Shown: positions 1 through 64,000 of the stretch, in pieces
Numbering within the stretch: position 1 is the first letter of the stretch
Layout: each line of letters opens with the position of its first letter
Assembly: GCF_037975245.1 (NCBI RefSeq)
Contig: NC_092564.1
Coordinates: 21,181,984-21,245,983 of the forward strand
Origin: Apostichopus japonicus
Taxonomy: Eukaryota > Echinodermata > Holothuroidea > Aspidochirotida > Stichopodidae
Direction: 5' to 3'
DNA length: 64,000 bases
Notes under the pieces: generated by a model
Told to the model about the DNA's origin: nothing
What the model saw: only the letters and a program-made list of their open reading frames with translations
Database searches by the model: none
Program-made: the position numbers and the translations under genes

Positions 1-1762
1 TTCAAACTGGTCTATTGGTCTTTTCTACTCATTCTTAATTGATAATGTTACATATCTTATTGTTTATTAATAATCAGTGCGTAATCACATTCATCATAAA
101 CATTTGTATATAGTGTGACAGTTAACTTCAGATGTGACGTGTAGAAAACACGTGTACTTTTTGTGAGAAATGGAAAACACTGATAAAGACAGATTATCTT
201 CGTCGAGTAGTAACCACATACAATTGTGGTTGTCATCATTTCGCCAAGAACCTGGTCCACTTGACTTCTCCAGAATATAATAGGTTCTAATTCTTTGATC
301 TAACTGACAGTCGCTTGCTTCGAAATGAGTATAATCGTAACATTGAAATTATTCATTTGCAGACCTTTTAGCTTAGAGAAGTGTGTAGCTTAGAAGTGTC
401 GGTATGTTTCAGTAGATATTTTGCAACTTTGGTTGTAAATGTCCAACCTACATATTCCATGTTGGATTTAGTATATGGGCCACGGCGAACATTTTTCAGA
501 AGCTTGATCATTTTTTACCAGAATTTTGCGCCACACGCAGGGGCACAACAAATGTATTTTTACGGAGCGGGAGGGGGGTTGATGTCTTGTCGTTCAGTGG
601 AATGGTATTAGGGGAGGGTCTTCCTCCCTTTGAGAAATCTGGGTAAAATGGATGGTTCATAAATTCAAAATTGTCCTATATTTTGCATTTTTGTTTCAAA
701 CAACGTTGAAAATGTTGAAGTATTTACGTCATGCCGCATATACTATGTATTTTTGTCTGGGGAGGGGAGGGGAAGGGAGAGGGGGAGAGGGAGAGGGAGA
801 GGGAGAGGGAAGGGGTTATATTATATATAGGCATCTTTCATATATCAAGAACGTTTCGCATCAACTTTTTGTAATATAATTACAGCATTGCAAAATTAGG
901 CAACATATCAAAAGGGAATTGTGTTATTATTATTATTTTCCTACACCCATTTATCTGTTGTTAGGTGGATCATACATTTGCCGTTCTCGTACGCATGACT
1001 TTGTCATTGTATACTCGTACAAAATATGGAAATCAAATACTTGCTGATGAATATTTTATCCCTCAGCCAGTAGAAAAATAAAACCATAAAACATAAAAAA
1101 AAACAATAGCAAGCTTCTTTCTTTTTTAAATTTCATGATCTTAATTTTCCTGTATGCAAATTTTAAGACGGTCAGGATGTCGCAAAGCTTTCTTAAATGG
1201 CGAAACTGAAAAGGCGGTCGGCTTTGCAGAATAATGAACGACTCTTGTCTACAATATTTAGGTGATTTGAAATTTTCGCACAATCCTGTTAGCAGAGCGT
1301 TCCGTGATGGCAGGTACAGTACTGCAATTGATGTTTTATCAAATCGCTCCTTTGCGGACCACATGCCCCACTTCATATACAGGGGACACTTGTAACAATA
1401 CTTTCTTTATAATCCAAGATTACAACGACGAAGGATCGGTACATATCGCCTCCCCGCCTAATCTTAGTTGTTTGTGTCACTGTAAGTTGGTTTCTCAGTG
1501 GTCAAATGCATCCCCTTTTTCTTTATTTATAGGCTAAGTTCTATTAGACGTGGGCAGATGAGATAATGTTGAGTTTCATTTGCAAGTTCATGGCGTCCCT
1601 GCCCACACGGAAGAAGTAACCATGGGGATATACGGTACAAGCAATTCTTGTCCAGGTACTGCCGTGTGTAACACAGCACTAAGATAAAAAGGCGGTTAAT
1701 CTATATAGTCGTGTCGCCATCAAAAGAACATTAACTTCATGCCGTAGGAAATACTATATAGA
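1..1762. other. gene-free stretch with purine-rich microsatellite
   Basis: I see no coding exon, RNA gene or transposon end here. The only local structure is a G-rich purine run at about 760-817 built from GGGAGA units, which could form a G-quadruplex or triplex on the plus strand. Open frames in the stretch are short and lack splice context or recognisable motifs. Confidence 0.6.
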
Positions 1763-2184
1763 TAATGACGAGATCAGACATACATTTGAAAGCATATAGT
1801 TAAACATTTTTATGATTGTGGGACTCGAGTCTATACAACATCACAGAGATGTAGATATCACACAGAATTATTATCTTTCAGTGTTAGCTCTACAGTTACA
1901 TATGTTGCAACATCACCACAAATATCAGCAGTATAGATAGAGCAGTGATAGAAATTTATATAATGACGAGATCAGACATACATTTGAAAGCATATAGTTA
2001 AACATTTTCATGATTTGTGGGACAACATCACAGAGATGTAGACATCACACAGAATTCTTATCTTTCAGTGTTAGCTCTACAGTTACATATGTTGCAACAT
2101 CACCACAAATATCAGCAGTAGATAGAGCAGTGATAGACATTTATATAATGACGAGATCAGACATACATTTGAAAGCATATAGTA
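1763..2184. repeat. tandem duplication, 2.2 copies of about 190 bp
   Basis: A unit beginning TAATGACGAGATCAGACATA starts at 1763, again at 1961 and a third time, truncated, at 2146. The first two copies differ by a few substitutions and small indels (periods 198 and 185). The third ends where a transposon-like end (CAGGGACGTAGCCAG) begins. No coding content seen. Confidence 0.85.
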
Positions 2185-2186
2185 AC

Positions 2187-2890
2187 AGGGACGTAGCCAG
2201 GGGGAGCAGGGGGAGCGACTGCTCCCCCCTTTCAGTGTCGAAAAAAGTGTTTAAAAACTGTCGTTTTTTAGCATGGTATTTTGTCAGTGCTCTTTTGGTC
2301 TTGAATACTGGTCAGCTCCGTTAACTCGATTATAATCGTAGTAACATTCACGCCTACTGATTCAACTACTTACTTAGTTTGGCAGATGCAATTAGCTAAA
2401 TTTAGCCTATAGCCTATTACAAGCCTACAGTTGGCCACTGCGTAAAAAAATACATATTGCCTACCTAACCTATGCACAAGCATGCAACGTCGACAACGTT
2501 CGTTCTCATCCTTTCTATGATTCGTCCTAAGTTGTTGCACGAACGTTATGAAGCTAGCAATCGTACGTGATACGCACTTCCTATAAATAATTATTACACT
2601 GCTAATACACTGCGATAACGATATTTGTTTTTAGGGCCACTGCATATCTGGCTATATTACAAAATATGAAGTTTATATTGTCCATCAGTTAAGTTCGTCA
2701 AATGTATTAAAGTCCAGACATTGGACAATAAACAAGAATCATCCTACTGGAAAAATTGTAAAAGAGCACTACGTTTGTCTTTCTGATATAATATGTAAAA
2801 GAACATGTAAAAGAATTCAAACAGGAAACAAAATCTGCTGATAATATGATATCATATGATCAGGGGCGTAGCCAGTATGTAGCACTGTTG
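2187..2890. repeat. two hAT-type terminal fragments
   Basis: CAGGGACGTAGCCAG near 2188 and CAGGGGCGTAGCCAG near 2872 resemble the CAGGG(A/C)GT ends of the hAT elements proven elsewhere in the window by 8-bp duplications. Both face the same way and I find no partner ends, so these are fragments or solitary ends rather than bounded elements. Confidence 0.4.
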
Positions 2891-2899
2891 GTCCGGGCC

Positions 2900-5257
2900 T
2901 ACACTTTTTTGGGCCAAGTTATCTTCTTTTTTTTTTAAAACACCCATAATTCAAATCCATAGGCTTGCTGGACGAGTTTAAGAGTCTAGACAGGAAAAAC
3001 TATCGAAATGAGCGTAGCAAGAATATGGCTAAATTAGGTGACCTATTCTTCTGTCATCTAGGCTGTCATTTCTATCGCGTGCCGTTTCATTCAACACTCT
3101 ACCCGCCGAAAAAGACATAGGATTCGATCTTGTCAGTTTTTTAACATCTGGTTAAGAACGCGTTTACGCAGATGATATTTCAGTTGAGAAAACAGTTGAG
3201 AAATTTGCATCAGATGGCAATCGTCGGATAGCTCTCGCCTTCTCTTAAAAGGCTAACTTAAAGATTTACTAGCTACAGTTGTATCAAAGACAATTACTGG
3301 CTATAGTTGTATTAAAGACATTTCTGGCCTATATTTGTATCTACAAGTATCAGAAGTTGAAAAGTAGGACGATCTGTACATGTACCTTGCTAATTTTAAA
3401 TACACTACCACAAGGCTTCTAACGCTCTGGTGAGTGCCATTATGCATATTCAATTTGCCAAAAAAGTCCTAATGCATTCCAAAAATGCATTGCTATTTTA
3501 CATTGTGACTTTGTAATAAGCAGAAGCCATTTATAGCCTACTATGAATAATGAGTATAGTTTTAATATCCCATAGCCTACCCCATCCTTCATATTTTGAC
3601 ATATATCATTTGCTTTCATGCATGTATCGATCGCGTGTGCAGGGGCTTGGACTTAATAATGATTTCAAAAGAAAACTTGTTCCTTGTTTCCCAATTCGCA
3701 CATTGGATATTGCAGTGCTATGCCTTTTTTTCCTTGAACGGGAGGGGGGGGGGGGGGTGGCGTTGATGGAGTTATGTGTATACATAAATAAGATAATACA
3801 ATAAGAGTTATAAAGGGTACTAAATATCAGGCTGAATTTCTGCAAAGTGGCCTTCAACGTCGGTGCCCCCCCCCCCCCCCCCAGATTAAAAGTATTGGAT
3901 TTGGCGACGCATATCAGTTGTTTCCCACTAGTTATGCATTTTTCAGAGTGAGGAAGTGGGAGGGTGCGGGGGGAGGGGCCGGATAGGTGATCTTTCGAAA
4001 ATGCCGTTTCAATAAATCTCTGCATGCATGTGGTAAAATGATTTGTATTGGCATTATAACCCATTTGTACATGCGCATTTCCCCCAGCATTGCAGATTGA
4101 TCATAAAACAACGTCGATTCAGGAACATGAAATTCTTTCAATATTAACGTCAAATAACTTTTGTTCTCTCTTCAACAAGGAGGACAGTGACGTCCCGCAA
4201 TTTGAAACCACTGAAAACATCCAATGAACTGATAAAGCCAATTCAGTTGGAAGTGTTTCACTCGGTCGGCAACTCTGTGTTCTCTGACCTAAGAGAACAT
4301 TTTCAAGAACAGGACCTAGCATATGAGGACGATTATGGCCATCAACTAGTAGACATGTCAGCAAACTTTTCTTGCGAACTGTACTGTTTGCCGTTTGTAC
4401 ACAGAAAGGTTTCTCATGGAAAACCAAGCATCAAAGATACAGCAGCTGACAAAGACTATTCTGTTCATGGGTCAATAGACTGCCCCCCCCCCCTGCCTTC
4501 CCCAAAATATGGAGATTTTTTTCCAGACATAATTGGTGTTGATGTCTAATAGGGCATATTTTCGCACTCGGCGGTGACTCTTGTTGTGGCCCGCAAAATG
4601 GGGATGAAATCGGGTGACGAAAATTTGGTTTTGGCACTTCCCCCCAATAAAAAAAGCTGGCTACACACCTGAAGAATACATATATATAACATTGTTATAA
4701 TTATTGCTATTGAAAAAGGAAAGCAGTCATCATTTGCATACGGAGTAAACTCTTTGTATATGAAAGATCTTGACCGTGAAAAGTGCACGCCTGGAATATT
4801 TCGCGAAATGTGAATAACCAGCCGCATTGATATACTATAGTTTGTTTTATGAAGCAAGGAAAAGCCGCTATTTTCATATGGATTAAATTATTAAGAAACT
4901 GGAAAAGCTTGACCGTAAAAGTGTACCTTATTACTCCATGAAAATTTATGTGTGGATCATTTTCTTGAAAATGTGGATTATCCGGAAATATGTTCGGCAA
5001 TAGGCCTACGGTAACATATAATTCTTCTGTGGATCAAGGAAATTTAACGTACGTGTCACCATTCATAACGGATAAAATTCTTTGGGAAAATTCGTACGGA
5101 TTTACTAAAGCTAAGGTAAGATAAATGTCATTTATTTAATGACGAGGGCTTTTGATCATTTCTCCTACTTATTTTGGCTTTTGAACTGTTGTGTTTTGCC
5201 CGGTTTGGTAATGGCGAACGCTTCCCCATGGCCGCACAGCAGCTTTGCGTTAGCGGT
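2900..5257. other. gene-free stretch
   Basis: No gene or bounded element recognised. It contains homopolymer tracts (G-run near 3745, C-run near 3870, C-run near 4485). Open frames across the C/G runs encode low-complexity Pro or Gly stretches and are not credible genes. Confidence 0.55.
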
Positions 5258-5899
5258 CAGAGCTATGGAACGCCAAAAGGACCACAGGTGGCGCTACTAC
5301 TCTAAACAGGACAGAGCCTTATATAGAGAGAGTTGCGACAACTGAAATTTGGGCGCCATTTTGGGGCCAAATGGGCAACATACAGTATGTGTGGGAATGG
5401 GCGTTCAGGTGGATAGGGGAATTTTTCGATGGCATTGTAGAAGTGTGAGCGGGATTCTGGGTTTTATTTTTGGCCTGATAAAGTTGTGGTGCTTTTGGGC
5501 GCCGAGGCTGTGTAAGTAAGGCGTCGAGTGTCGAACGGGAGGGGGGGGGGGGGAGGGATTGGCTGCGCTCAAGTTCAAGGGGATGAGGTTGGCACATTTG
5601 GAAGTCCAAATTCAACAGTTGATATTCTGGTACGGTAAAATTGTATTATGACTGGTTATATATCATATTGTAACACATATTGCACAGTTGCGGAATAATG
5701 TACATTCTTCCATTGTTGCCATGGTAACCAAACAAAGCCTGTGATTGGTCCAAATTGGGATTAACTGTAACTTGAGCTAGCAATGGCTGATGAAGTTGAT
5801 ATTTGGACATGTGACTGGTACTGACATGGTGCACAGAATCATGAAGCTAGGTCTTTGAAAATTGGTTGCTATGGTAACTAAATGGACCAATCACATCAG

Positions 5900-6050
5900 G
5901 CTTGGGGCGATTACATCTGAATGTAATCGATTACGATTACTTGAGAATGTATGATTACGATTACAGCCTAAAGTTGAAGTAATCGATTACATTGTAATGT
6001 AATCGTGATTACAATCATGATTACATTGTGGTTACTTGCACAATCCTCTG
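5900..6050. repeat. ATCGATTAC-rich simple repeat inside the P-like element
   Basis: Many overlapping copies of GATTAC and its complement GTAATC, including AATCGATTAC and AATGTAATCG, alternate in both orientations, so the tract is locally self-complementary. No gene content. Confidence 0.6.
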
Positions 6051-6780
6051 CATATCTGTTTAATATAACTCTCTGCCGGGAAATAGGGCAATGAAATAGG
6101 GCAAGGGAAGGGCATTTACAGTATATACGGACAAAATTGTGGAAGTATATCTACAATTCCTACCAGGCATTACACATTTATGCCTTAACACGTTTAAGAT
6201 GTGTAACCCATAAGTCCAGTAAAAAATACAATTTAAACAGACAAAGAGTAAACAGACAAATACTAAAGTAAAACAAATGAAGATTTTCATGCAACACTAT
6301 ATTTTGTAAACTAATAATTTCTGCATAGCAGCAAAACTAAAAACTGTTTTACATTATAACACCAAAATAAAACTAAACAGCTTTGAAATGGGGCATTCCA
6401 CAGTACATGGGACATGGAAGGCCAAAATAAAAGTAAATTATTTTCATCAAAAAGTGGTCAACTCTGGTAAAGCAAATTCTGATCCACCAAAATACTTAAT
6501 TTGCAGTGATTTTTTTTGAACAGAATAATTCAGGTGATAAAAAATCTCATCCCAACATCGCAACTTTCTTGATCAGAACTTGTTAAAAATAGACCATTTT
6601 CATGCCTGAAATTTATGCTCTGTTTTCTGTGATGTTAACTATGCGTGTATGTACACTGCACAGTGCACCATACATAGCTGTAAGGACTGTGTGGTGTAAC
6701 CCACAGTCCTGGTTATCAGGGATGTAAGTGCAGCCAAAAAAACCCCGGAAAACTATTCGGAGAAAACGGGGGAATGTCGT

Positions 6781-6916
6781 CCTAACGCATCCTACTCCTA
6801 GCTCTGAATACTTACGCACTATCGTTATGTTAGGCTAGCTCAAAAGTATTAGCGCTCTAACACATCATACCCCTAGTTCTGACTACTTACACACTATCGT
6901 TATGTTAGGCTAGCTC
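6781..6916. repeat. short direct duplication, two copies of about 70 bp
   Basis: A segment running from CTAACGCATCCTACTCCTAG to GTTATGTTAGGCTAGCTC is followed directly by a diverged second copy. It lies within the P-like element and has no coding content. Confidence 0.6.
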
Positions 6917-7444
6917 CAAGTAACGAATACGTCGCAGCGAAATCCGGAATAAAAACAGTCTCACATTTGAAAGCGATCCCGAATATCGACTATCATATGC
7001 GTATCCCGTAGATTTAGCCGCTCACAAATATCACAAGCGTTATTTCCGAAACTTATGTCGAGCACCAGCAGTTACGAATCAACGTGAATTAGGCAAGGTT
7101 TTTCAACGACAGAAATGAGCTATGGCGATTTGAAGTTCGCACGTACGCAACGATGTTCACATGGCACACACAATGTTGTACAGTGCAATGCGATGTGTAA
7201 CAGGAAATGGTATTTTGGTTGATCGATGAGTGAAAATTGAAGTTAGCTTGCTGCAACGGGCCAGGCATTTTTGCCGCGTTGTGTATTTGATATTTGTACA
7301 ATTTTGTGGAACTTTATTGGAATTAAAAAAAAAACCGGATTTCCGTAAAAATACGGAAGATTTTCATCCCTGTGGTTATGGACTAGGCTAGGCCTAGTGT
7401 TACGAATCTTAGTTCATTGTACTAGGCCTAGGTGAAGTACTCAC

Positions 7445-7597
7445 ATCACAAAGTTTGTGATTGGAGTTCGCCTTCCAGTGAAGCCTGTTTACTTTTGCCT
7501 CCCATGTTTTCCTCCTATCTAGGTTTGTTGGGAATCTGAAAAGTTTTGAACCGTTTTCGGGTCGATTTGAACAGCCCCACGCTGAACAGCCAGGCAT
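7445..7597 (-). CDS. THAP zinc-finger exon of the P-like element
   Basis: Reading leftward from an ATG at 7597, 51 codons begin MPGCSAWGCSN and end KLCD at a GTGAGT donor. The order C-x4-C, then LFRFP, then a Trp about 13 residues later, then the LC of the C-x2-H pair, matches the N-terminal half of a THAP domain, a C2CH DNA-binding module. The donor falls where the C-x2-H pair would be completed in a second exon, which I cannot find. The position just inside the element's right end is expected for exon 1 of a P-like transposase transcribed toward the left. The reading frame is intact, so the exon is probably not ancient. Confidence 0.6.
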
Positions 7598-7749
7598 TTT
7601 GTGATGGCAGCGCAGATGTTGACTGCTCGAGCGTACGTTGTTGTCGATCATACGGCCAGAATTAGTTGGCCCCAAAATGGTGCCATGATGTCACGTGATC
7701 GAAAATTCCGGGACCCGAGTTGTCGCAACTCTCTCTATATAAGGCTCTG

Positions 7750-8121
7750 AAACAGGAGGTGCTACTACCCTAAACAGGAGGTGCTACTACCCTAAACTGG
7801 GGGTGCTACTACTCCTATTAGGAGGTGCTACTACTCTAAACAGGAGGTGCTACTACTCTAAACAGGAGATGCTACTACTCTAAACAGGAGGTGCTACTAC
7901 TCTAAACAGGAGGTGCTACTACTCTAAACAGGAGGTGCTACTACTCCTAAGTGACGATGCTGCTGTAAAAAGGTGGCGCTGCTACTCTAAATAGGCGATG
8001 CTACTGCTACTACAGGCGGCGATGCTACTGTAAATTAGTGGCACTACTACCCTAAACGGAAGGTGCTACTACCCTGTAACCAGGGCGTGTTTCCAAGGCG
8101 TGTTTCCAAAACAATTTGCAC
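7750..8121 (+). repeat. left minisatellite arm of the IS3EU-like element
   Basis: Tandem 22-bp units (consensus close to GCTACTACTCTAAACAGGAG plus GT) followed by variant units with GATGCTACTG and GGTGGCGC, ending in a doubled AGGCGTGTTTCCAA motif. Units and order are mirrored in the right arm at 10436-10816. Confidence 0.85.
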
Positions 8122-8290
8122 ACGGGGTCAGCGAAGGTCACTCTTCAGTTTTCCTACATATACATATTCATGTCTGTACAGAATGAGAGTATCAACGGTT
8201 ACGACCATATGAAACGTTAGTTTCGATATTAAATTGTGGGAAAATTCAAACAGTTTACGCGAAAAAAAATCCATACTATAATTACAAAGA

Positions 8291-8447
8291 ATGTCGTTCA
8301 ACGTGGACGAGAAGATACGCGAATACGTCGAGATGGGTTTTACAAATCAACAAATGGCTGAAATGTTGGACATAAGTGTAACAACGACTAAGAGGAGACG
8401 TCGCGATTTGCACATACGAAAGAAAGATTTGAATGTCAAACTTAGTG
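8291..8447 (+). CDS. N-terminal helix-turn-helix exon of the IS3EU-like transposase
   Basis: An ATG at 8291 opens 52 codons, MSFNVDEKIREYVEMGFTNQ onward, ending at a GTCAGT splice donor. The pattern of a short helix, G-F-T-N, Q-M-A-E-M-L-D-I-S, then T-T-T-K-R-R-R-R is a standard helix-turn-helix like those at the N-terminus of integrase-type transposases. The exon begins about 170 bp inside the left terminal arm, so the terminal repeat probably contains the promoter. No downstream integrase-core exon was recognised before the right arm. The superfamily assignment rests on the element ends as much as on this exon. Confidence 0.5.
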
Positions 8448-8459
8448 GTCAGTGATTTC

Positions 8460-10435
8460 TTATTTCCTTAAATGTAACTCAAACAGGCTCAGGACTGTTA
8501 ATTCTAGATACATGCTAAATAACGGTGTAGTAAGAATCAACCAATTGTACAATCACATCTAGTAATATATATTAATCGCATATCTCTCATAGTTCAACTG
8601 TCAGAGTTATGCAAAAATGCATCGTTTTCAATCCAAAGAGGCAAAGGTTTCCCGATTGATCGAACGAAATATGTTCTACATGTATCTTATAATGATGGGC
8701 GAGGTTGTGTTCGGTAGTATAGTAGCTAATGCAAAGTAAATGGGGCCTGACGTTTCGATCCTAGCATAATCTTTTCAGAGGCTGGATGACCAGTGCATTA
8801 TTTTACAATAGTAACTGATTATTCTTTTTTTACGCATTAATAAGAAGGTATGTTCTCTCCTTAATGTGCCCTCTTCAAATTATTATCAGAAAGAGATTAA
8901 TGACTATTTCGGCGTAGAATACCATTTAAGGGCTGATCCATGGCGTATGAAAGGAGAGGGGGCCATACCTCCATAGTCTGTCCGAAGGGTAACGTTTTAG
9001 TCGTCGGGGGGGGGGGGGGCTTTCGGGGAAACCGTGAAAACAAACAACAACTTTTGAATTTTGTTTCTTCAAAATTTAAAGTTTCAACATACACAACCAT
9101 GTGTATATATAAACCTAATTATTTACCTAATTTGATTTAGGTTAAACATACATTTGAAGCCCGAACTGTGTAAAATTCTTCCGAGAGCACTCCCCAGGAA
9201 AATACACATTCATGAAACCCATAGTCACAGCCTGTCTTTAAGGTGTATACCTCAACAAATCATTCGGGGAGAGCGATTGGAATTTAGTCCCCACCTTTGG
9301 AATTATGTGCCCGTCACCGGGGCGTGGGTAGGCTATAACGTTTATTGAAGTTTAATGCCAGAGTTACCATGATCACAATTTACCTAACCCATACAATCTT
9401 GTAAGGTAGATTGTGTTCGAGGAACGTAATAAACTTGGCGTGGTGAAACCAAGGAGCTGTTACTTGCTCCCTGTCCAAACAGGATGACAGTATATAGATA
9501 CACTATAAATGACACAATACAAAACTTTTAAGTATGACAGTCTTTCAGATACTTATTTTAGTTAATGGCTCATGCACATATTTAAACCTGAAACAAGAGT
9601 CACAGAGTAAAGAACCCCCATTCCCCCAACACAAAATAAATCATACTAATGTTTACATGGTGATACACCTTTTCCTTACGGACATGTTTGCAACCGCGCC
9701 ACAATGAGTAACAATAATGGGTTGACAGAAAACTTTATTTTTACCAAGGAATTGATACGTAACTCATTGGTTCTACCATGGAAGTCTGATCAATACTTCC
9801 ACGGTTCAACCGATGACAGGTTTCTTTGAATAATAATAACAACTACATTGAGGTAACCGAGCAATCAATTTGGTATATGTTGTCACAAAGAGATAACACC
9901 ACCCTTCCTTGTCGCAAACCCGTACGTCCCTAAAAACACATTAACCACTTTGTGGGTCTATTTGTGGCCGATTAACTCTTCGAGGCTATCACATGGAAAC
10001 TTTTAGCAATTTGTCAAAGCAGAGAGAAAGAGAGAGAGAGACACCATATGCCAACAGTAAATAAACCAGGATAATTACTCAGTATATGCACTTCGAACAT
10101 TTCCATATTTTTTACACAATCAGTATAAGGATAGCTTGCTTTTTCAAGTTGATTACCCTTCCCTTCACCTCCTTTTTTTTAAATTGGTTTATTGTATTCA
10201 TTAAAGATCAGTGCATATAAATTATTATCCCCTTTCATGTAAATAAATGTATATCAGCGACAGAAACTTCACTCTGCAGTTTCTTTCTATATTTAAAGGA
10301 GTTTAACCGCTGATCGACCTCGCGAGAGTTTCCTGTGGGGAATAATAGCTTTGTTAAGAATAATGTGGTTTGATTACGCAATAACCACATGCGGCGTGGA
10401 GATTGACCTTCATGATAACCCCCTCTATGCATATT
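8460..10435. other. interior of the IS3EU-like element without recognised exons
   Basis: This is the likely first intron and remaining body. A 14-G run lies near 9006, and a purine run (GAGAGA) near 10020. I scanned the frames for an integrase-type acidic triad context and saw none. The interior may have been replaced or deleted. Confidence 0.45.
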
Positions 10436-10816
10436 GTTTTGGAAACACGCCTTGGAAACACGCCTTGGATACAGGGTAGTAGCGTCTCCAATTTGGAGTA
10501 GTAGCACCTTCCGTTTAGGGTAGTAGCGCCACTAATTTACAGTAGCATCGCCGCCTGTAGTAGCAGTAGCATCGCCTATTTAGAGTAGCAGCGCCACCTT
10601 TTTACAGCAGCATCGTCACTTAGGAGTAGTAGCACCTCCTGTTTAGAGTAGTAGCACCTCCTGTTTAGAGTAGTAGCACCTCCTGTTTAGAGTAGTAGCA
10701 CCTCCTAATAGGAGTAGTAGCACCCCCTGTTTAGGGTAGTAGCACCTCCTGTTTAGGGTAGTAGCACCTCCTGTTTAGAGTAGTAGCGCCACCTGTGGTC
10801 CTTTTGGCGTTCCATA
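10436..10816 (-). repeat. right minisatellite arm of the IS3EU-like element
   Basis: Reverse complement of the left arm: units of GAGTAGTAGCACCTCCTGTT type, flanked inward by the doubled GGAAACACGCCTT motif and outward by GGTCCTTTTGGCGTTCCATA. The same order of variant units is preserved in both arms. Confidence 0.85.
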
Positions 10817-10837
10817 CAGAGCCGTATACGGCTCTGT
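10816..10837. repeat. 22-bp perfect palindrome at the transposon target site
   Basis: The sequence reads ACAGAGCCGTA followed by its exact reverse complement. The CAGAGC target duplication of the IS3EU-like element is its left half. The pre-insertion target may have been a hairpin. Confidence 0.7.
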
Positions 10838-11325
10838 TAGCGGTATTATGAGTCTGCCCTCTATGGTTCTTATATTCTAGCTGCTCTATGACTACTACTA
10901 CTACTACTAACTGGCACTACTACTAATTTGAAGTGTACTACTACTAAATTCATGTGGGGAACATACCCACGTAGCGCCCTACCATCGAATGCCATTGTTT
11001 GGGAGGTCTCTAGTTTGTGTAACTTGAGTATCAGTTTATTGCTGGCTGCTAGAGTTGGTTCTTGCTGCCGGGGCTTTATGTAAACAGTCCGGTGGACAAG
11101 GCCGCCTTTGTTCTTAGTATACGGGGAACTATTAGGGGTGCATAGACAGTGGGGCGGGGTTAGCTCATATACGTATAGCACTGTAGAGAGCGTTGACCGG
11201 CTGTAATTGGGTTATGGCGCTTGTCAATCTCACTGGCTATTTGTTAATTGGTCAGTTAATCGTGTATAGGATTCAACACAGTTACGGGGTTATTTATAAA
11301 GTCGTGCAAGGAGAGTTGTTAGGCA
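10838..11325. other. gene-free spacer with a short trinucleotide repeat
   Basis: Between two large transposons. (CTA)n runs lie at about 10890-10950. No exon recognised. Confidence 0.5.
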
Positions 11326-11750
11326 TTAAAGGTCAAGTGACACGTAACAGATTTCCTTCAAACTTACACAAATTGAAAAGCTACATATCAAAACCCTATA
11401 TTCCAAATTTGGAGTTCCACAATTGTTTCTTTGCTGTTTTAATTAAGTTAATAACCAAGCTAATTCCGAAAGATAATGACGTCACGGGGAACCGCCAATG
11501 TTACCAAAACTAGGTATGCCTAATATGCTAACCGAGATCAAAGCCGTAAACAATACGTCACGAACAGTAAACAAAATATCAGATGAGAATGGGTGCACAA
11601 CAGTACAAGAAAGTTTCGTGTTCGTCAAACACTGTATACAGCGATAGCTTAGTACCAGTGCACTCAGCCAGCCTAGCTGCCTATAAGTAAAGATTGGCTT
11701 GGCCTTCGAGCGAATCTTATGTGTGCAGTGCGCCCGTCACCAGTTAAAGT

Positions 11751-11911
11751 TTCGATTCCTATCGCCTATCCGCGCAACTTGGACTTGGAACACCAACAGC
11801 TCGCCGTCTACAAGACAATGCCGTTCCTTCTCTATTTGGAGAAAGTATCTTCAAATCTCCAGGAGATATAGAAACAAGTAGACCAGTAGTTGCGAAGCTG
11901 GATCGGAAAAG
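11751..11911 (+). CDS. possible first coding exon of the plus-strand element gene
   Basis: All three frames are open for part of this stretch. The one running to the GTAAGT donor at 11912 reads FDSYRLSAQLGLGTPTARR onward and ends DRKR. The donor is conserved in the inverted copy (28649 region). The frame does not join the next supported exon at 13183 in phase, so an exon is missing or the frame is wrong. No domain recognised. Confidence 0.3.
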
Positions 11912-13182
11912 AGTAAGTGTATTTTCTGGCCTAGGCCTACTACAACAATGACTAACTTGGTATTATTAATATCTTGCTGTAGGCTAATTCTTATAATTTC
12001 GTTCAGTTAGTTAGGCCTTAAATTAGGTACGGCGACGATAAAGTTAGGCGTAGGCTAGGGCTATATTAACTTTCATTTGTGGTACATCATGAAAAATCCA
12101 GAATAACAAGCATAAGATGTTTACATGTCATTTTGCCCAATATTATAATGTGCTCCCACATATCTATATACTCAGAGTCATAGCTCATATGTTTCACAGT
12201 AAATGACATCCTTATATTTTGCCATTTTTGTTGGTAGGGCTGCAATTTTTGTTGCATGAGAAAACGCTTGTGACAGGTACTTTCAAACATATCAAACTGC
12301 TTTCTTAAATGAACTTTCAAACATATCAAACTGCTTTCTTAAATGAACTTTCATAACTTCCTTGTTATTTTCTTTCCCAATTTTCAATACTTAGATTAAT
12401 CTAGAAGCTGTTCCCCAACCAACTGCAGTGAAAATAAAGGCAGGATTCTGCAGAATGTACATCTCCATCTAAAGGTAGCATGATCTTATAGACATGTGCT
12501 TGATATTACCGAAAAACAGTTGGGAAATGGGGGAGGGGAGGGTGGGGACAGGCATTAAAGATTTAAGTAGTCAGTTTTGAACGGGATACAAGGAATCTCC
12601 ACCAGTAAAACATTGAGGCATGTATATGGGGGGGGGGGGGCAAGCTACCAGACAAAAAGGAGACAGGGGGGTTGGGGGAGAAAATGTGGTAGGGAAGTGT
12701 AAGCTAGGGTAATACAAGGAAGAATGGAAAACTTTCATACATCTATAGAGTATTCTATAGCAGAAGTGAGTACAGGGGCCAAAATTTTAGAAACAGTACT
12801 CGTTGAAAGCAAAATAGCAATTAAAACTGCACGTCGGGCAGGCTGACTAGGGGATAATATACATTGTATTTTATCCATCATATCTGCCTGCCTGACGAGA
12901 GTGGTTGAGGAGGCTATACCTGATGGCTTCACAGGAAAATATAAAGGCTACAGCTATAGTTACTGAGAGAAGGGAGATTACATTGTAGTTATACTATATG
13001 AAACCAAGCTGAAGTCATTTGCAATGCTCATGGTGTGAGTGGCCCATATTTTTGCAGCCACATAAAGCAGGAGGATATGCTCCCTTCAGAAAAGATAAAT
13101 GAACCATCTAGGCAGCTGACCCCTGTCCAAGAGCAGGCTACTGTATGTGTGTGGTATAATAAGCATTTATTCTAATTTTCAG

Positions 13183-13420
13183 TGAATGTAACACATGTAG
13201 AAGTCCAGTGTTCACTGGTCCCCCTACCACCATTGAAGTTGCTGACTGGACCAACAGAGACAAGAACACCATCAAAGCAACCAGGGCCATCTCACAGTGG
13301 CGATGATGGTCCGTCTGCTGCTGTAGCATCCACATCGGGATACACCGAAAAACCGCCAGGTAGTCCGTACTACACTCCATCAGTTAACTCATCTGAACAT
13401 GACAAAGATGACGCTTCAAG
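13183..13420 (+). CDS. conserved internal exon of the plus-strand element gene, copy A
   Basis: A splice acceptor (TTCTAATTTTCAG) precedes and a GTAATT donor follows an 80-codon open exon. It starts NVTHVEVQCSLVPLPPLKLL and continues into a Pro, Ser, Thr and Gly rich low-complexity region ending SSEHDKDDASR. The inverted copy at 26489-26726 preserves the frame with a single Tyr/Asp difference, which supports coding status. The composition suggests a disordered linker between folded domains. I recognise no family. Confidence 0.55.
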
Positions 13421-14125
13421 GTAATTTTCAAGATTGATAGTAGATCAGTCTGGAAAATCAATTGGTGCCATAACTTTCTGGAAAGAGGATCATTATTAAT
13501 TTTGACACCAACACTGTGGGGCAGTCTGGAATGTGTGGTGAGGCCATCAGTCTTTACTTCAATTAGCATATACATACTGTATCTGGTAGAGTTGTCACAG
13601 CTGTATGTGAACAAGAAATAAAGGCACAAACAAGTAGTTGGATTTAACAGAGTATATTATATCTTCACTTGGCTGGATATCTGCTACTGAATACAAATGG
13701 TGAAAGTTGCATCTTATACACTCTTTTACCATGGATTACAAGGGGATGGGACAGGATGTTACTCTGTCCACATGTTTACTTTACTACATAAACAGTGGTT
13801 AAGCTACTGAGACAATGACCACACATCCTGCTGAAGATAACATAATCCATAATATTAGGTGCACAAACAGGTGTAGGGTTTTTGTTGTAATCAGTAAAAA
13901 ATATATTGGAATTGTTCAGGCCTAAGTTGTCACGTAAAACCTGACCCATGTATCCACACCAATTGAGGTGTACTCAGCTGTCGCCTTAGTTGGGCATCCA
14001 AAGACTTGACCGACAACTGTGCCATGCCTATTGACCGAAATGGAGTGATTGGAATGCCTCTATCTAAATGGTATGTTTTTATGAACTATTATTATATTAT
14101 TCTTCATATCTTTACTATTCTACAG

Positions 14126-14302
14126 ATTATGTATGGGAACTTCTTGACTGCTTGCAACAACTTCTGCAGAAGTGGAACTCTGGGAGAGGAGTGTCCTGTT
14201 CCTGTCAGAAAAGAGCCCCCACCACTTGCAAGCTCCTATGTTCATCCGAACAATGAGGCTGCCATAAAACAACACCGAAGCATATTTCAAAAGCTTTGCT
14301 GA
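14126..14302 (+). CDS. possible last exon of the plus-strand element gene (cysteine-rich)
   Basis: A pyrimidine tract and TTCTACAG acceptor precede the exon. Two frames remain open. One gives YVWELLDCLQQLLQKW and then a Cys cluster (C-x-C, then C and LC) ending at TGA 14254-14256; the other runs to 14302. The Cys spacing vaguely recalls CXC-type metal-binding tails, but this is weak. The region is absent from copy B because of its internal deletion, so conservation cannot be tested here. Confidence 0.3.
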   Translation: MMYGNFLTACNNFCRSGTLGEECPVPVRKEPPPLASSYVHPNNEAAIKQHRSIFQKLC

Positions 14303-14727
14303 AATACTGTAGTTGATGGCCTCCCAATTTCTAATTTTGTTTCATTGTAGTGGGGAGCAATCGACTCTGTGAATCGTCTTTTCACATGATGTTTTGGCAC
14401 AGCTGCAAAGCAGTGTTAATTAACAGGTTGCTACCAGCCTTTAGGGAAGTTGCTAAAGTCTTACATTAAAGTTTTACTTACATCTGGTTTCCATTGTAAC
14501 TAACTAAATGATAACATTATATTTTAAAAAAAGTTCCAATGACAAGTATTCCTCTCTAGAGAGCTTAGAATTCATAAATATAAATTTCATGCTGACTTAA
14601 TATTTGTATGCAACTTTGGTGTTTCAAACATGTTGCCAATTTTTTGTTTTTCTCGAAAAGAATTGACAGAAATTTGCTGTTTGTTCCCTGCATGGGATAA
14701 AATGTGATTTTTTTTATCCCATTTTTA

Positions 14728-16876
14728 CAGGGGTCGAAATTTAGAATATTTACCACTATTCCAGCGGAATAGTGGATTTGAAAATACACTATTCCGTGTC
14801 ATTTTCCACTATTCCTTTGAAACTTTAAAAAGAAAAAAAATAACATAACAAAATTATATGTTGAGTCTTCTGTTGGGCTATTGATAATCATTAGTGTTTT
14901 GTGTACTGAGGCAAGAAAGCCACTCACAAGGGCAATGTCAATGGCTAGTTTCGCACACTTCAGGGTATACGGGTCACAAGGACACCCACGGCCCAGCGCG
15001 GGGAGGTTGCTGTGATAAATCAGCCTCGCGGGAATGTTTTGAACAATATTGCCATTCCACATTTTTATTTGAATTGATATTGTATGTCAGTTAGTAAACG
15101 TTTTCTTTCGTATGAATTTGACTTCAGTTCAGCGTTCCCACTTCCCTCTAATGTGCAGGATTCCCTTCAACTGACTCAGTAATCCAGCAAAGAAAACATT
15201 TGTCTGCTGGAAATCACTGCATCGTTTTCTTGCATTCGCGTTAAGTTAAACTCAATGCACAACGTATTCACTTTTCTTCAAAAAAAAATCTGAAAATCAG
15301 TAGAGAAATTACCAATTGTGTACGAAAAGAAAGTTGGTACACCTTCCAAATTTTACGAAAAGATTGAGCAAAACACTTTCGAAAAATTCACGCAAATCTG
15401 GCATATCGTGCTAAATGCAACTAATGTCATGTTAACAAGGCGCTAGTACACCCATCTATGAATAAACCGTAAGACCACATCTGGTGTAAAGCGGGAGAAA
15501 AAGTATTTTCTAGAATTTCCAAAAATACGCAAAAATAGTATCCTACCATAGTTAAGTGTATAGCAAATAGCCTAACCACCTCGTCGGTTACGGATCACAC
15601 GTAACTACAAAACACAACTAATTTTATTTTGCGAAGTTGACGTTTTCTACAAGAACATGGAAACAATATTTAGCATATAGTGAATCATGCCAAGTGGCGT
15701 AAAACATGGCATTACCAGGGTTACTTTCATAAAGATGGCCAAAGCTATAGGGGGGCTTGAGGTGTGTTTTACTTACCTAAATGTAACGGGGATATTTTAC
15801 CTACTTGTCTTGAACGTCTAAGATAATATTCCGCACTATAACTTTACCGATCCTTTACTAACTGACCTAATTAGTTCTAGAATGGAGCCAAAACAGTTAA
15901 ACTCCGTGTAACGTTTCTTGGAAACATGCCAAAAATTTTAACAAACAGGTGTTACACAGGGGATGAGCTCACAGTTGTTTGACAAGGTACCTGGGGAAAT
16001 TTGCAGCACTTGTGTAGCCTAACGTAGTATTTAAATAGGGTTAAACACTGCAGTTGTGATGTACGTATATTCATTGTTAGGCTAGAATGGGGCTTTGCCG
16101 AACGTTGTTTGTTTCATAATATCGGAAGTTTTGTAAGTTAAACTTTTTAAAGATTGTAAGACATTTTAAATCTCTTTTCATACCATAATATTGCTACTCC
16201 AACTTGTCATTTTAAAATTTTCATCAGTTTCGTGACAATTTAATTTCCAAAATTTATTATTATTTTGCATCTTCAACTGCTAACTTTTAATCGCCAGACA
16301 CGCAAAATTACCAACATTTTCCGGGGGCCTTCGCCCCTGGACTCCCACAAGCATAGGCGTAGGAGCCTTATTTGATTTGGGGGGCTGTAACGACTTGCCC
16401 GAAAAATATAACCAAAATCGGGAAATCGGCAGCAGTTTTTAGTGTGTTCGCGGGAAATTGAACAAGGATATCCAACACTGTACTACCTGTTACACACGAG
16501 GTGATAATTTTCCCTACATACGCGATGGTATACGGAACGTGTAAAGTGAAATCAATTGGAGGATAATGTAAGGCTTGCTATACTGTGCAAGTGCAGTTGG
16601 CTACGGAACATGTATGTACTGTACGTAACTGCAACTCACGTGTAAAGAGAGTTTCTTTTGTATTTCTGGGCAAGTTTTTACGCCCGGGAAACGAATAAAA
16701 TTAAAATTGCTGGCTGACTAGTGACAGGCAAGTAAATTTAGATGGATTTGTAAAAGTTTGTTGTTAGCTATCACTTTTAGCACTATCCATACGGAATAGT
16801 GAACCCAAGCAACTTGGTATTCCGTTCATGATTTCACTATCTTTGGATAGCGGAATAGCGTAAATTTCGACCCCTG
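14728..16876. mobile_element. hAT-like non-autonomous element inside copy A
   Basis: The ends are inverted: CAGGGGTCGAAATTTA at 14728 and its complement ending at 16876. Beyond 16 bp the ends diverge but both are packed with CACTATTCC/GGAATAGTG motifs in alternating orientation, like subterminal transposase-binding repeats. An 8-bp duplication is not clear (CATTTTTA against AATTTATG), so superfamily assignment is tentative. No transposase exon seen. An unrelated end-like motif CATAGGCGTAGGAGCC lies near 16353 and may be a nested fragment. Confidence 0.6.
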
Positions 16877-17058
16877 AATTTATGATCAAGTAACCTTGAT
16901 ATTCCATGGATTAATGAACAATTTCAGATTGATTCTCATTACACTTTTATTGAAATGAAAGCCTAAGCTCTCCAGATCCCATTGACATAGTGGTTTAGGG
17001 TACTTTATTCAAACTTTGCAGAAATGATACTATGACTTGGCATAAAAATTCCACATTC

Positions 17059-17215
17059 TCACAGTCTTGATAATTTAAATCCTTTATACTGTTCAGATGG
17101 TAAAGCTTCTCTAATCCTCCTTACTGCATAGGATGGGAGAACAACACAAATCTCCTTCCCTAAAAACTGCTAGCTCATCCATGCAAGTTGTCTGAATGCT
17201 CTGTGTCTGTATTTC
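17059..17215 (-). pseudogene. P2X7-ballast-like domain, C-terminal exon, copy A
   Basis: Downstream exon of the minus-strand element gene. After a TTTTACAG acceptor the frame reads KYRHRAFRQLAWMS, then an in-frame TAG, then QFLGKEICVVLPSYAVRRIR and EALPSEQYKGFKLSRL before TGA. This matches the end of the cytoplasmic zinc/cysteine domain at the C-terminus of vertebrate P2X7 and of many invertebrate proteins without a channel. The exon joins the upstream exon (17743-17963) in exact phase. The internal TAG is shared with copy B, so it predates the duplication, hence the pseudogene call. Confidence 0.6.
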
Positions 17216-17742
17216 CTGTAAAATAATCATATGAAAACCAGCTATAAAAGATGAAGACACATAAAAGCTTGGTAGCCATCTGGGGACGTCAAATTTTAAA
17301 ATAAATTTCTATATGATTTCCAGAATTTGCTTGGCCCCTAAATCTGCCTCCCCTAAAGTAAGCCTATCTATGCCATTTATACAAACTGATCGTTGTATCT
17401 CGGGGACTAAAATTTGTAAATGGATCGTGCACAAGCATGGTGGACATTTTTTGTGTGGCAATTGGTTTCATGGCTCAGTGTTAATTACTTCTATGTCAGT
17501 CAGCATGATAAGGGTTAACCTCAAGGGCATTACACCAGTTTTTGGACAAAATGACCTAATCAGAAGCAGGTTTTGAACATGGTGCACAAATTTTCCTGAT
17601 CAAATCTATATCTTAATGTTATTCCTTTCACAACGAAACAACACTAAACTATGAATACACCCTCTGTATTGTTACATCTTTCAACAGCAGGTCAGAGCAA
17701 TGAATAAAGGTATACAACAAAAATAATGTATTCTATACTTAC

Positions 17743-17963
17743 TCTTGGATCCTGTTTTCCTGTGCACATCCACCATACTGTTGACAGTACATGTAGTAGG
17801 CTGCCTGAAGAAACAATGGGTTCAGGCACATAGCTTCAAAACCTGGGGGTAAGGTGATGCATGCAGCACCTTCTTCATCCATCACAGTCCTTACTTATCT
17901 ATTTCGCTGCAGCATGTACACTCCCTTGATGTAGGCATCACAGCACACTGGCCACAATGACAC
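17743..17963 (-). pseudogene. P2X7-ballast-like domain, cysteine-motif exon, copy A
   Basis: Read leftward after a TTTACAG acceptor, the exon begins with a C-x-C-G-x-C type cluster, continues through MPT and a second Cys cluster (C-T-C-C-S-E-I-D), then after a frame change reads VMDEEGAACITL, PGFEAMCLNP and AYYMY(C/R)QQYGG before a GTAAGT donor. This is the characteristic motif order of the P2X7 C-terminal zinc-binding domain. The frame change near GATAAGTAAGG is present in both copies. Length (221 bp) and both splice sites are identical in copy B. Confidence 0.6.
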
Positions 17964-18668
17964 CTGTAAACAATACAAACCAGTTCAAATAATAAAGAGC
18001 CAATTCAATGACTTCATACAGACCTCAATTATTGGGGCATACTGTACTAACATGTCAAAATAGAAAAGGGGCACCTCTGAAGGGCAATCTACCGTTGAAG
18101 CTCCTTAAAAGTAACATCCCTAGCAAGGAGGGGATAGCCTCTTCTTAGAAGTCTTGCCTCTGTTGGGACAATGCTGCAAAGGAAAATAAAACAGGCCGAT
18201 GTTGCCTCGTTTCCAACTCTTTCCCACTTCTGAATCCATTCACTAGATTGAGAAAATCTGGTTATGAAATTAGCTCAAGCGGAAATGACAAAAAGCTGGT
18301 GTGAGGTGCCACCTTCTCCCCCCCCCCCCACCCTTTCCCTGATGTGTGGTAACTCACTAATTTGCCACTACAACTGCTAGGAAATTAATAATAGACCACC
18401 TCTGAATTTGTTGTGCACTCTTCCAATTGGCTCCTTCAATCTACTAACCAAATGAAATATGTCTGTGTGACATGTGCTGCCACAACTTTTAAGGAAAATA
18501 GTAAATTCCTTAACTTAACTCGACCGCACTTTCATGTTAATTTTGCTGCCCCATCAATAAAATGGCTAGCTAAGAGTATGAGCAAAGTTAGGAAACATTT
18601 ATCGGTTCTAGGCCTAACTAGTGACACAACTATCCTATAAAAATATAGTACGATAGGGGTAACGTTAC

Positions 18669-18774
18669 CACGATCAATTTCGACATCGCTGTCCGATCCC
18701 GCTTCCTCTTCGCTGGTCTCCGGTTCGAATATGTAGGGAAACACTTCCCTAAGATCATCCACCATGTCCTCCAT
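18669..18774 (-). CDS. acidic first exon of the P2X7-ballast-like element gene, copy A
   Basis: ATG at 18774 opens MEDMVDDLREVFPYIFEPET followed by an acidic Ser/Glu/Asp stretch (SEEEAGSDSDVEID), ending at a GTAACG donor in phase 1. From general knowledge, invertebrate proteins with the P2X7-type zinc domain often begin with a short PYxFEP motif and an acidic tail, so this is a plausible first exon of the gene at 17963-17059. The phase does not join directly to the cysteine exon, implying an unrecognised middle exon. The exon is missing from copy B, which has a deletion of about 0.95 kb here. Confidence 0.45.
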
Positions 18775-19785
18775 TTCCCTTTCTTTCTTCGCTATTGCTA
18801 TCTAAATACTGTGTGTCAATGCCACTGGCAGCCATTTCGCGATATGTTTAAGCTATGCTGTGCTGTGTATATATGCGTAATACAGTGCGTGTATAGAAAC
18901 TATGTGGTAGCAATAAGCACATGCGAAGATATCATGCACTTTCGACTTGGTAAACAAATGACGTCATTTGTTTTCGGCTTTCCCTGAACGAGTCAATCTA
19001 GCCGATTTTTGCGGAGTTTATGTTGCTTGATAGGAAGAAAATGCAAGGAATTTATGAAAAAAGAAGTCAATGGATGTTTTGTTCCATGTCTTATGTATCA
19101 ATTTGTGATTTTTCATCTTAATCCAAATCTTAACTTTCTTGTAACAGACTGCTGAAAAAGGTAATATTTTCGAGAAGTTTGAGATTTCTACATACCCAAT
19201 GCACTGCGCAGAACATATACAGTTTGCAATCTTCTGCGCTCCCCCGTGACGTCACTGAATCTATTACGTAATAGTACTTTTTACCGATTTCTACCCCTTT
19301 GGAGACGGAAAAAAATCGCGGTGTTGGGTTTTTGTTAATGTAAGAATTGTTAAGTTTAATATTATGTAAAGTCAAGTCTACGTGTCGCTTGACCTTTAAA
19401 AGGTCCGACATAATCAATACGAAGTCTTGACCACGGCCGTGTTGGCTGTACATAACTTGGTTGCAAAGGAGATATGGGTGGAGCTGGCCTACTTTCTTGG
19501 CAAATGGGTCACTGCTTGACCAAGTCGTCAATTTCATCATCCAACTTTGGCCACCAAATAAATGCGCGCGCTTAGCTTTTCATAGCCCCCCCCCCCCCCA
19601 ACCGCCCTAAATGGAGTTCGGGTAACTCCCTGAGCAGTCGTTTACAACCTTCACTTGGAACAATGACCCGATTTCCCCAGAGTAAGCATCCATCCTGTGT
19701 AGTAATTCATTTTTGGTTTCGATGATAATCGTAACCTATGCATTCATGCAGGCAGAGACTGTGTGTGTATGTGTCTTTGTGTGTC

Positions 19786-20230
19786 TGTGTGTGACGTCTC
19801 GCTTGTAAACACAATATCTCAAGAAGGAAAGCGTGGACCAATCCACATATTTGGTGTATAGGAGTACCACATTGAGTAGAAGAACCCTATTGTTTTGTGG
19901 GGAGGTCAAAGGTCATGTTGGGTCATCAGGGGCCAAATAGTGATAACCTTGTAAACACGATAGCTCAAGGAGGTAAGCTTGGACCAATCTCATATTTCGT
20001 GAGTAGGAGAAATACAGTTAGGAGCAAAAATCTATTTTGTGTAGGTCAAAGGTCATTTGGAGTCATCAGGGGTAAAATTGTGTAAACCTTGTAAACACGA
20101 TATCTCAAGAAGGAAAGGGTGGATCAATCTTGTATTTCGTTTGTAGTTGGTACACGTTCAGTACAATATTTTATTGAGGTCAAAGGTCAGTTGGAGTCAC
20201 CAGACGCGAAATTGTGGAAACCTTGTTTTA
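19786..20230 (+). repeat. AGGTCA-rich tandem repeat array (about 3 units of 137 bp)
   Basis: Each unit contains CTTGTAAACACGATATCTCA, then GGACCAATC, an ATTGAGTAGAAG-like segment and AGGTCAAAGGTCA. Perfect AGGTCAAAGGTCA copies lie at 19903, 20043 and 20177. The same family recurs at 34655, 44490, 46255 and 53850 and in reverse orientation elsewhere. Confidence 0.85.
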
Positions 20231-20925
20231 TAAGCTACCGTATCTACCACTGACCAGCCTATCAGATACCATGTGCGTAACGCCTCATACGAATGGGGGG
20301 CTATTAGCAATTGGAAATGAGCTTATGAGCATTCGTAGAATCTAAAACTGAAAAAAGGAAAATTCGAGCATATTTGCATTGGCTTCAACGTGCCGCTCGG
20401 AAGCCTTACTTTGCGTGAAAAAAAGGGTGTACTATTTGTAGTACAGCGGTTTCATTCAAGGGACGTTTTTCGTCGTATTTATTTCAGGTTGAATATAGTT
20501 TCGTTGTGACCAGGTAGCGTGTATGAAACTTAACAGTTCGTCTTCTTAGATCTTTTACTATGACCGATCTCATTAGTGCGATATAATTGTGTAAAACGGT
20601 GTAAGTTTGGCAGTGAGTTCACGAGCTTTTGTCTTGATCGGCTGTTGATCTCAATTTGTGTAGTCTCTTCCACTAGTTTCGTCAAGTTTATGATTATGGG
20701 ACAACTTGAACAAACCTGGCTAGGCCTGTGAGCAATTTTATATTGCTTAGGCCAGCAACGGTTGGGAAGAATAAGGTTCGTTAACACAACGTGAAGAATA
20801 CCTGTCAGAATACCAATACACTTAAGATGGCAAAACATCTCCTTAATAATTTCTTAAGGCATTTCCTACTGGCTATATGTGTCATAAGTCGCAAAGTATA
20901 GAACAATTTAAGGAGTTTTGAGACA
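20231..20925. other. gene-free stretch in the spacer between Kolobok-like copies
   Basis: No exon, RNA gene or bounded element recognised. Confidence 0.5.
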
Positions 20926-21860
20926 AGTTTGCTGTTGTTGCTGCTAGGATTTTTGAAAGATAGATGCTCTTACAACCTCAGATTTTCATTGCGTAAAATA
21001 TCGCTTTGATTTAGGCAGTGTAATGGAGTAATAGCGATATTTTTTCGCGCATCACTCTGCAGCTAAAGGCAAGATAAATAACGGGGCAAATGTAGAAGTC
21101 GCGCTAATCTAGTAGTGGTTCAAAGTAGCAGTAATTGGTACTGTATAGTCTTAGGACTCGCGCACACCTAGCTACTGTATATAAAATATACCTAGTACTA
21201 TAGGAGCCATAATGTAACAGAAGCCAAGCTTTCTTTTTAGGGTGTTTTACAGACGTTTTACTTTAATTGTTTAAGACATTACAGTAGGCCTTGCTGCTTA
21301 TTTATAATTTTGCGTCATGTTTTACTTTGTTCAACACTTACTTTTGGTGGGGAAAAAAAGTCATGCTGCAAAGAATCATGACTTTCTAATGCGCAATAAC
21401 GTAGCACCATGCATCTGCCTAAGTGCCTAACCTTTGTTCATAGAAAGTATTGATGTTGCAGATCTGTACTTTGGAGACTTGAAGAACAATCAGAGGCCTA
21501 GTGGCGAGTCGGGAATTTGGCGAGTAGATTTTTAGTCACGGTCACCAAATAGCTAGTTCTTTTAAAAAATATCGTCGAGGCCTGAAAACCATGACAACTT
21601 GTTCTAATGGTAGAAATCATGGATACTATTCATACATGGCAAATGGATTTGCCATATTGATTACAATAATCCTATTGCTTGTGAGGTCAAATCTCCTATA
21701 GGTCACCAGAGGTAAAACTCTGGAAAACCTTTTACATGATATCAAACGATGAAAATCGTGGATACCTCTAATACTTGGTGTGGATTCATAACCGTTGACT
21801 ACAAGACCCCTATTATTTTTTATGAAGGTGTGTATAGCCACGTACAGTAGACTGACCTGT
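20926..21860 (-). repeat. dispersed repeat, inverted relative to 33715-34660
   Basis: The segment is a diverged reverse complement of 33715-34660 (for example GCACCATGCATCTGCCTAAG here, CTTAGGCAGATACATGGTGC there). A third partial copy is at 63590-64000. The left part (21600-21860) includes reversed units of the AGGTCA family. No ORF of interest. Confidence 0.65.
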
Positions 21861-22300
21861 GTTTATCATGCAATATCATGTTATTGTAACAGCCATGGGC
21901 GGCGATCATGGGGGGACGAGGGGACATGTCCCCCCAATATTTTAGGTGGGGGATATAGTATCTAATATCCCCCCAATATTTGGTGGCATAGTTTTGTTTT
22001 AGCATTTTTTTGTATTTTTTTATGTTATCGCTAGTAATTTCAAAATAGAAAATGCTTAGATGCAACTTACAAGGCCTGGAAAGTGCCATTTCCAGCGATC
22101 TGGGAGGCATTTTCGGCCAAAATTTTCTTTTGCGCTTCGCGCCAACCTATGGTGGCGCTACGCTTAGATAGTTTGCCTACAAGCTTTGCCCCTCCCTTGG
22201 CAAATTCCTCGCAAGGCGCCTTTCTAACCGTGTCACAATTTGTTACTATATATGACCGAAAGTAGTTTTTACTTTTTTTCGAAATGAATAGCTAGACGGA

Positions 22301-22303
<3 letters not shown>

Positions 22304-22382
<79 letters not shown>
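22304..22382. repeat. (TA)n microsatellite
   Basis: About 39 uninterrupted TA dinucleotides. The IYIYIY open frame over it is an artefact. Confidence 0.95.
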
Positions 22383-22385
<3 letters not shown>

Positions 22386-22639
22386 AACGCTTTCCGCTTC
22401 GGTGGTATGGTGAAGTACCCAGTTGGCAATTGAGGAAGGGGGTTGTAGAAGAGACTCGAGGACACCGTTGAAAAGAAGTACACTAACAGTGCATTAAGAG
22501 TTCAAAAAGTATAATTAGATAAACAATGTACCTGCCGTACATCTTTCGTAAAGTATAATAAACAAATAACATATACAGATAGTAATACAATAAAACCTAA
22601 ACACAATAACAAGGGTGGCGTACATTAACTAGCCCTGTC

Positions 22640-22851
22640 AATGCAAACTAGGCGCTGCGTCGAAGACAACGCAGGCACAACGCAGGCTAAATATCGGTAC
22701 AGCCTCAAGGGCGACGCAGCGTACGCGTAAGGACAACGCAGCGCAGCTAACGATGAGGTTCGTCAGCCCGCGAACCATACGCTGCGACGACCTTGCGCAG
22801 GCACAAGCAGTTACGGAGCGCAGCTGCAGAATGCATGCAGGCACAAGCAGT
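22640..22851. repeat. GC-rich degenerate repeat (GACAACGCAGGCACAA type)
   Basis: Several imperfect copies of ACAACGCAG and GCAGGCACAA(G)CAGTTACG. Base composition is clearly more GC-rich than the surroundings. No gene identified. Confidence 0.5.
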
Positions 22852-23307
22852 TACGCATATGGCAAGCCATGTGGGACAAACACCGTATAATATATCCGCG
22901 TATTAATTCGAATATATACGCGTATTAATTCGAATATACATGTGTTGTACATGTGTAAAGTTTCGCTTTTTGAGGCGATCTCGCGAGCCCGCCAAAACAT
23001 TTATCGTTGGTAAATGTACACAGCAAGAGCGGAAATGTTTTTTCGTGTATATTCTAATTAATCCGTGCATATATTGGATTTAATCACCATATGTATTTTA
23101 TTTAATACGTGTATATATTCGAATTAATGCGCTTATATATTCGAATTAATACGTGTATATATTCGAATTAATACGCGGATATATTTAAGCCATGTGATTG
23201 GCTAATAATATATACGCGTATATATTCCAATTAATACGCGTATAAATTCCAATTAATACGCGGATATATTATGCAGTGTTTGTCCCACGTGGCTTGCCAT
23301 ATACGCA
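22852..23307. mobile_element. IS3EU-type MITE with 6-bp duplication
   Basis: Element 22858-23301 is flanked by perfect 6-bp duplications TACGCA (22852-22857, 23302-23307). The roughly 55-bp inverted ends begin TATGGCAAGCCA(T/C)GTGGG. The interior is repeated ACGCGTATATATTCGAATTA-like units in both orientations, so the element can fold on itself. TATGG ends and a 6-bp duplication match the larger element at 5264-10816. No coding capacity. Confidence 0.75.
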
Positions 23308-23906
23308 GCGCAGCTGCAGAGTGCATAACTCGATTCTCTGCACAAGCCAAAAATAATCTAAGTCCCTGAAACAACCTACAAATTCGGCATAGATTCTGCC
23401 TAGCAACTAACACTAAATATACCCCAACTTAAAGGTCAAGCGACAACGTAGACTTGACTTTACATAATATTAAACTTAACAATTCTTACATTAACAAAAA
23501 CCCAACACCGCGATTTTTTTCCGTCTCCAAAGGGGTAGAAATCGGTAAAAAGTACTATTACGTAATAGATTCAGCTTTTTGTCATTTCCGCTTGAGCTAA
23601 TTTCATAACCAGATTTTCTCTATCTAGGGAATGGATTCAGAAGTGGGAAAGAGTTGGAAACGAGGCAACATCGGCCTGTTTTATTTTCCTTTGCAGCATT
23701 GTCCCAACAGAGGCAAGACTTCTAAGAAGAGGCTACCCCCTCCTTACTAGTGATGTTACTTGTAAGGAGCTTCAACGGTAGATTGCCCTTCAGAGGTGCC
23801 CCTTTTCTATTTTGACATGTTAGTACAGTATGCCCCAATAATTGAGGTTGGTATGAAGTCATTGAATTGACTCTTTATTATTTGAACTGGTTTGTATTGT
23901 TTACAG

Positions 23907-24127
23907 GTGTCATTGTGGCCAATGTGCTGTGATGCCTACATCAAGGGAGTGTAGATGCTTCAGCGAAAAAGATAAGTAAGGACTGTGATGGATGAAGAAG
24001 GTGCTGCATGCATCACCTTACACCCAGGTTTTGAAGCTATGTGCCTGAACCCATTGTTTCTTCAGACAGCCTACTACATGTACCGTCAACAGTATGGTGG
24101 ACGTGCACAGGAAAACAGGATCCAAGA
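23907..24127 (+). pseudogene. P2X7-ballast-like domain, cysteine-motif exon, copy B
   Basis: After GTTTACAG the frame reads CHCGQCAVMPTSRECRCFSE, then DK and a stop, and one base register later VMDEEGAACITLHPGFEAMC, LNPLFLQTAYYMYRQQYGG and RAQENRIQ, ending at GTAAGT. The order C-x-C-G-x-C, MPT, E-C-x-C, PGFEA, C-L-N-P, YRQQYG is that of the P2X7 C-terminal ballast/zinc domain. The frame change is shared with copy A. The exon ends in phase 2 and joins 25880 exactly. Which strand of the element hosts a functional promoter is unknown. Confidence 0.65.
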
Positions 24128-24200
24128 GTAAGTATAGAATACATTATTTTTGTTGTATACCTTTATTCATTGCTCTGACCTGCTGTTGAAAGATGTAACA

Positions 24201-25434
24201 AAACAGAGCAGTGGCGTAGGAAGGTACTTTTGAGTGGGGGGGGGGGGGCTGAAGACTGATGGCCGGTCTGGGGAGGGGTCTAAGCATAGGCGTATGGACC
24301 ATTTCAGTTTGGGGGGCAGAAATTTTTGTGCACGAAAGTTCCCGTTACACTATCTAAGCGGAGCGCCACCATCGGTTGGCGCGTAGCGTACAAGTAAATT
24401 TTTGGCAAGAAATGCCTCTCAGATTGCAGGAAATGGCACTTCTGAGGCCTTGCAAGTTGCATCTAAACATTCTTTATTTTATAATCTCACGTTTTAGAAA
24501 TTTACACTTCCCCAAAAATTTGGTAAATTAGAAGAAGAAAAATGGTAACATCACTTTGAAGGGGAAAAATAGGACAGTTTATTTTTTAAGCTCCTATTTA
24601 GTTACCGTATTTATTATTTTAACACAGTACTCAGCTACCTCCAGAAAAACATACATTGTTCAACGATCGACACGTAGGCGGGATAATGTCGCTGTGTCAG
24701 GTGAGACTGCAATTTGTCTCACAAAAAAGTACAAAATATAACAAAGAATATGATAAACCTGTACTTCTAGGCTTGTAGGCCCCCACCCCTTACCATCCAT
24801 GAAAAAGAAAATGTTTCTTATATACACTCATGTCGGAAATGTCCAGGTGTACAGTTGACTAGTTATAAAAAATAATCGTGGTAGCCAAGATGAGCTGCGC
24901 TTACGGTGGTGTTACACGGAAATATTCGGGCATCATGATGCTAAATAAAGTAAACATGGAATTGTCGGGCAAAAAATTGAAAAAGATCCGGGCAAGCTAC
25001 TGCATATTTATATATATATATATAAAATTCTCCTCTTAGGCTGCCCGAATTTTTCAGGACTTTTGCCCGAATTTCTTGTCCTCTGGAAATTAAGGGGGCA
25101 GTCTGCCCCCGCCTCATACGTCTATGGGTCTAAGGGGAGAGGTGTCCCTCTCCCCTTTGGAATTTTTTCCATTTCCAGGTAGCCTCAGATGCAATTTGGT
25201 GCAATATAGCACACTTCAACACCCACTCCACTTTGTAAACTTAATTTTGTATTTTCACCTGGCCTTAGATGCAATTTGGTGCTCCAAATGATTTTTTTTT
25301 TTCTCATTTGGAAATGAAAAAGGGGTTCTGACTTGCGAAGCGGGGGGCGGAATGATACTTCCGCCCGCCACATTTTTCACTGGGGGGCTGGCGCCCCCCC
25401 CCAGCCCCCCGGTTCCTACGCCCTTGATACAGAG
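24201..25434. mobile_element. hAT element with 8-bp duplication in the P2X7-like intron
   Basis: Element 24209-25426 begins CAGTGGCGTAGGAAGG and ends CCTACGCCCTTG; the flanking duplications are AAACAGAG (24201-24208) and ATACAGAG (25427-25434). Copy A provides the empty site (AATACAGAGGG without the insertion, near 17670), which proves this is an insertion. The 1.2-kb length and lack of a transposase exon show it is non-autonomous. It contains a further nested element. Confidence 0.85.
24277..25134. mobile_element. second hAT element nested inside the first
   Basis: Element 24285-25126 has ends CATAGGCGTATGGACC and (inverted) CATAGACGTATGAGGC and perfect 8-bp duplications GGTCTAAG (24277-24284, 25127-25134). 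It lies wholly inside the hAT element at 24209-25426. Interior includes GCCCGAA motifs and a short (TA)n. No transposase. Confidence 0.85.
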
Positions 25435-25879
25435 GGTGTATTCATAGTTTAGTTTTGTTTCGTTGTGAAAGGAATAACATTAAGATATAGATTTGATCAA
25501 GAAAATTTGTGCACCATGTTCAAAACCTGCTTCTGATTAGGTCATTTTGTCCAAAAACTGGTGTAATGCCCTTGAGGTTAACCCTTATCATGCTGACTGA
25601 CATAGTAGTCATTAACACTGAGCCATGGAACCAAATGCCACACAAAAAATGTCCACCATGCTTGTGCACGATCCATTTACAAATTTTAGTCCCCGAGATA
25701 CAATGATCAGTTTGTATAAATGGCATAGCTAGGCTTACTTTAGGGGAGGCAGATTTAGGGGCCAAGCAAATTCTGGAAATCATATAGAAATTTATTTTAA
25801 AATTGACGTCCCCAGATGGCTACCAAGCTTTTGTGTGTCTTCATCTTTTATAGCTGGTTTTCATATGATTATTTTACAG

Positions 25880-26036
25880 GAAATACAGACACACAGCATA
25901 CAGACAACTTGCACGGATGAGCTAGCAGTTTTTAGGGAAGGAGATTTGTGTTGTTCTCCCATCCTATGCAGTAAGGAGGATTAGAGAAGCTTTACCATCT
26001 GAACAGTATGAAGGATTTAAATTATCAAGACTGTGA
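25880..26036 (+). pseudogene. P2X7-ballast-like domain, C-terminal exon, copy B
   Basis: After TATTTTACAG the exon continues the upstream codon (GA|G) and reads KYRHTAYRQLARMS, TAG (25923-25925), QFLGKEICVVLPSYAVRRIR, EALPSEQYEGFKLSRL and TGA at 26034. The match to the terminal part of the P2X7-type domain (YRHxAYRQ, VLPSxAVxxIRxxxP, YxGF) is strong. The internal TAG occurs at the same place in copy A. Confidence 0.65.
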
Positions 26037-26488
26037 GAATGTGGACTGTTTATGCCAAGTCATAGTATCATTTCTGCAAAGTTTTATAGAAACAGGGTTC
26101 AGTAGCTTAACCACTGTTTATGTAGTAAAGTAAACATGTGGACAGAGTAACATCCTGTCCCATCCCCTTGTAATCCATGGTAAAAGAGTGTATAAGATGC
26201 AACTTTCACCATTTGTATTCAGTAGCAGATATCCAGCCAAGTGAAGATATAATATACTCTGTTAAATCCAACTACTTGTTTGTGCCTTTATTTCTTGTTC
26301 ACATACAGCTGTGACAACTCTACCAGATACAGTATGTATATGCTAATTGAAGTAAAGACTGATGGCCTCACCACACATTCCAGACTGCCCCACAGTGTTG
26401 GTGTCAAAATTAATAATGATCCTCTTTCCAGAAAGTTATGGCACCAATTGATTTTCCAGACTGATCTACTATCAATCTTGAAAATTAC

Positions 26489-26726
26489 CTTGAAGCGTCA
26501 TCTTTGTCATGTTCAGATGAGTTAACTGATGGAGTGTAGTCCGGACTACCTGGCGGTTTTTCGGTGTATCCCGATGTGGATGCCACAGCAGCAGACGGAC
26601 CATCATCGCCACTGTGAGATGGCCCTGGTTGCTTTGATGGTGTTCTTGTCTCTGTTGGTCCAGTCAGCAACTTCAATGGTGGTAGGGGGACCAGTGAACA
26701 CTGGACTTCTACATGTGTTACATTCA
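26489..26726 (-). CDS. conserved internal exon of the unrecognised element gene, copy B
   Basis: Inverted counterpart of 13183-13420. Same acceptor, same donor and uninterrupted 80-codon frame. Product is a Pro/Ser/Thr/Gly rich linker with a DDA-containing acidic end. One residue differs from copy A (Asp for Tyr in SPDYTPS). Function unknown. Confidence 0.5.
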
Positions 26727-27985
26727 CTGAAAATTAGAATAAATGCTTATTATACCACACACATACAGTAGCCTGCTCTTGGACAGGGGTCAGCTGCCTA
26801 GATGGTTCATTTATCTTTTCTGAAGGGAGCATATCCTCCTGCTTTATGTGGCTGCAAAAATATGGGCCACTCACACCATGAGCATTGCAAATGACTTCAG
26901 CATTGCAAATGACTTCAGCTTGGTTTCATATATTATAACTACAATGTAATCTCCCTTCTCTCAGTAACTATAGATGTAGCCTTTATATTTTCCTGTGAAG
27001 CCATCAGGTATAGCCTCCTCAACCACTCTCGTCAGGCAGGCGGATATGATGGATAAAATACAATGTATATTATCCCATAGTCAGCCTGCCCGACGTGCGG
27101 TTTTAATTGCTATTTTGCTTTCAACGAGTACTGTTTCTAAAATTTTGGCCCCTGTACTCACTTCTGCTATAGAATACTCTATAGATGTATGAAAGTTTTC
27201 CATTCTTCCTTGTATTACCCTAGCTTACACTTCTCTACCACATTTTCTCCCTCACCCCCCCTCCCCATCCATCACTCTATTAATGCCTATTTATGGGGAC
27301 CTTTCGGCCGTAATACTGCTGCCTCCTTTTTGTCTGGTAGCCTGCCCCTTATATACATGCCTCAATGTTTTACTGGTGGAGATTCCTTGTATCCCGTTCA
27401 AAACTGACTACTTAAATCTTTAATGCCTGTCACCACCCTCCCCTCCCCCATTTCCCAACTGTTTTTCGGTAATTACAAGCACATGTCTATAAGATCATGC
27501 TACCTTTAGATGGAGATGTACATTCTGCAGAATCCTGCCTTTATTTTCACTGCAGTTGGTTGGGGAACAGCTTCTAGATTAATCTAAGTACTGAAAATTT
27601 GGAAAGAAAATAACAAGGAAGTTATGAAAGTTCATTTAAGAAAGCAGTTTGATATGTTTGAAAGCACCTGTCACAAGCGTTTTCTCTTGTAACAAAAATT
27701 GCAGCCCTACCAACAAAAATGGCAAAATATAAGGATGTCATTTACTGTGCAACATACAGTATGAGCTATGACTCTGAGTAGATAGGTGGGAGCACATTAT
27801 AATATTGGGCAAAATGACATGTAAACATCTGATGCTTGTTATTCTGGATTTTTCATGATGTACCACAGATAAAAGTTAATATAGCTCTAGCCTACGCCTA
27901 ACTTTATCGTCGCCGTACCTAATTTAGGGCCTAACTAACTGAACGAAATTATAAGAATTAGCCTACTGTAAGTTAGTAATAATAC

Positions 27986-28608
27986 CAAGTTAGGGGACAA
28001 ACTAAAACGAATGACAGCGAATGACCGAATGACAATTGACTTTGTACAGGGTTAATTATCATTTGCGAATGACAGCGAATGACAACGAAGGACAGTGTTG
28101 AGTGGAGATAGAATGATTAACGGAGTGGAGTAAATGCGGTTATTGGTTTTCTGTGCAAAAATGATTTGAGGAAAATCGCATGTTACGTGGTTGCAGGGTT
28201 TTGGTGTAATTTACGGATAGAAACCACAGGGAAAGTTTGTGTGTGAGAATGCGCTTGAGTGCTGTGTTTTTTACCTCTGTAGATTTATATAGAAATATAT
28301 CTGAAGCCGTTTCAAGATTATAGTATTGTTAGTTTCTAACAATTAATATCGGAAAAATGACGTTTAATTTTTTTTTTTAAATCAGACTTACAATTTCGCT
28401 TACTATAAGGTGCGTTTTTTATCTTGTCCGTACTTTACTAGATCTAGATACCCACGAAATCTGAACTGTGATATCCGGTTGAAGCAAATGTCTGTGCTGT
28501 CGTTACTGTCATTCGTTTTAGTCAACGCATTTTTTTAGTGTGTACAACATATTGTCATTCGTTATGTGTAACGCAATTGTCATTCGTTTTAGTAACACCC
28601 CAAGTTAG
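27986..28608. mobile_element. Mutator-like MITE in copy B
   Basis: Element 27994-28600 lies between perfect 8-bp duplications CAAGTTAG (27986-27993, 28601-28608). Both ends begin GGG and share ACTAAAACGAATGACA at positions 9-24. The subterminal zones repeat GAATGACAGCGAATGACA. Copy A near 11950 shows the single CAAGTTAG empty site. GGG ends with 8-9 bp duplications suggest Mutator-like, but Merlin-type is possible. Confidence 0.75.
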
Positions 28609-29225
28609 TCCTTGTTGTAGTAGGCCTAGGCCAGAAAATACACTTACTCTTTCCCGATCCAGCTTCGCAACTACTGGTCTACTTGTTTCTATATCTCCTG
28701 GAGATTTGAAGATACTTTCTCCAAATAGAGAAGGAACGGCATTGTCTTGTAGACGGCGAGCTGTTGGTGTTCCAAGTCCAAGTTGCGCGGATAGGCGATA
28801 GGAATCGAAACTTTAACTGGTGACGGGCGCACTGCACACATAAGATTCGCTCGAAGGTCCAAGTCAATCTTTACTAAGTTATAGGCAGCTAGGCTAGCTG
28901 AGCGCACTGGTACTAAGCTATCGCTGTATACAGTGTTTGACGAACACGAAACTTTCTTGTACTGTTGTGCACCCATTCTCATATGATATTTTGTTTACTG
29001 TTCGTGACGTATTGTTTACGGCTTTGATCTCGGTTAGCATATTAGGCATACCTAGTTTTGGTAACATTGGCGGTTCCCCGTGACGTCATTATCTTACGGA
29101 ATTAGTTTGGTTATTAACTTAATTAAAACAGCAAAGAAACAATTGTGGAACTCCAAATTTGGAATATAGGGTTTTGATATGTAGCTTTTCAATTTGTGCA
29201 AGTTTGAAGGAAATCTGTTACGTGT

Positions 29226-29606
29226 CACTTGACCTTTAAGGGTCATATGTTTTTACTAATTGTTGACGCTCATTCCAAAAAATGGATACAAGTGCATAAT
29301 ATGAACTCGGGCACTAGTGGAACGACTATCCAATATCTAAGGAATAGTTTGGTCAATTTGGCGTTCCAGGTATTCTGGTTAGTGATAATGGCGCTGTTTT
29401 GTAAGTCAAGAATTTAAGAAATTCTGTACGCAGAATCGCATCAAAATGTGACTCCCGCTCCTTATCACCCGTCATCAAATGGACTAGAAGAAGGTACAGT
29501 CCAAACTTTCAAACAAAGGGTGAAGAGAATGAAAGGGTCTCTAGACGATAAAATATCAAGGTTTCCTTTCAAGTATAGAATAACCCCGGGAGCTTTGTTA
29601 TGGGCC
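29226..29606 (+). pseudogene. Ty3/Gypsy integrase fragment
   Basis: Frames read FKGHMFLLIVDAHSKKWIQV, then in another frame a QNRIKM-like segment, then TPAPYHPSSNGLEEGTVQTF and KQRVKRMKGSLDDKISRF. The first part resembles the integrase-core beta strand with the first catalytic Asp (VDAHSKW), and PYHPSSNGLEE contains the last catalytic Glu. At least two frameshifts, loss of all other pol domains and truncation exactly at the Kolobok copy B border make it a dead fragment. The TTAA used by copy B lies in this fragment. Confidence 0.75.
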
Positions 29607-29912
29607 GTTTGTTACCGATATCAGAGATATACCATGTGAAAGAATAACCATTTTACTTTAATGTGGTTCTAACCGGACCTAGGTCGATAACTCAAATTAA
29701 TCGATTTGTAAATAAAATGTTTTAGATCACTTTTTTTGATCATTACACACATAAGCTTATACCGCCCGTTTAGGAAAGGTCCGTATCGTGGCCACTTTTG
29801 GTCAAGAAATCGGATTTGTTACCGATATCAGAGTTATACAACGTGTCAGAGGATCCTTTCTGGTGGTTCTAACCTGACCTATAAGTCCATAACTCAAATC
29901 AATCGATTTAAA
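29605..29912. repeat. direct repeat, two copies about 210 bp apart
   Basis: TGTTACCGATATCAGAG begins copies near 29608 and 29818. Each ends AACTCAAAT(T/C)AATCGATTT. Possibly the remains of a tandem array in the Gypsy element. No ORF. Confidence 0.65.
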
Positions 29913-30161
29913 AAAAAAAAACACAATAACTTTCTTAATTATGTATAAATATTTGTATAAATATTATGTATAAATATTATGTATAAATATTTCTTAATTA
30001 ACTTTCTTAATTCATAATCATGGACGTTAAATATGAATGTAAGATACTGACTTCGGTCAGCTTGCGGCTTTGATAAGCCAACTTTGAGGCATCTTCGCGA
30101 GTTCCTGCTTGCAGGAGGATCTAATATACATACATACATACATACACCCATACATACATTC

Positions 30162-30832
30162 AACGAGTTAAATGAATCTGGAGGATTCATGTCAATTGGG
30201 TGCGCGGGTACCATGTATGGAGGGTCATGTGATGTGTTCCAGGGTGGTACTAAACTGATATTTCTCTGTAGCAGTTCGAGAACAGTGTTAGTGACTTCGT
30301 GAAAGATTGGTCGGTTCGGACATGGGAACTACGGCATAAGAAGGTACTGGTACTTCAGGCCTACGAAATAGTGCTAATATGCTAACGTTCAACCTTATTC
30401 TCTTGAATGAAGGCAGGCTTTCTACATAATAGGTCTTACTTATTAATACAGCTCTAGGGGCAAGCTTTGTCTCATATGGCCTAACGTTATTACTACACGC
30501 TATAAGTGAATGTAGAAATGGGAAATGTGGGGAAATGTTTAGTTCAGTGCAACCACGAAATTCTCCATGGAACAGAGCCTATGGCTGCTCGATGGGAATA
30601 TAGCTATCACGTTAGGCTACAGGCACGGTTATTGCTAGGTAACGGGTGTCGTCTGCTTGCTCTAAGCACGCAAACACATTTACGTACTAGTTGGGGGAAA
30701 TCATCATGCGTAATAGGGAGAGTAGTATATTAGTACCACCCTGGAACACATCACATGACCCTCCATACATGGTACGCGCGTACGCGCGTATTTACTGTGT
30801 GATAGTTTCTCCAGATTCATTTAACTCGTTGC
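30162..30832. mobile_element. MITE with long interrupted inverted repeats
   Basis: CAACGAGTTAAATGAATCTG at 30162 and GTACCATGTATGGAGGGTCA (30208 on) through GTTCCAGGGTGGTACTAA are repeated in reverse at 30730-30832. The two inverted blocks are separated by non-matching 25-35 bp linkers. Target duplications are not clear. Interior has no recognisable gene. The (CATA)n tract at 30127-30160 adjoins the left end. Confidence 0.6.
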
Positions 30833-31545
30833 ATACATTATGCTCTTAATGAACTACACACACACGACTACAGTGGCAGTATTGTGTATCATGTCTTACT
30901 GACTTACTGTCCTTTTTCTCTTAGTGGCTGCTAGTGTCTGCTCTTAGTGGCTGCTACCTTCAGTGAGACCTAGCCTCGTTTCTGTTTTTTGAAACCTGTA
31001 AAGCCTAAAGGTAGTCCAAAAAGTTACTGGTCTCGATTCTGCAACTACTTGCCACGTCAAATGAGTGAGATTAATATTTGTAAAACTTGTGTAATGTGTC
31101 TTGCGACATTTGAAACGTACCCGAGACAAGAGAAGACTAACTTTCGGTCTCCGACCCGTTCGTTCAATTTTCTTACACTGCAGTATCGTATGCATGTTAT
31201 TACAGTAGGCCTATGCTAGTATAACTGTAACTAAGCAGGGTCAACAGGGTGATTCTTCCATGCTCGAACCGAAGTCAGGCCTAGCATGTATATTTGGTTC
31301 ACTAAATGAGTAGTGAAACGTAGGCGTAGGGCCTAGATGCATGTTAGATATATGCTAACGATATTGCTCTCTCACAAGAATGCACATACCTACGTACATC
31401 AAGTAACCTTATCGATGAAGTTTTCAATTGTAAACGTACTTATCTGTCAAATAATTGTAGGAAAAAGCAATGAAATGGTTATTGTTAGAATTTATATGTT
31501 TGAGTTGATAAACATTAACAATTTGCATAGGGGTTGCTAAAATAT
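30833..31545. other. gene-free stretch
   Basis: A 76-codon open frame at 30989-31219 has Lys/Arg-rich composition and cysteine pairs but no splice context, so I do not call it. Nothing else supported. Confidence 0.4.
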
Positions 31546-31547
31546 CT

Positions 31548-32110
31548 AGTGCCAGCAGAACCCTTGGCTTCCTTAATAGGAATTTGCGCTCCTGCCCACC
31601 AGAATTACGTGAATTGGCCTAGGCTATATATGTCTATTGTGTCGTTCTACTCTTGAATATTCAGCTCAGATTTGGGACCCCTATAAGGTCTCAGACCAAG
31701 ATAAAATAGAAAAAATTCAAAGGAAGGCAGCACGCTTTGTAACTCGAGATTTCCTTAGGCAATCCAGCGTCACTGAGATTTTGAAGACTTTGAAGTGGGA
31801 ACCCCTCACAGAAAGAAGGAAAAGGGCCAGACTTTTGCTCTTTAATTACCAAATTATTAATGGCCTAATTGCAGTCCCAAGCGAGACTGATCCCTCCTTG
31901 AAACCAGGGAGGCGTGGTCGCTATACTCAAATTCCACATACAGTAATCATCATGCTTTCCAGTATAGCTTCTATCCTAGGACCATAAAAGACTGGAATAC
32001 ATTATCCTTGGCCATTAAAGAGAGCCCTAGTCTTGAGGTGTTTAAGACAAGATTGCCCACGCATTATTATGAGCTCTGCTGCGCTGCACACCAACATCCT
32101 CTTTGTGATA
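31548..32110 (+). pseudogene. non-LTR retrotransposon (LINE) 3' fragment
   Basis: Three frames together show the conserved C-terminal tail after the reverse-transcriptase domain of CR1/L2/Jockey-type LINEs: ASRTLGFLNRNLRSCPPELR, then RSTLEYSAQIWDPYKVSDQD with KIEKIQRKAARFV and LKWEPLTERRKRARL, then FYPRTIKDWNTLS and a short end. At least two frameshifts and a stop interrupt it. No catalytic RT motif is present, so this is a 5'-truncated dead copy. Confidence 0.8.
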
Positions 32111-32219
32111 CCCGAGAGGGGTTTTTAACGAGTATCCTACAGAAACAGAAACTATGCGACCTAGCCAACATAACCATACACAGGTATAGGCCTACAGAAG
32201 AAGTTTGTCAAGGTTGAAA

Positions 32220-33714
32220 CAACCATCAGAGTCAAAAGTATAGGAAAGCATCCAAAACTGAAAAATTCACCATTAGTGTATTTGAATTTAATGCTGAAGT
32301 TTTCTTCATTAATATCATTTTTGATTCCTTGCTTGTAAACACCGTACAGTAGCTCAAATAAGTTCATGGTGGATAAACTTACTTGGTCTGTGGATCTGTC
32401 TTATTGAGTACAAGAACCCTAAGTTGGCCAGTCATGTCACCATCAATTTTCCATATCATGACCATGCAGAGTTTTTGATATCAGAGCTTGAAGTTTTCGT
32501 CACTTGTAAACAAACCTCTTCATTCAGTAATAAACAATTTTTGTACGCTGCTCCTGGGACACCTAAAGGGGTCTAAAATTGCCTAAATTTATCCACTTTG
32601 TACTACATGTACTTCCATTCATACGCTTAAATATGCAAGCCACAAAAACAAACAGATCTTGAGTGATAACATATCAAAAAAGATGGTCTCTTATTGCTTT
32701 TTGGCACTTTTCCTGAAGGAGAACATTTGGACGGATTGAAATAGACTCTATTAGGAGTATGCCACTTTAAAGTATGTAGTCCTTGTAACATGTTAACTCC
32801 AAAATTAAAGCTGCAATTATTATGTGAGTTCTACCATGCTATGGCTTTCATTTGGTGTCTGGTGAACATACTTTGGTCAATTTCAGTTCAGTTTAGTGAA
32901 CGAAACCAATACAATTGAGTGATCTTCAACTCTACATATATTGTAAGTTGGCTGTGTCGCTATGACAGTGCCTTGTAGATCGGTAGAGTTGGTATTTTTT
33001 CCCTAGAGAAGTTACATGGTAGGCAATTTACAGACACCTAGCTCAAGGAAGCTCCACTCAAATAAATGATCAAAAATTTCCGTTGATTTCAAGATCATTT
33101 ATTTTCTTAGTCTCTCATTTAATGTTCAGTTAGAGAGTTGTAAAATTACTTCAAGATACTGATTAAAATCAATTCCATAAATTAAACGACTGCAACAATG
33201 ACCATGAGTACTGACTGATTTTTGACTAACTTTTCCACAGACTCCCTTTCTCTTAAAATACTGCTTGACAAGTTTGCAAGCCTGGGCAGACATGATAAGG
33301 CATCTGACCACTGATTGGTTCAATATTACCTACTTCTGAACATTATTAGTATTCATAGAATCTATTGATAAAGGAACTGATCATGAGTGAGAAAGTTAAC
33401 AGCACATGCTTCTTATCTTTCTTCGTTGTCTCAATTTACGGGCCCAAAACCAGACCTCTAAAAAAGTAGGTCAAACCAGCTCTTATGTATATGGTCGTGG
33501 GAACCAGAGAACGGTCAAGAGTGCAAAGGGGTTAATAACCTTGCAGGGATTTGGTAAAACCTAGTGGGGTATATATGGTAATCCATATTACTTTATGATA
33601 TCCCTCTCGCCTATTAAAAATTTTGAACAAAATGTTACTACATGAAGTATTCAACTCTGTAAACCTCAGAGCTACATCACAGAGCACCTTGCATCATTAA
33701 TACCACACAACCAT
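32220..33714. other. gene-free stretch upstream of a dispersed repeat
   Basis: AT-rich, no exon or bounded element recognised. Confidence 0.45.
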
Positions 33715-34660
33715 ATGAACCAGAATGCAAAATGCATTGAAGTTTCGGTGACTTGCACTAGGCTTTTCCTTGTTAGTAACCAGAACTAGCTGTACAATAG
33801 AAATGGCCCGAACCACCATTTTGATACAACTACATGATGGCATAATAAACACAGGTCAGTCTACTGTACTGTACGTGGCAATGCACACCTCCAACAAAAA
33901 CAATAGGGGTCTTGTACTCAATGTTATGCATCCACACACTAAGTATGAGTAGTATCCACGGTTCCCATCGGTAGATCTCATGTAAAAGGATTTTCAGAGG
34001 TTGACCACTGGTAACCTTAATGAGATTGGACCTCATCATAAGCAACAGGATTCTTGTACTCAATATGGCAAATCCATATACTATGTATGAAAAGTATCCA
34101 TGATTTCTACCATAAAAAATCCATGTTTTGAAAGTTTTCAGGCCTCGACAAATGTATTTAAAGGTACTCCATTCGCCACTGCTCTTAGGCAGATACATGG
34201 TGCTAAGTAATTGCACATTGGAAAATTATGACTTTTGAACTTTTTTTCCAGCAAAAGTGTTGAACAAAGTAAAACATCTCAAAGAATAAAAAATATGCAC
34301 TTTAAAGTCTGAAACAATTAAAATAAAAACATCTGCAAAGAGGTCTATAAAGATAGCTTGGCGTCTGGTACATGATCCCTCATATAGAACTAGGCATATT
34401 CCGTACAGTAGCTAGGTCTGCGCGAGTCCTAAGCATAAACAGTACCTCACTGCTGCTTTGAACAGCTATTCGAATAGTGCGACTTAGTATATTTCCCAAT
34501 TATCTATGTTTTCATTTAGCTGGAGATTGGTGCGTGAAAAAATATTGCGATTACTCCATTACACTGGCTAAATCAAAGCAATTTTTTACGCAATGGAAAT
34601 CTGAGGTTGTAAAAGCATCTATCTTTCAAAAAGTCCTAGCAGCAACAACAGCAACTTGGA
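33715..34660 (+). repeat. dispersed repeat, copy 2 (see also 20926 and 63590)
   Basis: Nearly the whole segment is matched in reverse orientation at 20926-21860, and its first 400 bp in the same orientation at 63590-64000. It contains reversed AGGTCA-family units (CACCTCCAACAAAAACAATA). Ends are not defined and no coding is seen. Confidence 0.65.
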
Positions 34661-35535
34661 CCAATCTCATATTTCATTTGTAGGAGGACAATTTGAGTAG
34701 AAGAAGCCTATTGTTTTTAGAGGAGCTCAAAGGTCATTTTGGGTCACAAGGCATTAAATTGTGAAAAACCTTGTAAACACGATATCTCAAGAAGGGAAGC
34801 TTGGATCAAACTCATATTTCGTGTGAAGTACCACAATAATTAAAAGAACCCTATTGTTTTTGGTGGAGGTCAAAGTTCGTTTGGGGTCACAGGGGGTCAA
34901 ATTAAGAAAACCTTGTAAACACGATATCTCAAGATGGGAAGCTTGGGCAGACCCCATATTTGGGGTGTAGAAGTACCACATTGAGTATAAGAAGCCTATT
35001 GTTTTTGGTGGAGGTCAAGGTCATTTGGAGTCATCAGAGGTTAAATTGTGAAAACCTTGTAAACATGATATCTCAATATTGGAAGCTTGGGCAGATCTCA
35101 TACTTGGTATAAAAGTGTATAACATTGAGTAAAAGAAGCCCTTTGTTTTTGGTGGAGGTCAATGGTAATTTGGGGAGAATAGGTCAAATCGTAAACATGA
35201 TATTTTAAGAAGGGAACCTTGAACAGATCTGTATTTGGTTTGTAGATGTACCATATCAAATTTAAGCAGATATTATTGCTTTTGGTGAAGTTCAAAGGTC
35301 ATTTGAAGTCAACAAATGCCAAACATTTACTGCACTGCCCTCTTACCTGTATATTAACACTAACACACCTTCCTAAACATAATATTATCATGAAGGAAGC
35401 TTGGACAGATCACATATTTGGTATGTTAGTGTACCACATTGAGTACATGAAATAAGCCTAAAGTCGTGGACAGAAGTCAATGGTCGTTTGTGTTCACCCC
35501 AGGGGTTAAATTGTGAGGAATGTGTTTTCAGGAGA
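34655..35535 (+). repeat. AGGTCA-family tandem array, about six decayed units
   Basis: Units of about 140 bp with CTTGTAAACACGATATCTCA, AAGCTTGGA(T/C)CA, CCTATTGTTTTTGGTGGAGG and TCAAAGGTCATTTGG. Most AGGTCA direct repeats have one or two changes here (for example AGGTCAAGGTCA near 35013). More decayed units continue to about 36500. Confidence 0.8.
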
Positions 35536-35554
35536 GCTTGAATGTATTGTTTGT

Positions 35555-35700
35555 CACATCACTAGGCCCAATCGGGTAGCAAACGATCGGAACCGGGTCC
35601 CCATTATCATTACCCGGTCGGGTCACAGGTACCCGAAACTCCTGACCGAATATTGAAAAACAAATCGCGGAACTAGCCAAACACAATCTACAATGTACAT
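35555..35700 (+). repeat. hAT element fragment related to 37685-38751
   Basis: TAGGCCCAATCGGGTAGCAA and GGTACCCGAAACTCC followed by AAATCGCGGAACTAGC parallel the left end of the bounded element at 37685. No right end found, so truncated. Confidence 0.6.
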
Positions 35701-37222
35701 AAATATGTAAATGTTATATAAGTATGTTGCACACATACTATACATTCTGAAGAAAACTGCTCATGTTACATCATCGTAAACACAATGCATTTTTGCCTTC
35801 TGGTTAAAAAATAAAAATAGATATTTTCAGTCACTACTGTAGTTCTGATGGACAGAATTTATAGGCACCACCATCATCAACCAGTTTGCAATGGTTTGCA
35901 TTGGGAGTAGTTGACAGCTGTTATAAAAGTTCAGTTAGGTCCATTATTCAGTGCAGTGTGTTTGTGACATGTTTCTTCCAATGTATCTACAGGTATAGAT
36001 AAATTTGGTGGTCTGCACATGTTCGTTGACTTCACAGTCGTAAATTAAAGTAAACAACTATTTGATTCCTTGCTATGGTGATGGCATGTATGTATGTGAC
36101 ACTTGGCTTATAAACACATACTGTAACTCAATGTGCCTCTAGAGGGAACTTCATATTTACTACATAGATGCCACATTGAGTTCTTTGTTTGTGTTGTCAA
36201 AAGCCATATGAGGTAATCAGTGTTGAAAAATTTGAAAGCAGGCTGTTTACTCAAAGAGTCTTTCATTAATCTCAAACTTATCATGTCGGTGACTCTTGAT
36301 AAAACAGTTGATATTGATTTTGGCAGAAGTCAAAGCTTATATGAGGTTAGTAGTGGTCAATAGGTAACTACCTAGTAAAAACTTACATAACTACTGTACA
36401 GAACTGATGAAAATTGTAGTGGGGATGATTGTAGCACAAAACTTTGCACTAGCTTGATAGTAGTTTGGTTATGATCAAAGTACTCCTCAAGACCTACCAG
36501 CTGTGAGGCACTCTGACAGATTTAATGCCCTCCTGTACAAGGCTGCGCAGGTCACAACTGTGTACCTATCAACCATTGTTGAGGAGGGGCTGGGAGTGGA
36601 TATGCTTTTGCAATTTCATATTTACATAGGTAGGGAGCTTTAGAATTCAATATTTTGGGATACTTGAAAACTTTGCCAAATGGTCATCATTTCTGAAACA
36701 GTACTGTAGTTCCCAGGTCTATATTCCAGAATAAGTGTTCATCGCTCATAAGTACAGTAGCTGAAAGCCTGGGACAGTTTACATTAAGTTTTAAGTGTCA
36801 AAATGTAATTGGGAGAAACCATATCACAGATCTAATATCTTCCTCCAAAATGGCACTCAGATATGTTGAGCTCCATTTCTTTGCAGAAAGCCTTTTAATT
36901 GTCTATAACTTTAACAGGACTTGAATTTTGCTCAATTAATTAGCTGTGAGTTTTTTTGCTTTCAATAAAGACCCTGCTGTCATCAAGTTTTAGAAGGGAT
37001 ATACCTTAGTAATGGTCAAGTTATCTGGAATTTTCTTCTTATGTTCTGGTTATTGACTCAGAGTGCATTTGCCTCAGTTGCTCTAGTAATCAAGTGATTA
37101 TCCAGACAAGGAACCACAAAGCCTTCTGTTTTTCTTTTCTTTCTTTTACACAGATATATAGCAGATATACAGCATTTACAATGGTTACCAAAAACTTAGT
37201 ATCTTAGCATTATTCATTGGTG
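35701..37222. other. upstream region of LACTB
   Basis: No exon recognised. A pyrimidine tract and acceptor-like TTTCTTTCTTTTACACAG end at 37153, so an untranslated first exon may splice here. A short upstream frame begins at ATG 37181 and ends at TAG 37205-37207, in the same frame as the LACTB start. No clear TATA box or CpG-rich promoter seen. Confidence 0.35.
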
Positions 37223-37582
37223 ATGTTTGTTAATGGGCGCCCTCATCAAGTAACCATCATGTGGTCATCAAAACAGGAAGGATGGACTTCTCGCAAATAC
37301 ATGAAAACTTCCTTTCATGGGAATAAGGAGAGATTCTCTCATACATCATCAAGTGGAAGTTCACGATTTTTTACAACTTCTACATCTTACGGGAGGTACA
37401 TCTTTGGTGGTGGTTTTTGTGCAGGTGTTTGCTATTTGTGGTATAAGAATCATTCACGTATGTTACTTGCCAAGTCTTCATCAAGCGAGCTCTCAAGTGG
37501 ATCAAAGGTCATTCTGAAAGACACGTTAAGAAACGCTGAGATTGCTATATCAGAATCCAGAACCCTCTTACAAAGAGTAAAG
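37223..37582 (+). CDS. LACTB: LACTB exon 1: targeting peptide and membrane-proximal segment
   Basis: 120 codons. The first 55 residues are rich in Lys, Arg, Ser and Thr with almost no acidic residues, as in a mitochondrial presequence. A hydrophobic Gly-rich segment (YIFGGGFCAGVCYLWY, about 59-74) follows, like the single inner-membrane/IMS-sorting segment of the family. It ends ESRTLLQRVK at a GTCAGA donor, the same exon border position as in vertebrate LACTB. ATG 37223 is the first in frame after a stop; ATG 37259 (13th codon) is equally plausible. Confidence 0.85.
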
Positions 37583-40500
37583 GTCAGAAAGATTATTTAC
37601 AAATTTATAAAAAGAAACAAAATTGTACTGTTTTAATGTTACAAATTAAACATTTGAAACTCTTTTCTCAAAGTGACTGTTGTTTAGACCTAAGTCGGGT
37701 AGCAAAAATTCGGAACAAGGTACCCGTCATCATTCCCTGGTCTGGTAACGGGTACCCGAAACTCCGGAGAGAATATTGAACAAAAATAAAATCGCGGAAC
37801 TAGCAAAACACAAGGTACATAAATGGCAGATCGCTGTTCCACCTTACATTACACCTCCGAAATGTACGTTTTCAATCGATACTCCTGTTGTTAAGAACAA
37901 CTGAGGTTCATGTTTTGATGTATATTACAGTATATAGAAATGCAAGTGCACATGGAAAAAAAAAATTGAAAAAAAATATTTCCGAATGTTTCTTTTACTA
38001 CCATCCAGGGTTCGCATAACAAAGTCTGCGTATCATCCCCACAAATATCCGACCACATGGTAGCCTACCACCAAGTCAATGGGGAAAATCTATAGCCTAA
38101 CCATCTGGTTATTCGCTCAAATTGTGACGCAGTTAGCTGGAACTAAAATAGCCATGGCATACTTTCATTATTGCAGCTATCTTTGACCACATTGTAGCCT
38201 AACACCGCACTAAGTCAATGGGAAAATCTTGCCTAACAATCGGTTTGCAAAAAGAAAGAGAAAAAGAAAAACACACTTTTCGTAGCCTTCTTTACAACTT
38301 TCAATTAGTTGGAAATTGGCAATTGCTTTGAATATATTTGCTATGTTTTGAAGAGGGAATGTAGTATTTTACCTACAATGTTGCTGTTGACTGTTGACAT
38401 GGGTTGAAGGTTTCAATTTTGAGTAGTTTTTACCGGTATAATATTTTCGTTTTCGGGGGGTGAGTGATTTTATCCACACGAAAAAGATTCATTAAGAATG
38501 GCCTAAGCTTGAAAAAGTAATTAATTAAAACAACCATGTACACTACAAGAAAGTTATTTCAGGAAATAAATCTTCGGTATTTGCGTGTCCTGATTAATCA
38601 AAATATGCACACCTATGGAATTATTGAAATCATGAAAGCACGTAGCAGTTTCGCGATCCCATCCCCCCAGAACACAGGTACCCGTTTTGTGCGTTTTCGG
38701 TTCGGGTACCCGAATGTTCGTTTGGGTACCCAGATACCCAACTCAGGCCTACTGTTGTTCATCACTTAATGGCTGTGGTTGGCCAACAATTTGTCAAGTA
38801 TCAAGTATTATTGTGCAATTGATCAAACTAAGATGACATTCTCAACATTTTCTAACAGTACTTAGTTTTAAAAGAGAGAGAAAATGTATTACTGTCAAGT
38901 TTCGTATTATAGTTTATAGTTTTGTAGTAAACATTTTCAGAAATTCTTTGCAGGTGCATCGATTCAAGATTTATATTGAATCATTTTCTCTTTTATAGAT
39001 AGAATGTTCCTTCAAGTTTTAAGAAATTTGGTACTTTTCTGAATATTCAAAGTTGAAACATTGTACTTTGTGATGCATGTATTTGTGTGTTAGAGGGGTT
39101 ATCCAAATCCAGCTCCAGCCCCCTCCCCTTTATCCTCCCACTTTCACTGCCCACAGCTTGCTTTCATTTGTACTATCAGTTGACTCTGCCATATGAAAAT
39201 GCCATATTGTGACTAAATTTGCCACTTACCATAAAATTATTATTCATAACATATAATTGTTCTTCATCAATGTTCATTTGTATCATGGTTAGGGCAATTT
39301 TCAAACAAAAATACATTAATGAATCTGTAGCAACTAAAACAAGAGTAGCATTATTGGAGGATACTGCATACTGTATCTCTTACTAAGTTGTTTGTTTTCA
39401 GGTCAGCTACACTGTTACAAGCACTTAACAAACAGAAACAGTGATTTAAACGTAAGTGAAAAAGTTTTCTTGTCCTTGTATTTCCATATAGATCTTACCA
39501 AATATTTATCTTCTTATCATAACTAACAGGATGAACATGGCTGTCCAGGTATTGTAGCTGCTGTTAGTATCAATGGACATCACATCTGGAGTGATGGTAA
39601 GTGATGCTTCAAGCATGGTGTTAGAGTAAAATAATTTTCAACTTCTTGCCAGTTTTTTTTAAGTAATATTTTTCGAACAAAAATGTAGTGTAAAGGTTTT
39701 ACACAATTAAGTATAGGTCTGAGTTCATTTAAGGTTACCAGGGGTCAAGCCTTGAAATCCTTGTAAACACGATATATCCTAGAGAGTAAACTTTATGGCT
39801 CCCATCTTTTGCATGTGACTTCCTGATATTCAATTGGTTGCTCAAAAGCTGCTGTTTATTGGGAAAAAGTCACAGCAATTGAGACCAATTCTTTAAATTA
39901 AATCAAGCTTGTTTAAGTTCAGTGGAGAGTTTATGCTATACTAAACTAAACTTAAGAAGTGGTTAATCACTACCTTCCCCGTTTGTCTTTTTTGCTTCCC
40001 CCTCCCCCCTCACTGTTGTTTTTTACGTTTGTTCTGTCTGGTGACAAATTCCATGTGTAACAATGTAGCTCCTTTCTTTCTTCTCTTGAAGATATCAGTT
40101 AGAATGTATATACCCTTAGAAAGCAAAGTAAAGTGTGAGTTGAACTATTCAGCCAGAACAGATAGAGAAGAGAGTGTTTCATGTTCCCCATCCTTCCATA
40201 AAGCTGGGTACTGTTACAGATGATAAAAGAGCATCAGTGCATATGTGGACTGTTAGCTGCAATATCCCTACTACATATTTTAAAATCTTTACCTTTCTTA
40301 CAAACCTGAAAATATATTCTTACTCACATATCAAGTCCTCTGCTGGTGGTGATTTCAACAAATTCAATATGCCATGGTGTAGATATTGTAGACATTAAAA
40401 AGCACCCTCCTTTGCATCCCATAGGCACCTAGATTTCCCCCATTCATAGGCAGCTACAGGGTGGGGGAGGGGGGTTCTCATGCTCAAATAATACTTAGAG

Positions 40501-43500
40501 TAACAGAAGAAAGTGTATGGGCAATCAGCCAGCTACAGTATTACGGTATGGCAGAAAATCAGTTTCATGATTTTCCTGTAGCAATTAAGCCAGGGTTAGC
40601 TTGTAAACTACTTTTGTGCTGCACATGTGCTGTATTAAAACGCAAGTAACGTCTGGGATGGGTTTCCCTTCGGTTTTATTCTGAAGTCAGTAGCCACCCA
40701 CACTAACAAAATGTCTAAGGCCAGGATTCTTGATAGGCAACCTGCTGGTGGAATCCCACAAAAGATTTTAATCCAGCCTCTGAAAACGATCAGTTCAAAA
40801 TCTTTCACTGATTGGGCGGGCCCATAGTGTCTTAGGCTGGAGCACCTTCTGACCTACAGTACCTTGCACATTGCTCAGTGTAGGTGTAGTGAAATTTTGA
40901 TTATCTTTGTCCATTGCTCCAACCATTTTTTTCCTCTGGCCCTACAGTACATAGAAATTGATTGAAATCTCTGATCTACAGTAGTGTTCTTATTTGTGTG
41001 GAAAATCATCAGAACAAGACATTTTCTATTTAGCAGGTTTACCATTCTTAATTTCTACTTTACTGTACTACAGTTATCCTGTGGTTTCTTGTTTAGTTGT
41101 AATTGGACCAAGATGAGAAGTTCTGTAGATTGATGAAATATGTAAAATGTAAGGGACATTATTAGCTGTTTGTACTGACTTGCATGGAGTATTGATCATT
41201 AAGTACTTTTCAATGACATGTTGTCCATAGAGAATTAGGAAATAAAATGAGAAGATGTATAGAGTTTGCTTGTGGTTTAGATTTGCTACTAATAATTTTC
41301 ACAGGAAATGTGATTTGTCATAAAGCAGACCATGCATTTTTATTTTTATTATGTTTTTTTGTATTGTTTCAGCCATTGGACTGTCTGATGTTGAAAACAG
41401 ATTTCCTATGACAACAGACCATGTTATAAGAATTGCCAGTATAAGTAAAGTCCTAACTGTAACTGCATTGGCTAAACTTTGGGAGAGAAAAAAATTAGAC
41501 ATTGACAAGCCAGTGCAAGAATTTGTTCCAAGTTTCCCTGAGAAGACATGGGAAAATAAGAAGGTAAGGCACAAGGATATGTTTCATGGGATCATCCAAA
41601 TTTTGTATGGCATACTTAGTAGTAAGGCACAAGGATGCAAAGCAAAATATTTGTATTGGATACATAGTAGCAAGGCATGAGACAACACAAATATTCTTTA
41701 TGGGATTCATAGCAGTAAGTTAAGGCACCAGGATGAAAACCCACTGGGATGCAAAGTAGTAAGATACAGGGACGAAAGCCGTAACATTTTGGATGGATTA
41801 CTTAGCTGTGAGGCAACCTAACTATTATGAAGAGTACATGTTCATTTACAATTCTTATTTCACATAAAGGATATATGTTATGCTTAGCCACTGTGATTCG
41901 ATGAAACATGATAGAAAAGACAAGAAAAAGGTTTTCAGACAAACAAACTTATGTGTACTTTTATTGCCTACCACCCCTCCTCCCATCTCAGTATCATTGT
42001 TATATAATTTCATCATGAAGGCAACAATTTTGTTCAGGAACTATTTGCTATGAAGGACAATTGGCTTACCGTTACCCTCAGATCTAATTTAATGCAAATT
42101 TATAGATCATGTAATGGGACATGAAATCTCAAGCCCAGGGATAGATAACCTTCTCTGTAGTTTTTATATTGTGCAAAAAAAAAAGAATACTTACAAATAT
42201 GGTTGCTTCATAGTAACCTCACAATTACCTGTGAACTGTATAGTAATAAGTCAAACTTTGTAAGCTAAATGAGACACAAGTTTGGCATTTCCATATGAAA
42301 AAATAGGCATAAATGCTACCATTGTGACAATCTATCCCTTCTTGTCATGGAGTGACCAAGTAAGGCTAGTTCCTTGTTTATGTAACCCTCAGTCATATGA
42401 TTAAATCATCCCATCCAAGCTCGAGTTAAGGTGTCTTTGTATTACTCATGAAAATGGTACTACTTTATTAATGATTTAAGAGCTGTAGCACTGACCTCAG
42501 TGGCAATGAAAAGTATCTGGCTCTTAAGTTTTTAAAACCTGTTGTGGACCAATATTTAGATTCGATGCAGTTGCGTACAGGTCTAAGCGTAGTACAGAGG
42601 ATGCTATTTTATTCTGTCTCGAAAAACTGTATTCATATCTTGAACATACAATTTTGGGTCATTCTGCTAGGGTTATGTTTTTTGATTTTTGATTTGCTTT
42701 TAACACTATTCAGCCCCACATTTAAGTCAATAAATTATTAGAAATGAATTCCATCTGAATTCCACCTGATTTTATTGGGTGGAATTTTTAATTATCTTAC
42801 CAATAATTTTTAATTATCTTACCAATAGGTCACATTATGTTAATATTAGAACATCTAATAGCACATCCAAGGTTATTTCATTAATACTGGCACCCCACAA
42901 GGTATGGTTTTAGCATCAATCTTATTCACTCTGTATACATCGGATGCAAGGCTACTCATGAAAACTGCTCATTGGTCAAAGTTGCAGATGACACTGCCTT
43001 ATTGGGTTGATAACAAAAGATGATGATACTGCCTACCTAGAACAGAATACAGATAAATTACTTTGCTATCTATTGTGGGCAAAATTTTCTAGAACTCAAT
43101 AATAATAAGACAAAAGAATTGGTTATTGATTTCGGAAGTCCAAACGGGTATTAAATGATTATCATTATGAAAGGAAGTATTGTTGAAAGGGTAGATAATT
43201 ATAAATATCTCGGGTGGTGATAAATAATCGACGTGCCTGGCATGATCACATAGATATTTTAATGAGGAAACTAAATTCCAGGATGCATTGCCTGTGTATG
43301 ATGTATAAGTTTAATGTCAATAATAACATTCTTGCCATGATTTATAACTCTACCATTTGTGGTGTTTGGCAATTAAATTTGGTGTCATGGGGTGGCATTG
43401 CTAGAATGGAAGATACTTGTATTGAAGTTATGATCAGACAGGCAAATAGCTTAATCGGAGAAAGGCAGCCAACCTTGGCCTCATCCTACCAACAGCTCCT

Positions 43501-46500
43501 AGGAGAAAAACTCTAAAAATGATGAATGACGATGACCACCCACTACTGTACGTGTGTCTGGACAAAACAGTGTTCTCTCGGAGTGGTAGGATGAGGCTGC
43601 CATTGGCCAGTACAATTAGGCATCCCTCTTCTTTTATTCCACAATGTATAAAACTTCATAATTTAAATGTTAAATGCTAAATTATCACTGTGCACTGTTT
43701 ATACATGTCCTGCTTTGTTTATTTGTTCTTGCCCTTTTGCAACTTTATAAGTATATTTGTATTTGTATAATACTGTTTTTATGCAAGTATTCAGTTACCC
43801 TCTGTGGGGTTTAATAAGTTTATCTTACCTTATCTTATTGTAATACTGTAAGTCATAATCAATTCTATTTTGATTTTAGGTGACAATTACTACCCGCCAA
43901 CTCCTTTCACATCTAAGTGGTATTCGGCATTATGAGAAAGTTGTCAGTAAGGAAGATACTTTGATGGTTACCTCTAATAGTACTAAAGAGTCACTTGCCA
44001 GAAAGAACTATGGATCAATATTGCAGGACTCTGACAGAACTAGTAACAATATCACCTCTCTGTCAGATACAACAGCCAGCTCTACCCATCTCAAGAAAAG
44101 AAACAAGGAGTCAGAAATTAGTTCAGGAATCAAGGAAAATGAAGACATTGGTGATGGCAAATATGTAGAGTTTTTCTCAAGGAAGAAATATGAAAAAGTT
44201 TCAGAAGCACTGGACCAATTTAAAGATGATCCACTGGTTAATAAACCAGGTGAAAATTAACATCTGTTCCATAGATTTAAGATGATAAGGAAACACATCT
44301 GTTTGAAAATTGGCAGGCAGGACCATTTTAAAGGAGGGTTAATAAATATCTTGCTCACTTTTGCCCTTTTGGTTACTTGCCATAGGCAGGCAAGTAACCT
44401 AGTCAAGTTGGCTTGTTTATGGGTGCATGTAAGAGAGTGTGTATGTGACACCCTATTTTCTAAACACATTTTTTCAAGATAGGTAACACCTGCAGTTTTC
44501 ATATATGGCGCATGAATTCTTCATATTAAGTACAAGAACTCTATTGTTTTGGATGGAGGTCAAATGTCATTTGGGGTCAGCAGAGGGCAAATGTGAAAAT
44601 CTCAAAAACGCTGTATCTCCAGGACCTGAACATCAAAAGAGCTCTTATATACATGGTATGATCGCCTTATGTAGTGTAAAGATTTTACACAATTTGGTGT
44701 AGGTCAAAGGTCATCAGAGGTCAAACCCTGAAAACCTTGTAAGCACAATATCTCAAGATAGGAAACATCACAAGATCTCATATTTGACATATAGCTTCCC
44801 TATAATGAGTACAAGATCCCTAATGCTTTTGTTGGAGTTCAAAGATTATTAAAGGTACTGTAAGCAGTTGTCAAAAGTATGAAAACTAAATGTTTTCTCA
44901 GAAGACCACAATTTGTCAAGGTTTATATGTGCATGGAAGATAACTCACGATATGAAGGGCAAAATGTCTAAATTTTTTATGCAGGTTAAACATATGAAGT
45001 CAGCAGAGATGCTGACTGAAAACATTGTAAACATGATATCGACAGTCATACTTTACACCACGATAATTAGGGTTCACAGTGTTAAATATTTTCGAAATAT
45101 TTGTAAATTCATCTTCATCATGTGTTCTGAACCTAATGTTGATCAGTGTTGACAATTATTAAACATTCTGAAAACTTTTTAAACATGATATGTCAAGAAG
45201 AGACCTTTGAACAGATCTGAAACTTCATGTGGAACACTCATATTATGTTCATGAAGCCTATTGCTTTGGGTGCTGGTACATGCATATCAATGAGTTGGCA
45301 GAACATAACATAAGACTGTCTAATTGTTAATTATAAATATTAAATAATTATAAACAATTAAAATAAATTAGCACCTCCATATGCTTAGGCCTGGTTTATT
45401 CTTTAAACAGAGTTGTTTTTATAAAGCTGGTACATGGGTACTGGTATGTCTTACTCCTGGTATATGTAATTAATTGAATTAAGCATAAGAAATATAAAAG
45501 AATAACTCAACCCACTTCTGTATGAAAGCTTGTAGATGATATAACATGATGATATAACATGATCTACATTTGAAAGTATGTTTAAATACAAGGTTTACAG
45601 GGAAAGCCATGTTTTCTTATCTGTTAAAGAGACAAGGTTTGAATGGAGAGTCACACTAAGCACTCTCTTTAATGTGTTAGTGTAAAATGGTATGATTATG
45701 CACATTTGCCAGTTTATTTAAAAACAGGTTTACAGGGAAAGAACATATTTTTTTTAATCTGTCAATAGTCAAGTTTTAAGAGAGATGTCAATCATGATGA
45801 CTTTTGCTGCTAGTCTGCCCAGAATCATTAAAGGATAGATAAACCCTAACATTTTCACTGATGCATATGATAGGGAAGGAAATGATAAACGACTACACCA
45901 AAAACTTACAAAGTCATCTTTCATTTTCAAGATATAATTGCTTTCATGTTCCTTCATATGTATGGAAGAGGACTTGGAAATAAGTCTAAAATGACATCAC
46001 AGATCCACTTGTGACTGGAATTTCACATTTTCTTAATTTCTCCTTCACCTGTTTCATTGGGTGTAGTGTCTGGGATTTTCTTTGTTGGATTATCAAATTT
46101 CTACATATCAGGTACAATTTGACATTGATTTTAGTGAAAAATATGTCCATTCATTAAGAAAAAATGAGTAACAGTTAAGATTTTTTTGTTTGTTTGCCTG
46201 GAAGTGGCTCTGTGACATCAGGAATTGTATAAATGGCAGCCCCTGATCTGACTCAAATATCGAACACCTTGTAAACATGATATCTCCAGTTAGGATGCAT
46301 AGATACCTTTCATACTTGGCATGTGGATGCGTTATATTGAATATGAAACCTCAATTGTTTTAATAGAGGTCAAAGGTCATCTGGGTCACCAGCGGTCAAA
46401 CTATGAAAACCTTTAAACATGATATTTCCAAGTAGGAATCATGGATACTTCTCATACTTGGTATGTTGATGCATCACATTGAGTTTTCCATGCCATAGTG

Positions 46501-49500
46501 TAATTGTACATCAAAATAGTGGTTCAGGATATTTCAATTATAAGAGCTATTTCTGGTGTACAAACAGAAGTATAGTGTAATGAAATTGTCGAAACCTTCA
46601 TGCAGTTGTGCATTCTGGTTGATTCCTTGCCAGAAGCAAAAGGAATCTTTGTGATGGCTTGTGTGTGAGTGAGTGTGCTCCTGTGTGTTTGTGTGATGCC
46701 TTGGCTTGAAAACACAACTTAAAAACCTACTGTATACTGTATGTAGAAGCACCTTATTGAGTAGAAGAACCACATTGTTGCTTGCGGATTTTCAAAGGTC
46801 ATTTGAGGTCCACAAAGGTCAAAGTCTAAAAACATTGTAAGAACAATAACTAAAAAATGTAAGGTGGACGAACTTATGTTGAAGCACCATATTGAATAGA
46901 AGAAACTCATTGCTTTCTGTGGAGGTTGAAAATCATTTGAGGTCAACAGAGGTAAAAATCTGAAAACCTTGTAAACATGTTAACTTGCAAAGTAGAAGTT
47001 GGATGAACTCCAAATGTAGTGCACCTTATGGAGTCGAAGAATCCTATTGTTGTCTGTGGAGGTCAAACATCATTTGAGATCAACCTAGACCAATGTCTGA
47101 AAACCTGTTAAGGAGGATAACTTCAAACCGTAAGGTCGATGAACTTTATATGTGGTATGCGGATGCACCATATTGAGTAGAAGAAACCATTTGCTTTCTG
47201 TGGAGGTTGAACATCATTTAAGGTCAACAGAGGTCAAAGTCAGAAAATTTTGTATAACTTCAAATTAAGCCTTTAGTGAAATAGATATTGGGTATGTGGA
47301 TGCATGTTAGGTAATGCAAGAACCATATTGTTTTTTTCAGGGGTCAAAGGTCATCTGAGTTCACCAGATGCTAAAGTGTTACAACTGAAGCTAATTAGTA
47401 ATTACCTTTGCAATGATCAAGTTAAGTGGAACTCTTTTCTAATGTTCTGGTACTTGACTTCAGGACACATTGTCCTCAGTTGTTCTATCAATTTGTTGAT
47501 TCCACATATAAACTAGTAAGGCTAGGAAACACAAAGCCTTTTGACTTCCAGAATGTTCTTTTGTTTTCTTATGCCATTTTAAAATTTCAAGACAAACATC
47601 ATCACACTAACAATGCTGGCTATATTTGCTTTTGTAATCTTTAGGAACAAAATTTCTTTACTCCACTCACGCTTGGACGTTAGTAAGTGCAGTTATTGAG
47701 TCAGCAGCTAAAAAGCCGTACCTTGAAGTGATGAAGGAGATGTTTGATGACCTGGGATTACACCATACACTACCAGATCAACATGCACTTCTTATACCAA
47801 ACAGATCAAGGTAAAAAATATTAAAAACATAGATACACCAACCTATAAATGAACATGTATATCTTATACCAAAACACAATGAGGTAATGAATGTTAAAAA
47901 CATGGGTACACCATACCCTACCAGACGAACATGCACCTCTTAAAACGGAACAGAGAGGTATAATTAACACTAAAACATGGGTACACCATACCCTACTAGA
48001 TGAATTGATCTTTAGTAAAATAACAGTTCTAATTTCATAAGTGAGGGAGTACAGTTGTTTATTCTGCAGAAGGTTGCAAAATTTCATAGCACATGAAAAG
48101 CTGTGTAATTTTTCATTAATTTGGAGTGTCAAATTGCCACATTACAGCAAGTCGTCACGTGCATAAATGTCTGCATTTTGTGAAGTCAGCAGCTCAACAA
48201 AGTACTGAGTTACATGAACATTGTAATATATCAACACAACCTTTGTATTCCATATAAAGATGTAAACTATTGACTTTCATTTTGAGCATCAAGTTTTATC
48301 CATGTCTCCCAAGGTTATACCAGAGAAGCAAGAAGACTAAAAAGTTGGAGAATGCACCATACGTGGATGTATCCAACAAGTGGGCTGGGGGAGGTTTCAT
48401 GTCGACCGTTGATGACTTAATCACATTTGCTGATGCCATGCTCTATAGTTACCAGTTTTCTGCTTCTTCTACAGGTAGGTTGGTAGAAGTTAAATCTAGT
48501 TTGTGTAGCAATACATCTTTCATTATTGTGGTAAAATACTTCTGCGAAAAAAATGATCTCATACCCCACAGTAGATGAAGGCTACTGTCTTTATTGAAGG
48601 TTATCAGAGTTCAAAGTGTGAAAACTTGGATTATTTATCTCATATTTAAGAAGTCGATGCCCCATGGTTGAGTACATGAAACCAGGGACGTCGCTAGAGG
48701 GTGGGGAAGGGGGGGTGGGGTCTCACACCCAAACTTGGTAAAACTGACGATAGTTGGAAAATTGGAGTGGGACAGTCGGAATTTCCGACTGTCGCACTCT
48801 AATTTACCTAGTCCTATTCATATATTCTTGTAATTGTGAATAACCTAAAAATTGAAAAATGTCAGTTAAAATTGACCTTTAATCAGTCATATTTACCACG
48901 TTTTCCTTTGCCACATTGTGGAATTGTATCTCGCGATCCTTATACTCCACCATACAAAACTTCTTATGATTTTGAATACTCTAAAAAAAATGCCTAATAG
49001 AACTTACCGTACAACGTTCGCCAGCTTCAATTTGGTTTATATATCTAAATTGCTATTGGGTGGGTTGACCCTGTTCGCTAGCTTCAAGTAAGTTAAGTAT
49101 ATATATATTGTCTCGATGGTATACGATTTAAAAAAAAAAGTGTCTATTTTATAAAAACAATCTTATTATCCCCCGTAGGACCTCTCGTGAGGTCGACGAG
49201 GGGTTAAACTCCTTTTGATTTGAAATTTAAATGATTAAAACACTCATTGCTAGTCAGTAGGAGTTTTAACCGTTACAGTACGTCTCACCGAACTCTTGAA
49301 TCTTTGCCAAAATTGGTTCGTATTTTATATTTTCAGACAATTACATCTTATACAGTTGTAGAAGATTGGTGTAAGACTATTTTGGCCAAATTTAGACTAG
49401 AATATATTTTATAGAAATAGTTCAGTGGTTATTTTTGTTCGCAGAATCGGGCACACATAATAATGTATAGCTTAGGAGTAGACGATTATCTTCCTCCGAA

Positions 49501-52500
49501 GTAATGACCATAATAAAAAACAGTATGAGGCTTACATCAAATAACTAAGGTTTGAGCAGTGAAAAAAGTGTTCGGGGATTGTCCAAAAAATTGAACTTCT
49601 TGATGATTTCCTTCATTTTTTGTTGTACGAATTATGTTCTTCAAAGTATCGGCTTTTCTCAAATTCCACTGGGCCCTAGGCTAGGCTTAACTAGTTACAA
49701 CTGATTACCTCAATTGTACAGTGGCCGTGAAATCCATGATTTTGAGAAACCTCTCGATTTTACCACCATCGAAGGTTGCACTTTCTTCAAAAATTATTGG
49801 GTACATAATTTGGTATATGTAACATATGGGTGATACTTAGTATGTTCCTTAACTGCATCATCCCTGCCCTAGAGAAATTTCTCGGCTACGGTTCGCATTG
49901 GCAGAGTCAGACTGACATCAATTGAATATTAGCGCCTTTACAGCATATGAATATATGCATATGGCTGCCACGAAAACACTATTAGTTTTAGTCACGGTCA
50001 GTTGTTTTAACTGCAAACTTTGTCAATTCATCTTAGAGCAGAGTTAACTATCAGGTTATTTAGTTAAAAGGGTTGGCGTATATCACAACCACTGAAACTG
50101 TATGTTTTTACAGTATGTTTTTATACTTATTTCTAAGAACTCTTTTGGTCCTTGACGAAGATGATAGGCAGATTGTTCATGTGAGTGATAAATATCCCCG
50201 CCGGCCCCCTCTCCCCCCCAAAAATAATATTAAGCGCGCTAGGAAAAAGCACTGTATAATTTGGTAATTCACTATGTCGTCGAATATAATTTGTTGAAAA
50301 AAAAAAGCTTCCCCTTTGTTACATTAACATAGCTTTTGTAGTTAGTAGTCTATGTAGCCTTGAAGCAGATAACTTATGCTCAGTTGCTTACTTGCTTAAA
50401 CAGAGTGATTAATAAGTTTGTGAAGTGAGGGCCAGTGGGTACAAAATTTTGAAAAAAGTTCGGAACAAAAGTGCAGTCGCAAAATCATGCAATGACAAGT
50501 AGCGCGGGGGGGGGGGGGGGGGACAAGGCAGCAGTTGGAATTTTCTGGCTTCAAAACCCTTCCAGTTGGAATTTCAGCCACTACATCCCCCAATCATCAG
50601 GCCTTAGCTACGTCCCTGCATGAAACTATTTACTTCAAATCGAGCCTTGAAAACCTTTTGAACATACTGTACATGATTTCTCAAGTAGGGATGAATCTCA
50701 TACCCCATATAAGCAGTTTACACAAAAACCAAATGTTTCAGATTATCAAGTGGAGTTTTTCCTCTTCATGCATCATCTCTTGCTCTAACAGTTGATTCAA
50801 AATGCCTGCAACTAGTACAAAATTTTCCATCAAATGCTCTGCATACTATTTAGTATTTTGGACAAAATAATGATTTGTACCTGTAAATGCCTTAAAGACC
50901 AACTATGGAGACTTTTCGATGAACATAAAATCCCACCATTTTGCATGTATGTAATCCTTAACTCACTCCAATTACATTGCTGTAATTAACTTTCCCAATT
51001 TCGGACGTTAAATATGTGAAAAATGGGAAGAAAATTCAGCTTTTTATGAAACCTATTTCAGACATTCCTAAAACATTCCGAAGACATCAGGTGACCATGT
51101 GACGTCACTGTTTGTATACCTCAATCACAACAATACTTTTAGTGTGTAAAGTTGTATACTTGAGCTGCCAAAAACATCAACGATATTACTCCTTTTCCCC
51201 CGAAATGCCACAATTCTGTGTTGTTAGAGGTTGCAGTTATACCTCACCCAACAAAAGCATCAGCTTTTTTAGATTTCCGAGTAAAAGAACCGACGTAAAA
51301 CGCCGCAGACTTTGGATCAATTTTGTGAGATCCACACGGAAAGATTTTTCAGCACCCGGAGTATCTCATGCCTATGAGTCCACATGCATGACCCTGCCTC
51401 TGTGTATGCTGCAAATGTCACATTCTGCGAAAATGATATACTGTCGATAGCTGTGTCGGACATAGCTAATTTGAAATTGACCCTTTCAAGTCTCCTCGTA
51501 AACAAGCTCTGGACGTCCTTACATGTAACATTATATCACGCAATTGACAGTATAATATTTACTGTAAGAGATGACCGATATATACCGTGCCTAGGGTAGC
51601 ATTGTTAGTACATGTAGTGAGTTACAACTCACAGCATGTGTAAATAGTCATGTTAGGATTTCATTGCATTTATCTATTTCATTTGTTGTATTCCAGTATC
51701 GTGAGTTCGTGGTACATTGTGTTATATTGTCCGTTATGTTTATTCCGGCATCTGCATGGTCCAAGGAGTTGAATAAAAACGGTTCTATATAGCGATCGGA
51801 CAGTTTATTTCGTTAGTACTGTCTTGTGATTGTGGGATGTTACTGGTCAAGGCCTGTCTCAACTAGACCTAACTCTATGGAATTACACAGAGTCACGGTA
51901 GTATTTCGCCCAGGATTGAACGAGAAACGTGGATTTGGATATTCACTGCTAAATTTGGTTTATTGAAAGGATACTTTTTCTGTGTTTGTACTTTTGGATA
52001 TTTAAACGAGTATGTACTATGTTCAGCTGAAGCTTAGTCATGTATATGCTACCCTGGTCGATTCGGGTCAGCGTCTTCTCGTAGTTGTTCGATTATGTTT
52101 AGTGTCTTTTTGGTAATTCGTTGACAGTAACGTAAGCCATTTTCCCGTCACATATCACGCATGAGGCATCTTTTAGGTCTATTCTTCTGTTCAGTTTACG
52201 GTATCTTGCGATCAAATTGTATTACGGAATCGCCAAGCTGCTTGCATGTTCTACAGTATATTGTGCCGTACGGACCTATTGACGCTCCGCTATGTCAAAG
52301 ATGCTTCCATTTGAGTGGAAATTTTGCTAATAAAATAACCAATTTAACTAATTTTTCTTCTTAAAATTGTCTTAAAACTATTTGTTTACCTTCATGTGTT
52401 CTTGTTTTAAGCTAACAGCTTTTCAAACGCTCGAAATTGGAAGTCAAATACAGTACAATTGTTCGCTATCTGTGTATAAACAGTGCCTATATCAGCGTTT

Positions 52501-53152
52501 GATTTTCGCGGTATACAAACAATGACGTCACACGGTGACCAGAGGCTCCTTTGGGTCAATCTCAGTTTTCAGACATTCCAGAGGTTCATGTCACGTGACT
52601 ACCCAAAATGTCCATTTTCGTGGTCTTTTTTGATGGGTTATAGTAGGTTTTCGAAGATTATTTTTTACACATGTTGATTATGGGTATGTTAACTCCCAAA
52701 TTAATGGAAAATCCCCCAAAACAATTTTGTCTCCATAGTTGGTCTTTAATATCAAATCTTTAAATTGTATACTATTTTGCATTGCAGAAGGTCTTCCAGG
52801 ATACCTAAATACAAAAACCATCTGTCAGTTATGGAAACCAGTTGATATTGCGAGACACAAAGAAGAGGAAGGAGCTTATGGTATGGGATGGAAAATAGTA
52901 CAAAAACCTCAGAAATATGGAAAATGTCAGCAGTCCAAGTTCTTTGTCTCACATTCTGGTGGCGCTGTTGGGGCCAGCAGTATTCTATTAATAGCTGCTG
53001 ATAATAACAACAAGTCCTCCCCATTTGGAGAAAACAGTTTACCACCCAGAGGGGTATCGGTTGCAATTATGGTTAATATGGATGGTGTCTCACTGCACAA
53101 AACAGCAGAGAAAATAGCAGTTTTGTTCAAAGATACCGTACAGCAGTCTTAA
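37223..53152 (+). CDS. LACTB: LACTB, serine beta-lactamase-like protein, mitochondrial (whole gene, 7 exons)
   Basis: Exons 37223-37582, 39530-39596, 41373-41563, 43880-44249, 47645-47810, 48314-48474 and 52788-53152 join in consistent phases (0,1,0,1,2,1) to about 559 codons; human LACTB is 547. LACTB descends from bacterial class C beta-lactamase/penicillin-binding proteins and in vertebrates is a filament-forming protein of the mitochondrial intermembrane space linked to phospholipid metabolism. The active-site S-x-x-K is SISK (about residues 165-168), a YST replaces the usual Y-x-N (about 335-337), and HSGG (about 494-497) takes the K-T/S-G place. All seven exons are intact. An alternative start is ATG 37259. 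Introns make up about 90 percent of the span and hold several transposons. Confidence 0.93.
37677..38759. mobile_element. hAT MITE in LACTB intron 1
   Basis: Element 37685-38751 has ends TAGACCTAAGTCGGGTA and (inverted) TAGGCCTGAGTTGGGTA and perfect 8-bp duplications CTGTTGTT (37677-37684, 38752-38759). Multiple GGGTACCCGAA palindromes lie near both ends. No transposase. It begins about 100 bp after the exon 1 donor. Confidence 0.85.
39530..39596 (+). CDS. LACTB: LACTB exon 2
   Basis: 67 bp between AACTAACAG and GTAAGT, reading DEHGCPGIVAAVSINGHHIW and SD. It encodes the first beta-strand hairpin of the beta-lactamase fold (PGIVxxVSxxGxxxWS). It starts in phase 0 and ends in phase 1. Confidence 0.9.
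41373..41563 (+). CDS. LACTB: LACTB exon 3 with the SxxK nucleophile motif
   Basis: After TATTGTTTCAG the exon reads IGLSDVENRFPMTTDHVIRI then ASISK, where the Ser is the predicted acyl nucleophile and Lys the general base, followed by the long helix LTVTALAKLWERKKLDIDKP. It ends ENKK at GTAAGG in phase 0. Adjacent degenerate repeats of AAGGCACAAGGATG follow the donor in the intron. Confidence 0.92.
42821..43845 (+). pseudogene. LINE reverse-transcriptase fragment in LACTB intron 3
   Basis: Broken frames show the RT core: GTPQGMVLASILFTLYT, then KVADDTALLG (the ADD catalytic box), then a YLG segment and a 100-codon tail frame (43214-43516). The sequence ends in a TTATCTTACCTTATC-like 3' tail with TAG/TAA stops in between. 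The tail region resembles those LINEs with RSGR and SFIP motifs (43570-43640). At least four disruptions; dead copy in sense orientation relative to LACTB. Confidence 0.75.
43880..44249 (+). CDS. LACTB: LACTB exon 4 with the family-specific charged linker
   Basis: After GATTTTAG the exon reads VTITTRQLLSHLSGIRHYEK, the conserved strand and helix after the nucleophile region. A roughly 85-residue Ser/Lys/Glu/Asp-rich linker without bacterial counterpart follows, ending FKDDPLVNKPG at a GTGAAA donor in phase 1. Vertebrate LACTB has a linker of similar kind at the same place. Linker sequence is poorly conserved and presumably flexible. Confidence 0.9.
44490..45240 (+). repeat. AGGTCA-family array in LACTB intron 4, first block
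   Basis: About five decayed units (GTAAACACGATATCTC, AGTACAAGA, GGTCAAAGGTCAT). One perfect AGGTCAAAGGTCA is at 44701-44713. Confidence 0.75.
46255..47370 (+). repeat. AGGTCA-family array in LACTB intron 4, second block
   Basis: About eight units of roughly 140 bp. AGGTCAAAGGTCA is at 46367-46379 and GGGTCAAAGGTCA at 47341-47353; others have one or two changes. A GT-rich stretch (46655-46695) lies between units. Confidence 0.8.
47645..47810 (+). CDS. LACTB: LACTB exon 5
   Basis: After TTTGTAATCTTTAG the exon reads TKFLYSTHAWTLVSAVIESA, containing the YST active-site motif, then a helix and LGLHHTLPDQ, ending RS in phase 2 at GTAAAA. The intron after it carries two imperfect duplicates of the exon's tail (CACCATACCCTACCAGA near 47915 and 47985). 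Confidence 0.9.
48314..48474 (+). CDS. LACTB: LACTB exon 6
   Basis: The acceptor TCTCCCAAG is followed by LYQRSKKTKKLENAPYVDVS, NKWAGGGFMSTVDDLITFAD and AMLYSYQF, ending in phase 1 at GTAGGT. KWAGGG(F)xSTVxDL is the most conserved block of the family. Confidence 0.92.
48675..50626. mobile_element. hAT element in LACTB intron 6
   Basis: Element 48683-50618 begins CAGGGACGTCGCTAGAG and ends CCTTAGCTACGTCCCTG, with perfect 8-bp duplications CATGAAAC (48675-48682, 50619-50626). A 43-bp hairpin lies at 48761-48803. No transposase exon seen; non-autonomous. Confidence 0.88.
50892..52749 (+). mobile_element. second Kolobok-like element, in LACTB intron 6
   Basis: Element 50896-52745 lies between TTAA sites (50892-50895, 52746-52749), with inverted ends AGACCAACTATGGAGAC and its complement. 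A THAP-type exon lies about 300 bp inside the left end in the same orientation. TTAA duplication plus a THAP domain fits Kolobok. At 1.85 kb it is too short for a full transposase. Confidence 0.75.
51205..51450 (+). CDS. THAP-like N-terminal exon of the intron-6 Kolobok-like element
   Basis: ATG 51205 opens MPQFCVVRGCSYTSPNKSIS, then FFRFPSKRTDVKRRRLWINF. The start MPxxC-x4-C, FFRFPS and the W at the expected distance are the first two-thirds of a THAP domain. The final C-x2-H pair is not clear (a STCM follows), so the finger may be broken or split by an intron. The frame closes at 51448-51450. The element sits in sense orientation inside LACTB, so the exon could be included in aberrant transcripts. 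Confidence 0.55.
   Translation: MPQFCVVRGCSYTSPNKSISFFRFPSKRTDVKRRRLWINFVRSTRKDFSAPGVSHAYESTCMTLPLCMLQMSHSAKMIYCR
52788..53152 (+). CDS. LACTB: LACTB exon 7 (terminal)
   Basis: After TTGCATTGCAG the exon reads EGLPGYLNTKTICQLWKPVD, then YGMGWKIVQK, then SHSGGAVGASSILLI, the last active-site strand, PPRGVSVAIMVNMDGVSL and ends KDTVQQS at TAA. A 14-residue Asn/Ser-rich loop (DNNNKSS) lies between the two last strands, as in vertebrate LACTB. Confidence 0.92.
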
Positions 53153-53287
53153 TGTTTAGTGCCTTGGAAGTTAAGCATGCTAATAGGTGCTAAAACTATA
53201 CAAAAATGCCCCTTGGAGGTTGTGTCCCTCCAATTGTGTGTTTTTTAAAAGGACTATACGATTAGATGATAACATATCAGCGTGGCA

Positions 53288-53293
53288 ATAAAA
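53288..53293 (+). terminator. LACTB: likely LACTB polyadenylation signal
   Basis: AATAAA about 135 bp after the stop codon, the first in the 3' region. A second AATAAA at about 53680 could give a longer 3' UTR. Confidence 0.5.
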
Positions 53294-53849
53294 TGCTTCT
53301 TGATATTTCCATATGGATTATGATGTGTTTACTTTCAATGATGTTTGAGAATAATACTGATGACTTTTAATAGATCAGGAAATGAGGTAAACGCTGTTGT
53401 CAACAATCAGTATTGACTGTAAATATGAGATGTATTGTTGAAATTACACATACTCCTACTTGTGATTAGGCATGTCATATATTGTCAATGTCAATAATGT
53501 CATGAATATTCAATTTTTAAACCTATTTGGCCATGTATTAATGGTTCTACAGGAGTATTTGATGTGGTATTGCTGAAAAAGTAAAATGTCATGCAAAATA
53601 TTGGAATTGATGCTCTAAAAGACTAAAACAAATGTGCATTGCAGTGTTTGTATGAACATTGTTATTTGTTACATGATGAAATAAAGGCACATCAACTTTG
53701 ACCTTTCACCACTGATAAAATACACTAATGAACATAGAAACAAAGTGTCATCTCTCAGTATTCATTCGGATGTCTTTTATAAAAGGCAGAAACCTCTGTT
53801 TGAACCAGATGATTTTTTATTCCTTCTGGAGGCAGAAGAAATCTAAGTG

Positions 53850-54290
53850 GTTGTGATGGTTTGTGTACATGTGTGTGACACTTCCTTGTAAACACCATAA
53901 CTCAAAAAGTTCATGTTGGATGAACTTCATAGATACCAGAACTCTATTTCTTTTCGGTGAAGTTCAATGGTCATTATGGGTCAACAGAGGTCAGTCTGAA
54001 AACTTTGAAAACACCACAACTCAAAAAGTGCATCTTTATTTAACTTTATATATGGTATGTAGCTTAGTGAGTCCAAGAACCGTTTTGAAGTTGGTGGAGG
54101 TACAACATTTTAGTTAGTCTAAAAATCTTGTAAACATGATAACTCAAGAAATACATCTTTCTTGAACTTCATACTTAGTTTGTAGATCCAGCTTGTTGAG
54201 TGCAAGAACCCTTTTGAAATTGGTAGAGGTCAACAAGTGTTAAAGACTGAAAACCTTTTAAACATGATAACTCCAAAAGTTAAGCTACAT
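53850..54290 (+). repeat. AGGTCA-family array downstream of LACTB
   Basis: Four decayed units with CTTGTAAACA(C/T)(C/G)ATAACTCA and GGTCAACAGAGGTCA motifs. No perfect direct repeat with 1-bp spacing here. Confidence 0.65.
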
Positions 54291-55006
54291 TCAATCTGGG
54301 AATTCTCTAAGTCTATGATTTTCTTTTGGTCAACATAGTTTGGCCAACTTCAGTTCACTGCAGTTTATGTATGTGAAGAGGCTGTATAAGTCTTCAACAA
54401 AACATAGTCACCCAGGAACTGAAATCATTTCAACAAGTTGATAGTCTTGCTTTAAGCACACTCAGGCAGTATCAGTATTCACCTCTGATCTTCAAGGGGT
54501 CAACAGATTATCTCAAATGGAGCAAAACTGGCCATTTTCTCTGTGATTCATACTGGATGAGTTTTGCTTTAGCAGTAAGTTGTGAAATATTTCACTATGA
54601 ATAAACAACAACTATTCATTAATAAAAATTATTAATGGGATGGCTGGTGTCAGAGCTGATTTGCTAGCTCAAAATTTGTAAAAGACAATTTCTATATTTA
54701 TATATGTCTAAAGAAGACTGTTCTTTCTGGATATTGAAACATTCTGGAATAAAAATGCTATCCTGTAATGTCCTTACCAGCAGGGGCATGAATCCATAGT
54801 CACAGGACAGAAATTATACATACAAGTAAACGTAGATACATACGCACATACATACTCCCATACAAACATACATACATACAATATATACATAACTTTGAGC
54901 TCCACAATAAATCTGTTACAGAAAGATGCTCCTGGTATTAAATTAACTTAATTGCTTTCTACCCACAATCTTTTTTCTCTATTCCACCTCATTAATATTG
55001 TAATAT
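54291..55006. other. gene-free stretch with (CATA)n
   Basis: CATA-type microsatellite at about 54835-54895. A TGGATATTGAAACATTCTGG segment near 54730 resembles tails of Penelope-like elements but is too short to call. No exon. Confidence 0.4.
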
Positions 55007-55467
55007 TGTGACGAGCCCTGCTCCTCCGATAGTAATACTATATCGGGACTCGCGATAGAAAGGTACTGGGGTTATCTTGATGCCGTATTTTATGCATTAC
55101 TCTACCGAAAATCCCACTGCGCACAATCAGAAGGCAGCCAATAACCTGACCATCCTGTATTAGCTAACGATATAAATATCAGTCTAGAAAGCACTGATCT
55201 GCCCTGATTGGTTGGGAGTTTGGAAGTCCACCCCTTTCTATGGAAACTTCCATACCACGTGAGAAGAACCTTCTCGAATATTCCACAGACACAGTGGAAT
55301 CTATTTTGGGAAAAGGCCCTGTGACATGATTCAATAAGATAATTAAAACTTCTCGTGGAAAACTGAATCCATGACCTAGATAAATATATAAGGGGCCTGT
55401 ACGGTGTCTCGATGGAGTTTTTCGGTAACATCAAAACATCAAAGAGGCAGTATTACTATTTCATAAC
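55007..55467 (+). repeat. possible solo LTR
   Basis: The segment starts TGTGACGAGCCC and has a TATA-like AAATATATAAGG at 55383 with a start-like region after it. AATAT occurs immediately before the start and again at about the right end (55467), consistent with a 5-bp duplication, but the end lacks a clean CA. No internal retroelement follows. Confidence 0.35.
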
Positions 55468-55473
55468 AATATG

Positions 55474-55477
<4 letters not shown>

Positions 55478-55562
<85 letters not shown>
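55478..55562. repeat. (TA)n microsatellite
   Basis: About 40 TA units, interrupted by TATG. It directly borders the DIRS left end. Confidence 0.95.
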
Positions 55563-55566
<4 letters not shown>

Positions 55567-55578
55567 ACGAAAATCCAC

Positions 55579-55740
55579 ATTTACTTCGCTCCTCGTTTAC
55601 CTGTCTCCTCACAACCTTAGCACTTCATTCTACTGTGCCTATAATAATATAAAATAATAACACTGTGCGCCCTCTCACTGTGCCCCCTCCCCCGGTCACT
55701 CCTCCTTTTTCATTCTACCATTAACTCCTCCTTTTTCATT
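55579..55740 (+). repeat. DIRS left inverted terminal repeat
   Basis: Starts ATTTACTTCGCTCCTCG and runs through CACTTCATTCTACTGTGCC and CCGGTCACTCCTCCTTT. A 25-bp segment (CTCCTCCTTTTTCATTC) is duplicated at its inner edge. Its inverse is at the right end. Confidence 0.85.
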
Positions 55741-56039
55741 CTACCATTAAAGTGTCTACACGCAAAAATTCTTGTGGAAAGTTTCCCTTGAATTTTGTCT
55801 TGGATTTCTTTAAACGATCGTTGGAATTTTCTTTCATTCGGATTCTGTGGAGTTTTGCAGTCATTTCCAGACCGATAAGTATCCTTTTTGTTGAAAGGGA
55901 GGGTTTTGGGGACTGTTTTCTCAGTGCGTTTCCGCCTTCGGGCGTTTTTTGTGCGGGGGTAGCAGTTCCGCGAACTGCTTAGGTTCCCGCCATTTTCCTC
56001 CCCCACGCTATAGGCGTGTTGTTTTCGTGTTTTTACTTT

Positions 56040-57230
56040 TTAGCTCACACCAGCATGCTGGTGTGAGCTATTGTTACAGTGTCTATCACTCTATCATTCT
56101 ATCACTCTATCCGTCAACAATTGGTAAAACCGCTCCCACTCGCACAGTGTTTGATGGAATTTCATGAAACTTGGACACAAGGACCATTAGGTATAGGTCC
56201 ATCAGAGATGGTCCGAAATTTGGGGTCAAAGGTCACCTGTGGGCCGTAATGGGCCATTTTGTGGAAATGCGCAAAATGCTTCTTCTCCTACAGATTCCAT
56301 GGTACAATGTTGAGGGTTTGTCACGATAGTACTATGGAAGTTTTACCTTCAGGGTGTTCATGAATTTGAGATCAAAGATCAACTAGGGGTCTTTTGTGGC
56401 CCGGGCCGTGGCCCTATATTTTTAAATTGCTCCTGTTCGTACAGTGTATGGCCAGTTATAATGAAACTTGGTCACAACGTTCCTTGGGATGAGAGTTACG
56501 AGGGGTGTTCAGAAAATTGAGGTCAAATGTCATTTAGGGGGTCATCGGGGTCATTCTTTGTAATATTTTCAAATATCTCAATCTCCTCAAGATTTTGATG
56601 GATCATATTCAAAGTTGAACTGATGATTGTTGGATTGTGTACGAATAAGGTGATGCCTAATAATTTTTGGTCAAAAGTTAATTAATTACAATTAATCCCC
56701 ATATTGTTTAAAAAAATCTGAGCCTTCACCTTTTGCCAAAGCTCCTTTAATTTGTCTCCCAGTCTCTGCAGTGTTTGTTTACATTTGTGGTTAAGCTCTG
56801 CAGAGGCTGTAAGTGGAATTAAAGCAGGACTGGGAGTTGTTATTAACTGTTGAACTGTAAGCATGAGAGCCCAATAGCCAATCAGCACTTGCCGATTCTT
56901 AGAAGTCTTTGAGCCTGAGATATGTAGGCAGCCAGCCAAAATTTTGGCAAGGAGTGCTTCAGGTCTGCTCAGGTAGAGGGGAGAAAGTTTAATAGGGTAG
57001 GTCAGTGGTATTGTTTGAGAGAAAGGGGAAAATAGGATTTAAAGGGGCAAAATAGGAATTATAGTCAGGATTCTGCTAACGGAGGGAGGGGGGGGGGTTA
57101 TCCCTCATGGGGCCAAAATTGGTGGAATCTGAAAAATGGCCTGAAATTTGGTGGGCCATAAAGTTTTGTGGGCCCTACATTTTTAAGCTCGAAAAGGTAT
57201 GAGCTTCTGCACCATTGGTGCTCTAGTTTC
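56040..57230. repeat. interspersed repeat inserted between DIRS left end and ORF1
   Basis: Begins with a perfect 28-bp palindrome (AGCTCACACCAGCA and its complement, 56042-56069) and ends near GCACCATTGGTGCTCTAG. It contains GGGTCAAAGGTCA at 56223-56235 and repeated CATGAAACTTGG and GGTCAAA segments. A minus-strand frame at 56682-56939 has no motif. The repeat family resembles AGCTCACC-palindrome repeats common in marine invertebrates (from memory). Insertion borders are approximate. Confidence 0.5.
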
Positions 57231-57438
57231 ATGTTCATAGCATGTTGTTTTTCGTGTATTTTCATGTTCATAGCATGTTTACTCGTTATTCATTATTCCT
57301 CTTCTATATATATCGCTCTCTCATGTTCTTTTCAGCTTGTGTTGATTGTTGTTAGGCCACTTCGTAGCGTTTGTGTTTACCGTTGCTAGGTTACGCTACG
57401 TTCCACCTATTCTCTGGAGAGAGAGAGGAAGAGGGTGA

Positions 57439-59175
57439 GGTAGAGAGAGAGGTGGAGGAGAGTGGCCAGAAGAGGACCGAAGGAGAGAGAGAGAGGAGAG
57501 AGAGAAAGAGGTGGAGAGAGTACCCCTAACGGTCCCGGCGACGTCCGGTGTAGTTACGGCCAAAGGGAAGGGCAGGAGCAAAGGGAAGGCTCCTGCCAAG
57601 AAAAGACCTCTCAAGAAGAGGCACGGCTCGGCCGGGCTAGAGGTTACGCCTCAGTCTGGACCGGAGCAAGACAGACCCACGGAGCGCGGGCCGCCGGCCA
57701 CAGAGAGCTCGGGTCCGAAAGAGAGTGCGATCGAAGGGTCATTGAGACGGAGCCGGTCCCATAGCAGGGAGCCGGAGAGGGAGCCGGAAAGACGGGTCCC
57801 TACTGAAATCCCGACCCGGGAAAGCAGGGGGAGAGAGACCTCCCGCAGATCTAGAAGAGATAGATCAAAATCCCAGAGACGGAAGGAGAGGAGAAAATAC
57901 TCCCCGACCTCCGACGAGTCCTCAGAGTCGTCTGACGACGGCTACAGGAGAGCGAAGAGGAGGCGCCGGTCCCCGAGACGGCGACAGGAGGAGGAGCCAG
58001 CATGGCTGGCTCAACTTACCGGCCTGCTACGTCCCCTGATAGAGCAGAGAGCAACCATGGTGACCGACAAGGTACCAGGCTCCACCGGCTCCGGCCCTAC
58101 CACGGCCCCACATCCGGTCTCGGATCCAGACGCCCTGGACTGCAGAGCGTCGGTAAATCTATCCGGCTTGGAGGACGAGGGGGATCTTATGGATCCCACA
58201 GAACCCCTCGACTACGATCCTAGGGAAGATAGCTTTGGTCGAAGCTACGAACCAGAGGAGGCTCCCATGACAGGAGGAGCGCTCCCCCAAGAGTTAATGG
58301 CACGGGCGGCCGACATCTTCAGACGGCACCTGGGGTTCGAGGAACCTGAGACCCAGCCACAGAAGGCAGGCCGGGTGTCTAAACTCACGGCAACCGGCGA
58401 GACGTCATCGAAACCAAAGACCACCATGCCCGTTGACGCGACATGTTATGACAGGTTCGAGGCCATAGCCGATAAGAACAGGTGGACTGCCTTCCCAGAC
58501 AGGGCAGTCAGGGTACCAGACGAGGCCTGGAGGGCACAATTCAAATGCCCAACCATTCCCCAGGAGGCCAAAGAAAGACTGAAGGCCGAGCATGGGGCCT
58601 CATCTTCCCAAACCTTTAAGACTCCTGGCCAGAGAAAGTTGGAGGAACTTCTGGTCGAGGTGGACACAGCGGCCCGCTCCAGCATGAAGTTCGCCTCAGT
58701 CCTAATGTTGTCAGCCGAAGTCCTTATGCGGCACCACCAGCAACTCCCTGAGGACGACAACCAGGTGTCCAGGGATGAAGCGGGCCAGCTCCTCCTACTG
58801 CTGGGACCCCTCGTCAGGCTCGCATACGACCAGTTTGCGAGAGTCGCAACACGTTCCGTAAAAGTCCGCAGGGAGAACGTCGTCTCCGCCATTCGCTGGC
58901 CATCAACCGAGGCAAGGAACAGAATGCTAGCTCTGCCAGTCCTCGGTGAGGACCTCTTCGGAGGCAACTTCCAGAAAAAGCTACAGGAAGAGGTAGCCCG
59001 GAGAGAGACCCTGGCTAAATCGGAGTTTAGACCCTCGGCTACACAAAGACCGAGACCCTTCCGACCGAGGGAGAACAAGCCAACCAGGGGAGCAAGAGCC
59101 GCACCCGCCAGCAATGGGAATTCATTGGCGGGGACAAGTGGGTGTTGGACACAGTCGAACACGGATATCAAATAG
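57439..59175 (+). CDS. DIRS ORF1, SR-rich Gag-like protein
   Basis: Open from 57439 to TAG/TAA at 59175 with no ATG in the first 200 codons; GTG at 57511 is in frame. The N-terminal third is rich in Arg, Glu and Ser (RSRSHSREPE, RSRRDRSKSQRRKERR, TSDESSESSDDG), typical of nucleic-acid-binding Gag-like proteins of DIRS elements; the C-terminal half has a folded region (TCYDRFEAIADKNRWTAF, LGPLVRLAYDQFARVATR). It overlaps the RT frame at its end in the -1 register, so frameshifting or splicing would be needed. Lack of an ATG suggests that the 5' end is spliced, degraded or displaced by the repeat insertion upstream. Confidence 0.7.
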   Translation, partial: GRERGGGEWPEEDRRREREEREKEVERVPLTVPATSGVVTAKGKGRSKGKAPAKKRPLKKRHGSAGLEVTPQSGPEQDRPTERGPPATESSGPKESAIEGSLRRSRSHSREPEREPERRVPTEIPTRESRGRETSRRSRRDRSKSQRRKERRKYSPTSDESSESSDDGYRRAKRRRRSPRRRQEEEPAWLAQLTGLLRPLIEQRATMVTDKVPGSTGSGPTTAPHPVSDPDALDCRASVNLSGLEDEGDLMDPTEPLDYDPREDSFGRSYEPEEAPMTGGALPQELMARAADIFRRHLGFEEPETQPQKAGRVSKLTATGETSSKPKTTMPVDATCYDRFEAIADKNRWTAFPDRAVRVPDEAWRAQFKCPTIPQEAKERLKAEHGASSSQTFKTPGQRKLEELLVEVDTAARSSMKFASVLMLSAEVLMRHHQQLPEDDNQVSRDEAGQLLLLLGPLVRLAYDQFARVATRSVKVRRENVVSAIRWPSTEARNRMLALPVLGEDLFGGNFQKKLQEEVARRETLAKSEFRPSATQRPRPFRPRENKPTRGARAAPASNGNSLAGTSGCWTQSNTDIK

Positions 59176-61001
59176 AATTCTCCTCCAGCACACCCTTCGG
59201 GGGCGGAGGAAGGCAGACACCCACACCCACAGACCCCGTCAAACGCCTAATTCTAGAAGGGGAAATTCTGGCCCTGCTGGCCAAGCAGGCAATTGTGGAG
59301 GTACCGGGAGGGACGGGACCACTCTTCCGGTCCTCTTTCTTTCTGACCAAAAAACGGGACGACACCTGGCGTCCCATCCTAAACCTAAAACCCCTGAACA
59401 CAAAATATATCAGGCCAAAACACTTCCGTATGGAAACCTTAAATCTAATATTACCCCTACTCAGAAAGGGCATGTGGGCGGCGACCGTAGACTTACGGGA
59501 CGCTTACCTACAAATCTTGGTGCACAAGGATCACCGACGGTTTCTAACGTTCCGGTATGCAGAGCAGGACTACCAGTTCAGGGCGCTCCCATTCGGCCTG
59601 TCCATGGCTCCCAGAGCCTTCACGAGAATAGCGGGAGCGGTAGTCTCCTACCTCAGAAGGAGAGGGGTCACCCTGTATGTGTACCTCGACGACTGGTTGG
59701 TGGTAGGGAGCTCTCAGTCAGAGGCCACCAACAACGTCCACAAAACGCTCCATACCCTCCGAGAGCTGGGCTGGATCGTGAACGAAAAGAAGTCACGACT
59801 ATCTCCAACTCAGACGACCCAGTTCCTTGGGGCGATACTAGACTTCTCCGCCTGGGTAGCCCGACCCTCGGAAGAAAGAATCACTGCGGTCAGGACGACC
59901 ACGCAACAGATCTCGTCACACCAAGAGTCACCAAAAGTGATGTGGCTTGGAGCCCTCGGACTCATGGCCAGTCTGGTCGATGTAGTCCGACTGTGCAGGT
60001 TACACATGCGACCCTTACAGCTTCACCTCCTGAAGTCCGCAGACCCCACAGATCCGGACATGACAACACCAATCTACAGGTCGGAGGAAACCACCCAACA
60101 CCTCCGATGGTGGCTCGACCCAGACAATTGGAGTCAAGGGGTACCTTTCACAATAGAGCTACCAATGACATCTGTAACGACAGATGCTTCACTCACCGGA
60201 TGGGGGGCTCATCGGAGCAACCGCACAGCCTGGGGAACGTGGTCCCCAACAGAAAGATCATTCCACATCAATATTCTGGAGATGATCGCAGTCAAGAGAG
60301 CTCTGGAAACCTTCAACGAGCATATACAGGGTACAATAACCACGGTCTTCACGGACAACACCACAGTGGTGGCTTACATCAACCGGCAGGGGGGCACCCA
60401 CTCAGAGAAGCTCTGCCGACTGGCGTGGGAGGTGATAACAGCGGCCGAGGACTCCGGCACGATCCTACGAGCTTCCCACATTGTGGGCAAGCTCAACGTG
60501 ATGGCAGACGCCTTGTCCAGGGGGCATATAGACCCCAACGAATGGACGCTGGAACAAGAAACTTGCAACAGAATCTTCGCGATCTTCGGAAAGCCGATGA
60601 TAGACCTGTTCGCAACATACACAAACAGCAAGCTCCAGACCTTTTGTTCCAGACAGTTCCACCCCCAGGCCTACCACAGGGATGCGATGTCCCTCCCATG
60701 GGACCACCTAGAGGCCTACGTCTTCCCACCGCTTTGCATGGTCGGGCAGGTTCTCAGGAAGATCCGGAACTCCAAGGGCAGGTTTATTTTAATAGCCCCG
60801 TTCTGGCCTCGCAGACCCTGGTTCGCAGAGATTCCCCAGCTCCTCATGGACGTCCCAGCGAGCCTACCGGACAAGCCCCACCTACTGTCCCAGAGACAGG
60901 GAACACTCTCCCACCCGGACATCAAGGGGTTGCAATTAGTTGCATGGAAACTGTCCGGTCTTCCCTACGACAGAGAGGTTTTTCAGAGCCAGCTGCCGTG
61001 A
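59142..61001 (+). CDS. DIRS reverse transcriptase/RNase H
   Basis: 619 codons from a GTG, but the frame stays open upstream and reads WEFIGGDKWVLDTVEHGYQI from 59115, the usual start of DIRS RT, so the true start is earlier. The RT fingers (TKKRDDTWRPILNLKPLN), palm (VDLRDAYLQI), AFGLSMAP-like and catalytic YLDD box (59682-59693) are intact. RNase H follows (TDASLTGWGA, ILEMIAVKRALE, FTDNTTVVAYINRQGG, NVMADALSRG), then the conserved DIRS region IDLFATYTNS to PFWPRRPW. The stop TGA (60999-61001) overlaps the recombinase ATG by one base. Confidence 0.9.
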   Translation: MLDTVEHGYQIEFSSSTPFGGGGRQTPTPTDPVKRLILEGEILALLAKQAIVEVPGGTGPLFRSSFFLTKKRDDTWRPILNLKPLNTKYIRPKHFRMETLNLILPLLRKGMWAATVDLRDAYLQILVHKDHRRFLTFRYAEQDYQFRALPFGLSMAPRAFTRIAGAVVSYLRRRGVTLYVYLDDWLVVGSSQSEATNNVHKTLHTLRELGWIVNEKKSRLSPTQTTQFLGAILDFSAWVARPSEERITAVRTTTQQISSHQESPKVMWLGALGLMASLVDVVRLCRLHMRPLQLHLLKSADPTDPDMTTPIYRSEETTQHLRWWLDPDNWSQGVPFTIELPMTSVTTDASLTGWGAHRSNRTAWGTWSPTERSFHINILEMIAVKRALETFNEHIQGTITTVFTDNTTVVAYINRQGGTHSEKLCRLAWEVITAAEDSGTILRASHIVGKLNVMADALSRGHIDPNEWTLEQETCNRIFAIFGKPMIDLFATYTNSKLQTFCSRQFHPQAYHRDAMSLPWDHLEAYVFPPLCMVGQVLRKIRNSKGRFILIAPFWPRRPWFAEIPQLLMDVPASLPDKPHLLSQRQGTLSHPDIKGLQLVAWKLSGLPYDREVFQSQLP

Positions 61002-61831
61002 TGGCAGCAGACGCTAGAAGGGGAACGACCGCGAAGACTTACGATTCCCGCCTGCGGAAGTTCGAACAGTGGTGCCGGCCTAGACAAATACTGCTTACTA
61101 AGACCTCTATAGCACAGACTGCCGAGTTCCTACTCTCACTCTTCAGAGAAGGCAAACAAGTCTCTACAATCAAAAATTACAGGTCGGCCATCGCTGCCAT
61201 CCACCAGGGCTTTCCAGACGGCTCCACTCTGGGCAATAACCCAGACATTGCCCAGCTCATCAAGGGCATGGCTAATCGCCGTCCACGAGTCAGACGGTTA
61301 GCCCCCTCCTGGGGGCTCTCAGCAGTACTGCATGCCCTGGCAGGGCCTCCATACGAGCCAATGGTGAACGCTTCCCTGGCTGCCCTCACAAAGAAGACAC
61401 TCTTTCTTATTGCGGTAGCGTCAGCAAGAAGGAGGAGCTGCCTGCATGCCCTAACGACCAAACCGAACCACATCAGATTCGAGGGCCATGGGGTGAGGAT
61501 GGTTCCAGACCCGGCCTTCACTGCCAAGAACCAGGCCTTGACCTTCTTGCCAGGGGACATTTTCATCCCGGAGATCAAAACCCTGTCATCAGTGGCCGAG
61601 GACAAACGATGGTGTCCAGTCAGGGCACTGAAGTGGTATTTAAGCAGGAAAGAGAAGTTAAGACAAGCAACTTCCCTCTTCATCCTGCCACGACCACCCT
61701 ACACATCGGCCTCCAAGGATACCCTGTCCAGATGGCTAGTGGAGACAATACGTCCGTTCACAACGGGGGCTGCCCGGCCAAGAGCCCACGACATCAGAGG
61801 GGTCTCAGCCTCCACAGCCCTCTTTTTCTAA
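61001..61831 (+). CDS. DIRS tyrosine recombinase (C-terminal Tyr not found)
   Basis: ATG at 61001 opens a 276-codon ORF. The N-terminal SAM-like part (KTYDSRLRKFEQWCRPRQIL, KNYRSAIAAIHQG) is the core-binding domain. In the catalytic part the first Arg is in ASARRRSCLHAL (about 61420) and the second in HDIRG (about 61785). The ORF ends VSASTALFF at TAA, the first three bases of the internal complementary region. The last roughly 25 residues, where family members carry the nucleophilic Tyr, are not encoded in frame. Weak remnants of a similar tail may exist near 62291-62360, but I could not establish a joint. In DIRS the recombinase integrates the circular intermediate. Confidence 0.8.
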   Translation: MAADARRGTTAKTYDSRLRKFEQWCRPRQILLTKTSIAQTAEFLLSLFREGKQVSTIKNYRSAIAAIHQGFPDGSTLGNNPDIAQLIKGMANRRPRVRRLAPSWGLSAVLHALAGPPYEPMVNASLAALTKKTLFLIAVASARRRSCLHALTTKPNHIRFEGHGVRMVPDPAFTAKNQALTFLPGDIFIPEIKTLSSVAEDKRWCPVRALKWYLSRKEKLRQATSLFILPRPPYTSASKDTLSRWLVETIRPFTTGAARPRAHDIRGVSASTALFF

Positions 61832-61922
61832 GGTTGTGAGGAGACAGGTAAGCGAGGAGCGAAGTAAATATTCCAAAACTTACTGGTTTGGATATTTACG
61901 AGTGACGAGCTTACCTGTCTCC
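61829..61922 (+). repeat. DIRS internal complementary region
   Basis: Left half matches the inverse of the DIRS left end, right half the inverse of the DIRS right end; the junction is about 61869. It supplies the termini lost in first-strand synthesis. It also contains the TAA ending the recombinase ORF. Confidence 0.85.
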
Positions 61923-62377
61923 ATTCCCGCCTCCCTCCCCCGAGGAGGGTGGGACACAGCCGGACGGGGGAGCGGTCGTTCGACTTGACTCACGACTCCA
62001 GGCACCACACCAGATAGACAGAGCCAACTACTGCTAGAGAGTCTCCGGCCAGGTCTATCGGTGAGTGTAACCTTATGTTTTTCCTATGCGTTTATATTAC
62101 ATGTCCTATTTTGCGGTTAACAGGTGTCGGGTCTTACAAGATTAGGCTCCTTGTTAGGATAAGGGGTAGTTACGCCTGCAGGGTTCAGGAGAGTGTTCCC
62201 CCTTCTCCGCTGCGCCGGGGAGGGTTACACTCCCCCCTGCTAGGAAGGCGTCAGTGACTTTTTGTTAGGGGCTCACCTAAGGGAGTTTTCTCGACAGGAG
62301 TTGTTGGGGTTGGCCAGAGGGTCCTAGCCACCCCTATTTTCGTGACCGTGAGGCCACTTTTTAGGAATGGTCTCATG
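61923..62377 (+). other. DIRS region between internal complementary region and right repeat
   Basis: GC-rich (CCTCCCCCGAGGAGG). Donor-like and acceptor-like motifs occur (GTGAGTG at 62060, TTCTCGACAG at 62287-62297). Reading from the latter, fragments LLGLARGS and YFRDRE in different frames faintly recall recombinase C-terminal helices. No intact ORF. Confidence 0.35.
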
Positions 62378-62535
62378 AGAAAGGAGGAGTGACCGGGGGG
62401 GGGTCCGGTCATAGAGGGCGCACAGTGTTATTATTTTACCAAGACTTTATAGGCACAGTAGAATGAAGTGCTAAGGTTGTGAGGAGACAGGTAAGCTCGT
62501 CACTCGTAAATATCCAAACCAGTAAGTTTTGGAAT
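62378..62535 (-). repeat. DIRS right inverted terminal repeat
   Basis: Inverse of the left repeat (AAAGGAGGAGTGACCGGG to GAAGTGCTAAGGTTGTGAGG), then the outer part GTAAGCTCGTCACTCGTAAA that matches the internal complementary region but not the left end. Confidence 0.85.
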
Positions 62536-62581
62536 GTTTACTCCAAAAGAAAATATTATTAGAGAAAACCAGAGAAATAAG

Positions 62582-62860
62582 ATATGACTCATAATTGACA
62601 AATAAGGAGTAAGTTTTAGAAAATATATTGGAATTTTCGGTCCCCCTGGGACCTTCGTCAGCAATACTTGGCAGTCGAATGAAGAGTACAAAATGTAACA
62701 CAATGAAAGTATGACGCTAGATAAGTGTAAGTTGCAATGATGGAATTTAAACCAAATAAACCATGACTATACAGGAAGCGGATTAAGGAGCAAAGAACGG
62801 ATTACATATGCTTGTAGAACTGATAGTTGTTACTCCTTATTTGTCAATTATGAGTCATAT
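62582..62860 (-). mobile_element. short element with 31-bp inverted ends and a hammerhead-like motif
   Basis: A perfect 31-bp inverted repeat (ending GACAAATAAGGAGTAA on the left arm; 62582-62612 and 62830-62860) brackets 217 bp. On the minus strand at about 62637-62662 lies CTGACGA, then GGTCCC-AGG-GGGACC able to pair, then GAAA: the core order of hammerhead ribozymes, which occur in Penelope-like elements and retrozymes. There is one extra A before the stem and I cannot identify stem III or the cleavage site with confidence. It abuts the DIRS right end. Confidence 0.4.
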
Positions 62861-62887
62861 GTATATATATATGTATATACAGTATAC

Positions 62888-62972
62888 AGCCAATTTATAT
62901 ATATATATATATATATATATACCTAGCCTAGTGGTTAGGGTGTCCGCGTACAGAGCGGAAGGCCCGTGGTTC

Positions 62973-63026
<54 letters not shown>

Positions 63027-63090
63027 AGCCTAGTGGTTAGGGTGTCCGCGTACAGAGCGGAAGGCCCGTGGTTCGAATCCCGGTGGAGGC
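62888..63090 (+). repeat. (TA)n with two embedded tRNA-like cassettes
   Basis: CCTAGCCTAGTGGTTAGGGT (A-box-like), a 5-bp anticodon-like stem (TCCGC/GCGGA) and GTGGTTCGAA (B box) occur at about 62921-62976 and 63022-63090. The first copy stops in the middle of the B box (GGTTCGAA) where (TA)n starts; the second continues TCCCGGTGGAGGCTG. No acceptor stem partner is left at the 5' side. This looks like a tRNA-derived SINE head, not a working tRNA. Confidence 0.6.
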
Positions 63091-63325
63091 TGAAAGTTTT
63101 TTCACTGTTCTTGATTTTCCAACTCATTACGATTTTCATTTATATATATTCATTTGCCTTTGTCGTTTACCTCCATTGCATTAACATAAAGTCTGTTCAA
63201 AGTACCTCTTTCGAGATCCGGCTTTAGGAATCACAAATGATTTCGATTGTTCGATACAGGTGACAAACGCCTACAGTGGAATTACGACCTTCCTTACCGG
63301 TTTCGAACCTCTGGACATACAATCA

Positions 63326-63366
63326 GCGTCCATAGCCTAGTGGTTAGGGTGTCCGCGTACAGAGCT
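63326..63366 (+). repeat. third tRNA-like fragment
   Basis: CAGCGTCCATAGCCTAGTGG to CGTACAGAGC, then replaced by (TATG)n. This copy keeps the 5' side lost from the other two (CAGCGTCC, complementary to GGAGGCTG with changes). Confidence 0.55.
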
Positions 63367-63589
63367 ATATGTATATATATGTATATGTATATTTATATAT
63401 GTATATATATATACAGTTCTTATATCTTCTTGGATACTTTTCCTGTCTTGTACAAGATGGTATCAATTATGTAATTAGAAATTGACTATGCATAGACGAG
63501 GAGGTGGGACTGCAGCCCCCATAAAGTGGTAAATTCTCTAAGAATATTGGTGAAGTGGAACATGGCTCAGAGCCAACTCGTCCCAATGT

Positions 63590-64000
63590 ATAACCAGAAT
63601 GCAAAATGCATTGAGGTTTCGATGACTTCAATGCACTAGACTTCTGCTTGTTAGTATAACCAGGACTAGCTGTTAAAATTACACTGTGGCAAGATAAACA
63701 CAGGTCAGTCTATCGTACGTGGTTATACACACCTCCACCAAAAGCAATAGGGGTATTGAACTCAATGTTATGAGTACAACATTTTCAGGCCTCGACAAAT
63801 AGTTTTCAAAATACACACACGAAGTATTAGAGGTATCCACGATTTCCATCTCTAGATAGCATGTACAAGGTTTTTCAGAGTTTTACCTCTGGTGACCTAT
63901 ATGAGATTTAACCTCACAAGCAATAGGATTATTGTACCCAATATGGCAAATCCATATACATTGTATGAAAAGTATCCATGATTTCTACAATGAGAAATCA
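63590..64000 (+). repeat. dispersed repeat, copy 3 (runs off the window)
   Basis: Same orientation and order as 33715-34140 (CAGAATGCAAAATGCATTGA, GGTCAGTCTA, CACCTCCACCAAAAGCAATA). It contains reversed AGGTCA-family units. Confidence 0.65.

Follow-up and report, generated by a model that had tools for sequence, protein, structure and literature searches.

The window, by which we mean the whole 64,000-nucleotide stretch of Apostichopus japonicus DNA analysed here, lies on contig 4 of the 671.6 Mb genome that was scanned and holds two inverted copies of an element bounded by TTAA and terminal inverted repeats (Table 1). Their segments at 17059-18774 (minus strand) and 23907-26036 (plus strand) are inverted copies of each other in blocks of 129-637 bases that are 96-100% complementary, and the blocks shared by the wider elements are 92-99% identical. 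The initial annotation gave the range 17059-26036; similarity to 20 copies elsewhere in the genome (L009-L028, comprising the 19 best of 41 other DNA matches and one weaker match) extends past both segments, and the true borders are wider. Three nested insertions interrupt the two window copies.

Each copy contains two phase-matched exons with a GT-AG intron between them, at the positions the initial annotation had given, and both exon pairs lie within TTAA-flanked, inverted-repeat-bounded DNA, as it had also proposed. The exons are of the type of KolX, the accessory protein that Kol0 elements encode beside a transposase according to Kojima and Bao (2022, PMC9587614). For exon 2 of copy B, the AG acceptor ends at 23906 and the GT donor follows 24127; exon 3 starts at 25880 and its TGA ends at 26036, and the intron interrupts a codon, with equal phase on either side. 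The order of seven motifs that had been read in both copies holds throughout copy B (7/7, across the frame change) but is kept in five of seven motifs in copy A, where the remaining two read YCQQYGG and YRHRAFRQ.

An acidic segment upstream (PYMFEPETSEEE) is probably exon 1 of the same KolX-type gene. It was located in 21 copies, most of which keep its frame open, and in several of them it terminates at a GT donor of fitting phase; searches with this segment, including that of a sister copy, returned no Pfam match. In copy A, reading from the first ATG is disrupted, and in copy B the region has been deleted. The window copies themselves are dead.

Table 1. Features of the two element copies in the window, in window coordinates
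Feature	Positions	Strand	Remarks
Copy A, TTAA-to-TTAA element	11326-19399	-	8.07 kb including one nested insertion; aligns with complete copies elsewhere
Copy A, terminal inverted repeat with TTAA	11326-11346	+	TTAAAGGTCAAGTGACACGTA
Copy A, terminal inverted repeat with TTAA	19379-19399	-	TTAAAGGTCAAGCGACACGTA
Copy A, probable KolX-type exon 1, acidic N-terminal part	18669-18835	-	PYIFEPETSEEE; inferred
Copy A, KolX-type exon 2 (CHCGQC...QENRIQE)	17743-17963	-	Frame changed
Copy A, KolX-type exon 3 (KYRHRAFRQ...YKGF)	17059-17215	-	With TAG
Copy B, TTAA-to-TTAA element	23429-29239	+	5.8 kb; internal deletions, two nested insertions
Copy B, terminal inverted repeat with TTAA	23429-23450	+	One extra base
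Copy B, terminal inverted repeat with TTAA	29219-29239	-	
Copy B, KolX-type exon 2	23907-24127	+	Frame changed
Copy B, KolX-type exon 3	25880-26036	+	With TAG; Pfam P2RX7_C 22.5 bits

Family ends, copy number and shared lesions

The ends of the window family (AGGTCAAGYGACACGTA) read TTAA-AGGTCAAGCGACACGTA on one side, and the opposite end is identical except that T replaces C. Among 22 close copies (the two in the window and L009-L028), both ends were located in 8, one end in 12 and neither in 2 (L009 and L013), the missing ends being partly due to the short stretches read. TTAA and inverted ends were present on both sides in all seven complete copies with flanks shown, each with different flanking DNA, although the TTAA at their ends is partly there by construction, since complete copies were picked by a TTAA-containing pattern. 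The same arrangement bounds L031 and L032, two copies of a sister subfamily that the end sequence brought to light. The complete copies read have 5'-AG...CT-3' termini, in agreement with the 5'-RR...YY-3' rule given for Kolobok elements in PMC9587614, and the longest undisturbed copies measure ∼6.2 kb.

When the genome was searched for elements with these ends, as the initial annotation had suggested, the end sequence occurred 168 times (83 + 85) with up to one mismatch allowed, compared with none for a reversed control; the left end of copy B (23429-23450) is absent from this count because of its extra base. Among the 100 of these 168 ends that were listed, which reach into contig 16, 74 make up 37 facing pairs and 26 are unpaired. 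Of the 37 listed pairs, 31 have C/T ends and 6 have T/T ends, and 19 span 6.06-6.25 kb.

KolX DNA matches numbered 42, with two places split into two rows, and these counts are lower bounds, as 40 of 116 candidates were scored and copy B was not among them. On the contigs covered by the listed ends, each of the 27 KolX matches has an end no more than 11 kb away, and 21 of them fall inside a listed pair. The two outcomes that the initial annotation named as marks of an accidental association, genomic copies without the domain and a domain confined to DNA outside the element boundaries, are thus not borne out where these contigs allow the comparison.

Two lesions run through the whole window subfamily. 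When 24 copies were aligned, a one-base loss in exon 2 and a TAG in place of a conserved Trp codon in exon 3 proved common to all 22 close copies; exon 2 has lost four more bases in L012, L019, L020 and L023. Neither the frame change nor the TAG occurs in the two sister copies, which belong to the T/T class and are about 88-92% identical to the window subfamily. Because the lesions are common to all 22 close copies, the parent of the window subfamily was already broken when it was spreading, and the altered parent proposed from the two window copies holds for the wider set.

An intact version of the gene, which the initial annotation had asked for, did not appear among the copies read: all 22 close copies are broken, and neither sister copy is whole across all three exons. 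Exons 2 and 3 are both open in L032, where exon 1 is shifted. In L031, exon 3 is open and has Trp and Cys where they are expected, and one base is missing where exon 2 begins, within the first cysteine cluster. Compared by eye, the proteins of L031 and L032 differ at many residues, so the sister copies may also be decaying.

Identity of the ballast domain

With its stop written as X, exon 3 of copy B aligned with the Pfam profile P2RX7_C (PF20478) at E 1.2e-4 and 22.5 bits, just under the curated cut-off of 23.5 bits, over positions 144-192 of 192, which takes the alignment to the last profile position. The two exon 2 pieces of copy B and exon 2 of L032, each searched alone, gave no Pfam match. 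Joining exons 2 and 3 of the sister copies brought both above the cut-off, at 35.8 bits for L032 and 44.5 bits for L031. A profile search of the kind proposed in the initial annotation succeeded with the joined sister exons but fell just short with exon 3 of copy B. A three-frame translation of one strand of the whole of L023, in which stops were written as X, hit no Pfam family; since even the known exon 3 was missed, this search is insensitive.

Most of the zinc-binding cysteines, of which the P2X7 ballast domain (PF20478) has seven, are found in the sister copies: L032 retains CHCGQC, CRCC and CIT, and L031 retains CRCC, CIT and PSC. Where L031 has the Cys of PSC, L032 and the window copies have Tyr; the window copies read PSYAV.

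Were the motif order a chance resemblance, with exons not homologous to the P2X7 ballast domain, the score of copy B alone, slightly under the cut-off, would be unsurprising. The phmmer search of the PDB with the joined L032 exons would fit as well: it found no P2X7 at E ≤ 1, so that the link to P2X7 rests on the Pfam profile and on KolX relatives in the genome. Exon 3 of copy B reached P2X7 in the PDB only at E 1.4, behind unrelated chains. Against chance stand the joined sister exons, which exceed the cut-off with splice sites and phase that fit, and L029, a ballast protein encoded in this genome, which aligns with exon 3 of L031 at E 8.7e-6. A further KolX protein of this genome (L045) matches the P2X7 structure 6u9v at E 3e-23. 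Chance resemblance is vanishingly improbable on these comparisons, and we regard it as excluded.

The likeness to the C-terminal ballast domain of P2X7 (PF20478; 6u9v) thus comprises the same profile, most cysteines in the sister copies and a motif order conserved through the C-terminal YxGF. Unlike P2X7, the gene of the window family has no channel part, and the PSC cysteine has become Tyr in the window copies. The ballast domain has been described across animals (Rump et al. 2020, PMC7016195), including ZCD/nanor-like proteins that likewise carry it without a channel; those are described there as genes, whereas the window exons lie inside a transposon, and the main text of that paper contains no words starting with "transpos".

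Open KolX and transposase frames elsewhere in the genome

A genome scan with P2RX7_C returned at least 150 matches, all above the cut-off (150 of 471 candidates scored); the window copies were not among the scored candidates, so these numbers are lower bounds. The 16 best matches are free of stops. In L029, a transposase frame adjoins an open KolX frame, and this transposase, used as a query, has at least 93 matches in the genome (79 of 320 candidates scored). It also matches the Pfam Mutator-like transposase family PF20700 at 33.2 bits, while the L045 transposase matched no Pfam family at E 0.1.

KolX matches scoring at least 50 bits number 41. A transposase match is found within 5 kb of 29 of these and within 10 kb of 31, against a chance expectation of 0.11 within 10 kb, and all 31 neighbours are convergent, although near-identical duplicates among the 41 mean that not all are independent. 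No transposase match occurs within 10 kb of the remaining 10.

Contigs 9 and 21 carry a near-identical pair of elements of ∼10.8 kb (98.7-99.5% identity) with TTAA ends and the inverted repeats AGGGGCGTGGTCGT / ACGACCACGCCTCT next to the TTAA; similarity between them ends 3 bases beyond the TTAA on one side and ∼10 bases beyond it on the other. In the contig 9 element, both a KolX frame and a transposase frame of 548 residues are open, elements being called open here by their open frames alone; its KolX is the L045 protein that matches 6u9v. Past the first bases, its inverted repeats are unlike those of the window family, so this element is a relative of the family and not a proven partner. 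The borders of the L029/L030/L041 element lie beyond the stretches read.

Within the window family, a profile built from nine genomic transposases found nothing in nine element copies (best E 2.2), and thus no Kolobok DDD/E transposase with a C/DxxH motif. The positive control scored 9e-56 but was a piece of one profile member, so a very diverged or spliced transposase could escape this search. Within the range of the listed ends, which extend into contig 16, none of the 93 transposase matches starts inside any of the 37 listed pairs. One frame of L010 gave a weak HTH_Tnp_4 match (E 0.022), under the cut-off. As far as the transposase search reaches, the family looks non-autonomous, and with its own transposase not found it is filed only as a non-autonomous, Kolobok-like derivative.

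Origin of the window family

We consider it very likely that the two window copies belong to a non-autonomous Kolobok-like family, ∼6.2 kb long, with a dead, intron-split KolX gene derived from a Kol0-type ancestor. The Kolobok-like assignment, made in the initial annotation and retained here, is supported by the TTAA sites, the 5'-AG...CT-3' ends and the KolX gene. With the Kol0 lineage (Kolobok-1_XT type) the family shares the TTAA sites, the 5'-RR...YY-3' ends and a KolX gene with a ballast domain, the last evidenced by the PF20478 scores of the two sister copies, and elements in which KolX and transposase frames are both open occur in the same genome. It differs from the Kol0 elements described in PMC9587614 in having no detected transposase, and its KolX differs from Kol0 KolX in having at least one intron and in being broken in the 22 copies read.

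A piggyBac-type origin is a very unlikely alternative, even though piggyBac elements also use TTAA sites and a few piggyBac families have a KolX-like part (PMC9587614). According to the same paper, those proteins miss most conserved cysteines, in contrast to the clusters kept in L032 and L031, and the 5'-AG...CT-3' ends agree with its rule for Kolobok termini. The KolX genes of this genome, moreover, adjoin Kolobok-type transposases. The termini of piggyBac elements read 5'-CC..., unlike the 5'-AGG of the window family. We give equally little credence to a host ballast gene (compare fish nanor) captured once by a non-Kol0 transposon as accidental cargo: an element with no detected transposase could carry such cargo, and the 10 strong KolX matches with no transposase match nearby would suit it, but the other 31 pair with transposases in a single convergent arrangement, and Kol0 elements are known to have KolX as their second gene (PMC9587614). 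An inherited KolX is the simpler account.

Under inheritance from a Kol0-type element, a full-length ancestor would have carried the KolX gene and passed it on to the window family, which probably moved by cut and paste. A related element may have supplied the transposase in trans, cutting the family ends, and a transposase that recognises AGGTCAAG ends probably moved the window copies in this way. KolX would have been useful to the full-length ancestor and may have decayed after copies came to rely on the proteins of other elements. As for KolX itself, we infer that it most likely assists the transposase or DNA binding as a zinc-stabilised helper.

Improbable, in our judgement, is an ancestor that was itself a KolX-only element, spreading with KolX intact but no transposase of its own, in which KolX would aid mobilisation in cis or in trans. 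A second set of matches in this genome, made up of 61 of the 150 scored and with one TGA in each (two of these were read), may repeat this pattern. If such an ancestor existed, KolX can be a gene that a minimal element keeps.

The proposal in the initial annotation that carriage by a transposon would explain how the domain could have reached a channel gene has backing in the literature but is not new. Kojima and Bao (2022, PMC9587614) assign the cytoplasmic ballast fold to KolX of the Kol0 lineage and derive P2X7 from the fusion of a P2X4-like gene with KolX, making KolX the source of the ballast domain, so the main idea was published before. As far as can be judged from the literature, as distinct from Repbase, what is new here is detail: the window family with its lesions, and the genome-wide linkage. 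These findings provide independent, genome-scale support for the published claim that the ballast domain of P2X7 is a transposon protein, and the elements with open KolX and transposase frames offer material for learning what KolX does.

Nearly identical copies and a probable second KolX family

KolX, the accessory gene of Kol0-lineage Kolobok elements that encodes a P2X7 ballast domain (Pfam P2RX7_C), is open in three genomic stretches on contigs 5, 9 and 15 (L029, L030 and L041), each with a 550-residue transposase frame. Because these stretches are 99.3–99.9% identical to one another along the 7 kb compared, sequence comparison suggests very recent copying or segmental duplication.

In the genome scan for P2RX7_C (471 candidates), 61 of the 150 scored matches carry one TGA each and have near-equal scores (28.9–32.5 bits). 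The two that were read, L043 and L044, are 94.7% identical across 885 bases, and in both the stop lies close to the Trp that is conserved in exon 3. The one-TGA matches probably represent a second amplified KolX-bearing family in Apostichopus japonicus.

Insertions and tandem units in the window

Both KolX-bearing, TTAA-bounded Kolobok-like elements of the window, copies A and B, contain nested insertions, and the one that interrupts copy B's KolX intron is presumably hAT-like. Tandem units also occur in the window, together with partly similar stretches.

Features in the window and stop-free KolX-type matches in the A. japonicus genome (G000; C, contig)
Feature	Position	Sequence or evidence
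2.15-kb insertion, copy A	14725-16877	inverted ends CAGGGGTCGAAATTT / AAATTTCGACCCCTG
1.2-kb insertion, KolX intron of copy B	24209-25426	8-base near-duplication AAACAGAG/ATACAGAG; ends CAGTGGCGTAGGAA / TTCCTACGCC
0.6-kb insertion, copy B	27994-28599	9-base duplication CCAAGTTAG on flanks
~140-base tandem units, diverged	19802-20226	AGGTCAAAGGTCA at 19.9-20.2 kb
Stretches partly similar to these units	34655-35516, 44522-44850, 46253-47304	sequence comparison
Stop-free KolX-type matches	G000:C17:16725225, C17:1719889, C15:2159299, C19:11523823, C17:20260281, C2:5853532	P2RX7_C scan and transposase-distance check

KolX matches apart from transposases

Among the scored matches in the genome, six of KolX type lack a stop, score at least 86.9 bits and have no transposase match within 10 kb. 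They are candidates for either domesticated genes or partners whose transposase has diverged.
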